Source of the DNA: Sthenelais limicola
Taxonomy: Eukaryota > Annelida > Polychaeta > Phyllodocida > Sigalionidae
Assembly (NCBI GenBank): GCA_942159475.1
Contig: OW804096.1
Location: 108,474,194-108,538,193, forward strand
Reading direction: 5' to 3'
DNA length: 64,000 nt
This document shows positions 1-64,000 of this stretch, piece after piece; positions within the stretch are counted from its first letter, which is position 1; the number at the start of each line of letters is the position of its first letter. The position numbers and the translations under genes were made by a program. The notes under the pieces are model-generated. The model made no database searches, had not been told where the DNA came from, and saw nothing but the letters and a program-made list of their open reading frames with translations.

Positions 1-1846
1 GTCTTTATCTTTACCCCCGTCAATATTTCAGAGAAGGTCTTGGCAGGACAGAAGCCTTGGAGAGGCGCCGAAACATTCATGCTACTATTTCTGACGATCA
101 CCTCATAAGGCCTACGCTACAGCAGCCTTTCACTGCCGGCTATTTACCATCTCAGCATATTGTACAACCTAATTGTATTTGGATTTCGGCGGGCACATGT
201 GTCTACTATACCTTTGGAACGATAAAAAAGGCGAAGCTAATTGCTATACTTAATGTTCTTGTTTATACCCTTCCAAATTTAAGTTTGCTTAAAACACAAT
301 ATTTCCATGGTATTATACATGTAGTTTTGAAAATGGTTCTTTGCAAAGAACCATTTTCAAAACTATTTCACATGTCGCCCTTGCCCTGACCTATTCTCCT
401 TACTGACCTATCCATCTGTGATTTAGCCCCTTAAGGCTCTCTCCTTGATGCAGTATACGCTAGAAAACCCAACACTCCCGTGAAAAATGGATATATATGA
501 AGACGCGTGGAGGAATAAAGTTTGCTGTGGTTTCTGTTCAGTGTGGGAAAAATGAGAGAGGCGAGTGAATTATTCATGGTTTGTTGGCAATTCTACTTTA
601 TTATCTTGTATTAAAGATACGGTCAGAGGTAGGCGAGGTGACTCTAAGATGGCAATGGGGGCAGGACTGAGAGTTCCTCCGAGATGAATAATGCCTTTAT
701 TAATCTAGTCTGAATATTGTTGTGTGTCGCCATGGAAATAGACCATATAAGGAATGACCATCCCTTCAGGCTATATGTGAAAGGATTTCTATTCCGCTCA
801 TGCCCACCCGTCCATTAAACTGCGCTACGTTGTAAGCAAAATGGTCAGTTTTTATGTCTAGAAACAAGAGATTTCCATCCGTATAGACATATCATATATG
901 TATGGTATAGGGTAGGAGAATTATTTTGCATCCTCAAAAAGCAGTCGCTCTTCACAGTTTGATGCCTATGCATCAAAAGTAGTATGGGTGATAGCAAGTG
1001 CCAATGATCAATAATAAAGTCTTTCTCCTAGAGCATGGATCCCTGTTGCTTTCACGTGAGAAAGTACAGAAACTAGACACAATGTTCCAGAGCTATAAAC
1101 TCCAAACTGTCGCCGCGCGCGTGAAATGCGGCGATGTGGATGGCAGGACGACAGATTTTATTGCGTGGTGAAGCTCGTTCGGCGAACCGCAGAAAGATTT
1201 CCTTCTAAACAGGTGGATTTGGTCTCAGATCAACTCAACGCAGATGCGTTCAATCTATGCAGCATTCGCTCCTTTTTCTGCTCATTCTAGGAAAATGATC
1301 AGTGTTTTCAAAGGCGTGGATTATGGTATCATTAAACCGGTAGGGGGTGCTATGCATTGGATAGTTGCTGTTGAAACCTCCCGGGTCCAATGCACCTGCT
1401 TTCAAACTCCCATTTGTATGCAGTGCGCTTCAAACAATTGATAGTGTTAAGAAGTAAAATGCATGCGTTATCGTCGAGGCTCCAGTAAATGTGTAGGCCT
1501 GCACCCAAAATCAACAATACTCCGGATATGAGGAACCCCAGTAATTCAGGATCAATAGAAAGGATGTGGTAATGAAGGGGGAATAAATCTCCGGGCACAT
1601 GCATGTTTTTGTAGAACGCCTTGCAAATGGCTGTTGCCTTTCATCAAAAACTCTTGCTCGAACACAATGGACGTATGAGACAGCATCACGCTTTCCAAAT
1701 TGAACATGTTTGTATTGAGTGTGCCTTGGTTTATCCCATGAATATGGATATATTAAATACATTGTATGTCTAAAGTCAACTTCCATTATATGGGAGACTG
1801 GCTGTAGAAATCTCCGAAGGCGCTCATGCATCATTTCTAAACATAT
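1..1846. other. Non-coding, no gene seen
   Basis: Short ORFs on both strands only, none with a recognisable domain or splice context. The only structured element I see is the palindrome at 323-364. Confidence 0.6.
323..364. repeat. Perfect 42-bp palindrome
   Basis: The 42 bases are exactly their own reverse complement, centred between 343 and 344 (TTTG|CAAA). There is no spacer, so as DNA it can form a cruciform and as RNA a 19-20 bp hairpin. It could be the relic of a foldback element. No coding function is seen. Confidence 0.9.
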
Positions 1847-2320
1847 TGTAGTAGGACAGCCTGGGGGCCATACCCCCCTCTTAATTACCCTTTTCTTGAT
1901 TACCTTTTGTATTTACCTTAATTGTGCTATTTAATTGATCTGACCCCTGCCCTCCCCGGACTAGGTAGCCCTTTCATTTGTCCCCTAGGATGTGGATTTG
2001 GGTGAGTGGAGGGGAGTTGGGGTGGGTAGGAGGGAGAAGAGGAGCTCGCTGTGTGATTTACGGGGCATGGGTGCTGTATGTGTTATGAGCTCGGATCAGA
2101 ACTGTATGTGTAATGAGCTCGGATGGGAATTGCATGTATAATGAGCTCTGATCGTAGCACCTACTCTGTATATAAAGGAGTTGCGTTCTTCTGTAAAAGT
2201 GTTATTCGACTTCTTCTTCTTGTGCCGTTACTATTGTTGCGCTGGACTTACTTTGATTGTTGTGCTGATACCCTGTACTTTACCATTTATGAGACTATTG
2301 GAATAAACCTCTATCTGACA
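1847..2320 (+). mobile_element. LTR-like fragment (5' LTR of an LTR retrotransposon, tentative)
   Basis: The segment begins TGTAGTAGG and ends CTGACA, so it has TG...CA ends. It holds the expected LTR parts in order: a U3-like part with three copies of a roughly 28-bp repeat, a TATA box (TATAAA at 2171-2176) and an AATAAA signal at 2302-2307 about 130 bp later. An open frame follows at 2423. No second LTR is in the window, and no clear primer-binding site follows the proposed end. Either the 3' part of the element is missing or the boundary is wrong. The family is unknown. Confidence 0.42.
2074..2152 (+). repeat. Triplicated ~28-bp repeat in LTR U3-like region
   Basis: Three diverged tandem copies share the core TATGTGTAATGAGCTCGGAT (second copy; the third reads GAGCTCTGAT). 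They lie just upstream of the TATA box at 2171, where LTR enhancer repeats usually sit. Confidence 0.7.
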
Positions 2321-2422
2321 ACCTAGCTACCTGTACCTGTTTTACCTCCCCGCCCCAGCTGGGCTCACTGACCTCCTCGGATAATTAAAGGGATTGGTAA
2401 TTATTGGGATCGATTCTCCATT

Positions 2423-2590
2423 ATGGCATCTCCAACACCGGATGCTACCACTACCCGGGAGATCCAAGATGGGCTCAGACAACATTGTGATCTTAATGAT
2501 TTGACCTTAATTAGACCTAATCAGCGCTTTGATTCTAATGCAAATGGAAACGCTAACAATATATATATTCCCTTGTTCCTATTTCATTGA
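2423..2590 (+). pseudogene. Short open frame after the LTR-like segment, possible gag start
   Basis: An ATG at 2423, about 100 bp after the LTR-like segment, opens 55 codons rich in Asp, Asn, Thr and Pro before a TGA. The position matches the start of a gag gene. There is no recognisable motif, and the reading becomes AT-rich after about codon 46, where the element seems to break off. Confidence 0.25.
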
Positions 2591-5500
2591 ATCTTTTTTC
2601 GATCACAATTCTTTACGTTCGTGTTATGCCCTAAAGATATACTATTTCCAGAGGAATGAGCAGAGGTTTATCCCTTACATAGAAGCTTTTGAAAATGACG
2701 TCTACCTTATTCAAGAACAAAAGAAATATTTTCGCCAAACAGCCTTGTTTCTTCATATTGAGGGTCTTTCTAGGGAAAACACATCCCTTTGAGCAGATTG
2801 CCTTCTATGAGTGTAACTGCACAGACATCATAGTTAAAGGCCTGAGGTCCTTTGTTCCACTTAAGGTCAGATTTACCGCGCCCAGCTCAGGTCATCTAAA
2901 CTTTGGCCACACAGACCGCCTCATCAAGACCCTCTAATACCATTGAGATGCACCCAAGCAAATGTGCAAACTAACTTTACCCTAATCAAGCTGACCATTA
3001 CAGAAAAGTGCCAGCTTGGAAATCTGTTTTTCAGACAATCTCTACATCAAAGCATAGGATATTACGTATGGCTGCTCAAGACTGTAAAGAGTATAAAGCT
3101 GTGGATGGACCTATTTGTCAGGGCACAAGGGAACCTGCTGGAGATTAATTTGACTAGGACCCAGAGTTGTCTCTTGTAGGACTATCAGGAGCACTATGTG
3201 CCCCAAGGGCAGTTGTCCCTGTATCGGCCCACTCTGATTGGCCAAGGAGGAGAGTGGGATTGTGGTGAGGTGGTCTGACAATGCCCGCCAGGTCTAGCTG
3301 GGAAAGAGGAGGCGTTCCTGCAATATGAAATATTTACAGCTGGCATCAACATCCGGGCCTCCTACCTTCGGTTGTAGCATGATAATTTAATTCCATTTCC
3401 GTTGTCTGATTTGCGCGCCGCGTGGTGGAACGCGAGGGCGTTAGGCCAGACGTTCTCATGGGCGCGCCTATATATGAGGGTCAACTCTTTTTTAGTACAA
3501 GGTCAGAGATGCCAAATGACTTCAACTGAAGATGTGTACGCTGCCCTGCCCCAACAAGCGACTTGCCTATGCAAGGGTAGGCTGGCCTCTCCTTGCTTGA
3601 AGGCTGTAGTGACCCTCAGGAACGACCTGGGCAGCCACCTCCTCCAATGTTGGGTTATTGTAATCGCTTATCAGACTGGGAACATGGGGCGCTCGCTGAC
3701 CTTCCAGGTGCTGCCTTCATTAGGAAACCAACCTTCGCAGGTCGCTCTCTGTATTTTCTGATAAAACTCCCTGTGTTGGGGATTGGAAGGGGATGAGAGT
3801 TGGGTGTTGTAGGGTAGGTGTCGGGGGATAACAGAAAATAAGCGTGTTGACGAGAGAATATAGGGGAAATTGAAGAGAGGTGGAGGTGCCATGACCAAAG
3901 ATGAATGCGTAAGGAGAGGCAAACAGAGAGTATTTAGGAAGGATGTTACAAAATTGAGCTCGTTTTATTCAATACAGGCGGGAAAAAATACACTCTCGGT
4001 ATTCTGTGCCTTGCGTGTTGTCGGGGTGCCCAGGCGCGAGAAACGAATCTAGGGAATTCTGGCGCTCCCAAGATGGTGTTCTCTCCAAACAACAAGCGTG
4101 CCATCCAATCAGATAGCCTGAATTTAGGGAGCATTGCATATTCCAGACACACACCGATGTAGATAAGAACATGCCATCGTCCGAGAAGGAGCAAGGTTCT
4201 GAGCAGGCCCAGCAGACGACTGGGGACATTTTTGTCTGGCTTCAGTGTTTTAGCAACAACAGATTGATCGCCTGATAAAGTGAAGAAGACAACTTCGTCA
4301 CTATGGTATATGGATATAGTAAAGCTGAGACAAGCCCCTTGGTGCCTTTCTCCCCGGGGCTCAGTACTAAGATATAGCAATACATTGTTGTATAGATCTA
4401 TATAGCCTGTTCAACACTACCAATCCAGATGATCTCTGAGAGTTGTGATCCCAATACAAATAGGCCCTTTTAGTGCATCCGATAAGCATCTCTATTGCCT
4501 CTTCAAGTGGAGGGGAGTGATGGATAAAGGGAAGGTGACAGATTTCAGCAGATATGCTGAAAGGGGAGGTGGGCACGGTCGGAGATGGGTCACTACTTAA
4601 CACTGGCCCTGTATGAGCTGCCCACCATTCATGTTCTAGCTCACGCCCGCCATGTTTCTCTTTCGAGACATAGAGATTCCCCAGCACGTACCACCCTCTG
4701 ACGTGAAGGAGTACGTTCAGTTCCAATCATGCACTCAAGTGCCATTTCAATTACGGGCTTGCCAGCTTATTTCCAGATACGGTGACGTTAACAAATGGAC
4801 TTTTTAATGTACCATGGATAAATGTCTTAGTGGTTTTGTATTTAAACCCAATAGACTTTGTTTTGGTTAAGGTCTTAGCAAGGTGGTCATATAAACGACT
4901 GATTCACGATGGTTCTTCTATAAATGTAGGTATACGCCAAATACATCAAAATAATGTTACATGTGGCAACATCCATGAACACGTTTCCACTGCCTTTACT
5001 GGTCAGTGTCCACATTTATTATCAACACTTAAGAATAACACATCCCCTAGTTCCACTAGAAGGGGCGCTGTAATGGGGAATTTCTGAAGGTTCCTCCCAA
5101 ACATGCCAGCGAAAAATAGCAATATGGCTAAATTAACTTTCCTGCGCACTATATATTCTGTTCTATATAGAGGCATAACAACCGTAAAAAGTACTTACCA
5201 AAAACGGTGTGTGTGATATAACATAGTTGTAGTATCAGTTTGCCAGTATCAGGGGAGATTACATAGTTTTTGCTTTTTTTTTTCTAGAAGGCCTGCTTTG
5301 TGATTAGTGGCAGGGGCGAGTGAGGCGGAGGGAAATGTATGATGCTGGGATGGTGTGTTGATGATGTTGCCTATAGGGTCTTTAGTACGCCCGGGGGAAA
5401 TGTTAGATGGGTCCACCTATCGACAAACCACGGCTAACCTGAGCCTCATTAAGGAACTTAAGCGAAGGATGTGCTTGTGCTGTGCTTCTGTTCCTTTGTA

Positions 5501-8500
5501 AATTGCTACATCTCCATCACAGAATTGATAAAACTAGGGGCGTTATTCGAAATATGTAAGCACTAGATGGCGCGACACTCTTGGCATGGTGCGCGCAGAA
5601 TAAGTTACATGCAAGCAGTCAGTCAAACTTGAGAAAATTACGTTTCATTGTGAACCGGACCCACTCTTGGATGGACCATTTTGCTTGATGTATCATATGG
5701 GCGATCCTGAAAGTGATGTCCCTCTAAGCCTTCAAGAAGGGCCTTTTTAATATGATATGCGATATGATTATAATAAATAAATGATGCCTGTCCCTATTCA
5801 AAAGGGACTTTTGATTCAGTCGAAGAAGCAAGATTTTGAGGAAGGGCAAAGAAAATTGGATGGATGCTAGCTCAGCGCTATAACCCACTGCTTGGTTTTT
5901 GAAAGCGTGATAACATTAAGTAGTGCGTTGGGAGTATATCTTTCACGGCTAATAGGTTATTATCACCATCCAAAAACCCATCCCGAGGACATACTTCGAA
6001 CTCCCCAAAAGCAAACTTCTTCACTCACTGCGTCATCCAACGAAATGGAAAACTAATTACCAAATCGCTCTTCCTTGGCATTTTGTTCGCAGGCCCACAC
6101 TCTCCCTTACGGATGGTGGTCGCTGAGGAATGAGATGTGAAGCACTGTATGTGTCTAAAGCCCCAGCTTGATAACATATATTTCTTTATATCATATGCCA
6201 CAGCACTCCAAGGGATCATTACCACTCGCAGGAAACTGTTATTTTCGTGGTAGCCCCCCTTCGCCATCAAAAAGCTGAGTGCACCCAATACCATTCTTTC
6301 ACCCCCTGGGTATAATATATACATCTCCGGTCCCCTCCGATGATTCCTTTTTGTTTCTAAACATTGTAATATTTCGCTTTCGTCTCTATGATAGATTACT
6401 TCAAGTGCAGGTGGCCTGGGCCAAAAGGGAATGGAGAAAGGCGCCTATCCTGACAAGTGTTTGTTTGGTTCTTAGGGAAATGCATCAATATTCTTCCAGC
6501 TGATGCCGCGCTGACACAAAAATTTGTAATTGCATTGTACTTATTTTGTGAACACCCTGGGAAGCCATTCATTTTTCCTTTCATATATTCATAGATCTAC
6601 GCAAGGCAGATTATTCCGTATGAACTCAGACGAATTCTCCGTTTCCATACTTATTTCAATATTATGTATATTCCCCCATGCATCCTATAGATATTTCTCT
6701 CTTGGATGTAGTACAATAGAAGACGTCTGAATCAACAACTTTAGAGTTTCGTGTGTACGTGATTTCCCTTGGAAACCATTCTTACATAGTGGAGGACGCA
6801 TGCGGCTCAACATATAAGAAATACAGATACATGTCATTCCGATGCCAACTTTGTGCCTTGCTATATATATCAGAAACTGCTGACAGTGCCAGAAGTAAAG
6901 AGCGCACATAGAAGGGTATCGTGCATTGAAAGCACAAGCACATACTGATTCTACAGTGGAACTATGAGGAAGAAAGCTACATGGATGACTTCCTTCATAA
7001 ATCACGATTCTCTGAGTCCGAATGTAATAAGGGACTCAAAGTCCGACGTACGATATCTGCCTGTATGAAGTCTTTGGTCAAAGCGCAGATCAAATGCAGA
7101 ATATTTTTAGGGTTCTGAAGCTTACTCCCGTCACACCGAGTCTTATACTAGTAGATACTGTTTGATCCTTTATTACATTTAGGGCTTTCATAAACCAAAT
7201 CTATTCATATTATAAAGATGTGTGCTCTGTTTTATTTGGTTTGCCAACATGTGCACGCTGCCCAAATTATGAAAGTGGCAGATATGGCCTCTTGTCTGCC
7301 ATACAGCATGAAGTAATACTTAGATTTAGAGTATATATAGATAAATCATAAAACATTTAATGGTATAATGGAGTTCCTAACCTATTGCAAAAGATGAGTG
7401 GCTCGTTTAGGCGAGAATTCATTTTCACTTCCAACTGACCGTAAATATTTCAAAGCATATGAGGTGTCAATGGTTAACACCTTGGGGGATATTGTGTATG
7501 CCTTGCTTGCCGTGAGCACTGAAGTCAGGCGATAATATTTTGCTGCTATGATTCTCTTTGTCAGTGACAAATATTGCCGCGAGGGCTACTCTTGAGCCAA
7601 ATAGAGTGGCTATGATATCCATAGCCTTAGGCTGAATTCTTTGCTATTGGTCCTTCTCTCTTTTAATGATTTCCTCTAATTTTCATTTAACTCCCTATTT
7701 CTTATATCAGAATTTAGCACCACAGTATACTTATATATGTCCCATTCGTTTCCTAATACCACATTTAGGCCTACATGTGTTGCCTTATAATAAAATACTC
7801 ACGCTCGTCTATGTACACCTATACAGGGGCACTTTGTTCTACTGAAACAAAAGGACGGTCCTTTCTCATCTCTTCTTGGATTTCCCCATTCCTCACCACT
7901 TCCCACCTGACAGTTTGACTTGCTCATCAGATAGACGATCAATCATCATCACACTCATCTAAAAATAAAATGATGTAGTACTGTTTCTTCGTGTTCATCC
8001 TCACCCACCCATGCAGTTCCGCCGCGACCACCAGAACTACCACCACCCTCCCTACCATCGCTACAGCAAAGGAGGTGCAATGGAAACAAAACCTCTAAAA
8101 ATTGATAAAATTGTTGTCGCTTTAACCATCCCAGCGCCTCGGCAGCGCCTCACTTTCTTTCTACACGTATGCACCCACATGCAACCGTGCAGCTGTCACG
8201 GACCTTGCTATCTGGGATCGTAGACGCACTTTTCTGTTTCTGTCCTTTTAATTATAGAAATAGTTCCATTTGAAAAATAAAAACCAATTAACGCATGGCA
8301 CAAGACCTTGTGATGTGAATTTTAGGGCATCTCTGTTCTGTTGTGCCTTGACTAGATGAACAAACATGATTGAGAGATCTATATCATCTCACATTAGATA
8401 TGTCTCTCTACTCAGGAAGGATAGCAGGAATTAAATAGCATTGCTTTGTTGTCTCCAGAAATAAAATGACCACAAACAAAATGTATATGGAAGCATCGAC

Positions 8501-11500
8501 TGAATAAAGGAATGGGGATTACAAGCGAAAGATACGAAGATGGAATACGCGGTGTCGCACAGGATCTGCCATGCCCACCAGTGGGGGAATCGTGAACTAC
8601 CACCCGCCTGGAACGGGCTAGCATTAGCTCATTTATTTGAATAACTGTCAAAATAAGAGCATATTATAAGTTACAAAAGGTGAATATTTCCTAAACCTAA
8701 GATGTACCAAGCGTTTATTTTCATTAACGTATATTATATATATATATATACACAGATATATAGGACTGGCGATACATATCCATCTATTCACGAAGTCCTA
8801 TAATTATATACTCACATGTTATTGAGGGAAATGAAGAAAAGCTAGCTAATCTTTGAACGGTGAATGTGAAAATCCCTCTCCTCGTAGTTGAGACGGTTAA
8901 TTACAGAGTACTCCTAATCGTATCCTTACATTTTACAACGATATGTATAGTACCAGTTTCTGCCCACTTGCTATGTTATCTGTTTGCTTCTGTGGTCGGA
9001 GGCAGCGCTGGGTATCAAAGCTCATTTGTCGGCCGGTGAGGGACGATCATTACCTTTTGTCGTGGCCCGGCCGTAGCGCGATAAATCTGCCGGATTAAGG
9101 CGCAGTCTCCGCCGTCCTAATCTATCACATCCTCCGGTTTTCTTTGCAAGCCCCGGGCCCAAGCCTTGCGCGCCTTTTTATGACGGCGCCTATCTTGAGT
9201 ATCGCCTACATGACGCCCCAAAGTTAGGGACACAAAAGTGATTTTTATTGTCGTGGGAAACGATAGGTTCGCCGAGATGAGTTGACATGCTTCCAGCATT
9301 TATAAGCCCGTCAAGGGAGCTCCGAAATCATGTAAGGAAAGAGGTTTGCAGGGTTCTCAAAGTAGGGACCCAGAACGCCCTAAACCCTTATCATAAATAG
9401 ATAAATTTCTCATTCTAGGATGACAACGGTGTCACAATCCATGGGCGCTCCATCAAAAGAAGTGAAGGCCTCTATCTGATGGAACAATATATTACCTATC
9501 TATTCTAGACCAGTCCACACAAGTCCTGATTCAAGAATATACCAGTCGCAGTCAGATCTTTAAATACATCAAATCAAATCGACCCCTACATTATGACATG
9601 GGAATTGTTTTGCCTGCGGTTTAAATTCTCCTCTGTCTCATTTGTGTAAATCCCCTCCCACATGAAGGAGGAGATAATGTTGATATTGATAGTGGCCTAC
9701 TTATTCAGTTTTAATTTATTGATGAACCCAATACCACTCTTGTCCACTTTCCTTATTACTTTGTAAATAAATCATGTCACTTAATGTCCATTGACAGTGT
9801 TCCAGCTGATTAAACGAAGAGCAATGCCGACAGGTTTATAGGCAATATTTAACCCTATTCTTTATTAACATGGGGCCAAAGCAGTGTTACATATAAAAGA
9901 TCCTCGAAGTCCGATACTTGCGCGATGAGGCGAAGTTAACTCATTTAATATTACGCTCCTTCAGAGGTAATCGAGTCTTCTGAAGCCATAGATACGATAT
10001 AAAATATATAAGTTACACTGTCTGGGAAGGGGAGAAGTATTACCTTGTCAATCTACGTGTGAAATATGCTGACACGTATGTGGATACTCCTGCAAACTTT
10101 TATATCACCAAATGAACATAACCGGGCGACAATGAATCATTTCTCACTATCTATCATATGTTGACAGATCCCATCGTTCCCATGCATATGTTAGCAGCTT
10201 CCGAGTCTAGCAGCCGACTTTGTTGGATGAATGGTTTCAACAATTCTTCCTGTTCACCTCTTGCGAGTAGTAGATCCATTCGTTGATAGATAACGTCGCT
10301 GTTCTGATGGTTCATTGTGGTCATCGCCCCCATCTTTGATCACAGCAGAACGTGTTACTCCATTCTCCCCACTCAATTGTTCGCTTCTATTTGCAATCGC
10401 AGGCTCTATCCTCATTTGCATGTACGAATCTTCACTCATTTCTCGGGTCTTCATGCATTTTCTCCTCATCTTTCATTTTATCTCTCACACGCTCCCAAAC
10501 AGACTGCATTCCCCTCTGTCTTTGGTGCTCCCACCCTGCCCCTTCTTACGAGGCCGATCTGCTCATCCGTCACAAACTTCCTTCTTCTCGGCACTTTTTC
10601 TCTATTTCCTAACGTAGATCTCATCTACTCACCATTCCTTTGCATGACACTTATTTTCCTCACTGCTTTAGCTGTTGTTTCCCTAATGTTACAGCAATAT
10701 TTTCTCGCTCTCTTTCTCTCTCTCGTCTCCTATTCTCCCCTCGTGCTTACATGTATTGATATCAGATGGAGGGCACTGGGAGCTATCCTGAGTCTCGCCT
10801 AGACTGCGTAGGCTATGACAGGGAAAGGCAAGCCTACAGTACCCTCGGGCGTATTATAACGCACACTCACATTCCAATATATTTTATGACCCTGTACAGT
10901 TTATCTGGCACATTGTGCCAATCTATATTCAGGTGAAACCTTGTCTCGATAGCGAATTAAACGAATCTGCTTCCAAAGTAATGAGTGGTCTGCATGACCG
11001 ACTTGCGAAGAGGGTAATTCTATTAATAAGGATCTACCAAACTCCATGATGGATAATAATGGTGTCGAAGGGCTTTGTTATTAAGTGGCCATGACATCTA
11101 AAAAGATATGTACTCATTTCCCTCAAGAAAATGCGCATCTCATCATATGAACTAACCATCTGAGAAATTGGCATCTCGATGGAATCAGGATGGTATGCAA
11201 TAGAGATAATAGTCCCATCTCTGTTGGTGTCGGCGATCTTGCCCATTTATTTAGGGTTTCTGTAAAGCTATAGCTCATTCATTATTCATTATAATATTAT
11301 ACACCTTGGCTATACTAAAGTAAAGCTTATATTTCGTACTAGACTGACTTTAACCCTCGTTTCACAGTATCGCCATCTGATCTGCTGATAAGTTCTAGCG
11401 TCTAATTGGGGGCATATATTTAGTATTTTTAATCCAAAACCCTTAGTTAATGGTTATAAGAATATCACGTATGTAGCGACCCTGGGCTCCTTCACCCTAC

Positions 11501-12463
11501 AAGGTGGACCCTCTCTTCAAACCCTAAATGTAACTCTTTGGTGGGATGTTGTAGGCTGATTTATCCATGTCATTAAAACTGGTTTTAGGGGTCAATAGGT
11601 ATACGGGGAGCATATGGCCGATTATACCAGGCCTTTATGGGGGTCGCATAGCCAGCTGGCATGGGCCATTTGGCCCTCTAATGGCTAGTTCTAATTGTCT
11701 TTAAATGGAACTGACAGACATTGCCCGCATCAAAGCCCCGAATTCATGTACTACTTACTATTATCAGGCGACGGACAGAGGAGCAACACATTTGACAGAG
11801 GAACCCCGGCTGCGAAGTTGTCCAGCCTTATCAGGCTGTCCCACAACTCGTCTAAGGACCATTAATGACCTTTATTATTCACGCTGAGCAACCGGACTGT
11901 CTTGTGCTATCTGCGCTCATTAACGTAAACAGATCGGATCACATAAAGCATGCTTCTTCAAAACTTGGCTGAGTTCAATTGCACTTTCGAACCGAAAACT
12001 CCACGCTCCCTTTCCCCATTCCCCCCACTGTGACTAATTTAAAAGGAATGCTCCCCAGACTCACTCGGTGGTTTATGGAAGCGCAATCGTTGTGTGGCAT
12101 TAACGTCCAGCCTCTGGGCCTCACACAGCTCCCCTTTGGCGACTGGTCAGACGAGGCAGACATTATCACATTCATCTTCCTTCCATCTATCCTCCTCTCA
12201 ACCACACTTCATAGCTTTGCACTCTTCTCGCCCACCCACAAGCAAGTCAATGTAAAAAGCCCTATCTTCGAGATCTAAAGAACTTGCATATTCCCCTTTT
12301 CACGTCCCATTTGATGCAGTGGCCGCCTGCTGGGCGGTGGGAACTCTTGAGGAATAATGCAGGGATATTTTATCTAATACCCTGCGAGACCCGTGGGTAA
12401 AATCGAGCATTGAAAGCCCATTTGAAATCTGGAGCAGCCACAATGATGCTATTTCTCTCACAG
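2591..12463. other. Long stretch without a supported gene
   Basis: Many short ORFs, none with a recognisable domain. A GC- and CpG-richer patch lies at about 3400-3760 and another at about 9000-9300. An AT microsatellite lies near 8740-8755. A pyrimidine-rich strand at 10320-10800 produces long but compositionally biased ORFs. Confidence 0.5.
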
Positions 12464-12680
12464 TGCGAGACAATTTTAGAATGCGAAGCAGTGAGGTCAC
12501 ACCGGATACCCCTAGTTTCTGGAATGATGGAGAGATGTATCCTCCCGGACACCTTCCCTTGGGGGTGCATGTTGTGATAGAAAATCTATTCCTTGGGAAC
12601 AATCGGATTGTCATAAAAATTCATGATGCAAACATTCCCCTTCCTCTTGCTGAAAAATGCTGCCTTGTCGATATCATGGG
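12464..12680 (+). CDS. Possible isolated coding exon, unrecognised
   Basis: A 108-codon open frame (12358-12684) contains a good 3' splice site (TTTCTCTCACAG ending at 12463) and a donor-like GGGTGAGC (gt at 12681). The resulting 217-nt exon would be phase 1 at its start and phase 2 at its end. Every plausible acceptor of the exon ending at 20727 also starts in phase 2, so the two could be joined. The amino acids look like a real protein but match no family I know, and they do not resemble a Dpr/ZIG-8 N-terminus or a signal peptide. A chance ORF is equally possible. Confidence 0.2.
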
Positions 12681-12684
12681 GTGA

Positions 12685-13748
12685 GCCTCATGAAGAGATA
12701 TCTTAGCTAGATGCATAAAAGATCTAACCTAATTTATCACTGGATGGGCTCTTGATCTCTGATCTTAGGTATCTGTAATTGAATAATTGGATATTAGCAT
12801 TGCATGAAGCCGAAGAAATAAGAATCGCAGATGTGGATCATGACGTGAAATAAGTCGATACATTAGTGTGAGCGTGACAATTCACGCGGTAAACGCAATA
12901 CAATCTAGTTCACTTGGATAATACAGACGTTGTTTATCTATTGATGAAAACAGAGATAAACACTTGGTGTCTGAAAAGCGTATAGGAGCCCCTCTAACTT
13001 AGTCAAATGGGAGCATAAATATCTAAGAGTAATTACAAGTTGGCAAGGTATCCGCTTGATTACATATGAGGCAGTCAACTCGGCCATCGAGATAATGACA
13101 GCGAGTGATTTGGCTAGCGACGTCCAATCGCATCCTCTCTTGTAGTAAAGATTCACGGGCGCGGGTCATATGAAAAAGAACAGAACGAATGGCTTGATAA
13201 GATAAGACATTGACGTGAATGTATGGCATTATTTATAGACCGTAGATCATAGAGCTGGTGGGGTTATTCTTACATTCATTACCTTTCAGCATGCAGTGTT
13301 CAATCTAAAGGGACTGTGTATCAATAATAGATCTATGTCAATAACCTAATGGTTCACATACTCAGCCTTTTGTCAATAGAGTAATATACATTCCTAGTTA
13401 GCAACTCGTAGAACCATGTTTAAGTCGGTGAAGTGTTATTGCAGGGGGTAACACCTATACTATACAAGTGATTCTCATGTGTTTCCATATCAGAAAGGAC
13501 AGTACTCTCCATTATTGCACATGTGAGCAGTTAGAAAGGTGCAGTTTGGGGGTGCAGTTCGGTTGATCCGAACTGTTCACATGAACAATCTCATTGGTGC
13601 AGCATAGGCCTGACCTACAAACCTGAAACAAATGATGTCATCCCGACCGCGTAACTTAGGCCTACAAGTTGCAGTGAATTAAGCTTCCCCGAGCGAAAAT
13701 TTAGGCTTAACAAGTTAAATTTACTTTTTAACATCCATATAAAGTGTG
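12685..13748. other. No gene seen
   Basis: AT-rich non-coding sequence without a recognisable feature. Confidence 0.5.
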
Positions 13749-13917
13749 TAATAAATAGCAAATGGCACTCTGTTCGGGTTTAAACTGATCTCGACACATC
13801 AGAAAACAGGAACTTTGGGATCTGTCCCGTTTTCTGATGTGTCAGTTTGAACCCTCCGTCGTGCCATTTGCTATAATATATATTTATTAGCACCAATCAG
13901 CACCAATCAGCACCAAC
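13749..13917. repeat. Foldback repeat with adjacent 10-bp tandem repeat
   Basis: 13749-13889 is an imperfect palindrome about 140 bp long. The outer arms share TAATAA and AGCAAATGGCAC against GTGCCATTTGCT. The inner arms are a perfect 15-bp pair (13793-13807 and 13829-13843) around a short loop. Three copies of AGCACCAATC follow at 13889-13917. This looks like a small foldback or MITE-type element. No target duplication was identified. Confidence 0.75.
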
Positions 13918-14180
13918 TCGTGGCTGGATATGCAGTTCCTGAGTTACCCTTTAGAAAACGTCCATTATAAGAGGGTTTTAAAGATAAATATATCAAGAAT
14001 ACCTTTGACAGAAAGGCCCCAATTGACGGGTTTATACAAATTTGTATTGAAGAAAATAGATGTTAATGTAAAACAGTTGATGGTTGCAAACAGAATTAGA
14101 AGAGTCCTTCTCATCAACTATAATTCATTGATGTAAATATGGAATATTGGTTTATAGTGACATTAAGGGTGGTCTCCACT

Positions 14181-14345
14181 GGCTGCAGTAAGCTCTGCGG
14201 TAAGCCTTGCGATGGTGCTGTGATGGTGAAAAGTGGCGAGGTCCGACATGGCCAGTGAAGCATGTAGGCAGGACCTCATCATTCCTGTCCACCTACAGAA
14301 CCAGCCCAAACCATCGCAAGGCTTACCAGAGAGCTTACCGCAGCC
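14181..14345. mobile_element. Small element with 36-bp terminal inverted repeats (MITE-like)
   Basis: 14181-14216 and 14310-14345 are inverted copies with three mismatches in 36 bases, beginning GGCTGC and ending GCAGCC, around a 93-bp centre. That is the size and structure of a non-autonomous DNA element. I could not find a clear target-site duplication. Confidence 0.7.
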
Positions 14346-17300
14346 AATCCCCTTTACAATCCAATATAGTGAATTAGTTGCATCTGTGTATCAAAGAATA
14401 AAAATCATTCACATACAACAGATCTATAATGAGGTAGAAAACAATGGGAGACGGTAGTGTGTGCACTTATGAAAATAAGCAATGAAATCGTTGAGTGAAT
14501 ACAATCGCCTATTGGTTGAAGGAATAGATTGTTCTCCCTGCAATGCATAGAATCTAGGCCCTATCCAGATCCAGCAATATTATAGGGACATTGAATAGGA
14601 GAAGTCCTTCCTCGTATCGCATTCCTCACTGGCAGTCACTGTCAAAGCATTCATGAAGTTAGAGCAGGTTATTTGGCCACGAACCGAATTAGCCGGAGGT
14701 TTTTGTCAACTTCCACATAGACTGACAATAGAGATAATGTACACTCTGCAAGCTAAACCCAATGCAAGAAGCATAATGAGACCTTACCTACAATCCATTA
14801 TCCATTATGTCATGCTGCCTCCAAGGTAAGGGAATCTAATTTCTTGCAAAATGCTGTCTGCTAATCTTAGTCTTAGTTTGCATTATTTGCACGCTAGCAC
14901 CCTATACCAAGGGTGCTAATTGGAGAACACATAAATCAGAAGCCTACATTCTCTTAGTGCACTCAGACATACGCTCCCCTCGGTATTCCATATCACTTTC
15001 CCTATTGTTGGAAGTCATAAGAACATATTGAGACACGCATTCACTAAGGAAAATGAAAGTCAACCTTCTATGTCTGTAAGATATTAAGCTAAAATGAATG
15101 CTAATTGTCATCTAGAGGGTATAAGGATTTCATCTGAGGAATATATATTCATAAAGCCATCAACAGCGAGTGGCTTCCTTTCGAATGTGAGGCATGGAAG
15201 CCATGTGAAAATAATTCTGATTCTTGCTTACCTCTTCTGAAAAGACCTCTTGATTGATAAGTTTCCAGCAACCCTGTCGATATGTTTGCAAGAATGTGGA
15301 GCATGGTGTATCATCTATCCAGCCACGTTTGGCGAGCAAGGCACAGCACGCAGGAGCATGGGTTTTAAACATCCCAAGCGGGCCCTTAAAAAGCCAACCG
15401 GCACATTGCTCATTAGTGAGCATGCGTTGTAGGCTTCTTGCAGCTTAGAATAAAAAGCCAGATGGCTTTTAACGGGGCTAACCAGTAGCATTAACCCCAG
15501 CATAAAGGAAAGATTGTATTTGGGTCTAGGCAACCAGATGCGAGGTTGAGGTGCTTTTAGTCACCCACTGGAGGAGGGGGAGCCAACGAGGGGGGACCAA
15601 TTCCACTATAAAGCATACACACACACCCTCTCCACGGTATTCCATACCACCTCCCTAATGGGGTATCTCACAAGCAAACCCTAGTTGTTGTATCTATTAA
15701 TATGACTGGCACCTGTCTTTGACAGACGATTGGACAAATCGGAGGTGGTTTCGAGGACGGATTGGTTTAGAAAGCGATACTTGTTGGAAGTGCAAGCTGC
15801 CAGGAAGTTTTAAAATTGCCTCCAAATTGTGTCTATTGGCAGAGAAGGGCTTCCAATTTCCAGTCATTACTTCCGCCGAGACGGCCCTTTTTAATATAAC
15901 CTGGCTGTAAACGCCCATGCATGTACTTTGGCTACCCTTTCTGTTTCCTATATTCTCCTCCTGTCTCTCCGATTCCCTTTTGATTCTCCTCCTCTTTCAT
16001 GCACTACTTAAAATTCTTCACTTCATGTGTTTTCTGAACTAACGCAATGGGGAAGTATTATTTAAAGCTACATTCTCAGCTGCAATGGATCAAAAGATAA
16101 AATATTCTACTTTTTGTACTATTTGTGAAAAGTTATATTTGAATTACGGATAAGTATATTGGAACTTTATTTGGTATAATTTGATATTTGGTAATAAGTA
16201 AGGTTAGCAGACAAGCTAGGGATTATCTCCTGTGTATTGGGCGACTGGTGTATAGGCTTTAGCACCTTTAAGCTTTAGCACTGTAATAGCCTAACAGTTA
16301 CCCCTGTATATATATTTCTCTGCTTTAGCTTGTTCAACGATCATGTGACCCCTGTACTTTCTTTTCTCCAATCATAGATTAGCTTAAGAGACTTCTCCTT
16401 GGTTACTTCAGACTACCAGGATGTTAACGCAATGGTTAAATACCATATTTAATGTCTGTTTACCTTAAGTAGAGTTAGTTAGAAATTAGCATTGAGTCAG
16501 AAGAGAATCAACATGGAGTGAGAAGCAAGTTAATATCAAGCTAGGCCTGAACTAACCATATTGCTTTTGATCTACTGAAACACAAGTTACTACAAACAGG
16601 ATTTGACTCGTCATCATATTTGATCATCATTTGAATGTTATCTTAACATATTCTTTCCTCACCCATCTGAAAGTAATTAAATTTTGATCAACATTTTTTA
16701 GAACTTTGCCGTGTAGACTATACAGCAGAGCTCCATTAAAATGCAGATGAATTTACATTTTGGCGTATTTAAAAATGCTTCAATGTGGAGTGGAATGGTT
16801 GGTCTATTCAGCTGAAAATGCAGTTTTAACCAATATACACAGTTCCTTGGTAAAATTCGAGTAATTAAAAGCCAGCTGCCGGAAAGATGTGCTTCATTTC
16901 TAGAAGATAAATTCCTATTCCTATATAGATAAATTGACTAGGTGCAGGTAAGAAGGCATATATATGTAGATATAAGAAACAATTGTTTCTTACCATCTAT
17001 ATAAAGAGCAGGAATTACCTATTACGGCCTTGCAATGTGTTTACATGTTTGTGCCACGTATGTCTGTACAAGCTGAGGTTCGTCATGCCGCTCTTGTGGC
17101 CAAGTAGTATGCTAAATATGCATGTGTCTGTCAAGTAGTATATGAAACGAGGCCTATTTAGCAGGATCTGAATACAATATCGATGTAATATCAGACTCAC
17201 TGCTATGCAAGACATATATTATGTTTAGGAATTCATTATGGTCCTGTTCCTGAAAGCTGAATTTATCCATTCATAAATCTATTTCTATTTTATATTGGAA

Positions 17301-17540
17301 CTGTGTTTATGTTGAGTATCGTTTTGGAGATTAGGGAAAATATTCGGCAGACTCCAACATTTCGATAAGTGTTCTTGTAAAAGATAAAACTGTCTTCTAC
17401 CAAAATGTTTATTCCCACGCTTGTCGATGAGTGGTGTTCATTTGGACGTAAAGATTCAGTTCCGTTGGGAACCGTATTAAGAAATGTGGGGATAGCGAAA
17501 AGGGAAGTGGAACTTGCTTTCTAAAATGACTTATATATAC
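14346..17540. other. No gene seen
   Basis: Non-coding. A perfect 20-bp palindrome (TAAGAAACAA then its complement) lies at 16973-16992, inside a longer imperfect hairpin. Several short ORFs around 15250-15900 show no domain. Confidence 0.5.
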
Positions 17541-17544
17541 ACAT

Positions 17545-18795
17545 ATTTGTGGCAAAATTATAGAGAAAGTGCTAGCTGATCATCTTCGCATACACCTGAC
17601 TGAGAACAATATATTAAATAAATACCAATATGGATTTCAACCAGGTAGATCGACCACTGAGGCTTTGACTGAATATATTACGGATATCAATTGTACCTTT
17701 AACAAAAAGAATTTTATGGTAACATGTTTTATCGACTACAGCAAAGCGTTTGATACTATATCACATGACCTAATGCTTGAAAAACTTGCTGACTGTGGAT
17801 TACCTGAAAATACTATAAGTTGGTTTAAATCATACCTAACAGAAAGGTCACAGATGGTCACCTGTAATAACTATACTTCTTCTGAAAAATGCATTAACTA
17901 CGGAGTCCCCCAAGGATCCATCCTAGGACCCTTAATGTTTTTGGTATATGTGAACGACCTACGGTATCTAGATATGAATGTTAAGGTGATACAATACGCT
18001 GACGATACCCTGTTGTTTGTAAGCGCTAGTAAAATTGAGGATTGTGTTGATATTATGCAGAGAGATTTAACTAAATTCCAAAAATGGAGCAAGAGTAACA
18101 AGCTGTTCATAAATATAAAAAAGACCAAAGTGATGCTAAGTGGTCCTAAAAACAAAATAAAAAATAAAATAATTAACCTAAGATTTGAAAATGAAATATT
18201 AGAGCAAGTTGATAGCTATGTATACCTAGGTATTAACATAGACGCAACCTTGAATATGACGAGGCAGTATAATAGTCTCACCCAGCAAGTTAATAATAAG
18301 TTGATGATTTATAAAAAGATCAGGCCTAACCTGACGAAAAACGCAGCTATAATTATAGCCAAGTCGAAATTATTATCTATATTTGATTATAGTATCTTCA
18401 CTTTAACCCCCCTCACTGCAACACAACTGAATAAACTCCAGGTACTTCAAAATAGAGTCTTGCGAGTCGCACTAAAGTGCGATTATTATAAGCCTAATGA
18501 AGAGTTATATGACGAATGTAAAGTAATGACTATTAATAAAAGAATAAGTTTTAACCTAGGAAAACTGGCACACAAGGAGGTATACCTAAAGCATGGAGCT
18601 AAGGTCCATGTTAGGAATACGAGACAAGCCCTGGGTCCAATTTTAGAATCCTTTCAACCGAACTCGGATAAGGATATTTAATGTTTAAAAAGTAAATTGA
18701 CATCATCCTGGAATTCTATACCTAAAATAATCAGGAATATACCTGACCATAAGACCTTCAGTCTGGCTTTAAAAAGACATTATATGTTAGGCTAA
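17545..18795 (+). pseudogene. LINE reverse transcriptase, 5'-truncated, one nonsense codon
   Basis: The frame reads the C-terminal half of a CR1/jockey-clade ORF2. It begins at GKIIEKVLADHL, then YGFQPGRSTTEAL, the first catalytic block FIDYSKAFDTISHD, GVPQGSILGPLMFLVYVNDL, and the active-site box QYADDTLLFV (YADD). A thumb region and the C-terminal NTRQ/WNSIP block follow. A TAA at 18679-18681 interrupts the frame, which then continues to 18795 with the typical C-terminal pattern (SSWNSIPKIIRNIP). Endonuclease and ORF1 are absent because of 5' truncation. The copy is dead by truncation, but its frame is otherwise intact, so it is not very old. Assignment below superfamily level needs a tree. 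Confidence 0.9.
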
Positions 18796-19630
18796 TATGG
18801 CCAATCCGCGAGATCCAACCACCCTCTTACAACGGAAAATACTGATTACGCCCCCTCCCCCACCCCAAACTATATACCAACCCCCGCTGCCCTACATCTA
18901 CCAATGCCAACTGATCGACTAACTTGTTGATTGAATTATCACCTAATTTACTGCTAGGAAATTGTATATATTATACACTGTGATATTGTAAATATTAATA
19001 CTACATGATTATGGTAGCAGTGATTTGTTTGTTCTTTATTTGATCGACTCCACCTATCATACTTCTGGTAGAGTCACACCGAAAAAACAAATGATTATAT
19101 AGAAGGACCTACTATGTCCTAAATTATTATTGTTAAATTACGCCTTATTGCTGAAATGTTGATGTGTATATTTAAAAGTGAGTCACTAAACAGGTGACCA
19201 CTACAGTAGCCCACATGACTGGGCTTCTCCGTATCGTTTCGTCAAATTGAATGAATGAATGTATAAAGTTTTGATGTCTATTGTATAAAAACCCAATATT
19301 GAAAGATGAATACTGTAAATAGAAATAATTACTTCCTGTATCACAGGATCCTTGACATATCAAGATCACTCGCTTTAATAGTTAATATATAGTTAATAGT
19401 CTGTAACCATCACCCCATCTCTCATTATTTTCTAACCTTTTATTAAAATTTCAAAACTGGTTAATGTTAAATCTAATTAATTAAACGAATGGATTATAAA
19501 TAAACTCCATGCTTAATTTAAAGAGTCTTTGTAGGTCAGGTCATGATGAAAATCACAATTATTTAATTATTTTTGTGAAGATTGTAACTGCCTGTTTAAC
19601 CTGAATAAAATATGTCCAAAAAAAAAAAAA
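18796..19630 (+). other. Probable 3' untranslated part of the LINE
   Basis: Non-coding AT-rich sequence directly after the LINE frame, ending in an A13 run. The segment CTTCTGGTAGAGTCACACCG near 19060-19083 stands out as less AT-rich than its surroundings. No further gene. Confidence 0.4.
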
Positions 19631-20612
19631 TATGTGTGTGGAATTGAATATTGTTCAATTAGATGTTGCGTTACACATTAACATCTTCTTCTATATCTCC
19701 AGAACACTGTCCAGGAAATTATTCTATACATGTATTCCTAAAAAAAATCAATACAAAGTAATTGTTTAGCTCACTTGTTCTAGAATTTAAGTGAAGGGTT
19801 CAAGTATTGATTATGTTCTTCAATTTTACCTTCATTTGGAACTGAAGTTGGGTTTCCATACTTCTGTAGAACTATAGTTCATAATCTCCATGGACGTTTT
19901 CCTACAGTCAAGATTATGATGGTTCAGATTAAACATTTCTGGCTCTAGCATTCCATTTATTTTCAGAAGACAGCCAGAAAGAATAAATCTTTGTAGGGTA
20001 CACCATCAGATATGAATAGAAACAGCCAAATGTCTGCGTGCATCACGCATTTGCAATGAACATTGTCCCGGTTATAGTCATGACCCCTTTGTCATTGTAA
20101 TTACAATCGTCCATATACTTCCGCCGAGGAGGTGCATGGGGCACAGCGCTCTCGGGTCATATGTATGTTATATTCAGAGAATTCTCCAAAATATATGGAA
20201 ACATCCCTTCCCGTGGCACCACACATCCCAGCACACCCGGCCAACAATAGGTTGCACATTCGCCCATCCGATAGAGAATTATTTTTTCAGCTCCAACTCG
20301 ATCTGGCCACCGAAGGGAACAAGGCTGGGGACAACTATCAGTGAGAAATGTGAATGGAATAATGGCATAATATGTCTGAATGGATATGAGGGCTACTGGA
20401 CTTCGTCAGAAGCACGCTATCGTAAATGAAATACGGCGAGCCCGCTGCCCTACAGCCCAAGGTCCTAAGCTAGGCTCGCTACAGTCATAGGCTAGGCAAC
20501 TAACACAATTCTCCATTTCAATCAGCGATACAAATGCCTGCAGGGGAGAAGCTCATGACAAAATGTTGTCAATAGGAAGAATGCAGCAAGCAGCGTAACT
20601 CACTTTGACTAG
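19631..20612. other. No gene seen; upstream of first recognised host exon
   Basis: Probably intronic or upstream sequence of the Ig gene. Its signal-peptide exon was not found here. Confidence 0.5.
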
Positions 20613-20727
20613 CTCTATCGGAAGCCTCCACCGATATCTAACATTGGTGAATAGGTTCGAAATTCGTTCATGTCCTGCGGATCAATTACATCTTTCCTGC
20701 CACCTTGAAAGCCATCGCTACGCCCAG
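20613..20727 (+). CDS. Dpr/ZIG-8-like Ig protein, exon with first half of Ig domain 1
   Basis: This exon encodes the A-B strands of the first Ig domain, including its first cysteine (DQLHLSCHLES). It ends in CAG at 20727, followed by the donor GTACAT, in phase 0. The next exon at 23823 also starts in phase 0 with VTWRKKD, so the cysteine-to-tryptophan spacing becomes C-x11-W, as in V-set domains. Neither exon alone would make a domain; their fit is the main evidence. The 5' edge is uncertain: the best acceptor is CACTTTGACTAG (exon from 20613), while AG at 20654 is an alternative. All candidates start in phase 2. The signal-peptide exon lies upstream and was not recognised. Confidence 0.65.
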
Positions 20728-23700
20728 GTACATAGCCAGGAGCCTTTTGCTCAGGAATGTCATTGTCTCGATATCTGGGTTGTTATCTTCTCTGGTCGCA
20801 CGGCTCTTCCCTAAGCCCCTCTTCCCTAATCAGGATGTACGGTCTAGACAAGCCAGAGTGATAAGAGATTTATCTGAGGCCCCATAAGAGTAGCTCTACT
20901 GCTCGCACAGATTGAGCTAAGTAGAAGGGAATAGGGGAAATATAAGAACGCCGTTACTCTAAGAAAGAGCAGCAGATCATGATGCAATGGAACTCATGTG
21001 GGTCCCTGGGTCATTGGTATGCTTATAAATATCCATATAGGACCTTGGTCATGGCATGGAAATGTTCTAGAAGATAGGTGAGAAAATTATCTTAATTCAG
21101 ATCGTGCCTCGTAGCTTTTTTTCACGAATCAAAAAGTGGGAATAAATGGGACCCGAGAGGGAAGGAGTTTTAATCAATCAATGCAATTTATTTGGTAACG
21201 GACCCTAATCCCTGGGCAATTCAAAGGAGGTCTTGATCCGCTGACTCGTTTGCATTACTTGGGATGGGCCGGCCCTGAATTGGCAGTCTGAGATTAATTT
21301 AAACACTCATTACAGGAGATGGGGATGCCTGTCTCCCTGAGTAATCCTGAATACACCATTTTGCTGTACGATAAAACTGGATTCTTTATTCCAATGACAT
21401 GCTATTTATTGAATATTTTTATAATGTAGACCGAGTAACGAGCCGGTTTAGATTAAGCTTCCGTGGCTGCGCTTTCCAATATCCATCTTGGGTCGGTATT
21501 AATCCTCATGGCTCTTTGACTATTTATTTATTCTACAGAAATTAAAAGGGACGATGACTAGTCAAGAATTGTATAATAAGCTAGCTAATAAAGAGAAATT
21601 CTGAAATACGTAGTTTCATTTCAATATATCATCCGCATATAGTTGTGTGCATATCTTACTATATACGCCGTACCCAGATACCAAGTACTATTATCGTAAT
21701 ATGTCCGAGTCTTTGAATGAGTGGAGATGACAACTGGATGGCCAGAAAACTTAGCGAAGCTTGGTTTTTATTCCCAATAAACTGATTATGATTACTCATA
21801 ATGCCTGGGCTATCCTTTATCAGCAAAATGAAGCAAAACAGGACCAATCCTCTGTAATAATGTATAGAACTATCCCCCACTCCCTCCCCCTATCCTCTAA
21901 ATGTTTTCCCTTCACCGGTACCCCCCGCCATTTAGTTTTTTCCTGTATCTACCCTCCTCTTCCATGGTTGCCCTTGCTCCAATACGACCGGTGATCCTTT
22001 ATAATCGCCAATGCCTTTCTCGTGTAACTATCTTCCATCTCCTCTGTCAGAGGCCATATCATCGAACCCTTTGTATAGAGGGTTATCCCAAATAATAGTT
22101 TTAATGTTATATTCTGTCAGACTCGACAACAGACATATAGGGGCATCTATATATTAGACATTCATTCCATATTCGGCATATAATATTATTGCTCCGTTAT
22201 TCTATATATGTTTAAAGGGCAGGGACAATTGCATATCCCATTACATACGTATAGATGTATGTATGCATGTATAGCTGTGTACCGAATTGAAATGATTCAA
22301 ACGTATTTAGTATTATCATATCAGCAGTGACTGACTTCAATATTCTTACAGCTATTCATTGCACGTTCGTTGCCATGCATTCATCGATCACGATTCATTC
22401 CAGTAAATAAATGAACAAATAAAATATCGTTGTCTTATATCAATCACAATGCAGACATATTCCATATTCTGCTTCCCCCTTCGCACCAAAACGCCATGGG
22501 AGAATTGATATATCTATAAATTCCATGAGGAATTTATACCCATTTAAACGCCCATGCATTAGACCATACAGCACCATTTACACCCAATGGTAGGGCTATA
22601 AAAAGCATGGGATAACGCTCATTTGTTTCTGCCACGTTTCCTACAATAATATATTGCCCCATAATTCAGAGGGGATATTGTGGCAGTGTCCCCAGACCAA
22701 AGAATATTATATGAATATTTTGACAGGAATCCCATACACAGAACTAAAGAGTGTCCTTTTATGCTGGCTATAACGATCACATTCGGCAGAATCAATGGTT
22801 TTCATCATGCCGTATCACTCTAGTGGGTCTCAGGAGTGTCCATATTCGTTACATATTCTTACAGCATCTTCCGACCGTTTGCATATACGACGATTCGGGG
22901 TCATGTGCTAAGAGATGTTGAATCAAAACTCAGCTCCCCTAAAAAAGAACGCTTGGGAATTCACAGCATCTTCGCGGATCCATGGTGCCTTGCCATTGGT
23001 GCTGTGAGGAGAAAATGGAAAGTTATATTCCAAACTCATTGGGAATGATAACGATATAATAGTTTCACGCTCGTGTTAGAGTTATCAGTGATGGGTGTTT
23101 AATCTGATAACACTTTTATTAGCAATTACCGCTGAGAGGCGGGGAATGGGGCCGACCCGTCACGCACTCCATCCTGATAGGAATGCATAATCAACGCTGA
23201 AATAACAGAGGTAAAATCCCACGGAGACTGTAACCAGCACGGTACAACTCTCTTATCGCAGTCTATTGACAGATATGGAGATAATCTCAGCGTAGAACAT
23301 TTTTGGAAGAATCGGCATTTCTCAAACTGTGCCTTTGTAGTCCCCAAGCGTACAACTCCCCTTTGAAAGTCCTTTGGTGCTTCATTTGTTTTCCATCAAA
23401 AGATAAAGGATCGTTGGCTTTTGTCTTTGTCACATGAGCATACCTAATGTACTGAAATCAATATCAGACTGAAGTTGTATCGTTGTATTTCAAAGATATG
23501 AATGACTTCCAAATATTATCTGCAAGATTGACATACCAGCAGTGACAAAAAATGTACTTCTATTGCTGTTAATCGGATAAATGACCGCGTGATTAATTCT
23601 ACTTAATTTATAAACGCTGATTAATGCCTCGCTCGTTATTCTGATTTGTTTATTACTTGTTCGGGATTTACCCGGAGCAATAAGCTATAATTATGGTTTA

Positions 23701-23822
23701 ATGTACCACTGTTAACATATCAACTTTCTTTCCGGTATTGTGAAAAAATTGAATCAGTTAATCAAGCCCCAAACAGTCTACCCTTTCTAACGGATTTGTT
23801 TTTTCTCCTGTTTTTAATTCAG
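20728..23822 (+). other. Intron of the Ig gene (inferred)
   Basis: About 3.1 kb between phase-matched donor and acceptor (TTTAATTCAG at 23822). Only short ORFs; nothing recognisable. Confidence 0.55.
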
Positions 23823-24036
23823 GTTACGTGGCGAAAGAAGGACCAAAACCACCCGCTAACGATTGGGCTTTACACCTTTGTGGGCGACACGCGCATTGCA
23901 GTGGACTACAATCAAAGAACAAATGAATGGAGTCTAATAATTCAAGATGTAAGGCCTAGTGATGAAGGAATATATTCCTGCGCCATTTCAACAAAACAAG
24001 AGACCGCCACATATGATATAAAACTCAACGTTAAAA
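23823..24036 (+). CDS. Dpr/ZIG-8-like Ig protein, exon with second half of Ig domain 1
   Basis: 214 nt, phase 0 to phase 1, between a strong acceptor (CCTGTTTTTAATTCAG) and a strong donor (AAAA|GTAAGC). It encodes the C to G strands of a V-set Ig domain: VTWRKKD, LTIGLYTFVGDTR, NEWSLIIQDVRPSDEGIYSC and the G-strand IKLNVK. The W-x-K-K-D ... LT-x-G ... TF ... D-x-R pattern is typical of the first Ig of Dpr, ZIG-8, lachesin and IgLON neuronal recognition proteins. These bind each other across cell contacts and help specify synaptic partners. The W and the DEGIYSC cysteine are intact, and no frame damage is seen, so the gene is probably functional. Confidence 0.85.
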
Positions 24037-27000
24037 GTAAGCCCGAATTTCTGCTGTATCATTTTCACTCCTCATCCTAATATTATATGATATACACATT
24101 TCTTTCTTAATACCTACTATAAATGTCTTCCTAATCTACTCTTAATGCATGTTATGTGTTAATATAGAGAAAATAATCCAACAATAAAACACCGGGAATA
24201 TTACAACTCATGGATTGATAAATGCTTAAGCGAAAATCTAAAGAAGCCCCATGTGTATTTGTAGCACTTGGTGTCCTTTCTCTGAGTTGATGCTATCGAT
24301 ATTGTAATTCCATAGTGTTAATAAGGTACACCAAATCATGGATCCTTTCTAATGGATACTTACTGAATCTCTTCCTGATCTCCAAAGGCCTAAGTCCATA
24401 ATAATAGATCAAGTTAGTGATAGTAATACAATGTTCATTGTTTTCCAAAATATGAAATAATATTTAACCTCTTTGAATGAATTTTCATTAAGAAATTCAA
24501 CAGAGCACACCACGACTGATTTAAATGAAAATTGTTAGTATTGAGAGAAGAAAACTCTTTTAAATTCTTACAGCTAAAGATCATGGAAATGATAAAGTGA
24601 GTTGTGTATACCTTAAGGGAAGTCAAGCACCTGACCACACCATAAAGCTTCTGTCAGAGATAATTAATTGCAGTAGTTTATTTCCTTATAACTAAACATG
24701 ACTAAGGATTTCCTTTTTCAGATTTTCTCCCAAGAGCAAGATTACCATCTACTACCACTGTTTTCTGTTTCCACCAGAGCTAACATTTATGACCTGATCC
24801 ATAACCGTCTTTCGTTCCTAACAATGTTTGATGCTTTTTTCCTTTTTTTTAATACCTGTGAAAATGATCCGCATAATATACTGTTTATGACCAATGTATT
24901 TGTATCTAACAAGATTTCTTTGTTTTTTATATCCACGATTTGTGCCAAAAAAGCTTATTATTTCCTTGCTTTTGCTTTGATACAGCGGGACCCAACACCA
25001 TCGTTTATCTTTCTATTTCCTGGGTGAATGTACATATATAGATTCTTACGTTATAGAGAGACCACGCGTAAATTCTTAGATCGATTAGATTTACTTTAGA
25101 GTGACTCGTCTAAAAGAACGTATCGTTGTTCACATAAAACGTAACCACGCCAGTATTGAAAGACTGTATAAAAATATTTACAAATTGGTATCCTGGTATA
25201 TAAACATAAGCCGATTACTTATCACTCAATTTTGAATACAGTACATTATATTGATGTATATAAATGCTTTCGGTAAATTTACATATTCACGGCTCAGTAT
25301 TCTAGACATATAGAAAGACGCCGAAGAAAAGATCTCGAACCATTACTAGCGCATTTAATTAGCTTCCGAAATAGTTTTTGATGGAGAACCTCCGCATGGA
25401 ACATAAATGCATGCACACCGTATCCTCTTTCCCCTCGTAGAATTACACTTAATTAGGCAAGCTCAAACATCAAGATTCTAAAGTAGGTGGTGGAGTAGCA
25501 TAACAGCAATACTCTGGGATTCCAGCCCACAAATACTTAGTCTATGCAAGTGGGAGGCTGTAAAAAGAAAGAATGGGAAATAACAGGAAAACACGCCTGT
25601 CACTATTCCCAAGAGTCTCTCCTGCCTGATAAGACATAAGGGTAATGTAGGAAACTATCCAAGCAGACATCGGGAAAGCGAAACAGAATGCAAATGTCGC
25701 ACTTGCATTAAAATTTGAATTATCTTTAAAATGTCTTTTATCGCTACCTTTTGACATATTACTCTTTGGAGATATTACACATGTCTAAGCGAAAAAGAAA
25801 CAAGACACAATAATGTTGAAAAACTATCATATATATATGCAAGAAAATATGCTGTTCGTTTAAACCCCTCAACGTAGAACCACCACCGAAAAATGCATTT
25901 TAAAACTAATTGGATCGACGATGCTCGGGCTAATACATCAATCGAAATTAGCGATATCCTGGACATGCAGGCGGTTAGGAATTCAAGCCATCAACTAGAA
26001 ACTAGAAACTCATCTTCATAGACCATGACCTTGGTATCTTCTTACTGCGTCATCTCCTCCATTGCAAACGATTTGGTTCAAGCTATATTATTCACACTGT
26101 GTCTTACAGAAAGAGTTGGATGTCTTAGATATCTGGATTGATGGTCAGTGAAACATACCAGCTGCTGTGCTAAATATATTAAAAGAGTCCGAGTTGCGCT
26201 TTTATATAATGCAAAAGTATATAGCCTAGTCTGTGAGCGGATGCTTTTCCCCAAAGCGTTCTATGAAAAAAGAGGAGCTGTATGTGGTTGACTGCCTTGA
26301 TAAAGCAATTGCATATCGTCTGTCCCCATCGAACACTTGAATTTAGTCAAGATATTGGCATAAAACCGACGATGTGCATGGTACCCTGCAGGCGAGGGTG
26401 AGAATACTTAGGCCCTACTGCTCATTTTTACTGCAATTTTTTCCAAGGGAGCCTCCTGTCTAAGAGAACGTTAAATCAGATAACGTTACGATAAATCCAC
26501 TCTTGATTTGCAGAATCTTGCATCTTTGCATTAGATGTTTTATATAGATTTTAAGCTGAACCCTGTGCTGATTTAGTAATTATCCTGGTGTATTATTATA
26601 CTGATCCCTACTGATAGGCCTAACCATGCAGTAACGTTAACGTAGAATCATTTCCACTTTCCCTTATTTGGGCGTACACATCGCGGGAAATTAATGCTGC
26701 CACGAAGTAGGCCTAATAAAAATGACATTTCCCTTCATAATACATTTAAATAAAGTGGGAATTCCAAAAGAGCATGATAACCTACTCCCAAATATGTAGT
26801 TTTATCAACGTTGGTTTTTAAATAAGGACGATGTGAGAGAAAAATTACAATAGGATATGTAAGGCAATGTAAGCCAAAGCATAGTCTACTGATTTAGTTT
26901 TGTCACATTTGTGTCAGTAGGCCTCCTCTGCATAGATCGGCAAAAAGTAAGGTTATTTTCAGAATACGTAGGCCTACATGAAAGTAGAGGACATTAAATT

Positions 27001-28270
27001 GCCTTGTGGTTATAATTAGAATATATCAAGGGTCAAATCAGATGAATTAACCTGAGGTGTAATGCAAGTCAGCTATACTATGTCGGCAACCAATAATGCA
27101 ACGAATGTCCATGATATAAATTCGCACACAATAGACCAGAACAACGATGATGTACGATGTTTCAAAAAGATTCAATCGTGCTATCTTTTTAACAATGGAA
27201 TATTCCTTTGGCCTTTCATCTCAAAGGAACATCTCCCAACTGTCTCTTGGCACATTCCTCAACAATGTTCATTTGGCACCATCTTCTGGCTGAACACAGC
27301 CCCCTAGACGGGACAAGCGCTGAATTCGACTCCACAAATCTGCCCATTAGAACTGTTCGTTGACCTTTCAAGGCAATGTACCAAGATGTTGGAGCACTGA
27401 ATTATGCATGCGAGCCTCGCGTTTACACATCTCTAGGGAAGCAGCAAAGTGTCTAGTCGCAGTGGGTGCATGAAGCGTGTTTTCTTCCCATTTTAATGCA
27501 TAGAGTTTCCAAGTGCGGTGAACTGGAAGCAACACAACAGCAATTTCACAGCCCCTTTTCACCCTGCTAATGTTCCCATAATAGGAACAACTCCTTGGTT
27601 TCCATTCAGTTGCACCTAATAATGCTATTCAAGGCCATTATAGTACATGAAAAGGTTAACTGATGTCAGTTTTACAAGCCGCCGTTCAAAACATTAACAT
27701 AAGTAGACGTCATCAACAACATCAACATACAGACATAGGCCTTACCTATGGTTCGTATTGCTGGCGTAAAAACTATGATGACCTTTTTTTTAAACTTGCA
27801 ATAGGGGGATATACTAATGAAATGAGCAAAATGTCAGTAGGGCTAGGGGCCTTCTGTGAAGCTAATGTTACCTCATTCCAGTGAAATGCTATACTTTTAT
27901 GTCTTTGCCAGATTCCCTGGCGACAGAAAGAAATATGCTCGGTCTTGGCTTTCACTGCTTCATAACACAAGTCATACCCTTAGAGCTCACACCTGTTCTC
28001 TTGCAAGGGGTTTCTGAGCAAGGATAAGACGCAGCCATAAATAAGTAGTCTTAGACCCATTGAAGAGACTCTTTGGCAAGCCTTGTTATTTGCTCCACTT
28101 TAGAATGCTTTCCGTGACATTCATTGTCCATTTTGGACTGGAGACCTGTAGCAATGAAGCCATGGATTCAACCGGATGTTTTTACAATGCCTTCGACCAA
28201 AGCTTTATGGCTGTATCTTTATTCCTTTGCTGATAATTACAGACTGTGTGCTTAGATTCCTTTGGAACCC

Positions 28271-28867
28271 AGTACGGAGAAGGAGGGGGATTAAGGGTCA
28301 TTCTTCAAGTACCTCTTTCGACGACCACCTTGTCAGCATCCTCAGTAATGGATCGATCTGTGCTACTGGACCTAGATAGACCCAAGCAAGGACTTAGGCA
28401 GCATTTAAGGAAGTGTCTGGAAAGGGCTCTACAGCCTCAATCCCCACTGGGACCTGGGTCGTCATGGGTGTTGGCACAGCCAACATGCAGACATGTGATG
28501 TGAAGAGGGATGTACATCTGAGGCTGTCGCAGGGGTAACCTTGCCCTTCCCATGGGACTAGGCTCCCGCCCTGGCTAAGCTGCTTGCCATGCAGTTTGCT
28601 TGCACCATTCGTCTTGTTGCTAAGGCCACTCTTTCAGCATGGAGACAGGGGGCGGATCTCTCTGCTCTGGCTGATGGGCTAGTAATTGTCGCGGCTGCCG
28701 CTACGCGGAGCCTCAGGGCCTTCTCCAGTGTGGAGCCAACCAGTCGTGCAGTGCTTGTGACGGGAAAGACCGAAACCAACGATACATCAGCAGGGCCTGG
28801 TCGTTCTTATGCCTCTCCCTCGAGGCTACACATCTTCACGGGTTTTATTTTTCACCATTCGGAATAA
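28271..28867 (+). other. GC-rich patch with overlapping open frames, unrecognised
   Basis: About 600 bp of clearly higher GC than the surrounding intron. It contains two + strand frames (28246-28503 and 28589-28867) rich in Leu, Arg, Ala and Ser, for example a short AAAATRSLRAFSS segment. It could be the remnant of a transposon gag or another inserted coding sequence, but I recognise no domain and no terminal repeats. Confidence 0.25.
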
Positions 28868-31855
28868 CGCAACATGACGCCCATTGATCGTGTTTCACTG
28901 GCCACGAGCAATACACTTCCCCCTTCTCCATGAGAAGCTCACAGCCATTGAACATGCACCTCAGCCCTCCTGGCTACCACCCAAGCCGAGATTCACACGT
29001 TTGTCAACGTTAGAGCCCTCCTTATTTTACCAACCTCACTATATGAGTGTTAATGGATACTTTGTACATAGCCTTACATGATGAACCATGTGTGTATGCG
29101 CAGAATTCGCATACGTGTTCGGCCAGCAGAATTGCCTTTGTCAACTTGGACCGGGAAATAAGATGGGACTGCCTGGCTGTTGCCTCTGCCCTTTCCATCT
29201 CCTCAACCCATTTAATCTGAAGAAGCACTCGTGGAGCTTCGAAAGCGGGACCCATTGAATTATTTCTTGCATTTTACATTTAAGGGTTCGGTGTTCTTTC
29301 CAATCTATTTCAAATGGATGCAAGTAACCAAGCGCATGAGCGATATCCTTCACCCCTCTCAGAGGGAATTTTTCCCTTCGGGTCTAATATTTAGAGGATG
29401 GAGGGGAACTCATTATCTTCTGGAGGACCTGCCAGCCTATCCCTTCATCAGCATTTCGTGCATTTTTAATCAATCGATTAATCCTTCAATGGTCCGTCCA
29501 GCAATTAGTCGTTTGGGTTGACAAATGCTACACCTTGGGCAGTTGGCCACAAATACAATAGTTAAGAAATATTTAATAGATACTCCTTTCGCAATCTATG
29601 TATCTACGATAGTTAGTTTAAGTCTCCTTTTGAATTCGACGGGTTTTTAAATTCCACAATGATGTTCCGATCCCTTTGCAGACATGTTGATGTTCGCTCT
29701 TAATTAGCCCCTGAGGTAGCGCTGATAAAATAACACTCGCGGTGGATTGACTTTCCAGCCGTCACATCAAGCTTGGATATCTATCAATCACCCCTGATCA
29801 AAAGTGGTACGCCCAGACCATGAGATAAAAGCTACTTAAAACACCAATCGAAATCATTGTCTCGTTCAAATCATTCATGAACTCCTATTCGCTTGCAAGC
29901 TATATTGATTAAAGTGTTTTTGTATTGTATAACAGTAGTCGGCATAATCGGTAAAGAAGTAGGGTGGAGAAAGATGGACTATAATCAAAGAACCAATGAT
30001 CCTTCATTGATAGCCTCGTCTCATTATCGTGATAAATATACCCATCAATAAACAGTAAAGGAAGGCTGCATCATGGAAGCGATATCATCATTTTGTGCTT
30101 GGCGACTCGGAACTCTATCACACCCATTGATATTTCATTAATGACAGGGCTGGTGCCGGAACGACATGCTATTTCTTGGCTAGAAGAAATAACTCTATTA
30201 GAATATGCCCCCTGAATGTTCCGAAAGGAAATAACGCATTTGCATTATTAAATTTGGTTTATTTTCCTTTCATCAACGTCCTTAAATTGTGGGCATAAGT
30301 AATATTTACCCTGCTAGGCCCCGAAATGATTCTTCTAAATTCTGGAAGTAGCTTAGATCGAGTACATGTATAAGTTTTATTAGTATTTTTTTTTATATAA
30401 TTTGTAGAAAACGGTCTATATAACTGTACTTTAATTTCCCTTGGACAGTGGAAGTGGACTGGGCCAAGTGAAATCCCCGTGAGGGGGAAGTGTAGATATA
30501 TTTTTAAACAAAAGTATACTGCCGTTCAAATTCAAGAAACATAGAAAAACACTTGTACAGTGTCACTATGAAGCTGTGATTGTGAATCGGTGATTGTGAA
30601 TCGGTTTCCCAATCATGCATGAGTGACCGGTGATGCGAATCAGAATGCTTCAGGACTGCATTATAGAGTCCCCAAGTTGGTTTTATATTTTAACCGAACA
30701 TTATAATTGAATCGCATGGAAATGGAGTTCGAAATATTCCATTTTAGTTCTAAATATTCCATGACGCCCTTTTTAGCTGATTATGTATGAGTCTTTCAGA
30801 ACTCAATAGACCTATGTATCTGCACACGCCATGCCATTTCACGACTAGAGCAATGTCTATTAAGTCTACGTTTGACTTTGAATTTAATCAAAGATTAAAT
30901 TATAGATCATTATAAATCACACCCCTTCTAAAAAGTTAATTATATGGAAGGGCGCTTTCAGGATTGTGATTCATTTTCTCCAGGGTTCTGGCCCAAATCG
31001 ACTGATCATGCAGTAAAATATACTGACATGTTTAACAGACTCGGTGTAATCATATGGGTAATTAAGGGTAGTCCAATGGAGTAATGACTGGCTGCTTCGA
31101 GAGAAATAATAGCCTGTCCCGATTTATGAAATTTAGATCTTTTGCATTTTGAAGGATTTTTTGTTTGTTTTATCCAGCAAGTCATCACAATCCCAAGGGA
31201 ACTATTTCATGTGTTGTCTAGCATAGTATTTGATTTAGATATTTGTTTCCTACTTATAACACTCATTATAATCATTGAAGTTAACCTTTACCACTGCAGA
31301 CTGATAGTTTATCATTTATCTGTTGAGTTTTACCATGATAGATGAGTCGTGCACCTTTTCTACGTGGAGAAAAAAGCACCATGGACTGCATGGCAGACAT
31401 ATGATATTATCTGATTGCCATGCACCTTTAATTTGTAAATGGCAATTTAGCAGTGAGAATAGGGCGTAGTATACTTATACAATATTCCTTATCACGGCAA
31501 TGCATCTATTTGCGATGAAATTGCTCCAGGCAAATTGTTTGGCTGGAAAGAAACATTGGTTAGTCAAATCCTTCCTTTGCCTCGGCAAATCCATGATGTA
31601 TTAGTGCGATGCCAAGCAGTTGCATGTTCCATCTTAATTCATTAATACCATACCCCTGAATGACTTGTTCCTTGCACTACCATTCATCACAAATACCATA
31701 CTCGTATAGATCATCCTGAATTCAATCTTCTGAATAACACCTTCTCTCAACCCCCTCAACTTTCACGTTTGTAAACCTCTCAATCCTTTTCACATATTCC
31801 TTGATATATAACAAGCCGGTACTACCGTACTAACATTCTCACCTATCCTCCTCAT

Positions 31856-31860
<5 letters not shown>

Positions 31861-31886
<26 letters not shown>
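31861..31886. repeat. TC dinucleotide microsatellite
   Basis: Thirteen uninterrupted TC units in a pyrimidine-rich tract, about 210 bp upstream of the candidate microexon at 32099. Confidence 0.95.
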
Positions 31887-31891
<5 letters not shown>

Positions 31892-32098
31892 ATAGCCTCT
31901 TTCTCTTGCCTAAACTCTCTCTTCTTCAAGTCCTTGCCTCGCTTGCATTTTGCACTCTAACTTTCGTCAAGCGAAAAGACAATCTAGCACTTCTGGCGTA
32001 GCTGTTGTGTGCGCACCCACTGCCACTAGCAAACGTTGGCGTTCGTCGTGTCGCCCACAACCTGATTCTGTACCGACCATCTTGTTCTCATTTTTCAG

Positions 32099-32125
32099 AC
32101 GATCCATTCCCTGCCCTTGGTCCAG
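32099..32125 (+). CDS. Candidate 27-nt microexon between Ig1 and Ig2
   Basis: Twenty-seven nucleotides lie between a textbook acceptor (CTTGTTCTCATTTTTCAG) and a donor (CCAG|GTAAGC). In phase 1, as required by both neighbouring exons, it is open and would add nine residues (approximately NDPFPALGP) to the Ig1-Ig2 linker without changing the frame. Short, frame-preserving microexons are common in neuronal adhesion genes. Splice-site matches this good also occur by chance in 10 kb of intron, so transcript evidence decides. Confidence 0.4.
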
Positions 32126-34080
32126 GTAAGCTTTTGAATCATACACGTCTGCTGCTACTGTCAGCTCTGTTATATACCACTGCAGGCTATCTCACTCTGC
32201 TGCCAAACATTCACCCCCAAATGGTGGCGCCACCTATTTTCCTGTCTGTCTGTTTGTCCATCCATGTGGTTTTGACCCCAAGCAACACCGATCCTCTCCT
32301 CTTATTGTCCTTCTAATGGTGTTACCGGGATCTCACTCCTAGAATTGTCTCCATTAATTTTTAACGAACCAATTCTTCCTCATCGCTCACAGTATAATCT
32401 ACTACTAGCTGATTCTTCTTAATAGTAGATCTAGCAGACTTTTTCTTCATGCCTTTACTGCTGCAACCACGGCTGCATTAAAACCCCGCGAGGCTTAGGC
32501 CCTAACCTAAACTTACCCCAGCTTTGTTGTCTGGTGCCGTCTGTGTAGCATAGGACCAATGTTTCTTATTCAGAAACCTGATACTCTGGCCAAAGATAAA
32601 CCATTAATATCATACTTAAGATACTGGCTACTAATGGTTAGGGGGCATTATTATACATGTCATCATGACAGATCCTCTCGCTCTCTTCTCTATCCCTCAT
32701 CTAGCACTCAGACTATCATTATGTTACTCTACTAATCTGCATCCCTATCTTCCATCGCTTTGCTTCACCATTCTTGCAGCATCCTACACAATTTTCCTCT
32801 CTTTGACCTTTACTCTAGTCTCTCGATTCTTACATGGTTTGCTTTGTTAGATCTCTAGTCCATTCCTTGCTATTTGGGACAACATTTTTAACTGAATATG
32901 TAACGCTTAATTCCATTATCGATTTTCATATTTTATTACTTAATTATCTTATTTTTACCACTTCTCAGCTTTCAATGGTACACGGGCTACTTTCTCTCCT
33001 ACTAATGTCTCTGAGCTTCCTCTCGTTTCACTCGGCATCAAAGTGCATGGTAGCCCCCCCAAAAGAGTGCAATGAAAGCAATCGGACACAAAAACAATCA
33101 CTTTCACAGAGCAAAGTGTTCTCAGCTTTGGATTTCTGATGCTTTCCTTCGGATTGATAGTTTTATCATTCAGTTCTGATTTTGACTAACCGAATGTTAT
33201 CCTCAACTTTGAAGTTTGGGAATAAAGATTATATTTGGTGAGGCTTGATATGCAGTTATTAATCGACAAGTGGCATGAATTAATTCAGCCAGCGTGAGGC
33301 GATCCGATATAATGCAATTTTAACAGATTAACATAAGATAAGAAACTAAGAATTCACGTCAACCCGTGTATGGATCACATATTTCTCAAAGTATTTGGTG
33401 AGTAAAACCATAATTATTTAATTGGCAATACCCAGATTAAAGATAACCGTATCAGAGAATGTCGGATTATCTTTGTTAACCAATCTCCCAAGAGTACAAA
33501 ATATAAATTATGAGTTTATTTTGGTAATTCCTTATATATAGTTCCTTTGTAACATGCAAATTTATAGTTTAGAGATAGGGTAAAGTAGCAATCGCCAGTG
33601 GAAATATTAGGATAACGTCTTTCTCAATCACAAATATAAGATTAGATAGGGATATCGACAATGATAATAGATGGTGGTCACCAAAAAGCAATAGTATACA
33701 TTTTCAGTTTCCATTTGTTTTATTTTTATTGTTAAATTAATGTAGCGTCTGTACTATCAATGGTGTTTGCCAAATCTCCCAGGTCATTCATTGATCTCAT
33801 TATTCAAGTCCATCAATTCCATCCACGATGACGACAGCAAAGGAAATCATCCAATTTACATTTCAAAGGTGAAAATTTGATTCGGCAAGCAGGATTTGGA
33901 TTGTTTGGATTGCCCGCAGTATTAACAGAACCACGATGGAACAGGAATTATTAATGTCCTCTTTTATTTTCCAGAGCTGGGAAATGCAGCTACAAAGGTC
34001 CAAGCTCCCGACCATCACTCCTATAAAGAAACTTAGGAAGTTGAATGCATTTACTAACCTAATTTCTGTGTGTCTTTCAG

Positions 34081-34365
34081 CTGTCCAAGTAACAGGAACA
34101 GAATATGTAGAGAAAGGTACGACAGTACATCTGGTTTGTAACGCCACGGGCAAGCCAGACCCTCCACACGACGTGGAGTGGTTCAAAAATGGCATCAAAG
34201 TCAACTCGGATGCACAGAGTGGTATTTTGATTACAAAAAAGATAGAAACCAAAGTCCTCATCAGTGTCCTCGTAATCAAGCACAGCAAAATGTCTGATGC
34301 GGGCTCATATATCTGCAGATCCTCAAATAGAGATACAGGGAAAATACAAGTCCATATTCTTAACG
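34081..34365 (+). CDS. Dpr/ZIG-8-like Ig protein, Ig domain 2 exon
   Basis: A 285-nt exon, phase 1 to phase 1 (the classic symmetric Ig exon), between TGTGTCTTTCAG and AACG|GTAAGC. It encodes a complete second Ig domain: GTTVHLVCNATG (first Cys, with an N-glycosylation sequon NAT), DVEWFKNG, and SDAGSYICRSS (second Cys) before the G-strand IQVHILN. The C-x13-W spacing and the D-x-G-x-Y-x-C motif are canonical. The ending S-S/P-S-N-x-D ... VHILN resembles the second Ig of Dpr proteins (CSPSNAD ... VHVLN type). It is preceded by exon 23823-24036 in matching phase. No damage is seen. Lachesin/IgLON is the alternative family, but these have three Ig domains. Confidence 0.88.
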
Positions 34366-36082
34366 GTAAGCAGAGTCATTATTTCAAGAAGTTGTTATTT
34401 TCCATCGACTATGGCTATAGCATACGTCTGTCCGTTTTTATTCTACACGTCTCCAACGTCCCCTTACATTATGGTCGCGTACTAGGCACCTGTATACCTG
34501 TATCATTTTACTGATTTGAAGACTTAGATTTTCTCATAACCTCTGCCGCCCCTGGATAAAATCCTCATTGTGAATGAGAGATGGCAAGTGCTGTTATTTA
34601 AGTATTGTGGTCCATTGCAAACACGCTCCTTCCTCCATTCAGATCAGACCTTTGCGAATCTTATCCACAAGATGATCAGCAGAAATTTCAAACAAAAGCT
34701 AATATTTTGGCATAGTTCTAAACACGCTCTATTCACATAAATTAATCGTAGGCACATTTGTAAATTAACCTTCGTCATTCGAATTGTTTTTACCGAAGTG
34801 TGTGCGAAAATCGCAAATGCGTAATTATTTGCCAGATGATCATACTACTGTCAAAATTACACATTCCTGGAATAATAATTCTGCAAAATCTCTAGTGTCA
34901 ACCATTTTATTCATTCCGGATATATCCAGTTCTAGGGCCAATTTACGGTGAATATTCTTAAACATAGTCCTTGATATGCCTGCTGAATACATCGTAAAGC
35001 CCCGCTTCCCCAACTAAGTAGACTATTGTGTCCCTGACCATTTGGACCCATTTGGAAGCTACCACTGACTTAAAAAGGGAGATTTATTTTTTCGTCGATT
35101 ATTTGGAACTGGAATAAGAACGGATAAGAAAATCCAGGGTGTTTCACTTCCAACATTCCTCCCTGGGAATGATGGGTCAAGGCTGAATCTTCGAGAAGGT
35201 TTTATAATAAGCGATGGTCGGGAAATTATGGCAGTTATATTTTGTGACGTATGGGTTGTTTTAGTAGCTAAATAGAAGTTTCCTATTGGCAATATAAAAA
35301 GTCTTTATTAACCAATGATAACAAGTTAGTTAAATAATTTCGGTGGATCGTCATTTCATACCTTTCTTCATCTTTGTAGGCAGCTAATGATCAAAAGAAG
35401 AATTAACGCGTTTCTGTTGTCACATAAATGTGTCCTCGGGAGAGGGTTATGTATTCCCATGACACTAGAATTCCTATAATTTATAGCTGGGTCCTATATT
35501 AATATATCGTCATGAATACTCCTTTGAAATCTGTAACATACTTGGTTCTCCTTATATAATTGATTGGTCTATCTTCATTTGCAGTCTGCATAATAGAACT
35601 TTACTCTTAAATTTATTGATTTATTTCCTTGCTTTATATCCGACCATTGTGTAAGCTGCAGCAACCAATCAAAATGGTTTCTAAAATTAGCTTTGATTTA
35701 TGTTAACCTTAATTGTTGTATTCTTCAAGAAGAGAATTTCCGTAGCCAAATCTGGAGTTCGGCCTCCCATTTTCCAGAGATTCTTATTTTCAAATTCTGT
35801 GAACCGTACTCTGGTGAGAAAGATTACGGAATAGTAACCAATTTAATGATGATAATTCGGAGTTATGTCTCCTATTCCCAGAAGGTGCCACGGGAATCTT
35901 AACAAGGAACTGTATACTGAAACGAATAATTATAAGCCCCAACTGTATAATGATAAATTTAACGTTTCAATTAATTGATACATTATTTTCCCTACCAGAG
36001 ACACGGGTTGGAATATTCCAAACCTGAGTAATTTTAATCAAATATTTTTGTATTGATTTGCATTGTATGTCCTGCTTTACAG
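34366..36082 (+). other. Intron of the Ig gene (inferred)
   Basis: 1.7 kb, AT-rich, no further coding signal. Confidence 0.5.
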
Positions 36083-36109
36083 TGGCGGCACCTAATGTTA
36101 AGAGGAGTG
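36083..36109 (+). CDS. Candidate 27-nt microexon between Ig2 and GPI exon
   Basis: Twenty-seven nucleotides between GTCCTGCTTTACAG and AGTG|GTAAGC, phase 1 at both ends. It would add about nine residues (VAAPNVKRS) between the end of Ig2 and the GPI-signal exon. The frame is kept whether it is included or skipped, which suits alternative splicing of the membrane-proximal stalk. The donor sequence GTAAGC is the same as at the exons ending at 24036 and 34365. Confidence 0.5.
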
Positions 36110-37959
36110 GTAAGCGTATGTATTATATATATTACCAACCATACTTACAGCCACTGCTGCCCTAACCAAACTTAACCCGTTCAGTGCAGACATTCTTTAA
36201 TCATCGATCAACACCTTAAAACCATTTGTCCTCAGACACAGCACTCAAATGGGTTAAAAGAATTGTATTTGTCCTACCATGAAACTAAGTGAGAAAACAA
36301 ACATTTAATCAAAGCCAATTTTTAAATTCTAAAAATCGCTGCATTCAGATCCGTGACTGCCTTTTGCACAAATAGACCTTTATTGATCTTTGTTTAAATT
36401 AGCGATTTCATGGTTGGACTTTGATGTTGATCCTAACACTTAAGATCCTTTCTATTGGCTATCATTTACTCCAGTCTCTGGGTGTCTTAGTTACCCTACT
36501 CCTCGTCAGATAGCGCCACTATTGCTTCAGCTTCTTTTGCCACAATTTCTCATGCTAACGTTGATTTCTTTGGGTCATCCACAAATTTGTCTGCATCTCC
36601 ATCGTCCGATCGGAAAGATCAATGAACATTTTTTTTATCATAAAGGTAGAAACAAATTTTGCCACATAAGGGATTTTCACTTTAGAACTTACCATCTATT
36701 TTGTTTCTTTTTAAAGATTTCATGATGCACAGGTCAGGTGAGCAGGGTAAGTAAAATATGGTCCGCCAAGGGCAGAGTGAGTAATTTAGATGACACTCGA
36801 TAGACCTGCTGGACCAGTGTATTTCTCGAGAGGAAATATATTCCTGAGAACTCTTACCACGTCATCCACACTCTAGTGTTGGTTTGCACGTGTCAATTTT
36901 CTTGCTTCAGTCTAAACCTCCATTACATATGAAAGATTAGCTGGGAGAGCAATTGCTTAATTTGCACATTTTTACCAATCTTGTTCTGTTCAAGAAGGTG
37001 TAGACAACTTTGCATACAGATTTGTGGATTCCCTATCCTTTTATTTTAGTAGTAGTCGTTGTTATATGTATACCCTCACGCACATTCAAGCAAATATCAT
37101 ATAAATTATAGGGATTGTGTATAATGCATATGCCCTCACGAAGCACGGGCTCGTGGTTGGTCCTGTATTAATTGTCTTGTGTTGTAGATCTGCACTTTTC
37201 CCACTAGTGTTTGATTTGTTGTTTTGTTTATGTGTTAGTCAAATATTATCTCAAACATTTCAGTAGATATATATATATTAGCTCTCTATGCTGGTAGTTC
37301 CAAATTCCTATCGAACAAATAAAATCTAATAAATGTGAAAAATGAAATGGACATACACACCAAGAGAGATTGTGGTTAAATCAATACACTAATTGACACA
37401 ATAATACCCAATTAAAAACGTATAATGGAAATGTTCCTATACCGAAACCTAAAATAAATAACATATTCTATTTCGCTCGTGGAATACAAGTAGGCCTATC
37501 TGCAATCAATATCAATCTGAAAAGTCTGGTCTGATTCATATCACACGTGATGAGTTTCTAGCATTGTAGTCCAGATATTTCTGCTTCGTAGGAAGACAAG
37601 TACCTGGCATAGTATGGAAGTATTTCGTTTTAATGTGTAGATGATTGGTTCTCTTAATTTGAGCAAGTTAAAATGGCAACCTACATCCTCATGCGATCTA
37701 CATAGCTTGCAGCTGCTCGGAATGCATGCATCCAGCCCTTAATCGTCATTTCCAGCGTAGACACTAGTCTTTGACTACTCAACATATCCTAGATAAGCAT
37801 ATTACTCTTGCAGAAAAATGTTTTTATTGTTACCATAAATGGCTTGGTAGATTCCTCTAATTAATATATCTCCCGAATACAAATGAAAAGACAATATCTT
37901 CAATCCCATTTGAACATGTCCTTCCTGTATAACCATGGATACAATGATGTCTTTTTCAG
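36110..37959 (+). other. Intron of the Ig gene (inferred)
   Basis: 1.85 kb, AT-rich, only short unassigned ORFs. Confidence 0.5.
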
Positions 37960-38081
37960 AACTGCCAGGAACCTCTAAGCAGAGGATAAGTAGTGGTTCT
38001 CACAGAGACAAAGCATCAAGTATAGCCACAATACTTGTTGTCTTCTTGACGACATGGGCAATAAGTCTACGGCAAGTATGA
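37960..38081 (+). CDS. Dpr/ZIG-8-like Ig protein, terminal exon with GPI-anchor signal
   Basis: The exon follows a strong acceptor (GATGTCTTTTTCAG). Read in phase 1 it gives 40 codons ending at TGA (38079-38081). The sequence begins ELPGTSKQRISSGSH and finishes with the hydrophobic stretch IATILVVFLTT and a short tail. A small-residue region (SSG or ASS) before a C-terminal hydrophobic segment, with no basic cytosolic tail, is the signature of GPI attachment. Dpr, ZIG-8 and IgLON proteins are anchored or end in this way. This supports a two-Ig, GPI-linked surface protein. The 3' UTR and polyadenylation site were not located with confidence. Confidence 0.75.
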
Positions 38082-38784
38082 CCGCCACTTGACAATGGAT
38101 TATAACAAGAGACAACTGCACGAACTAGCGCACTATTGTTATTACGACTAAAGTAAGCTTATGAAGAATTTCATTATAATTAAGGAATATATTATCCTTT
38201 TTTAACTGTGTTTGAACAGTGCGAATTGCCCAGATAGGAATCCGCCTTTCTGGCCTACCAGGAATGTGCCGTCTAGGGGACAATTTTCTGTAAGGGATAT
38301 CCCGCAATTTCAACCGTGCTGATTCCTTCTGAAGGAGCATAAACCAAAAAGTACAAAAGAAAACAGACTTATTGTCGTGTTCAGTGAATCGGACATTGGG
38401 ATACTCTGACACAAATGTGAGACTCAATCTGTGCAACTAATGGATGGGCCCTTGCTGGACTCTATAATGGAGAAGCTTGGTGAGTTAAAGTGAGGACTCT
38501 GGATTAAATGTGATGGGAAGCAATAATAAGAGGGAAAACACTGAGTGTGGAACCACAATGGATGCCAGATCGGAAGCAACATTAAAAAGACCGCTCGAGA
38601 CCCTCTTCTAAATGGGATTGCTTTAATACAGAGGATTGGTTGATTGGTATGAATAATGAAATGATTCACCACCGGGACTCGATTAAAAGCTGCTTCAACC
38701 AGGGCATCTTAGGACAAATCAAACTGACATTTCTTTGAAATTCAATAATTATAAAGATGTGTAAATACATGTTTTTCTCTGCAG

Positions 38785-39003
38785 CCAATGTTGTGAAAGG
38801 TACACATATGAATCTTAAATGTATCTCGTCCTTAACAGCAAAAGAGGTGAAGACTGCATAAAGGACTTCAGTTTCGTAGGTTTATTTTTGTGGAAAATCA
38901 ACAAAGTAGAAGTATTATGGGGGAAAATGAAGCTTTTGCAATTGGTGTGTACCTTTATATGTGATATGAAGTGGAAAGCAACGAGCAGGGTTTACACATG
39001 CCA
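38785..39003 (+). pseudogene. Possible decayed Ig-domain exon
   Basis: After a good acceptor (TTTTTCTCTGCAG at 38784) the phase-1 reading is NVVKGTHMNLKC, the usual start of an Ig domain up to its first cysteine, and then hits stops. In another frame the same segment continues with LFLWKIN and ATSRVYTC, matching the Ig core Trp and second Cys. A GTAAGAG donor follows at 39004. Length (219 nt) and Cys-Cys distance (about 60 residues) fit one Ig exon with at least one frameshift. It lies 0.7 kb after the terminal exon of the Ig gene. It may be a dead duplicate exon, or a coincidence in AT-rich sequence. Confidence 0.35.
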
Positions 39004-42000
39004 GTAAGAGCCTGCTTTTGCTGATCTGGAATGAGTGGATGTTTCTGGCAATGTTTAAGAATAAATCTAAATATGATGTACAATGCGATGAACAAACAAT
39101 TATAATAAGGATCACATTGTATAACATATACATGTCCATATATAAATACAATTATTTACAGCTATATTAGAGCACCTACTTCTTTGTTTTCATGTACAGA
39201 AATCTGTCTACACCCGAAAAAGAGATTATCGATGGGAGTATGCATATACACAACATGCATTGTCTGTGACACCACAACTAAGATTCGGTATACTGCTTAT
39301 GATTAACGATGCCTTGGCAGATTTAAACGAAACTGCAATAAAAAGAACTATCTTAACATCCAGTTGTAGTGCACTGCATGCCTTCTTATAGAAGCTAGAT
39401 AGGAGAGACCGTTAAGATGAATGGAAAACCACCTCATTATTTACAATTACTATTCAAAAAGATGGTTCTTTTGTGAAACAGAAATCTATCAAATCAAAAA
39501 TTGGCCCTGATGATCAAGAGTGACATATCTTTTCATAAAAGGATGAAAGACTGATTAAAACTCCATAGCCGTTTGTCCAATTTGAATTGCACTGCAAATG
39601 GTTTCTAGTGACTACGAGACAACAATATTGGATATTATGAAAAAGTCCAAAGTTTAACAATTCAAGTTAGGAGTTTATAGCTCATGGCGGTGCAGTACGC
39701 TTGAGACATTGATGGCATTTTGGTAATCTTGTCTTTGATAATTACTTTCTGTTCGTCTACCTAGTCATCATTAGATGGAATTTGACACATGAATTCATTA
39801 TATGAATTGAGCTGTGACACCAATATATACACCAAGGTGCTGATACTATGGGGCACTCCAGACAAATACGTTCTTACTCTGTACGTCTTTGCTCAAACGA
39901 TTCTCAGCATTTTTCTGTGATTAAGTGTGGTATTTGTAACATATACTGGATATTATAGTTCCTAAATCGGTACACAACAATACTATTAGTAAAGACATTA
40001 CGGAAACTCCAATAGGAAAATCTCATAAATCGAAACAAGGACGAGTAGAAAAGATAATAGTAATAAAGCACCCGTCTGGTGAGTCAAAATATTATTAATA
40101 TTCATTGTTATCTGGCAGCAAGAATTCGGTATACAGAAAAGCGTGACGAAGGTGCAATCATAGTATGCCAAGGTAGATTAAATATCATTACATTATATAT
40201 GCAAAAGATAAACCAAAGGAATCACAATCTTATAATGTCGGAGATATTTATATATACATAAACATTCATAATCTATAGCATAAACCCATATTTCTTTATA
40301 AGAGTTGAATTATAAAACAACTTCCACTTAATTTGCTTTAGATAACAGGTTGGTATCTCCCAAATAATCAGTCTGATAAAGCTGTCAATTATGCTTGGTA
40401 CTAAGGTGATCCAAGAAGTCTAACCACAAGAATGAATGTTATATGTTTTATAAATTTAATTATACCAGCAATGTATCGGAGGTGGTTTACACTTCTCAGT
40501 GGGTATTCCTAGCCACTCTTTATGAAGAAAATAATTGAAGCTTATTTCAGAGGTTTTTTGGTACCAGGAACCCACCCTGATTCATCATGAGGAAAGGAAT
40601 GTGGTCAAATATTTGAATGAATAGGAAATGGTTGAGTCCGATCAAAGTGAAAAATATCCTCTGAATAGACAATTTATAAGATACCGGTAACCTCTCCCCA
40701 TACCTATTTGTCTGAAATATTGTTCAAAGAAGTAAATCATGTTTTACATATCTATGTAAATATTGCGAGCCAGGCATTTCTATGTAGTGCAGTACATCGT
40801 ACCTTTTTATATGTACATGTAATTACCAATGGTGAGAATGGATTCTAGATGTATTGGTATTATCATTCTTGATGTATAATACCATGCTCCGAATAATTAT
40901 AATGTAAAGCTAGAGCTTTTTTCCAAGCCCTGGCTCTTCTTGAAATTATAGATCCTTATGGGTGTAACGTGCGTCATTAGAGATATTCATTTTGTCATCT
41001 GTCCACATTGTGTACGGCCAGAAACGATGTTACGAAATTAATGGCATAAGCAACAATCCACGAAACTCACCGCAATTTCTAAGTCACGATCCAGGTCAGA
41101 ATGTCATTGGTTCCGTGATTGTTCATTTTGGGATTTACATTTAATTATGTACATATAATACGAGATGTAGCATACGTATAGACCCTTGGAGTGTGTTATT
41201 CGCTGGGTGCTCAGAGAATACCTACACAAGGTAAGGGATGAAGCAATAGTAATTGCTTTCATTCCATTTGAAATCACCACGGAGGTAGAAAGCATATGGG
41301 TCTTGATCTTCGACCACTTCATATTAAGTTTACCTTCAGAATGTCTAGAAGAGAGGTAAATGTTATTTACAAGAACTGTTGGCCTATATTTTATCAAATA
41401 TTTTCTACAGTTAATACATTGAATGGGGGAGACATTAGATTAGTGGTAAGGAAGTTCTATTCCTACCATTTGTCGATAATGAGAACATACGTATAACATG
41501 TACATAGCAACTTTTGCTTTTCCTAACATTTATGTTGTACATACCTTCGTGAGTCTTTTCGTTTCAAAAAAAGAGACCGGTTCTGAGAACATGTATATGC
41601 TACTACGTAATTCTATATGTGTTTGTAGTTCTATTTTAATACTCATTATTGGTAACACTTCCTTGCGGAATTAACTAACCTAATGTTGCTAACCAATGCC
41701 CTGTCATATTCCCCAATGTCAGTGTTTATCGAAGCTGAAAGGAAATTATGAGTATAATATATTATGATAAATTCTACAAGGCATGACAAAAAGTTCGTGG
41801 ATCAAATCATCAAGATAGAGTCAGAATGAACAATATTTTTTTCTTTATCAACATTATTGTTGCTTACTTCAGTATATATCCCCTTTTGATCATATGAATT
41901 AATAATGACTTCACGATAATGCCATTTCGTAGCCTTCTTTTAAAATATCAAGATGTTTCTGTATCAGAAACTGCTCCCAATCATATAAACTGGATATCAA

Positions 42001-44704
42001 TATTTTCATTAATAACATAATGTCATTTTAATTGGACAAAATTGTGACAAGAAATATTATGTGTATGCTTCCATATATGATTACGATTAATTTTCTCATT
42101 CCCGAGGTTATATTCGGTCGTTAATACAATCGTATTCGTTTTATAGACCCCAGGTATCTTGCTTCTTTTGTTTATGCCATTTTGCAGAACCATGCCTTGA
42201 AGAAAATAAAATGTACTTGGAATAAATAATGGAATACACAGAGTGTTTGTTTCCTTTAATATAAACATGTTTTCGATTCGCAGTTGGCAGTCTCTCGGAC
42301 AATATCTTTAATTCTCAAGTTACTATAAACACCCCCAAACCTTGAGATGTTTTGTTTTTGACAAAATACTTACAATAAAGAGGAATATGCTCGTGAACTG
42401 CATACCACCATACATTAGCCCTCACCAACCCACGCCCCATATCGGTTCTGTGTTTGACCAAGAGGCACCCCTTCATAGCCTATCAACAATTAACTATCAT
42501 CTATATTGTCTTCAATCTACTCAATAAACTCTAAACTGACTAATTGTCCTGCAAACATCCAAATACTCTACATAACAGGCCCCAGATATTTATTATTTTT
42601 AATTTTCCCTGATAGACAATTAAAATAATATATACCTGATTTACTGATCTGTAAATTATTCCACATGCATTCAGAATTGAATAAATGTCAACGACGCATA
42701 ATACAATTCAGCAGAATGGCCAGTCATTGCCATGAATAACATGGCCAATAGAAATTGGCCCCTGCCATCATTTCCTTTGTGGAAACGGAAAGAGAAAGCA
42801 AAACCTAAAACAGATAAAGACTGTTGACAGTAGTAATATGACGACCACTGCTTGTCAGGGGCTAGTTATTTTCAAGTGTAAGAAGTGTAAGTGGTGTCTT
42901 AAAATTGGATCTTTTGTTTCCCCCCAGATTTATGTATGCAGCATATATATAAAAGGATGTTTAATTAGGCCTACAGTGTATATAAACATCTCATAGTGTT
43001 GAAATAGTGAGCAAGAGCTTATATGATAATGAACAGTTTTGGACCAATGATGCAGGGCTTCCGACAAGGAGAGCCAACTCGCACAAGCTAATATTGTCCG
43101 GCGCATGCAGCCACAGTCCCCTCCCAACGAGATTTGTTGGGCAAAATGAGTGCTATTCAAGGGCATTATGGTGATCTTGAGGACTCTCAAGGCAACACCC
43201 TAACCATCAAAAGTTTACAAATAACTTCTTTTTCATGATGTGACAACGATGACAATATTCAACATACCGCGTGCATCAGTCTCCAATTAATACTGCCTCT
43301 TCATAGTAATTTAGATTAATATATAAATCAGGGAAGACACACGACCTGTTATTGTTTGAAATTTAAGCTAAACGGTGAAGGCATGCATTAAATAGGTATT
43401 TCTTATAGGGTAAGACCCATACCAAAAAGAAAGGGAAATTGATAGAGTTATAACATTTGAAAATATAAAAGTATAACAATCATTGAATAATGATCATCAG
43501 AACATGCGAAACTTTTTAGTCTGCCACTAAATGTGTGGTGGAGACATATGCACCCCCCACCCCCCACCCCACTAGCGACGCCGCTGAGTAAGGCGTTCAA
43601 TCACTGATACTGATAGGTATTGATAAACCCCAATAAATGACGAGGAAGGAGCATGCATGGAGAAAAAGAATTGTATTGAGATAATGGATTATAAAATTAA
43701 AGGATGTAGAAATAAAGATTATAGTTATCATATGTAAACATGTAATACATTTCAATTTGGAAGATGGAGAAAAGTCACTCACGCCGTCTGTTTAAAACAA
43801 GTGAGTGTCAATTTATTTGAGTCAAATAATTCGACCCTTCTGAGCATGGGCTTCTTCAGGGACAGTGAATAGATGGAGTGTTTGTACAGTAAATTTAAAT
43901 TTTGATTTCTATAATGATAAAAATAAGAAATATGCTAAATGAAAGAGAGGAGGGATCGAGTAGTTGGTAGTCCTCCGCATGCCCTGCTCTCTCTCCCCTA
44001 AAGCACGCCGCCGGAATATTACTGTAGGTCTAACTGCATATTGAATAGATCCTGCCATGTAGAAATAAAAACTGCTGAAACAATGACTTGGAGAAATTAA
44101 AAATATAGTTGGCATTAGTTAATATTATTAGAATACTTGGGGTTCACATGTTATGGGTATTAACACCCAGATCGATGTTATGTTATGTAGACTACTGACA
44201 ACCAAAACACAGAGCTTGTTATGTGGGTTAATTAGGCGTATACATAGAATATATAGATCTTTATAATTAAAAGCTATTGTCCGAATCATCTTTCCTTCGT
44301 TTAAGAGATCGATCTTGAGGAATATTTCGATCCAAGCTTAGACAGCGACCAATGACATCAGTGGAAGAGGTTCACATCATTATGATAAAGATGAACTCAA
44401 GCGTAAGTACAAAATGATCGAAGTTGTGACGGAATTTCCCTGAAAATAACCTTTATATTCTGGTACTGGGGGGACCATTTTGATAGTGCAGGCCTTCACC
44501 AAGAAGTTGGGTAGGCTTACACTTACCTACAGGTAAATGCCAGCGTCGTCAGCACTGCTGCAGGTGGGGGTTCAAGGAACTAATGCATGAACAAATAGGA
44601 GTAACAATATTTTTTTCAAACTTCGTCTTGAGAAAGAACATATGGTTAGTAATGCCATGACTGATTCTAGAAAATTCAACGCTCAGGAGTGTAACCATAT
44701 ATTA
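39004..44704. other. No gene seen
   Basis: AT-rich non-coding sequence with a C-rich run at about 43550-43570. No domain or splice chain was recognised on either strand. Confidence 0.5.
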
Positions 44705-44824
44705 TTCATCTGCTGTCACAAATACGTATAGCTTGCAGCACAGGCTGATAACATTGGAAGGGGTTTCATCTGTTGTCACAAATTTGTATTGCTTGCCATA
44801 CACAAGCTGATAACATTGGAAGGG
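44705..44824. repeat. Two-copy tandem duplication, period about 60 bp
   Basis: Two diverged copies share TTCATCTG-TGTCACAAAT and GCTGATAACATTGGAAGGGG. Divergence in the middle shows it is not recent. Confidence 0.8.
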
Positions 44825-45788
44825 GAATGAATGGTCGCTTCGTTGATACACTGGTTGAAGTGAATGACACAAAGTCGACACACGTATGTGCACTGTAGTT
44901 GAATGTAAAATGGGCCTGCTCGATCCATGTGTTTATAATTTAATTTTCATGCACACCAGCAGGATCTCTAAGAAATGTTTGCTTCTACATGCAAAATAAA
45001 CAGCAGAACGTACAACAGGAATAAATCACAGCTGCACGATACGGGTGAAATTACCAGGAAATGTACAATTCGCCTTCACCATGCAATACTCTCTAATAAC
45101 CCAAATTTAAGAAAGAAATACGCTTCATAATACAGTTCAACGTAACTGAACAGATTGTTTGTATCAGCACAATACCAAATATACTCAGATATACCTGGTA
45201 TTGACTATGTTTAAGTCTGATTTAGCAGAATTGACTAAATGTGTAGATCTGGCAATTGTGCATTTCACCCATATATATACTCCTGCCTGTGGATCCAGGG
45301 CTTCAGACTGTTCAACCACGTACAACCCAAAACAGGATGAACTTGCTTTTATTCATGACATGCTGCCGTCGGGGCATGGTAATGAATCATTGAATAAGTG
45401 CAGTAGAGAAAAGGGTAAAAAAATATATCAAGATTAAACTCTCGTTTTCTTCAACGGTTAGACAAATATATAAAGAACAGCCTTTTCTTTGTCATACATA
45501 TCGGACTATTATTACCTGTCTTCTACGGGTAGAAAAATATCATGAACAGACTTTTTCTTCTTTGACATGACTATCATGTCTAATATAGGCTTGTGCATAT
45601 AGGATTACATAGAGGAATATTTACCGCGGAAGTGCTTATAGAATAAAATTTACAAAAGTCCTCGGAAATGGGCGAATCTCGGTGGATAGCGTTGGACACT
45701 TTGGTCTACCGGAGTCAGCATTTGAAACTTTATCATTATTTAATAGGGTTACATTTCAGATCAATCAATATAGAAAAAACTGTCCCTG

Positions 45789-45844
45789 GACGTTTGGGCC
45801 CCCGGGCCTAGATATTTGGGCCCCGGCCTTGGACGTTTGGGCCC
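45789..45844. repeat. Short G/C-rich tandem repeat
   Basis: Three imperfect copies of GGACGTTTGGGCCCC (the second reads GATATTTGGGCCCC) separated by GGCCT-like spacers. The local GC is far above the surroundings. Confidence 0.75.
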
Positions 45845-45925
45845 CAGTCAGGGGCAGCCCAATTTTATGACGATAATGACAATATTCGTTGGATTTGTAC
45901 AAAATTACCTTTCGTTACATGAAAC

Positions 45926-45955
45926 CAACGATCCTATAGCTACACAGGATCGTTG
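45926..45955. repeat. 10-bp perfect hairpin with 10-nt loop
   Basis: CAACGATCCT and AGGATCGTTG flank a 10-nt loop. No poly-T follows, and there is no adjacent gene to terminate. Confidence 0.7.
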
Positions 45956-46270
45956 ATGAAACTGGGATTCTTTCAAAAACGAACACAACGTGGTTCAAGC
46001 TGACATATAAACAGGAGAAAAATATTCACAGGTAAATGTAAATGTATAACACACTCACTGTTCTAACTGTCAAAAACGTTATATATATATAGGCCTATAG
46101 AGCTGGGAATCTTTAAAGGCGAGTTGATTCGGTTTGCTTCCGTTCATCAGTTTCATCCCTCATCTGAGTGTGAGTCTGTCTGGTCTACGTTCCCTGTGGG
46201 AGGAGGAGCGACCATCCCTGTAGTATGTGTTTTAATGCTTAATTTATGCTTGGTAGAGTATAGATATAAC

Positions 46271-46379
46271 TGTAGAAACTAGAACGTTGGTGTGAGCTTC
46301 TTTATTCAATGACTAACACTAGATGACGGTGTAGTAGTAGTTAGGATAGTATATCGGTAGGTGGAGACACCATACAACA
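46271..46379 (-). mobile_element. Short LTR of a Ty3/Gypsy-like element (3' end, minus strand)
   Basis: On the minus strand the segment reads TGTTGTATGG ... TTTCTACA (TG...CA ends). It contains an AATAAA-type signal (TGAATAAAGAA), and directly upstream is a purine-rich tract AGAAAAGAGGGGA, the expected polypurine primer. A pol-like C-terminus lies about 240 bp further upstream on the same strand. This is the 3' end of an element whose 5' part is missing. It is very short for an LTR, so the far boundary could be misjudged. Confidence 0.5.
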
Positions 46380-46618
46380 TCCCCTCTTTTCTGAGTTGCT
46401 TTATAGAATCAATAATAGCTATCACATTGATAGTGTGATGGATCGTAAGGTAACTTTTTAAAGAGTTGAGTTCGTCAAAGTAATTTAAATGTTTGTGTCC
46501 CACATATATTAACTAGTTTTAAATTTAACCAGTTTGTTACTGTTGGTAACTTGATAGTTTCAGTCTTTTAGGGTCTTGCAAATAACCTGAAATAAATGCA
46601 ATATAATGATAACAACTA

Positions 46619-46915
46619 TCAGATTTGTTCAATGAGTCTATCAGGCTTCTTTGTTTCACGGCCTGATCTTCTTGGTGTAGGGGTTTGCGATGCGGATACC
46701 ATCTCACTGAAAGTCACTTGCTGGGTCTTAGGCATCTCAATGTTCTCCACATGATCTTCTATTACTGATGAGTGGAACGTAAACTTGCTTGCAGCATTCG
46801 GACTTATCTCCTTCACAAACTTGGAATAGGATTCATCAACAATATGACAATAATATGGCGCAGGCAGTTGTGTACGCTGGCTAGAGCACGGGACATAGGA
46901 AATCGCATGATTCAA
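46619..46915 (-). pseudogene. C-terminal remnant of a Gypsy-like pol (integrase tail)
   Basis: The last residues, TPRRSGRETKKPDRLIEQI before the stop, match the R-x-S-x-R ... K-P-x-R-L tail that ends many Ty3/Gypsy polyproteins. Position and strand agree with the polypurine tract and LTR at 46271-46393. No RT or integrase core is present, so this is a 5'-truncated fragment. Confidence 0.45.
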
Positions 46916-47883
46916 TCATCTGAAATTGTGAAAGAATGGGGGGAAACGCCTTAATTCTTCTCATTGACTCCTCTAGTGAATGGTAGTAAATTTCAATGGT
47001 TCCTGAAATAAAAACCAATTCTATGACATGGTTTTTATTGGCTTTTTGGGTTCCCCCAACCAAAAAAAATCTATGATTCCTTCTTTTTTTTTTATTGAAC
47101 GCTGAAATCTCAAGGGCTGAGAAGTTGCACGCTCCATGATTTCACACGGAATGATGTGGTTGCGGAGGGGATAGTTTAAAATATAATTAAATAGTAACTA
47201 TGGGAGGGGAAGCGGGCATGACGTTATTTATGTTTGGGCCACTAGCACCGAAGCGCCTGTGACTACCGAAACTTAAAACTTTTTGTTAGATTCATCGGAC
47301 AGTAGTAGTTTCAAGCTTTTCCCTATTTTTCTTTTTAAATTAAGAAACTCTGTTATTATGCATTTTATAGTAGAAATTATGTGTACTTCTACAGCTCATT
47401 TCAAAATGTGTTCTACTGTTTCGGACCGCCCCTAGTGATAAAGCATTCACCCGAGCATTCAGCTTCCTGCCCCTTATCTCGCAATAGCATTTAAAAACAA
47501 GTTATAAGTTTTTTAAGTTAATCAATCATTTAATGAACTATTTTTCTGTTTCACTTCATAATCAGTTTAAGTTAATGTATATATTGTGCGTTTCCCAAGG
47601 AAACAAATTCTACGGACAACTATTTGTGCGCAATGGCAAGTCATAGTTAGCAGTTTAGTTTTTGCTCGACTGAAAATGCTTAATATTTAATTAAAAATGC
47701 TTATGCTTAATTATATGTGTAAATTTTGTGATAATAATATTGGATAAAGAACATAACACTCTTTTGAAACCCAGAAATCGCAAAGGGTGTAGTAGGTGTA
47801 GATCACTCAGATTCAGTCATGGGTGGTCCTCTCTACAGTTGTCAATCAAACCAAGATAGCTAATAGAATACAAGACATGTAAA
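46916..47883. other. No gene seen
   Basis: AT-rich. The minus-strand frame at 46881-47063 might be further eroded retroelement sequence but is not recognisable. Confidence 0.45.
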
Positions 47884-48031
47884 CCAATAGGATGTCACAC
47901 TGGCCTTCAGGGATTTACTGCAGAGATGGTAGAAGGTTGTCAATCAAACAGTCCTAACCAATAGGATGTCACACTGGCCTTCAGGGATTTACTGCAGAGA
48001 TGGTAGAAGGTTGTCAATCAAGCAGTCTTTG
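47884..48031. repeat. 74-bp tandem duplication, nearly identical
   Basis: Two 74-bp units starting CCAATAGGATGTCACACTGG are identical except near their ends (AAACAGTCC against AAGCAGTCT). A partial match, TTGTCAATCAAAC, precedes them near 47840. It is a recent local duplication. Confidence 0.9.
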
Positions 48032-50094
48032 CATAAGTGCCAAGTTAGTAGTGTTGGTGTGAATTACATCACACAGAGATGGGCATCCAGATATCCTCCC
48101 AGATAAGTGTCCACACTCCTCACACCAACCCTCAACCAACACCTCAAAATGTATCACATGAACTGGCTACTCAGGATGATTGACAGAATGGTACGCAATT
48201 CACTAACATTCACGAATTTTTAATTCCGTAGAATGTAAAAACGGGAGGATTATGATATCCATTTACGCATAGATTTAACTTAATATTAACATGATGTCCA
48301 TGGATATACCAGTATCACACACACTTGTAATTAATTAAAAGAACTCGCATCGATTGAATAGTAGGGGACTAACGACGGCCCTATGAGAGTGGTAGACAGT
48401 ATCATACCAGACTTATCCCGAGCGGGGAGCGCGAGGCGATTACATAGGCTATGAGAGTGGGTGCTTGGACTTTGGACCTTATCATAGAGGGACCCCTCGA
48501 TATCATAGTGCTGCCACCTTTCCTTTACTCACGGGTTCATTAACCTACTAGGCTGACAGGGCGTGGTAGAGCGCACCTGTCCCTTCTTCCAGCGTTTGAT
48601 ACCGGTACTAGAATTCCCACAGCATAAGCTGAGGGAGTTAAGAGATCATTTTCTAGATGCTACCATTGTAGGCATACGATATGTGGGTATCTTTTTTTTT
48701 CAGAAACCAAAAGATTAAATTAAAGCTAATTAAGACTGGGAGACCTGTTTTTAATTAATTGACAACTAGAATATATTCTAGACGGAAGAATGGCATATTT
48801 AATTGGTGGAAACAAAGTAACGTTAGAATCAAAGAACGAATGATTTTTTAACGATTAATTGTTTAGTAGGTTTTTTAGGGTTAATCTACTAAAGCCTTCA
48901 GTAAAACTGAAGCAAAAAGTTAGGTGGGAATCTTGGTTTAAAGGTGAATCGTCTCAACGAGGACGGGACATACCTAAGGATTAATCATCGAATGCCTGGA
49001 ACCAACAACTTTTTGTTAAATTAAAAAAATATCATTCAAGAGTTTATATTGAGTGATAGGCCTAGGCCTACTAGCCTGGGCACAGCTGTCGAAATTATAG
49101 ATACAAACTATTCTCAAGTCTCTACCTCTGCCCAGAAATAATATAAATATGAAAACATAACTTGAAAAGCACAATTTTTCAGTCGTTGAAATAAATTAGG
49201 ATATTAAAGCTCTGAATTGTATGTCAGTGTTAACTTCCATAGAGAAAAAGTTTGAGCAAAATGCAATTTTAAAATCGCCTCAATCTCGTGAAAACTAAAT
49301 GTAAAATGAAATTCCTGTAATAACCCAGTTGAATATGGTTATGGTCCATCTTAAGGAAGCCATTATGAAAGTGAAACAGCCCCCCTCTGCGCGTAGGCCT
49401 ACAGACCTAAAAGTTTTCTTTGAAAATCATGCAAAATCAATGTCAGGTAGGCCTACCTTAAATGCTTGCACTCTTGATGAGAGTTATAAGCGAGAATAGA
49501 GCGACGTTTTATGAATATGGTCAAAAGTCAGTTGCAACACCAAATTTAAGTCACTTTCAACATCAAAAGTCAGAATGAAACGATTTTGAAACGAACCATG
49601 TGTGACATACACTCATGAGTTGGTAAAACTCCTGTCATGTTTTCCGACCTTATCTGGCATCTGATGAACTGCGTAGGCTATACGTTTAATTAGTGACTGT
49701 GGGTAGTTCCGACATCGCGGCAACTTTCAACAATGTCTAGAACTTGCTCCAGAAGGGAATATGATCGGGCATGTCTGATCGGCGATGTGGCAACTGAACA
49801 CAGCACCAGCAATCGGTAACTACGAGCGGGAACCAAGGAAACGTTTGCTCTACTGGACGAGGCGCGACCGACCCGCCTTCTATGAGGGTGGAATCCCACA
49901 TCCGAAATTCCTCACGTCGCTGTATCAATCAGCGTCCACTCCCCATATATGAACGACCCCTACTTATGGCCTAACTTTTGTTGTTATCCCATGTAAGTCG
50001 CAACCTTATCATCGTCTCAAATGAAACTTGTGTTAGTTACGAAGCCTTTTTATGGGAGGACTTATATATTATACGGTGTAACAAACTTGTACTT
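48032..50094. other. No gene seen
   Basis: Non-coding. A GC-richer block at 48360-48660 has weak Pol III-box-like words but no convincing tRNA fold. AGGCCTA palindromes cluster at 49058-49072 and again near 49396 and 49449. Confidence 0.5.
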
Positions 50095-50662
50095 TTAACT
50101 CATTGAGGACGGGGGCAGTTTACACATATTTTGCCTGGTGAACGGGGGCCCTTTTCCCCCTTTTTGGGCTTCAGGACGGGTGTTTAACATGAGGTTTAGG
50201 GTATAAAAACACTTTAAGAATATTTTCTTCAAATAATATGTGTCATATGTACATCGTTTAATAGGTATAAACAGTTATTGATCATATTTTTTCATAATTT
50301 CTAGAATTTGGTCTTCAATAATTAAAATAATGGGTCACAATTGGGTGCAATATGGCGGCAACCTTGCTCCAAATTCACTTTCCAGCATTTACGTATGTTA
50401 GTTATGACGTCATCATTATTGTCTCCAACATACCTATAAAGATATTTCTAGTGTGTTTGTATATATATATTTTAAATTTCATCAAAATCCGTTTATTTTT
50501 TATTAAGTTATGCCCACTTCAATTTATATAAAAATATGCTGCCTGCAGGCAGCATCCCGTCCTTAATGGAGAGGACGTCATGCTGCCTGCAGGCAGCATC
50601 CCGTCCCCAACGCCATTTTGAAAATGCTGCCTTGAGGCAGCATCCCGTCCTCAATGAGTTAA
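50095..50662. mobile_element. TTAA-flanked MITE (piggyBac-like)
   Basis: TTAA at 50095-50098 and 50659-50662 flanks a 560-bp unit whose ends are perfect 15-bp inverted repeats (CTCATTGAGGACGGG at 50099, its complement ending at 50658). TTAA target duplication with terminal inverted repeats is the mark of piggyBac-type transposition. The unit has no transposase, so it is non-autonomous. It carries three copies of a 20-bp palindrome near its right end (50536, 50580, 50624), each followed by CCCGTCC. The first two are perfect; the third has a T-G change at its centre. Confidence 0.85.
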
Positions 50663-50934
50663 ATATAAAAGTTGGCGCTCCATTATCGGCAATATCATGT
50701 GACTATTCCGATCCCTTTTTCAGTTCCGTACCGGTTCCATAACGTCCCCGGAAGTCACGTTTACGCTAATAAACGTAACCGGCAAATGGGATATATTCGA
50801 AATGGATAGCGGTAGTGTTAAAGGGAGGGTGGCGTTGACGTACACAGCACGTTGTGGTGTGTGCGTCTACAGTTTTTAACAGTAAATCAAATGGATATTG
50901 TAGGTAGGAGGGATAGAGACAGGGTGTGTGTGTT

Positions 50935-50955
50935 GGGGGGGGGAGGGAGGGGGGG
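50935..50955 (+). repeat. G-run tract, quadruplex-capable
   Basis: G9-A-G3-A-G7-8 directly beside the left inverted-repeat arm at 50960. It could form a G-quadruplex, and it may hide an assembly ambiguity in the run length. Confidence 0.7.
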
Positions 50956-50959
50956 ACGA

Positions 50960-51029
50960 TCCTTTATTTTTTAATATAAAAATAATCTAAAAGCGTTCAG
51001 ATCTGGTGAAATATAACCAATTACCTTCC
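50960..51029 (+). repeat. Left arm of a 70-bp inverted-repeat pair
   Basis: It is the reverse complement of 55546-55614 with about ten differences, including a perfect 30-bp core (50993-51022 against 55553-55582). It begins TCCTTTATT. Together the arms enclose 4.65 kb containing the truncated LINE with the NADAR domain. They could be the termini of a DNA transposon or two unrelated opposite copies of one repeat. Confidence 0.85.
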
Positions 51030-53329
51030 CACAAATAAATGTCTTGCTGCGATAATTTTCTGGATCTGATGGGCCAAAATCAAAGGGTTAATCACTTAAA
51101 GTAAATCACTGGGCTGGAACACTTGCAGGGCATACAGCTCAATTATGATTCATAAGTGGGAACTCACATTATAATACTGGTTTCTGGGCAATGATATTGT
51201 GAGAATCAATCAAGTAATTTCTTTCCCGCTCTCCCAAACCCTTAGACTGGGTGTCTCCATATTAGTAGCTGTATGACACTGACTAGGGCTGTACCACTTC
51301 CTGAGCTGAGCTATGTGTGGTCACGGTCTAGTGAATCTGTACTAAACAATCGAAGTGGCCACTTTACTTCAAGGTCAACTTAGCTATAGGGCTGCACACC
51401 AAGTTAGGGACATTGCTGTATTAACCATTTTTGTCTTAATCCTTGGATATGAACATGTTTTCTTTGTTCATAAGTTCATCAATTTTTGCAATAGGGATTT
51501 TCTCTGTATTTTTCTAAGAATAAAAGACCATCATTCCATACCTGCATAACTATAGTGCAAAATTTGAGTAAAAGGAGAGAATTAATTGATATAGGTTGTC
51601 TTCACACAATATGAAAAAGAATTTTTGCAATTGTGCATGCAACAGTTTCAAATATAGACAGCCCTGAATCTCTGCTTTTGTTTCACATATCACAGTAACA
51701 TTTAACAGAAAAACTCTAAAAACTTAAAGGAACCTTATAAAATGAATTAAGGCAATTAAGGGTTTAGTCCCGAACTTAGCACACACCACTATAGAAATGC
51801 TACCTTATACTGATCACGGTCTACTGATCCACTTGACACTTGACCTCAATTCTCAAAAGTAAATACATAAATGTTTAGCTGTGTTTTTACTGTTGAAATC
51901 GATTGAAAGAGCTCCCTGATGTCTTTCTGCTGCCACTATTTGTTGTTATACATCCATATGCTTTATAGGTTTGCATTTCTAAAGCAGGTAGAAGTCAGGG
52001 ACTATAAATATTTAGCTTAGATTACAATATATACTGTCTGTGTGCATTCACTTCCACTGAAAAGGAAGTTTACCAGACCTCCAGCTTGTCATTTATGCAT
52101 AGCACCCTGGTAAGATGTCAGCCTACACTATCCAAATAACAGACAGAGTCTTCTCTATTAAATGGTGCTTTACAGCCACACACATTATTGGATTATTCAT
52201 TATAGTGTGCAGAACATAACATCTTAGTTTTCCTCAATGTCTGAACATAGGATATACTCAGTCCAGTGTCCCCCTTTAATGACCCTGGCAGTGACCCTTT
52301 TATCTGAGGTTGTGTGTGTGTGTGTGTCGGTGGTGGGGGGGATAGGGGGTAGAGAGGAGCAAAATACATCAGACAAAATCAGGGAGGTAGGCTGTAGGCC
52401 CCTATACAGAGGGAGAGGAAGTGAGGTTCAATGCGTGGTACCCCCATAGTTAAGAGTAAGAGTAATGCCACTACAGCTTGTGGCGCTAACTACAGTCATA
52501 CTACAGTGAATCAGGTCCACCCACTCCCACCCCCATCCACCCCCACTCCCACCCCCATCCAATAGCCAACAATTGTATAGCTGAGACTTCCGGTTGACGA
52601 TAGATTCAGAAAGCGTGTGGGTGGACTTGCTCCCCCTCTTTAACTCTTTTTCTTTCAGATCCAGAGAGTCGAGTGATTAAAAAAGTGTCAGAAGGAGTAT
52701 TATACCAGACAGAATATTGAAAAGCAGAGAAAAATTGTTGACAATTGCTAGGAAAAAGTTAACAAGGTTACAAATTTGGACTAAGCATGAACATGTGGAG
52801 TGGTAGCCATTAACCAGAGACAGTCAACCCTGGAGGGATTATCGCTCGCTCGGGGATGATGAACAAAAGTGGAATTACAGGACAAAAGTGAGATTTCAAT
52901 ACCTAAAAGCAAGCTGTTAAGGAAAAATAGTAGACTTTATAAGCGGAAAACATCTTCCAACAAAGACAAGGATTTTTTAAAGTGGGTCAGTAATGGTCAA
53001 GGCAAAAGCCCGCGGCCATCTTCCCACGCTAGCCAACCCGGGAGTATAATATACAGCTGACTCATATAGACCTACTGACCGATGACCACCCAGCGCACCA
53101 GCCTAGATCAACATAGCTCAGTGGCCGCCTCTCAGTCGGCATAGGCAAGGTTGCAAAATAGCCAAAAACAGTCGAAAACCAAATGTGAGTGAACTTTTAA
53201 GCTAGTGGAAAGAAACATGCACCAAAAACAGATATCGAAAATCCATAAAAACATTGTGAGCAACGAAATAAATAAGTTAGAGACGGAATAAAATCTGTAA
53301 CGAAGCTAAAAAGGGTAAACCGGAAGAAC
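51030..53329 (+). other. Unassigned stretch; last part probably LINE 5' UTR
   Basis: No recognisable gene. GT- and C-rich low-complexity tracts lie at 52311-52345 and 52517-52560 (the latter quadruplex-capable on the minus strand). From about 52570 the sequence becomes purine-rich like the following LINE ORF1, so the LINE 5' UTR may start there. Confidence 0.4.
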
Positions 53330-55031
53330 ATGACCTCCATCTTGGAGGAGAGTGAAAATGCCAAAAGTACAGGCATAGTAAGTGAGGAAGGGTGCGTAGT
53401 ACCAGTTACAATGCAAGCTCCTGCCAAGGCCCCTGTCAATACTGCTATGGATGTTGATCTAGAGAGGCTTGATAATAAGGGCCTAAATTCACCTTCATCT
53501 CCCAAGAAAAGACCCTCCAGCAGATCGCCTGATCCAGAAAACAATAAACAAAGTAAAAGTAAATTACAGAAGCAAAAAGACACGGAAATCTTGACCAAAG
53601 AAAAATCACAAAACATGAAAAACTCAGTGCCGAAGTCAAATACAGCTGAGCCTGACTTAACATTGTTGGTCAGGAAAATGGCAGATGATGCTAAAAAATC
53701 TGCAGAGGCTCAAAAACAAGCAGCAACAGATGCAGCAGAGGCAGCAACCCTAACCAAGCAAAATTTCAACAAATTATTTGAATCAATGAAGCAGTTAGAA
53801 GAAATCAAGGCTACAGCCAAAGCAGCCAAAGCAAAAGCTGATGAAAGTGTGAAGAAAGTAGAGGCGTTAATCCAGGACAACGTTAAGAGAGATAAAGACA
53901 CTGGAGAAATGAAAAAAGATATCAACAAGATGAAGCTGAATGGATGGCCAAGAGGAAGCCATAAAAATCTTACAGCAGAAAAGCCTAGCTAGTCGAGACT
54001 AACTCTAGTGGAACAGCAACAGATTAAAGATGCCAAGGAGTATGAAATAATTCAGGAAGAAGAGAGAAAACTAGAAAAAAAATTCTCTTCATGGGTGTCA
54101 AAAAATCTGTAATTAATGAGATCCCTGATATTGTGGATTCGACGATTAGAAAAATGATCAACATTTTGATGAATTTTCCAATGATAGACATAAAAAAGTG
54201 CTACAGGGTTAGCACAAAGGAAGGTTGTCCAATTAAAGTAGAGTTTCAATCAGCAGCTGATGCAGCCTTAGTACGAAAGGAAAGAAACAGAATGAGAAAT
54301 TTCAATGAAGATGAAGAGGTAGTAAAAATCGGAATAAAAAGGGATACTCTCTTAATTCTGAGGCAAGGTATGCTAAAGCAAAGAAAATCGATATGGCAAG
54401 CCTAAGAACGGACGGTTACAAAGTAGAGCTTATGAGAGGAAATATAAAGGTAAATGGAGATATTTACAGACATGACCAGCTAGCAGCCATTCCATTGGAT
54501 CTGGTGTTGTCTAAAATATCCAAACGAGAAAGTGACAGCCTCTATATTTTTCTCAGAGGATAACCCTCTGTCGAATCACTACTTCGCCCCATTTGTGTTG
54601 GACAGTCACAAATTCGACAATATCGAGCAATTTATATTGTACCAAAAGGCATATTATGGCAAAGATGTCGATAAGATAAGAGTTTGCTCTTAACAACCCG
54701 GACCCAAAGAAGTTCAAGAAGCATTTCAAGTCGATTACAGACAACCAGGAAGAATGGGAAAAGCACAGAGCTGAGCTAGTTATGAGAGCCCTAAAAGCAA
54801 AGGTAGGAAGGAAGGAAAAAGTCAAGAACTATATCTTCTAATGACTGGAGATAAAGAAATCGGTGAGGCCTCATATAACAAGGTATGGGGCATAGGCAAG
54901 GACATGGACCATATCGATGCTCTTGAAGTGGCCACAAAAAGGCAACTTACTATATAGGGGAGCTATGGATGAAAGTTAGAAAAACCCTACAGGAGCAAGA
55001 GGAGAAGAAGAAGGGAGAGCAGCAAAAATAG
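53330..55031 (+). pseudogene. L1/Tx1-type LINE ORF1 with C-terminal NADAR domain, frame-broken
   Basis: In order: an acidic, Ser/Pro-rich N-terminus from ATG 53330; a long Ala/Lys-rich coiled coil (about residues 112-195, including KKVEALIQDN); then, after frame changes near 53950-54083 (one in an A9 run), an RRM-like segment (KKCYRVSTKEGCPIKVEFQS) and an ORF1p C-terminal domain (KAKKIDMASLRTDG ... DQLAAIPLDLVLSK). This is the L1/Tx1 ORF1p layout, an RNA-binding protein that trimerises and coats LINE RNA. The reading then passes directly into a NADAR domain (see 54544) and stops at TAG 55029-55031. Several frame changes mean this copy cannot make the protein. Whether ORF1 and NADAR were one protein is inferred from the lack of room for a separate start. 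Confidence 0.75.
54544..54998 (+). pseudogene. NADAR-family domain inside the LINE
   Basis: Four short pieces in shifting frames give, in the correct order, the NADAR family signature: FFSEDNPLSNHYF (N-terminal LSN block), FDNIEQFILYQKA (the conserved E ... Q-K-A helix), NPDPKKFKKHFK and EEWEKHR ... VMRALKAK (central region), MTGDKEIGEASYNKVWGIG (the TGD, E-A-S and WGIG blocks), then ELWMKVRKTL (C-terminal helix). NADAR proteins include E. coli YbiA, reported as an N-glycosidase linked to riboflavin intermediates, and enzymes reported to remove ADP-ribose from guanine in nucleic acids. The conserved E and WGIG are kept. An Asn stands where Asp is usual before WGIG. This is recognised by eye, not by a profile search. 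Confidence 0.78.
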
Positions 55032-55082
55032 AACTGTCCCAAATAGTGTAAGCAACACAAGAAGCTATCAAAAACGCCACCA

Positions 55083-55517
55083 ATGGATTATGAAGCCCAA
55101 GAAAATCTGACTAAAATATTGTCACTAAACGTAAATGGGGTAGCAAATGTAACAAAAAGATCTGCAATTTTTACTAGATTTAAAGAAAATAAGAATTGTA
55201 TCATTGCTCTTCAAGAAACCAATTCCATAGCAAGTACCGAGCAAATATGGTCATCTAAGTGGCCTGGCCAGATTTATTATTCTCATGACACATCTGCTTC
55301 AAAAGGTGTATTATTGGTTTCAGTCGATATAAAAGAAAAAATTGTTCACTCAGGCCAAGATCAAGAAGGCAGATGGCAATATGTTATAATTAAGAACAAA
55401 TCAATGTGTATGTGTATTTTTAATATATATGCCCCAACAGCAAATAATGTAAAGGATCAGAAAAATGTATTAGATTCTGTAAGATCTTTTATAGAAGAGT
55501 TATCCTTTGATACTTAA
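55083..55517 (+). pseudogene. LINE ORF2 start: APE-type endonuclease, 3'-truncated
   Basis: It opens at ATG 55083, 51 nt after the ORF1/NADAR stop. It encodes the N-terminal part of an L1/Tx1-clade apurinic-like endonuclease: KILSLNVNGVAN (metal-site Asn), IIALQETN (catalytic Glu region), SKGVLLVS, and FNIYAPTA. It ends at a TAA after EELSFDT, before the expected GDFN block. The His-containing C-terminal half and the whole reverse transcriptase are missing. Sequence after about 55546 belongs to the inverted repeat, so the LINE lost its 3' part, the opposite of the usual 5' truncation. Confidence 0.85.
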
Positions 55518-55545
55518 ATATCCTTATATGGATCCTCATTTCGGA

Positions 55546-55614
55546 GGAAGGAAATTGGTTATATTTCACCAGATCTGAACGCCTAATATTGTTTTTATAT
55601 TTAAGAATAAAGGA
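55546..55614 (-). repeat. Right arm of the 70-bp inverted-repeat pair
   Basis: Inverted copy of 50960-51029. It starts about 28 bp after the broken end of the LINE ORF2. Confidence 0.85.
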
Positions 55615-57126
55615 TTGTTGTAATGATAAATGAACTGCTCGTATCAAGATCTTAGTTCTAGTGACTCGATGGTCTTTATTGTGAGTCAGAGTTTCCGGTC
55701 AATTGTCGCAAAAACGGCCCTTGCAAACCAGCTGGGAGTTTCCCGGCTCTGTCTATAGAGCACACAAGTCAGGCGTTTTGCCGAGGTCTGCTGTTGACTT
55801 TATGGCTCCGCCATCAGATACCTGCAGACATTTAGATTTTAGCGGAAGAATCTATATTTCATTAGCTTTTTAATGTAATCATTCCAGAGTTCTACCTTGA
55901 ATATGACAGCCAAATTTCCGTCATTGTTTTGTCCTGGACCATGGGTATTTCCCCACGCTGGTCCGCGGAAATGACGTCATGCTGTAGGCGTGTGATCTGA
56001 TTGGCTGAGAGCGGCTGTTCTGGCTCTTCCAACTATATGGCACTCTGTATGAAGCATTACTCTGCATTTTGGTTGATCGCTAGCGTTGACGATAGTTGTT
56101 ATTTAATGCTAATCATTTCAGTTAATTTAACTTATTAAGGTATTGCGTGCCACATACCTCTAGATGATTTGTGGCAAAACCGCTTTGTGCAAATGCTATG
56201 CGCATAAGCACATGCTATGCCCAAAACATTACAAACGCCACGCCATAACTGAAGACACGATTACTAGTATACGCCTCCCTATATGTATCAGTCATTCTCG
56301 CACTTATTCTCCTACAAAAGTATGCATCCACTACCATGAATAGCAAGCAAAATAACATGATGGGAATGAGAAGTCTTAGGCTAAAAAGAAGTCTTAGGTT
56401 TACTTTCAAAATATAGATTGTTTTTGTACGTTGACATTGCCCACCATCCCACCCACCATCCTCCAAAATCCTTTAATTTTAGTGTTAAATCAACGTGCAA
56501 AACCATCGCTGATGGTTTTGCACATCATACGGTGGCACCACTGGTGAGAGAGTGAGAAACCATCTTCGAGTTTACCCGAACTTTCACCGATTCATGCCGA
56601 GCGTGTGAGACAGATCGAGCATGCTGTCATGGCTTCGGAACTAGAGTCCTAGAGGCATTAACGTGTGTGGTCTGGTATTCAGTAATCATACTAGTAAGAG
56701 CTTAAAATCTTTGGTCAAATCTCTCTAATAACTTATAATCTGGACACTGCTATAGGTGAGGAGTCTGGCTACATAGGAAATAGAAACAAATAGGGCATTA
56801 TTTGGAAATTATAGCTGGTCCTGACCAATAGGTTTCCGGCCAAGAGGCTGGTGGCGAATTTTCGAACTAAGGTTGTTATGTAATGCATAATATTATTATG
56901 CCACTGACACCTCCTTGTCTAGGTCTATGCCTCCTAATTGTTTAAACGTCTTGTATATTGCCTAACTTTTGGATGGGAATAGAAGCATTTAAAGGAAACA
57001 CTCTTCTGTTAAAAGTCTAGGTCTATGCACTTGGTGCTGGGTAGGTCGTGTGTGTATGTGACTGCTGTTTCGACCACCACCAACCACACCACCCCAGCGC
57101 AGCCGTGGTGTAGCTTGGTGTTGGCC
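55615..57126. other. No gene seen
   Basis: Non-coding. One perfect 13-bp hairpin with a 3-nt loop lies at 56495-56523 (GTGCAAAACCATC and its complement). Confidence 0.5.
56495..56523. repeat. 13-bp perfect hairpin
   Basis: GTGCAAAACCATC, loop GCT, GATGGTTTTGCAC. It has no terminator-like T tract and no adjacent gene. Confidence 0.85.
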
Positions 57127-57317
57127 AATGTGGTAGGGATTGTCGCTTGCGATAATTCCTCCTCATTGAGTAGCAGACTGCAGGGGAGAACGCCATCACC
57201 CCAACGGAAGTGCAGGAAGTTATGTCATCCCCACTTCCTCCAGCTCACTGGTCACTTCCTCTCCCTCTGTCCATTCAACTGACCCACGCACAGGAGAGAG
57301 GACTGGAGAAAAATTTG
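57127..57317 (+). repeat. Split direct repeat A1
   Basis: 191 bp, repeated at 62231-62421 with a single difference (C at 57240, T at 62344). It is the left end of the element. Confidence 0.97.
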
Positions 57318-57336
57318 ATCGTGCGGGAGCCCTGTT

Positions 57337-58644
57337 ATGTCCGAATCCGGACCCCTCTTCTCCCCTCGTAAGACCAGAAACCTGCCCAAAGTGAACTACG
57401 TAGCGATGGCTGACCCCAACAAGGACTCCACAAAGCCTAAGGCTAAAAAGAAGAACAAGCCAAAGAAACCAGTCACCCAGGGCCGAATGGAGACTATCTT
57501 CGAGGAAAGTTCCTCATCCGAGGAGGAGAGTGGCCAGGGCCCCGAGCAACCCCCCCAAGACTCTCCCAGTCGTGAGTTCAAGACCCCGAAAGGGCCCAGG
57601 AAGACCCTCACTGCCAAGAAACAACTCTCAAACGTTGTTTCTAGTCTCTGTGATGCACTAGTCGAGACTTCTAAGGCCAATGCCACCCCCAACTCCAGAC
57701 AACGTGGTCAAGCGACCTCCAGTGCACGTGGTCACCCCGGGGGCCGTCGCCACAAGCACCGCAAGCGTTCCCCTCCACCCTCTGACTCATCCAGCGAGTC
57801 AACCTCCTCCAGCTCATCTTCTGACTCCTCCTATACTCCATCGCCTAAGAGGAATAAGAAAAGGAAAAGGGCTTCAAAGCATTCTAGGAGAGATAGAAGG
57901 ACTCCTGCGGCAAAACGTCACCCATTCAGAGAAAGGCGACACTCAAGCTCCTCCAGCTCTAGCGATGACAGCGATGTGCCAGACCCCACTCACCTCAAGA
58001 GGTCGTACAAACACCATAAGCTCGCCTCCAAAGCCCTGGCTCGCCAATACAGATCGAAAGGCTCCGCAAAAGGTAAAAACAAAAACTTGTATCTTACCCC
58101 AGAAAACTGCCTCCCCCCTGACCTGGCCACTAGAGTTGATGCCGAAAAACGGGACCTAAGTGTTGTGGAATACCTATGCGGATTAAATCTTATGGCAGCC
58201 ACCATGAACAAGGATGGCTGCAGTGCTACTACCCTATACCACGTAAACATCCATATAGCAGAGGTGGCTGAAGATGCCGTCTCACGTTCTGGAGAAGCCA
58301 CTGTCCTGTGGTCCCAGACTATCATCGACCACATCTGCTCCGCGAAAATAAAATGGAAGGATAACTCATACATACAGCAGCAAAGGGCCCGCATAAGCTG
58401 GAATTCCAGGCCTATAATACCAAAACATAAGAAGTCGCGTGGAGTAGCCTCCCCCTGTACTCCATATAACTCAGAGGAATGCCAGCACAACAACTCCCAC
58501 CACGAGGGCCCCTCCCTGATGTTACACTGCTGTGGGTATTGTTATTTTAATACTAAGAACAAGGAGTTTCGTCACACCGCTAAGTCTTGCAACAACCGAA
58601 AGGCTACCCAAGGCAAGCCGACCGAGTCCAAGACAAAAAACTAA
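57337..58644 (+). CDS. ORF1, Gag-like protein of the Ngaro-like element
   Basis: 435 codons from ATG 57337, 20 nt after A1. The N-terminus is basic and Pro-rich. A central Ser/Arg-rich region (about residues 130-225, with Ser runs and KRNKKRKR-type clusters) looks like a nuclear-localisation and RNA-binding segment. The C-terminal part ends with a cysteine/histidine cluster C-x2-C-x10-H-x4-C (from CGYCYFNTK to HTAKSC), a possible zinc knuckle for nucleic-acid binding. This is what is expected of Gag in DIRS-type elements, which package RNA. The frame stops at TAA 58642-58644 immediately after a slippery heptamer. It is intact. An internal ATG at 57406 is an alternative start. Confidence 0.88.
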   Translation: MSESGPLFSPRKTRNLPKVNYVAMADPNKDSTKPKAKKKNKPKKPVTQGRMETIFEESSSSEEESGQGPEQPPQDSPSREFKTPKGPRKTLTAKKQLSNVVSSLCDALVETSKANATPNSRQRGQATSSARGHPGGRRHKHRKRSPPPSDSSSESTSSSSSSDSSYTPSPKRNKKRKRASKHSRRDRRTPAAKRHPFRERRHSSSSSSSDDSDVPDPTHLKRSYKHHKLASKALARQYRSKGSAKGKNKNLYLTPENCLPPDLATRVDAEKRDLSVVEYLCGLNLMAATMNKDGCSATTLYHVNIHIAEVAEDAVSRSGEATVLWSQTIIDHICSAKIKWKDNSYIQQQRARISWNSRPIIPKHKKSRGVASPCTPYNSEECQHNNSHHEGPSLMLHCCGYCYFNTKNKEFRHTAKSCNNRKATQGKPTESKTKN

Positions 58645-61031
58645 CTCTATGTCCCACCAGCACCAGGGACAATAATACTGGTGCCCCCGACTTTGACTCT
58701 CCCACATTTATTAAGACTCTTACCGTGCAAATTCCATCCATTCACGAACTCGGCCATGACAGGCCCAACACAGGAAGCGGAAGTGGGCCCAGGCTCCCAC
58801 AAAGCCCCTCTCAAACCAACAAAGATGGCCGCCACACTTCCGGAAAGTGCAAACACGTCGCCTCTGCAGCTCGGAAAACATCAGGTATGATTAATATAGC
58901 CAGATCTACTCCTTGTAAAGAATATGAACTGTACAGTATTGACACAATGAAACATGCTGAGGGTTTGGAACGGCCTACGCCGCAAACCCTAGCAGTGAAC
59001 ACCATATCTTGCGTCGGCCCAGCCGGGCCGAGCACCACCCACGGGCATACCAATGCAACTGACTCCACCGATGCTATAGCAATCACGCTCGAAGGATTAT
59101 TACACGAGGATTACCTGGATGTGGACCAGCCTACGCTGCACTCCAAAAAACCTCACAAACACTCAGCTATGCCACAGGGAACTGAAGGTAATAACAAACT
59201 GTTTCCATCCACCATCTCTCCCCCTCCGAGTGCTGACCACTCCCAGGCCTTACTCTCCTTCCTGGAGGGCCTGGCCCTAGTGAACCCATCGATCAGCGCC
59301 ACCACACCACCTCCAAACATCGCCTTCAGCAACTACAGTAAATGGCCATACCCTGCACTTGTCATACCGCAAAGCCTGGCAAACATCTACGAGGCTGTGC
59401 GAGCGGCAGGTGCTCCTAACTGGAGGGGGGCTAGACATCGTCTCCCGACAACCATGGACATTCTAACTTGGAAACATAATGGCACTAACCACAGGGATGA
59501 TGAGGTGATCTTTAATGGTATTCAATTTGGCTTCCCAATCCAGTATACGGGAGGCCCAATCTACTCAGACACACCAACAGTCAACCACCCTTCTGCATTA
59601 GCTTTCCCCGAACACATACAGGACTACCTCAACACAGAATGTACCCTCTTGGCAATGTCAGGCCCATTCACCTCCCCACCATTCGTCCCATGGTGCCACA
59701 CCAGCCCCATGATGACCAGGCCCAAGTCTGATACAGCCAAGAGACGAATAATAGTTGACCTCTCCTTCCCCAATGGAGGTGTCAATGCTTGGGTGGCCAA
59801 GAACTTCTACAACACTCTCCCAGCCACCCACAACCTTCCTACTGTGTCAACGGCCTGCGAAATCATCAAGAGCATGGGAAAGAGAGATGTTGCAATGGCG
59901 GTCCTTGACTTATCAAGAGCATACCGTCACTTTCAAACCTGCCCTCTCGACTGGCCCCTCATGTGCGTCACCCACAACAACTTGACCTACATGGACCGGG
60001 CCCTCCCATTTGGGGCCAGAATGTCCTCCTATGTAATGCAGCTCGTGGCCTGCTTCATAGTGAGGGCCCTTACTAAGAAGAATATCACCGCCCTCATGTA
60101 CTTAGACGACCTCCTACTAATAGCTCCATCCCTAGAACAACTGCAAGACCACTTCGCATCAGCAAAGCTGCTTATGTCTGACCTGGGCCTCAGGGTAGCC
60201 GAAGAAAAAACCCAGCTACCCTCAACTAAGGTCAAGTGGCTGAGCATAATTATTGACACTCACAACAACAACATCACCATACCTAAGTGTAAACTGGCCG
60301 AAATAAAGTTATGTTTGGCGGCTACAGCCAGTAAACACATAGTATCCACAAGAGACATGCAAAGCATAATAGGAAAGGTGGCCCACCTCGCCAAGGCTGT
60401 CAGGCCTGCCACTCTGTTTATGCAACGCATGTTAGACGGCCTACGCCTGGCCAAAGGAGGACCAGTCATAATATCGAAGCTCGTGAAGGCCGACCTCCGC
60501 TGGTTCGACCGCTTCATGGTCGAATATAATGGCTCATCCATAATCCCTGAAGGGGCTGTGTCGAAGACCATATGGGCTGACGCCTGCCTCACTGGTGGTG
60601 GCGCCACCAATGGCTCCACATACTATGCCCACAAGCTTCACCCTAGTGATACAGAGGGGAGAAGCATCAATCACATAGAAGCACTGAACTGCGTGGCCGC
60701 GGTCAGACTCCTGACTGGCCCCGAGGATAAAGGAAAGATAATACGAGTCTGCTGAGACAACCAGGCAGCAGTGGAGTCCTTCAAAGGCGGCAAACCCAAG
60801 GACCTCACATTGGCAGCATGCGCCAGGGCCCTCTGGTACATCTCCGCTCAGAGGGAACTTGCACTGGAGTATGCCCATATCCCAGGCCGCCTGATGGACC
60901 TCCCCGATGCCCTATCTCGCTCACACTTATCTGTAACTTACCATGATAAAGCTAGAACTATTATTGAAGACCTCTGCCTATCCGAGGTTAAGTGCTCACA
61001 CTCAACATATGACATTTCTGATTTTTTCTAG
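58584..61031 (+). CDS. RT-RNase H ORF of the Ngaro-like element, one in-frame TGA
   Basis: This frame is -1 relative to ORF1 and opens after TAA 58581-58583. About 370 residues of low-complexity linker are followed by a DIRS-type reverse transcriptase: RRIIVDLSFPNGG, VLDLSRAYRHFQ (first Asp), ALPFGARMSSYVMQ, and MYLDDLLLIAPS (active-site YLDD). RNase H follows with IWADACLTGGG (Asp), NHIEALNCVA (Glu), DNQAAVESF (Asp) and LPDALSRSH (last Asp). TGA at 60753-60755 lies two codons before the DNQ motif and would cut off half of RNase H. The frame is otherwise open to TAG 61029-61031. There is no plausible ATG before the RT, which suits translation as an ORF1 fusion by frameshift. Confidence 0.92.
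58635..58641 (+). promoter_or_regulatory. -1 frameshift slippery heptamer A_AAA_AAC at the ORF1/RT junction
   Basis: In ORF1 frame the codons are ACA AAA AAC TAA, so the heptamer A_AAA_AAC sits in the exact phase needed for a tandem -1 slip and ends directly before the stop. After slippage the reading continues in the RT frame (DKKLTLC). This is one of the strongest known eukaryotic slippery sequences. It is followed at 8 nt by the pseudoknot at 58650-58684. A lost base in the A run of this copy is the alternative. Confidence 0.7.
58650..58684 (+). promoter_or_regulatory. H-type pseudoknot candidate stimulating the frameshift
   Basis: Stem 1 is TGTCCC (58650-58655) with GGGACA (58666-58671), 6 bp. 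Stem 2 is GCACCA (58660-58665) with TGGTGC (58679-58684), 6 bp. Loop 1 is 4 nt, there is no base between the stems (coaxial stacking is possible), and the last loop is 7 nt. Stem 1 starts 8 nt after the slippery heptamer, inside the usual 5-9 nt range. Geometry matches classical frameshift pseudoknots. It was found by hand pairing, without energy calculation. Confidence 0.6.
61022..61028 (+). promoter_or_regulatory. -1 frameshift slippery heptamer U_UUU_UUC at the RNase H/recombinase junction
   Basis: RNase H codons are GAT TTT TTC TAG, so T_TTT_TTC is in -1 slip phase and ends at the stop. The recombinase frame has a TGA at 61019-61021 and is open from 61022, so the overlap of the two frames is exactly this heptamer. 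A hairpin (AGCCA/TGGCT outside, GGCCA/TGGCC inside, 61042-61069) lies 13 nt downstream, a little far. Two alternatives: a lost T in this copy, or a 3' splice site, since GATTTTTTCTAG also looks like one. Confidence 0.6.
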
Positions 61032-61993
61032 GCAGACACCAAGCCAAGCTGGCCAGACTGGCCGTGGCTAGACAGAGAGAAGCCCACCGCCCTGGGACCA
61101 ATGCCAACAGAGAGTCAGCCATCAAGTTGTATGTTGCCTTCTGCGTCAAGATCCGCATAAAATATGACGCCCCAACTGCTGCCCATATCTGTTGGTATGT
61201 AGAGTACCTAGTCGCCAGTGGCCTATCTCCTGATACCATCCAGAATAACGTGTCCTCGCTGAGGACGTTCTTCAAGATGGCCGGGCTTGACCCCGCCCCT
61301 CTTCTCGACTACTCTGTTATCACAGCACTGAAAGGAGTACGCCTGACTGTGAGACACATCCCAAAACCAAAAGGGGCAGTAACCCCCGCCCTGCTGAGGA
61401 AGTGTGTGGCCTGGGCCTCTCAGTGTGAATATCCCAGAGAGGTCAGAGCCGCCATCCTCATTATGTTCATGGGCTTTATACGCCAGTCTAACCTCTTCCC
61501 TCCCTCGAAAAGGGCCTTCGATCACACAAGGCACCTCACCACTTCTGACGTGATCATCGAGGGGGAGGGGGTTACTATAAAGCTCAAATGGTCGAAGACC
61601 ATGCAGTCTCCGAGAACCCCCGTGAGTGTCTTCCTACCGGCCAAGCCAGGTGACCCTATATGCCCCAGGAGGGCTGTCTACAGCCTGGTCAAAAGGAACA
61701 GACACCTTCCACCTCACGCGCCCCTCTTCAGCTTCTCAGATGGGAACCCCTTCACGACTGGGTATATGAGGCGAACGTGGGCATGGATCATCACCCAGGC
61801 TGGTTCCTCCCCGTCCTGCCACTCCATGCATAGCCTGCGTCGAGGCGGGGCGTCCTACTCCTACCATGAAGCGGGGGCTTCACTAAATGACGTCATGACC
61901 CATGGCACATGGGCCAGTGACGCCGTCAGATCGTATCTGAGGCCGTCAGCCCAGACTTCCACATCGGTCCACAAAGCCCTGAGTGCAATGTGA
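61022..61993 (+). CDS. Tyrosine recombinase of the Ngaro-like element
   Basis: 324 codons are open from the slippery site; there is no ATG near the start. Counting from GTG 61064 (309 residues), the N-terminal SAM-like domain (ANRESAIKLYVAFC) is followed by the catalytic domain: Arg140 in MGFIRQSNL, His256 and Arg259 in HSLRRGGAS, Trp283 in the H/W position (GTWAS), and the nucleophile Tyr291 in VRSYLRPS. All residues of the R-H-R-H/W-Y set are present, so the enzyme is probably active. It joins or inserts the circular DNA copy by cutting and rejoining through a 3'-phosphotyrosine. Stop TGA 61991-61993 lies 13 bp before repeat B1. Confidence 0.94.
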   Translation, partial: FFLGRHQAKLARLAVARQREAHRPGTNANRESAIKLYVAFCVKIRIKYDAPTAAHICWYVEYLVASGLSPDTIQNNVSSLRTFFKMAGLDPAPLLDYSVITALKGVRLTVRHIPKPKGAVTPALLRKCVAWASQCEYPREVRAAILIMFMGFIRQSNLFPPSKRAFDHTRHLTTSDVIIEGEGVTIKLKWSKTMQSPRTPVSVFLPAKPGDPICPRRAVYSLVKRNRHLPPHAPLFSFSDGNPFTTGYMRRTWAWIITQAGSSPSCHSMHSLRRGGASYSYHEAGASLNDVMTHGTWASDAVRSYLRPSAQTSTSVHKALSAM

Positions 61994-62006
61994 ACTATTC
62001 CTCCTT

Positions 62007-62234
62007 GGGTTAAAGTGCGCATCTGGACTGACAGACAATTTTATTACTATGCAGAAAATACCATCTTCAATAATCTCTTCTGCTATACAGGTTTATATAT
62101 GTATATCTCCTTTTATCCACATGACATTGCTTTGTCTATTTCAATACTACTTCATATATACTCCAATACCATAAATGTCCCAATATCGCTAATAAACATC
62201 TTCGAACCTTAAGAATGTCTGTGTTTACTTAATG
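62007..62234 (+). repeat. Split direct repeat B1
   Basis: 228 bp, identical to 62482-62709. It contains AATAAA at 62191-62196, a possible polyadenylation signal. Its last four bases AATG are also the first four of A2. Confidence 0.97.
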
Positions 62235-62421
62235 TGGTAGGGATTGTCGCTTGCGATAATTCCTCCTCATTGAGTAGCAGACTGCAGGGGAGAACGCCAT
62301 CACCCCAACGGAAGTGCAGGAAGTTATGTCATCCCCACTTCCTTCAGCTCACTGGTCACTTCCTCTCCCTCTGTCCATTCAACTGACCCACGCACAGGAG
62401 AGAGGACTGGAGAAAAATTTG
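62231..62421 (+). repeat. Split direct repeat A2
   Basis: Second copy of A1, one mismatch. It is followed by 60 bp of unique spacer (62422-62481) before B2. Confidence 0.97.
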
Positions 62422-62481
62422 CCACCCACCCTCCCTACAATAAGCTGGCACTCCGTTCCAATCAACACCAAGAAACTTAAG

Positions 62482-62709
62482 GGGTTAAAGTGCGCATCTG
62501 GACTGACAGACAATTTTATTACTATGCAGAAAATACCATCTTCAATAATCTCTTCTGCTATACAGGTTTATATATGTATATCTCCTTTTATCCACATGAC
62601 ATTGCTTTGTCTATTTCAATACTACTTCATATATACTCCAATACCATAAATGTCCCAATATCGCTAATAAACATCTTCGAACCTTAAGAATGTCTGTGTT
62701 TACTTAATG
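62482..62709 (+). repeat. Split direct repeat B2, right end of the element
   Basis: Exact copy of B1 ending in AATG at 62709. Small ORFs in B1 and B2 are repeat-derived and not genes. Confidence 0.97.
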
Positions 62710-64000
62710 GGCATTCAGTTGTGTGAGGGTAGGCATGAGGATCTAAAGCAGTAGGACTAGCCCCCCACCCTGACCGCTATATGCCCTGGGTCTAGGGGTG
62801 CGTGCACGGCTGTAGGAGTGGCTAAAGCACTTCGGCAGCAATAATCGTAAATCTTGGGTGGGAATGTTCACACCTCTGGACTCCAGTTTCAATATTACCC
62901 TAATGCTTTTGAAAAAATAATATAGGCCGAAATGGGAGAGAGACCGATTTCCTGTGAGTACAGAAAGGGATCTTTCGATCTCCCTAGAATATATTAATGG
63001 GGTATGCGTCAGGTCGGCTGGAAGCGATTTGTACAGGTGGCGCTGTGATCGGCCGCACTGGCCACCATATTGTCTGGTGACAACGAACGCCGCGCCTGTT
63101 ACCAGTGCTAAATTGCTCAATTTCACATGCTCAGAAAACAGTCAGAAACTGGGTAAAAAATTCTAGATTCTTCGTAGAAATGTACAGTATTGCCAAGAAA
63201 ATACTCACAGAAATTTAAGAAATCCAGGACGGAACTTTGCGATTTTAACCCTGCTTCCTATGAGTTGCTATGGCATGTTTTCACCAGACTCATAGTCCAG
63301 GGGGTCTAGAGTATATGGCCATTTCCACCAATTTGACAACATTTGGGCCCCTAGACACCCCCAGAATACCAAAAAATATTTTTTACTTTTATCAGTTGAT
63401 TTGTTATTTTCTATCAACCCCATATATATGCACATTAAACTGTCAAGTTTGGAACCATTCTGATTATTAGTAATTTTTCTACAGGGGGGGTCGAAAAATA
63501 GATCCCAAATATGAAAAAAATGCCAAAAATAGCATGTCGAATAATGGTACATATTTCTACATAAATGAGGATTTAAATTATAAATAGATAAAACAAATAT
63601 GCACATAATGCATTGAACTTTTTTGTACTTGATAGGTCTCGATATAAGGATCATAACACCTTTTATTAACGAGAAGAAAAGTTACAGCCAAATAACCATT
63701 CTGTAATGGTAATGATAATGGCAGCGGCAAGCGTGACAGGTCATTGACCCTCTGCCCACATTATTATGCATGTATACACATTATATAACTCATTATATTT
63801 AGAATATATATAACATTCATTACCCTCGTTTACCTTTTGAAGTTGACTTGAATACTTGTATTGATTGTTCCTGTTCTGTTCAAGTATTTAGATGCAAAAT
63901 TTTTAAGGATAAAAGTTCTAATATTATATATGTGTTTGGGATACAATTTGTGACATTTTGTGACGGCAGACGTGATGTAGACGACGTGACGAAGACGACA
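62710..64000. other. No gene seen
   Basis: Non-coding flank of the Ngaro-like element, AT-rich after about 63150. The minus-strand ORFs at 62743-63126 and 63268-63654 have no recognisable domain and biased composition. Confidence 0.5.

Follow-up and report, generated by a model that had tools for sequence, protein, structure and literature searches.

NADAR domains fused to the ORF1 protein of L1/Tx1-like LINEs in the genome of the annelid Sthenelais limicola

NADAR enzymes hydrolyse guanine-ADP-ribose and thereby reverse guanine ADP-ribosylation, an activity possessed by, among others, the NADAR of Phytophthora nicotianae (PMC11543638), while the role of eukaryotic NADARs, those of animals included, has been called unclear (PMC11125620). 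Among retrotransposons, the ORF1 proteins of several Tx1 LINEs of Crassostrea gigas appear to hold a YbiA-family NADAR, for which a part in RNA processing has been suggested (PMC12477816), and Repbase holds 14 L1-Tx1 entries for this species (PMC10294476). The stretch of Sthenelais limicola DNA analyzed here (64,000 nucleotides of contig OW804096.1, referred to as the window) contains an old LINE copy on the + strand in which ORF1, a NADAR, and the start of ORF2 follow one another:

53330-53992, + strand: N-terminal part of ORF1, lysine/alanine-rich and coiled-coil-like (open frame 53276-53992, first ATG at 53330)
54082-54535, + strand: ORF1 core (RRM-like and C-terminal domain), broken by a frameshift, 63-80% identical to the core of ten related copies
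54537-55028, + strand: NADAR (Pfam PF08719) forming the C-terminal part of ORF1p, its pieces in alternating frames
55083-55511, + strand: start of ORF2, an APE-type endonuclease (ATG at 55083), 63-80% identical to the ORF that follows the NADAR in related copies

The coiled-coil character of the N-terminal part was read from the sequence by eye and is putative. Related copies align to the window from starting points between 53612 and 54057, set by the short stretches that were taken, and the frame may have been lost shortly before 53992, within the final residues of the N-terminal part. The pieces of the NADAR follow one another in order on the + strand, with the frame alternating between them (54550-54678, 54680-54811, 54814-54930, and 54939-55028). 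The open frame 54315-54563, which encodes the latter half of the ORF1 core, enters the start of the NADAR, SLYIF, free of stops, after which the NADAR match shifts frame at a run of T; this open passage from the core into SLYIF suggests that ORF1 and the NADAR once shared a single ancestral frame.

An earlier note, made from the letters of the window, had claimed a NADAR between the ORF1p C-terminal domain and the ORF2 endonuclease, and the PF08719 profile search that it proposed bears this out. With an X placed at each frame break of the window copy, the read-through of 54537-55028 gives a Pfam NADAR match with E=1.8e-18 (67.8 bits vs a cut-off of 35.1), covering profile positions 10-162 of 163, and among solved sequences the NADAR 8bau comes closest (E=1e-9). 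Unjoined, the copy matches in two pieces that both fall below the cut-off (E=0.17 and 0.0053). When the 1627 six-frame fragments of the window are scored with a profile of 120 NADAR proteins, the three main unjoined pieces rank 1-3 (19.6, 17.5, and 16.3 bits), and the best of the 32,686 fragments from 20 dinucleotide shuffles, which served as the chance control, reaches 10.0 bits. The end piece, 54927-55028, ranks 8 at 4.6 bits and taken alone lies within chance. Among 5.8 billion proteins, X-joined ORF1-NADAR residues 260-569 returned 2074 candidates and the NADAR alone returned seven, none in either case at E≤0.001. A two-sequence profile (A1) recovered 218 proteins; among the matches listed (120) are oomycete NADARs, and most are unnamed; at a query coverage of 70% or more, none exceeds 35% identity to the window. 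In a scan of viral contigs, A1 recovered one distant NADAR and the endonuclease had no match.

The same genome (assembly of 1.13 Gb in 161 contigs) possesses many NADARs of this kind. All of the 150 scored genome candidates, the best of 5561 from a first look and a choice that favors intact frames, pass the Pfam cut-off (103.7-119.1 bits); 148 lack an internal stop, and the surrounding open frame reaches 400 aa or more in 127 and 600 aa or more in 86. When the stretch 54300-55030 of the window was used as the query, 40 places were scored from 74 candidates, a choice in which NADAR-less copies would score lower and may sit among the unscored. One of the 40 is the window itself, the other 39 are 72-79% identical to it, and every alignment runs from the core across into the NADAR. 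Ten of the 39 were taken as close copies for comparison. Four of these (L033, L034, L035, and L038) encode the ORF1 core together with a complete NADAR in a single open frame, the arrangement for which the earlier note had proposed to look; in two others (L030 and L037) the core and the first part of the NADAR share a frame. Endonuclease similarity lies downstream of the NADAR in all ten.

In all nine ORF1s inspected, those of more distant families included, the NADAR directly follows the ORF1 core (eight of the nine cores were aligned). It forms the end of the protein in the window family and in L025b1, whereas the others continue into a tail of about 150-350 aa. Several LINE families in this genome have the fusion as an established and constrained component, and its position is the same in every ORF1 inspected. 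That the NADAR signature is a chance resemblance, or reflects an isolated insertion into a single LINE copy, could be read from the broken frames of the window copy and the lone pieces below the Pfam cut-off; it is ruled out by the strength of the joined match, the 40 junction-crossing alignments, the 148 stop-free hits, and the open-frame copies, together with the low dN/dS of the domain (below), leaving it a vanishingly small probability. The many copies, intact ones among them, thus speak against the single insertion by which the earlier note said that it could be wrong.

Other NADAR frames in the genome differ from these fusions in standing alone. The reverse strand of L025 (2947-3432) carries a stand-alone 162-aa NADAR open frame at most 38% identical to the LINE NADARs, and three stand-alone hits of 162 aa, including G000 C1:89380390 and C1:66983187, sit on one contig. 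These may belong to a host gene family or to another mobile element.

The assignment of the host element to the LINEs draws on its endonuclease, on the ORF1 core, and on the related families. The window endonuclease matches Pfam Exo_endo_phos at E=7.9e-4 (19.7 bits, below the cut-off of 24.5), and the nine PDB sequences that it matches best (E 3.4e-6 to 7.7e-5) all come from L1-type endonucleases or L1 ORF2, seven being named LINE-1 or its ORF2 and the other two LR1 and LTX, which we take to be L1 endonuclease variants. Pfam returned nothing above any cut-off on the ORF1 cores, and a profile of eight LINE ORF1 cores matched four PDB sequences at E≤1, all weakly (E 0.088-0.25). Three of the four are named LINE-1 ORF1P and the fourth 'ORF1 codes for a 40 kDa product', presumably also L1 ORF1p. 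The ten closest copies were taken to a point short of the reverse transcriptase (RT), and the evidence for RT comes from other NADAR LINE families: a downstream ORF of at least 700 aa is present in 16 of the 20 stretches taken around the 150 hits, and in all five of the 16 that were scanned the ORF2 holds an endonuclease and RVT_1 above the Pfam cut-off. Because one NADAR LINE ORF2 has an R2 protein as its best PDB match (4.3e-15), ahead of L1 (8.7e-13), the placement of these elements as L1/Tx1-like is provisional.

The window element itself is a dead, 3'-interrupted copy. The similarity of related copies to the window ends at 55507-55511 in six of the ten and earlier, at 55225-55486, in the other four; the window copy is thus broken off near 55511, and no RT was found with it. 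About 35 bases past the break begins the right member (55546-55618) of an inverted short-repeat pair whose left member lies at 50956-51029 (88% identical), and the right member may be part of whatever interrupted the LINE. A second LINE fragment lies at 17539-18786, and its RT shares 41% identity over 418 aa with the RT of the NADAR-bearing LINE in L024; a six-frame scan found no NADAR beside it. Elsewhere in the window, an element at 57127-62709 possesses an RT (E=7.9e-15), a weak match to a tyrosine-recombinase N-terminus (E=0.0017, below cut-off), and split direct repeats (57127-57317/62231-62421, 99%, and 62007-62234/62482-62709, 100%), and by this repeat layout we take it to be DIRS/Ngaro-like. 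Open frames with immunoglobulin-domain matches (23691-24077 and 33873-34511) are possibly exons of a host gene. No match to Rfam at the gathering threshold was found anywhere in the window.

Phylogenetically, the window NADAR groups with that of L033 (support 98/94), then with the close family (98/97), and then with L025b1 (100/99), while the other LINE NADARs form further deep clades. The tree left out L002-L004, L006, L008, and L009, which duplicate longer loci, and domains of less than 60 bits (L030 and L037), and set the LINE NADARs beside 22 of 120 outside proteins (six chosen among the first 26, then every sixth starting at P0029), a biased sample in that the outside proteins came from a profile containing the window sequence. 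In the free tree with a midpoint root, the window family and L025b1 fall on the side of the outside proteins, apart from the other LINE clades, with support of 85/82. Together with the division between ORF1s that end in the NADAR and those with a long tail, this placement would fit capture of a NADAR by LINE families more than once, in which case the window family and the long-tail families share merely a convergent layout. Such repeated capture seems rather unlikely to us, given that the position directly after the ORF1 core is identical in the nine ORF1s inspected and that a tree constrained to a single clade of all 31 LINE rows escapes rejection (p-AU 0.208), a value that is compatible with one capture and is no proof of it.

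The NADAR is under constraint. Over this domain, dN/dS, another of the checks that had been proposed, is 0.04-0.13 in nine informative pairs, the copies sampled being high scorers and thus favoring intactness. L001, L005, L032, and L039 were left out, as were pairs with fewer than 130 codons or with dS outside 0.03-1.6. Of the ten pairs that passed, one, L020/L027, links two families close to saturation (dS 1.54, ratio 0.47) and lies outside the nine quoted. By region, with values from six of eight pairs, dN/dS is 0.03-0.13 for the NADAR, 0.00-0.35 for the core, 0.19-0.76 for the tail (five pairs), and 0.10-0.31 for the N-terminus (three pairs), such that the constraint on the NADAR is about that on the core and the tail and N-terminus drift faster. 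From the low ratios in the nine pairs it follows that the NADAR works for the element.

In the numbering of the Phytophthora NADAR (PMC11543638), and with 31 rows taken as LINE (29 distinct), E125, W89, W133, and K75 are kept in every row, E43 is kept in all 29 rows that reach that far, and position 50 is lysine in 18 and arginine in 11; the window copy keeps E43, E125, and the phosphate lysine K50. The distal ribose is contacted by E43 and E125, and the bacterial enzyme requires its equivalent residues E88, K95, and D171 to function as an antitoxin (PMC11543638). In the bacterial enzyme, D171 takes the place of E125, and E173, the glutamate conserved in sequence across the superfamily, is dispensable; a lysine-to-arginine change at the K50 site preserved activity in vitro and lost the rescue in vivo (PMC11543638). 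Three further positions have changed. Asp130, an aspartate in all 120 outside proteins, is asparagine in 11 of the 31 LINE rows, among them the window family; Arg79 differs from row to row, and Tyr84, which stacks on the adenine, lacks an aligned counterpart in 26 of the 31, both of these positions varying in some of the outside proteins as well. In the window family the three are N, K, and no aligned residue. They are ADP-ribose contacts of one enzyme (8bau) and do not define the NADAR family; as they have changed, the substrate or activity of the LINE NADARs may differ. The kept main active-site residues, with the dN/dS, lend indirect support to the LINE NADAR acting as an enzyme.

The same three changes could instead be taken to mean that the domain is a binding module and not an enzyme, one that recognizes ADP-ribose or an RNA end and aids ORF1p in selecting or retaining its partners. 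A precedent of sorts is the animal NADAR protein SNA-3, whose substrate is not known and which functions in trans-splicing and contacts the CBC-ARS2 complex (PMC9303266). We think this unlikely: it is doubtful that a pure binder would need both E125 and E43, each kept in every row that reaches it, and changes in SNA-3 at residues homologous to the catalytic ones of YbiA impair its function, though its authors allow that folding may have been disturbed (PMC9303266). If the domain is an enzyme, its substrate could also be small, for example cyclic ADP-ribose, other ADP-ribose derivatives, or modified nucleosides, so that it would blunt a diffusible host signal or clean RNA ends, with ADP-ribosylated nucleic acid left untouched. 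For phage NADARs, action on small ADP-ribose derivatives and in RNA repair has been argued (PMC9503650), and YbiA acts on riboflavin intermediates (PMC9303266). Against this, a tether to an RNA-binding ORF1p would better suit a local, macromolecular target, and macromolecular targets have been argued for the NADARs of eukaryotic RNA viruses (PMC9503650); a small-molecule substrate accordingly appears improbable.

The explanation to which we lean, with modest confidence, is that of an L1/Tx1-like LINE whose ORF1p-NADAR protects retrotransposition from ADP-ribosylation by the host. Its ORF1p consists of a coiled-coil-like region, a weakly supported core of RRM-like and C-terminal domains, and a YbiA-type NADAR, and is followed by an endonuclease-bearing ORF2, which in related families also holds RT. 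By coating the RNA of the element, ORF1p would bring the NADAR into the ribonucleoprotein, where it would probably cleave ADP-ribose from guanine, or a similar N-glycosidic adduct, on the RNA or cDNA of the element or on attached host factors, and the removal of ADP-ribose would shield retrotransposition. A bolder form of this proposal, which we put forward tentatively as a possibility short of an expectation, is an arms race: an animal LINE radiation with a built-in ADP-ribosyl-guanine eraser on ORF1p, selected because the host marks LINE RNA or cDNA. The suggestion in the earlier note that bivalves ADP-ribosylate guanine in DNA has published ground, in that guanine-N2 DNA ADP-ribosylating activity has been reported in six edible clams (PMC11209040). 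Were the domain active, animals would have a nucleic-acid ADP-ribosylation that matters to retrotransposons, and the kept residues and many intact copies make natural proteins available that are directly testable.

The fusion itself is already known: where the earlier note knew of no established description, one sentence exists (PMC12477816), and a literature search beyond that paper, with most subscription papers and bioRxiv preprints outside its reach, found no other description of a NADAR-LINE fusion. The C. gigas Tx1 LINEs (Repbase; PMC12477816) resemble the window family as L1/Tx1-type LINEs whose ORF1 protein includes a NADAR; they are represented by that one published sentence, on divergent hits that appear to be NADAR, and are compared here by description only. 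A brown-alga LTR element is likewise a retrotransposon with a conserved NADAR, but there the domain is fused to Pol, whereas the window family is non-LTR with a fusion to ORF1. The animal RNA-virus NADARs, including those of annelid and bivalve picornaviruses (PMC9503650), resemble the window family, by description, in that a NADAR lies in a protein of an RNA-based replicating element of invertebrates, and differ in sitting in viral polyproteins, unlike LINE ORF1p. The Phytophthora nicotianae NADAR (8bau) belongs to the same domain family, with E43, K50, E125, W89, and W133 in common, yet is a stand-alone protein from which the window family differs at D130, R79, and Y84. As far as the literature search reaches, what is new in the LINEs described here is the fixed place of the NADAR after the ORF1 core, the strength of the constraint on it, the residue-by-residue account of its active site, and its abundance in one genome.
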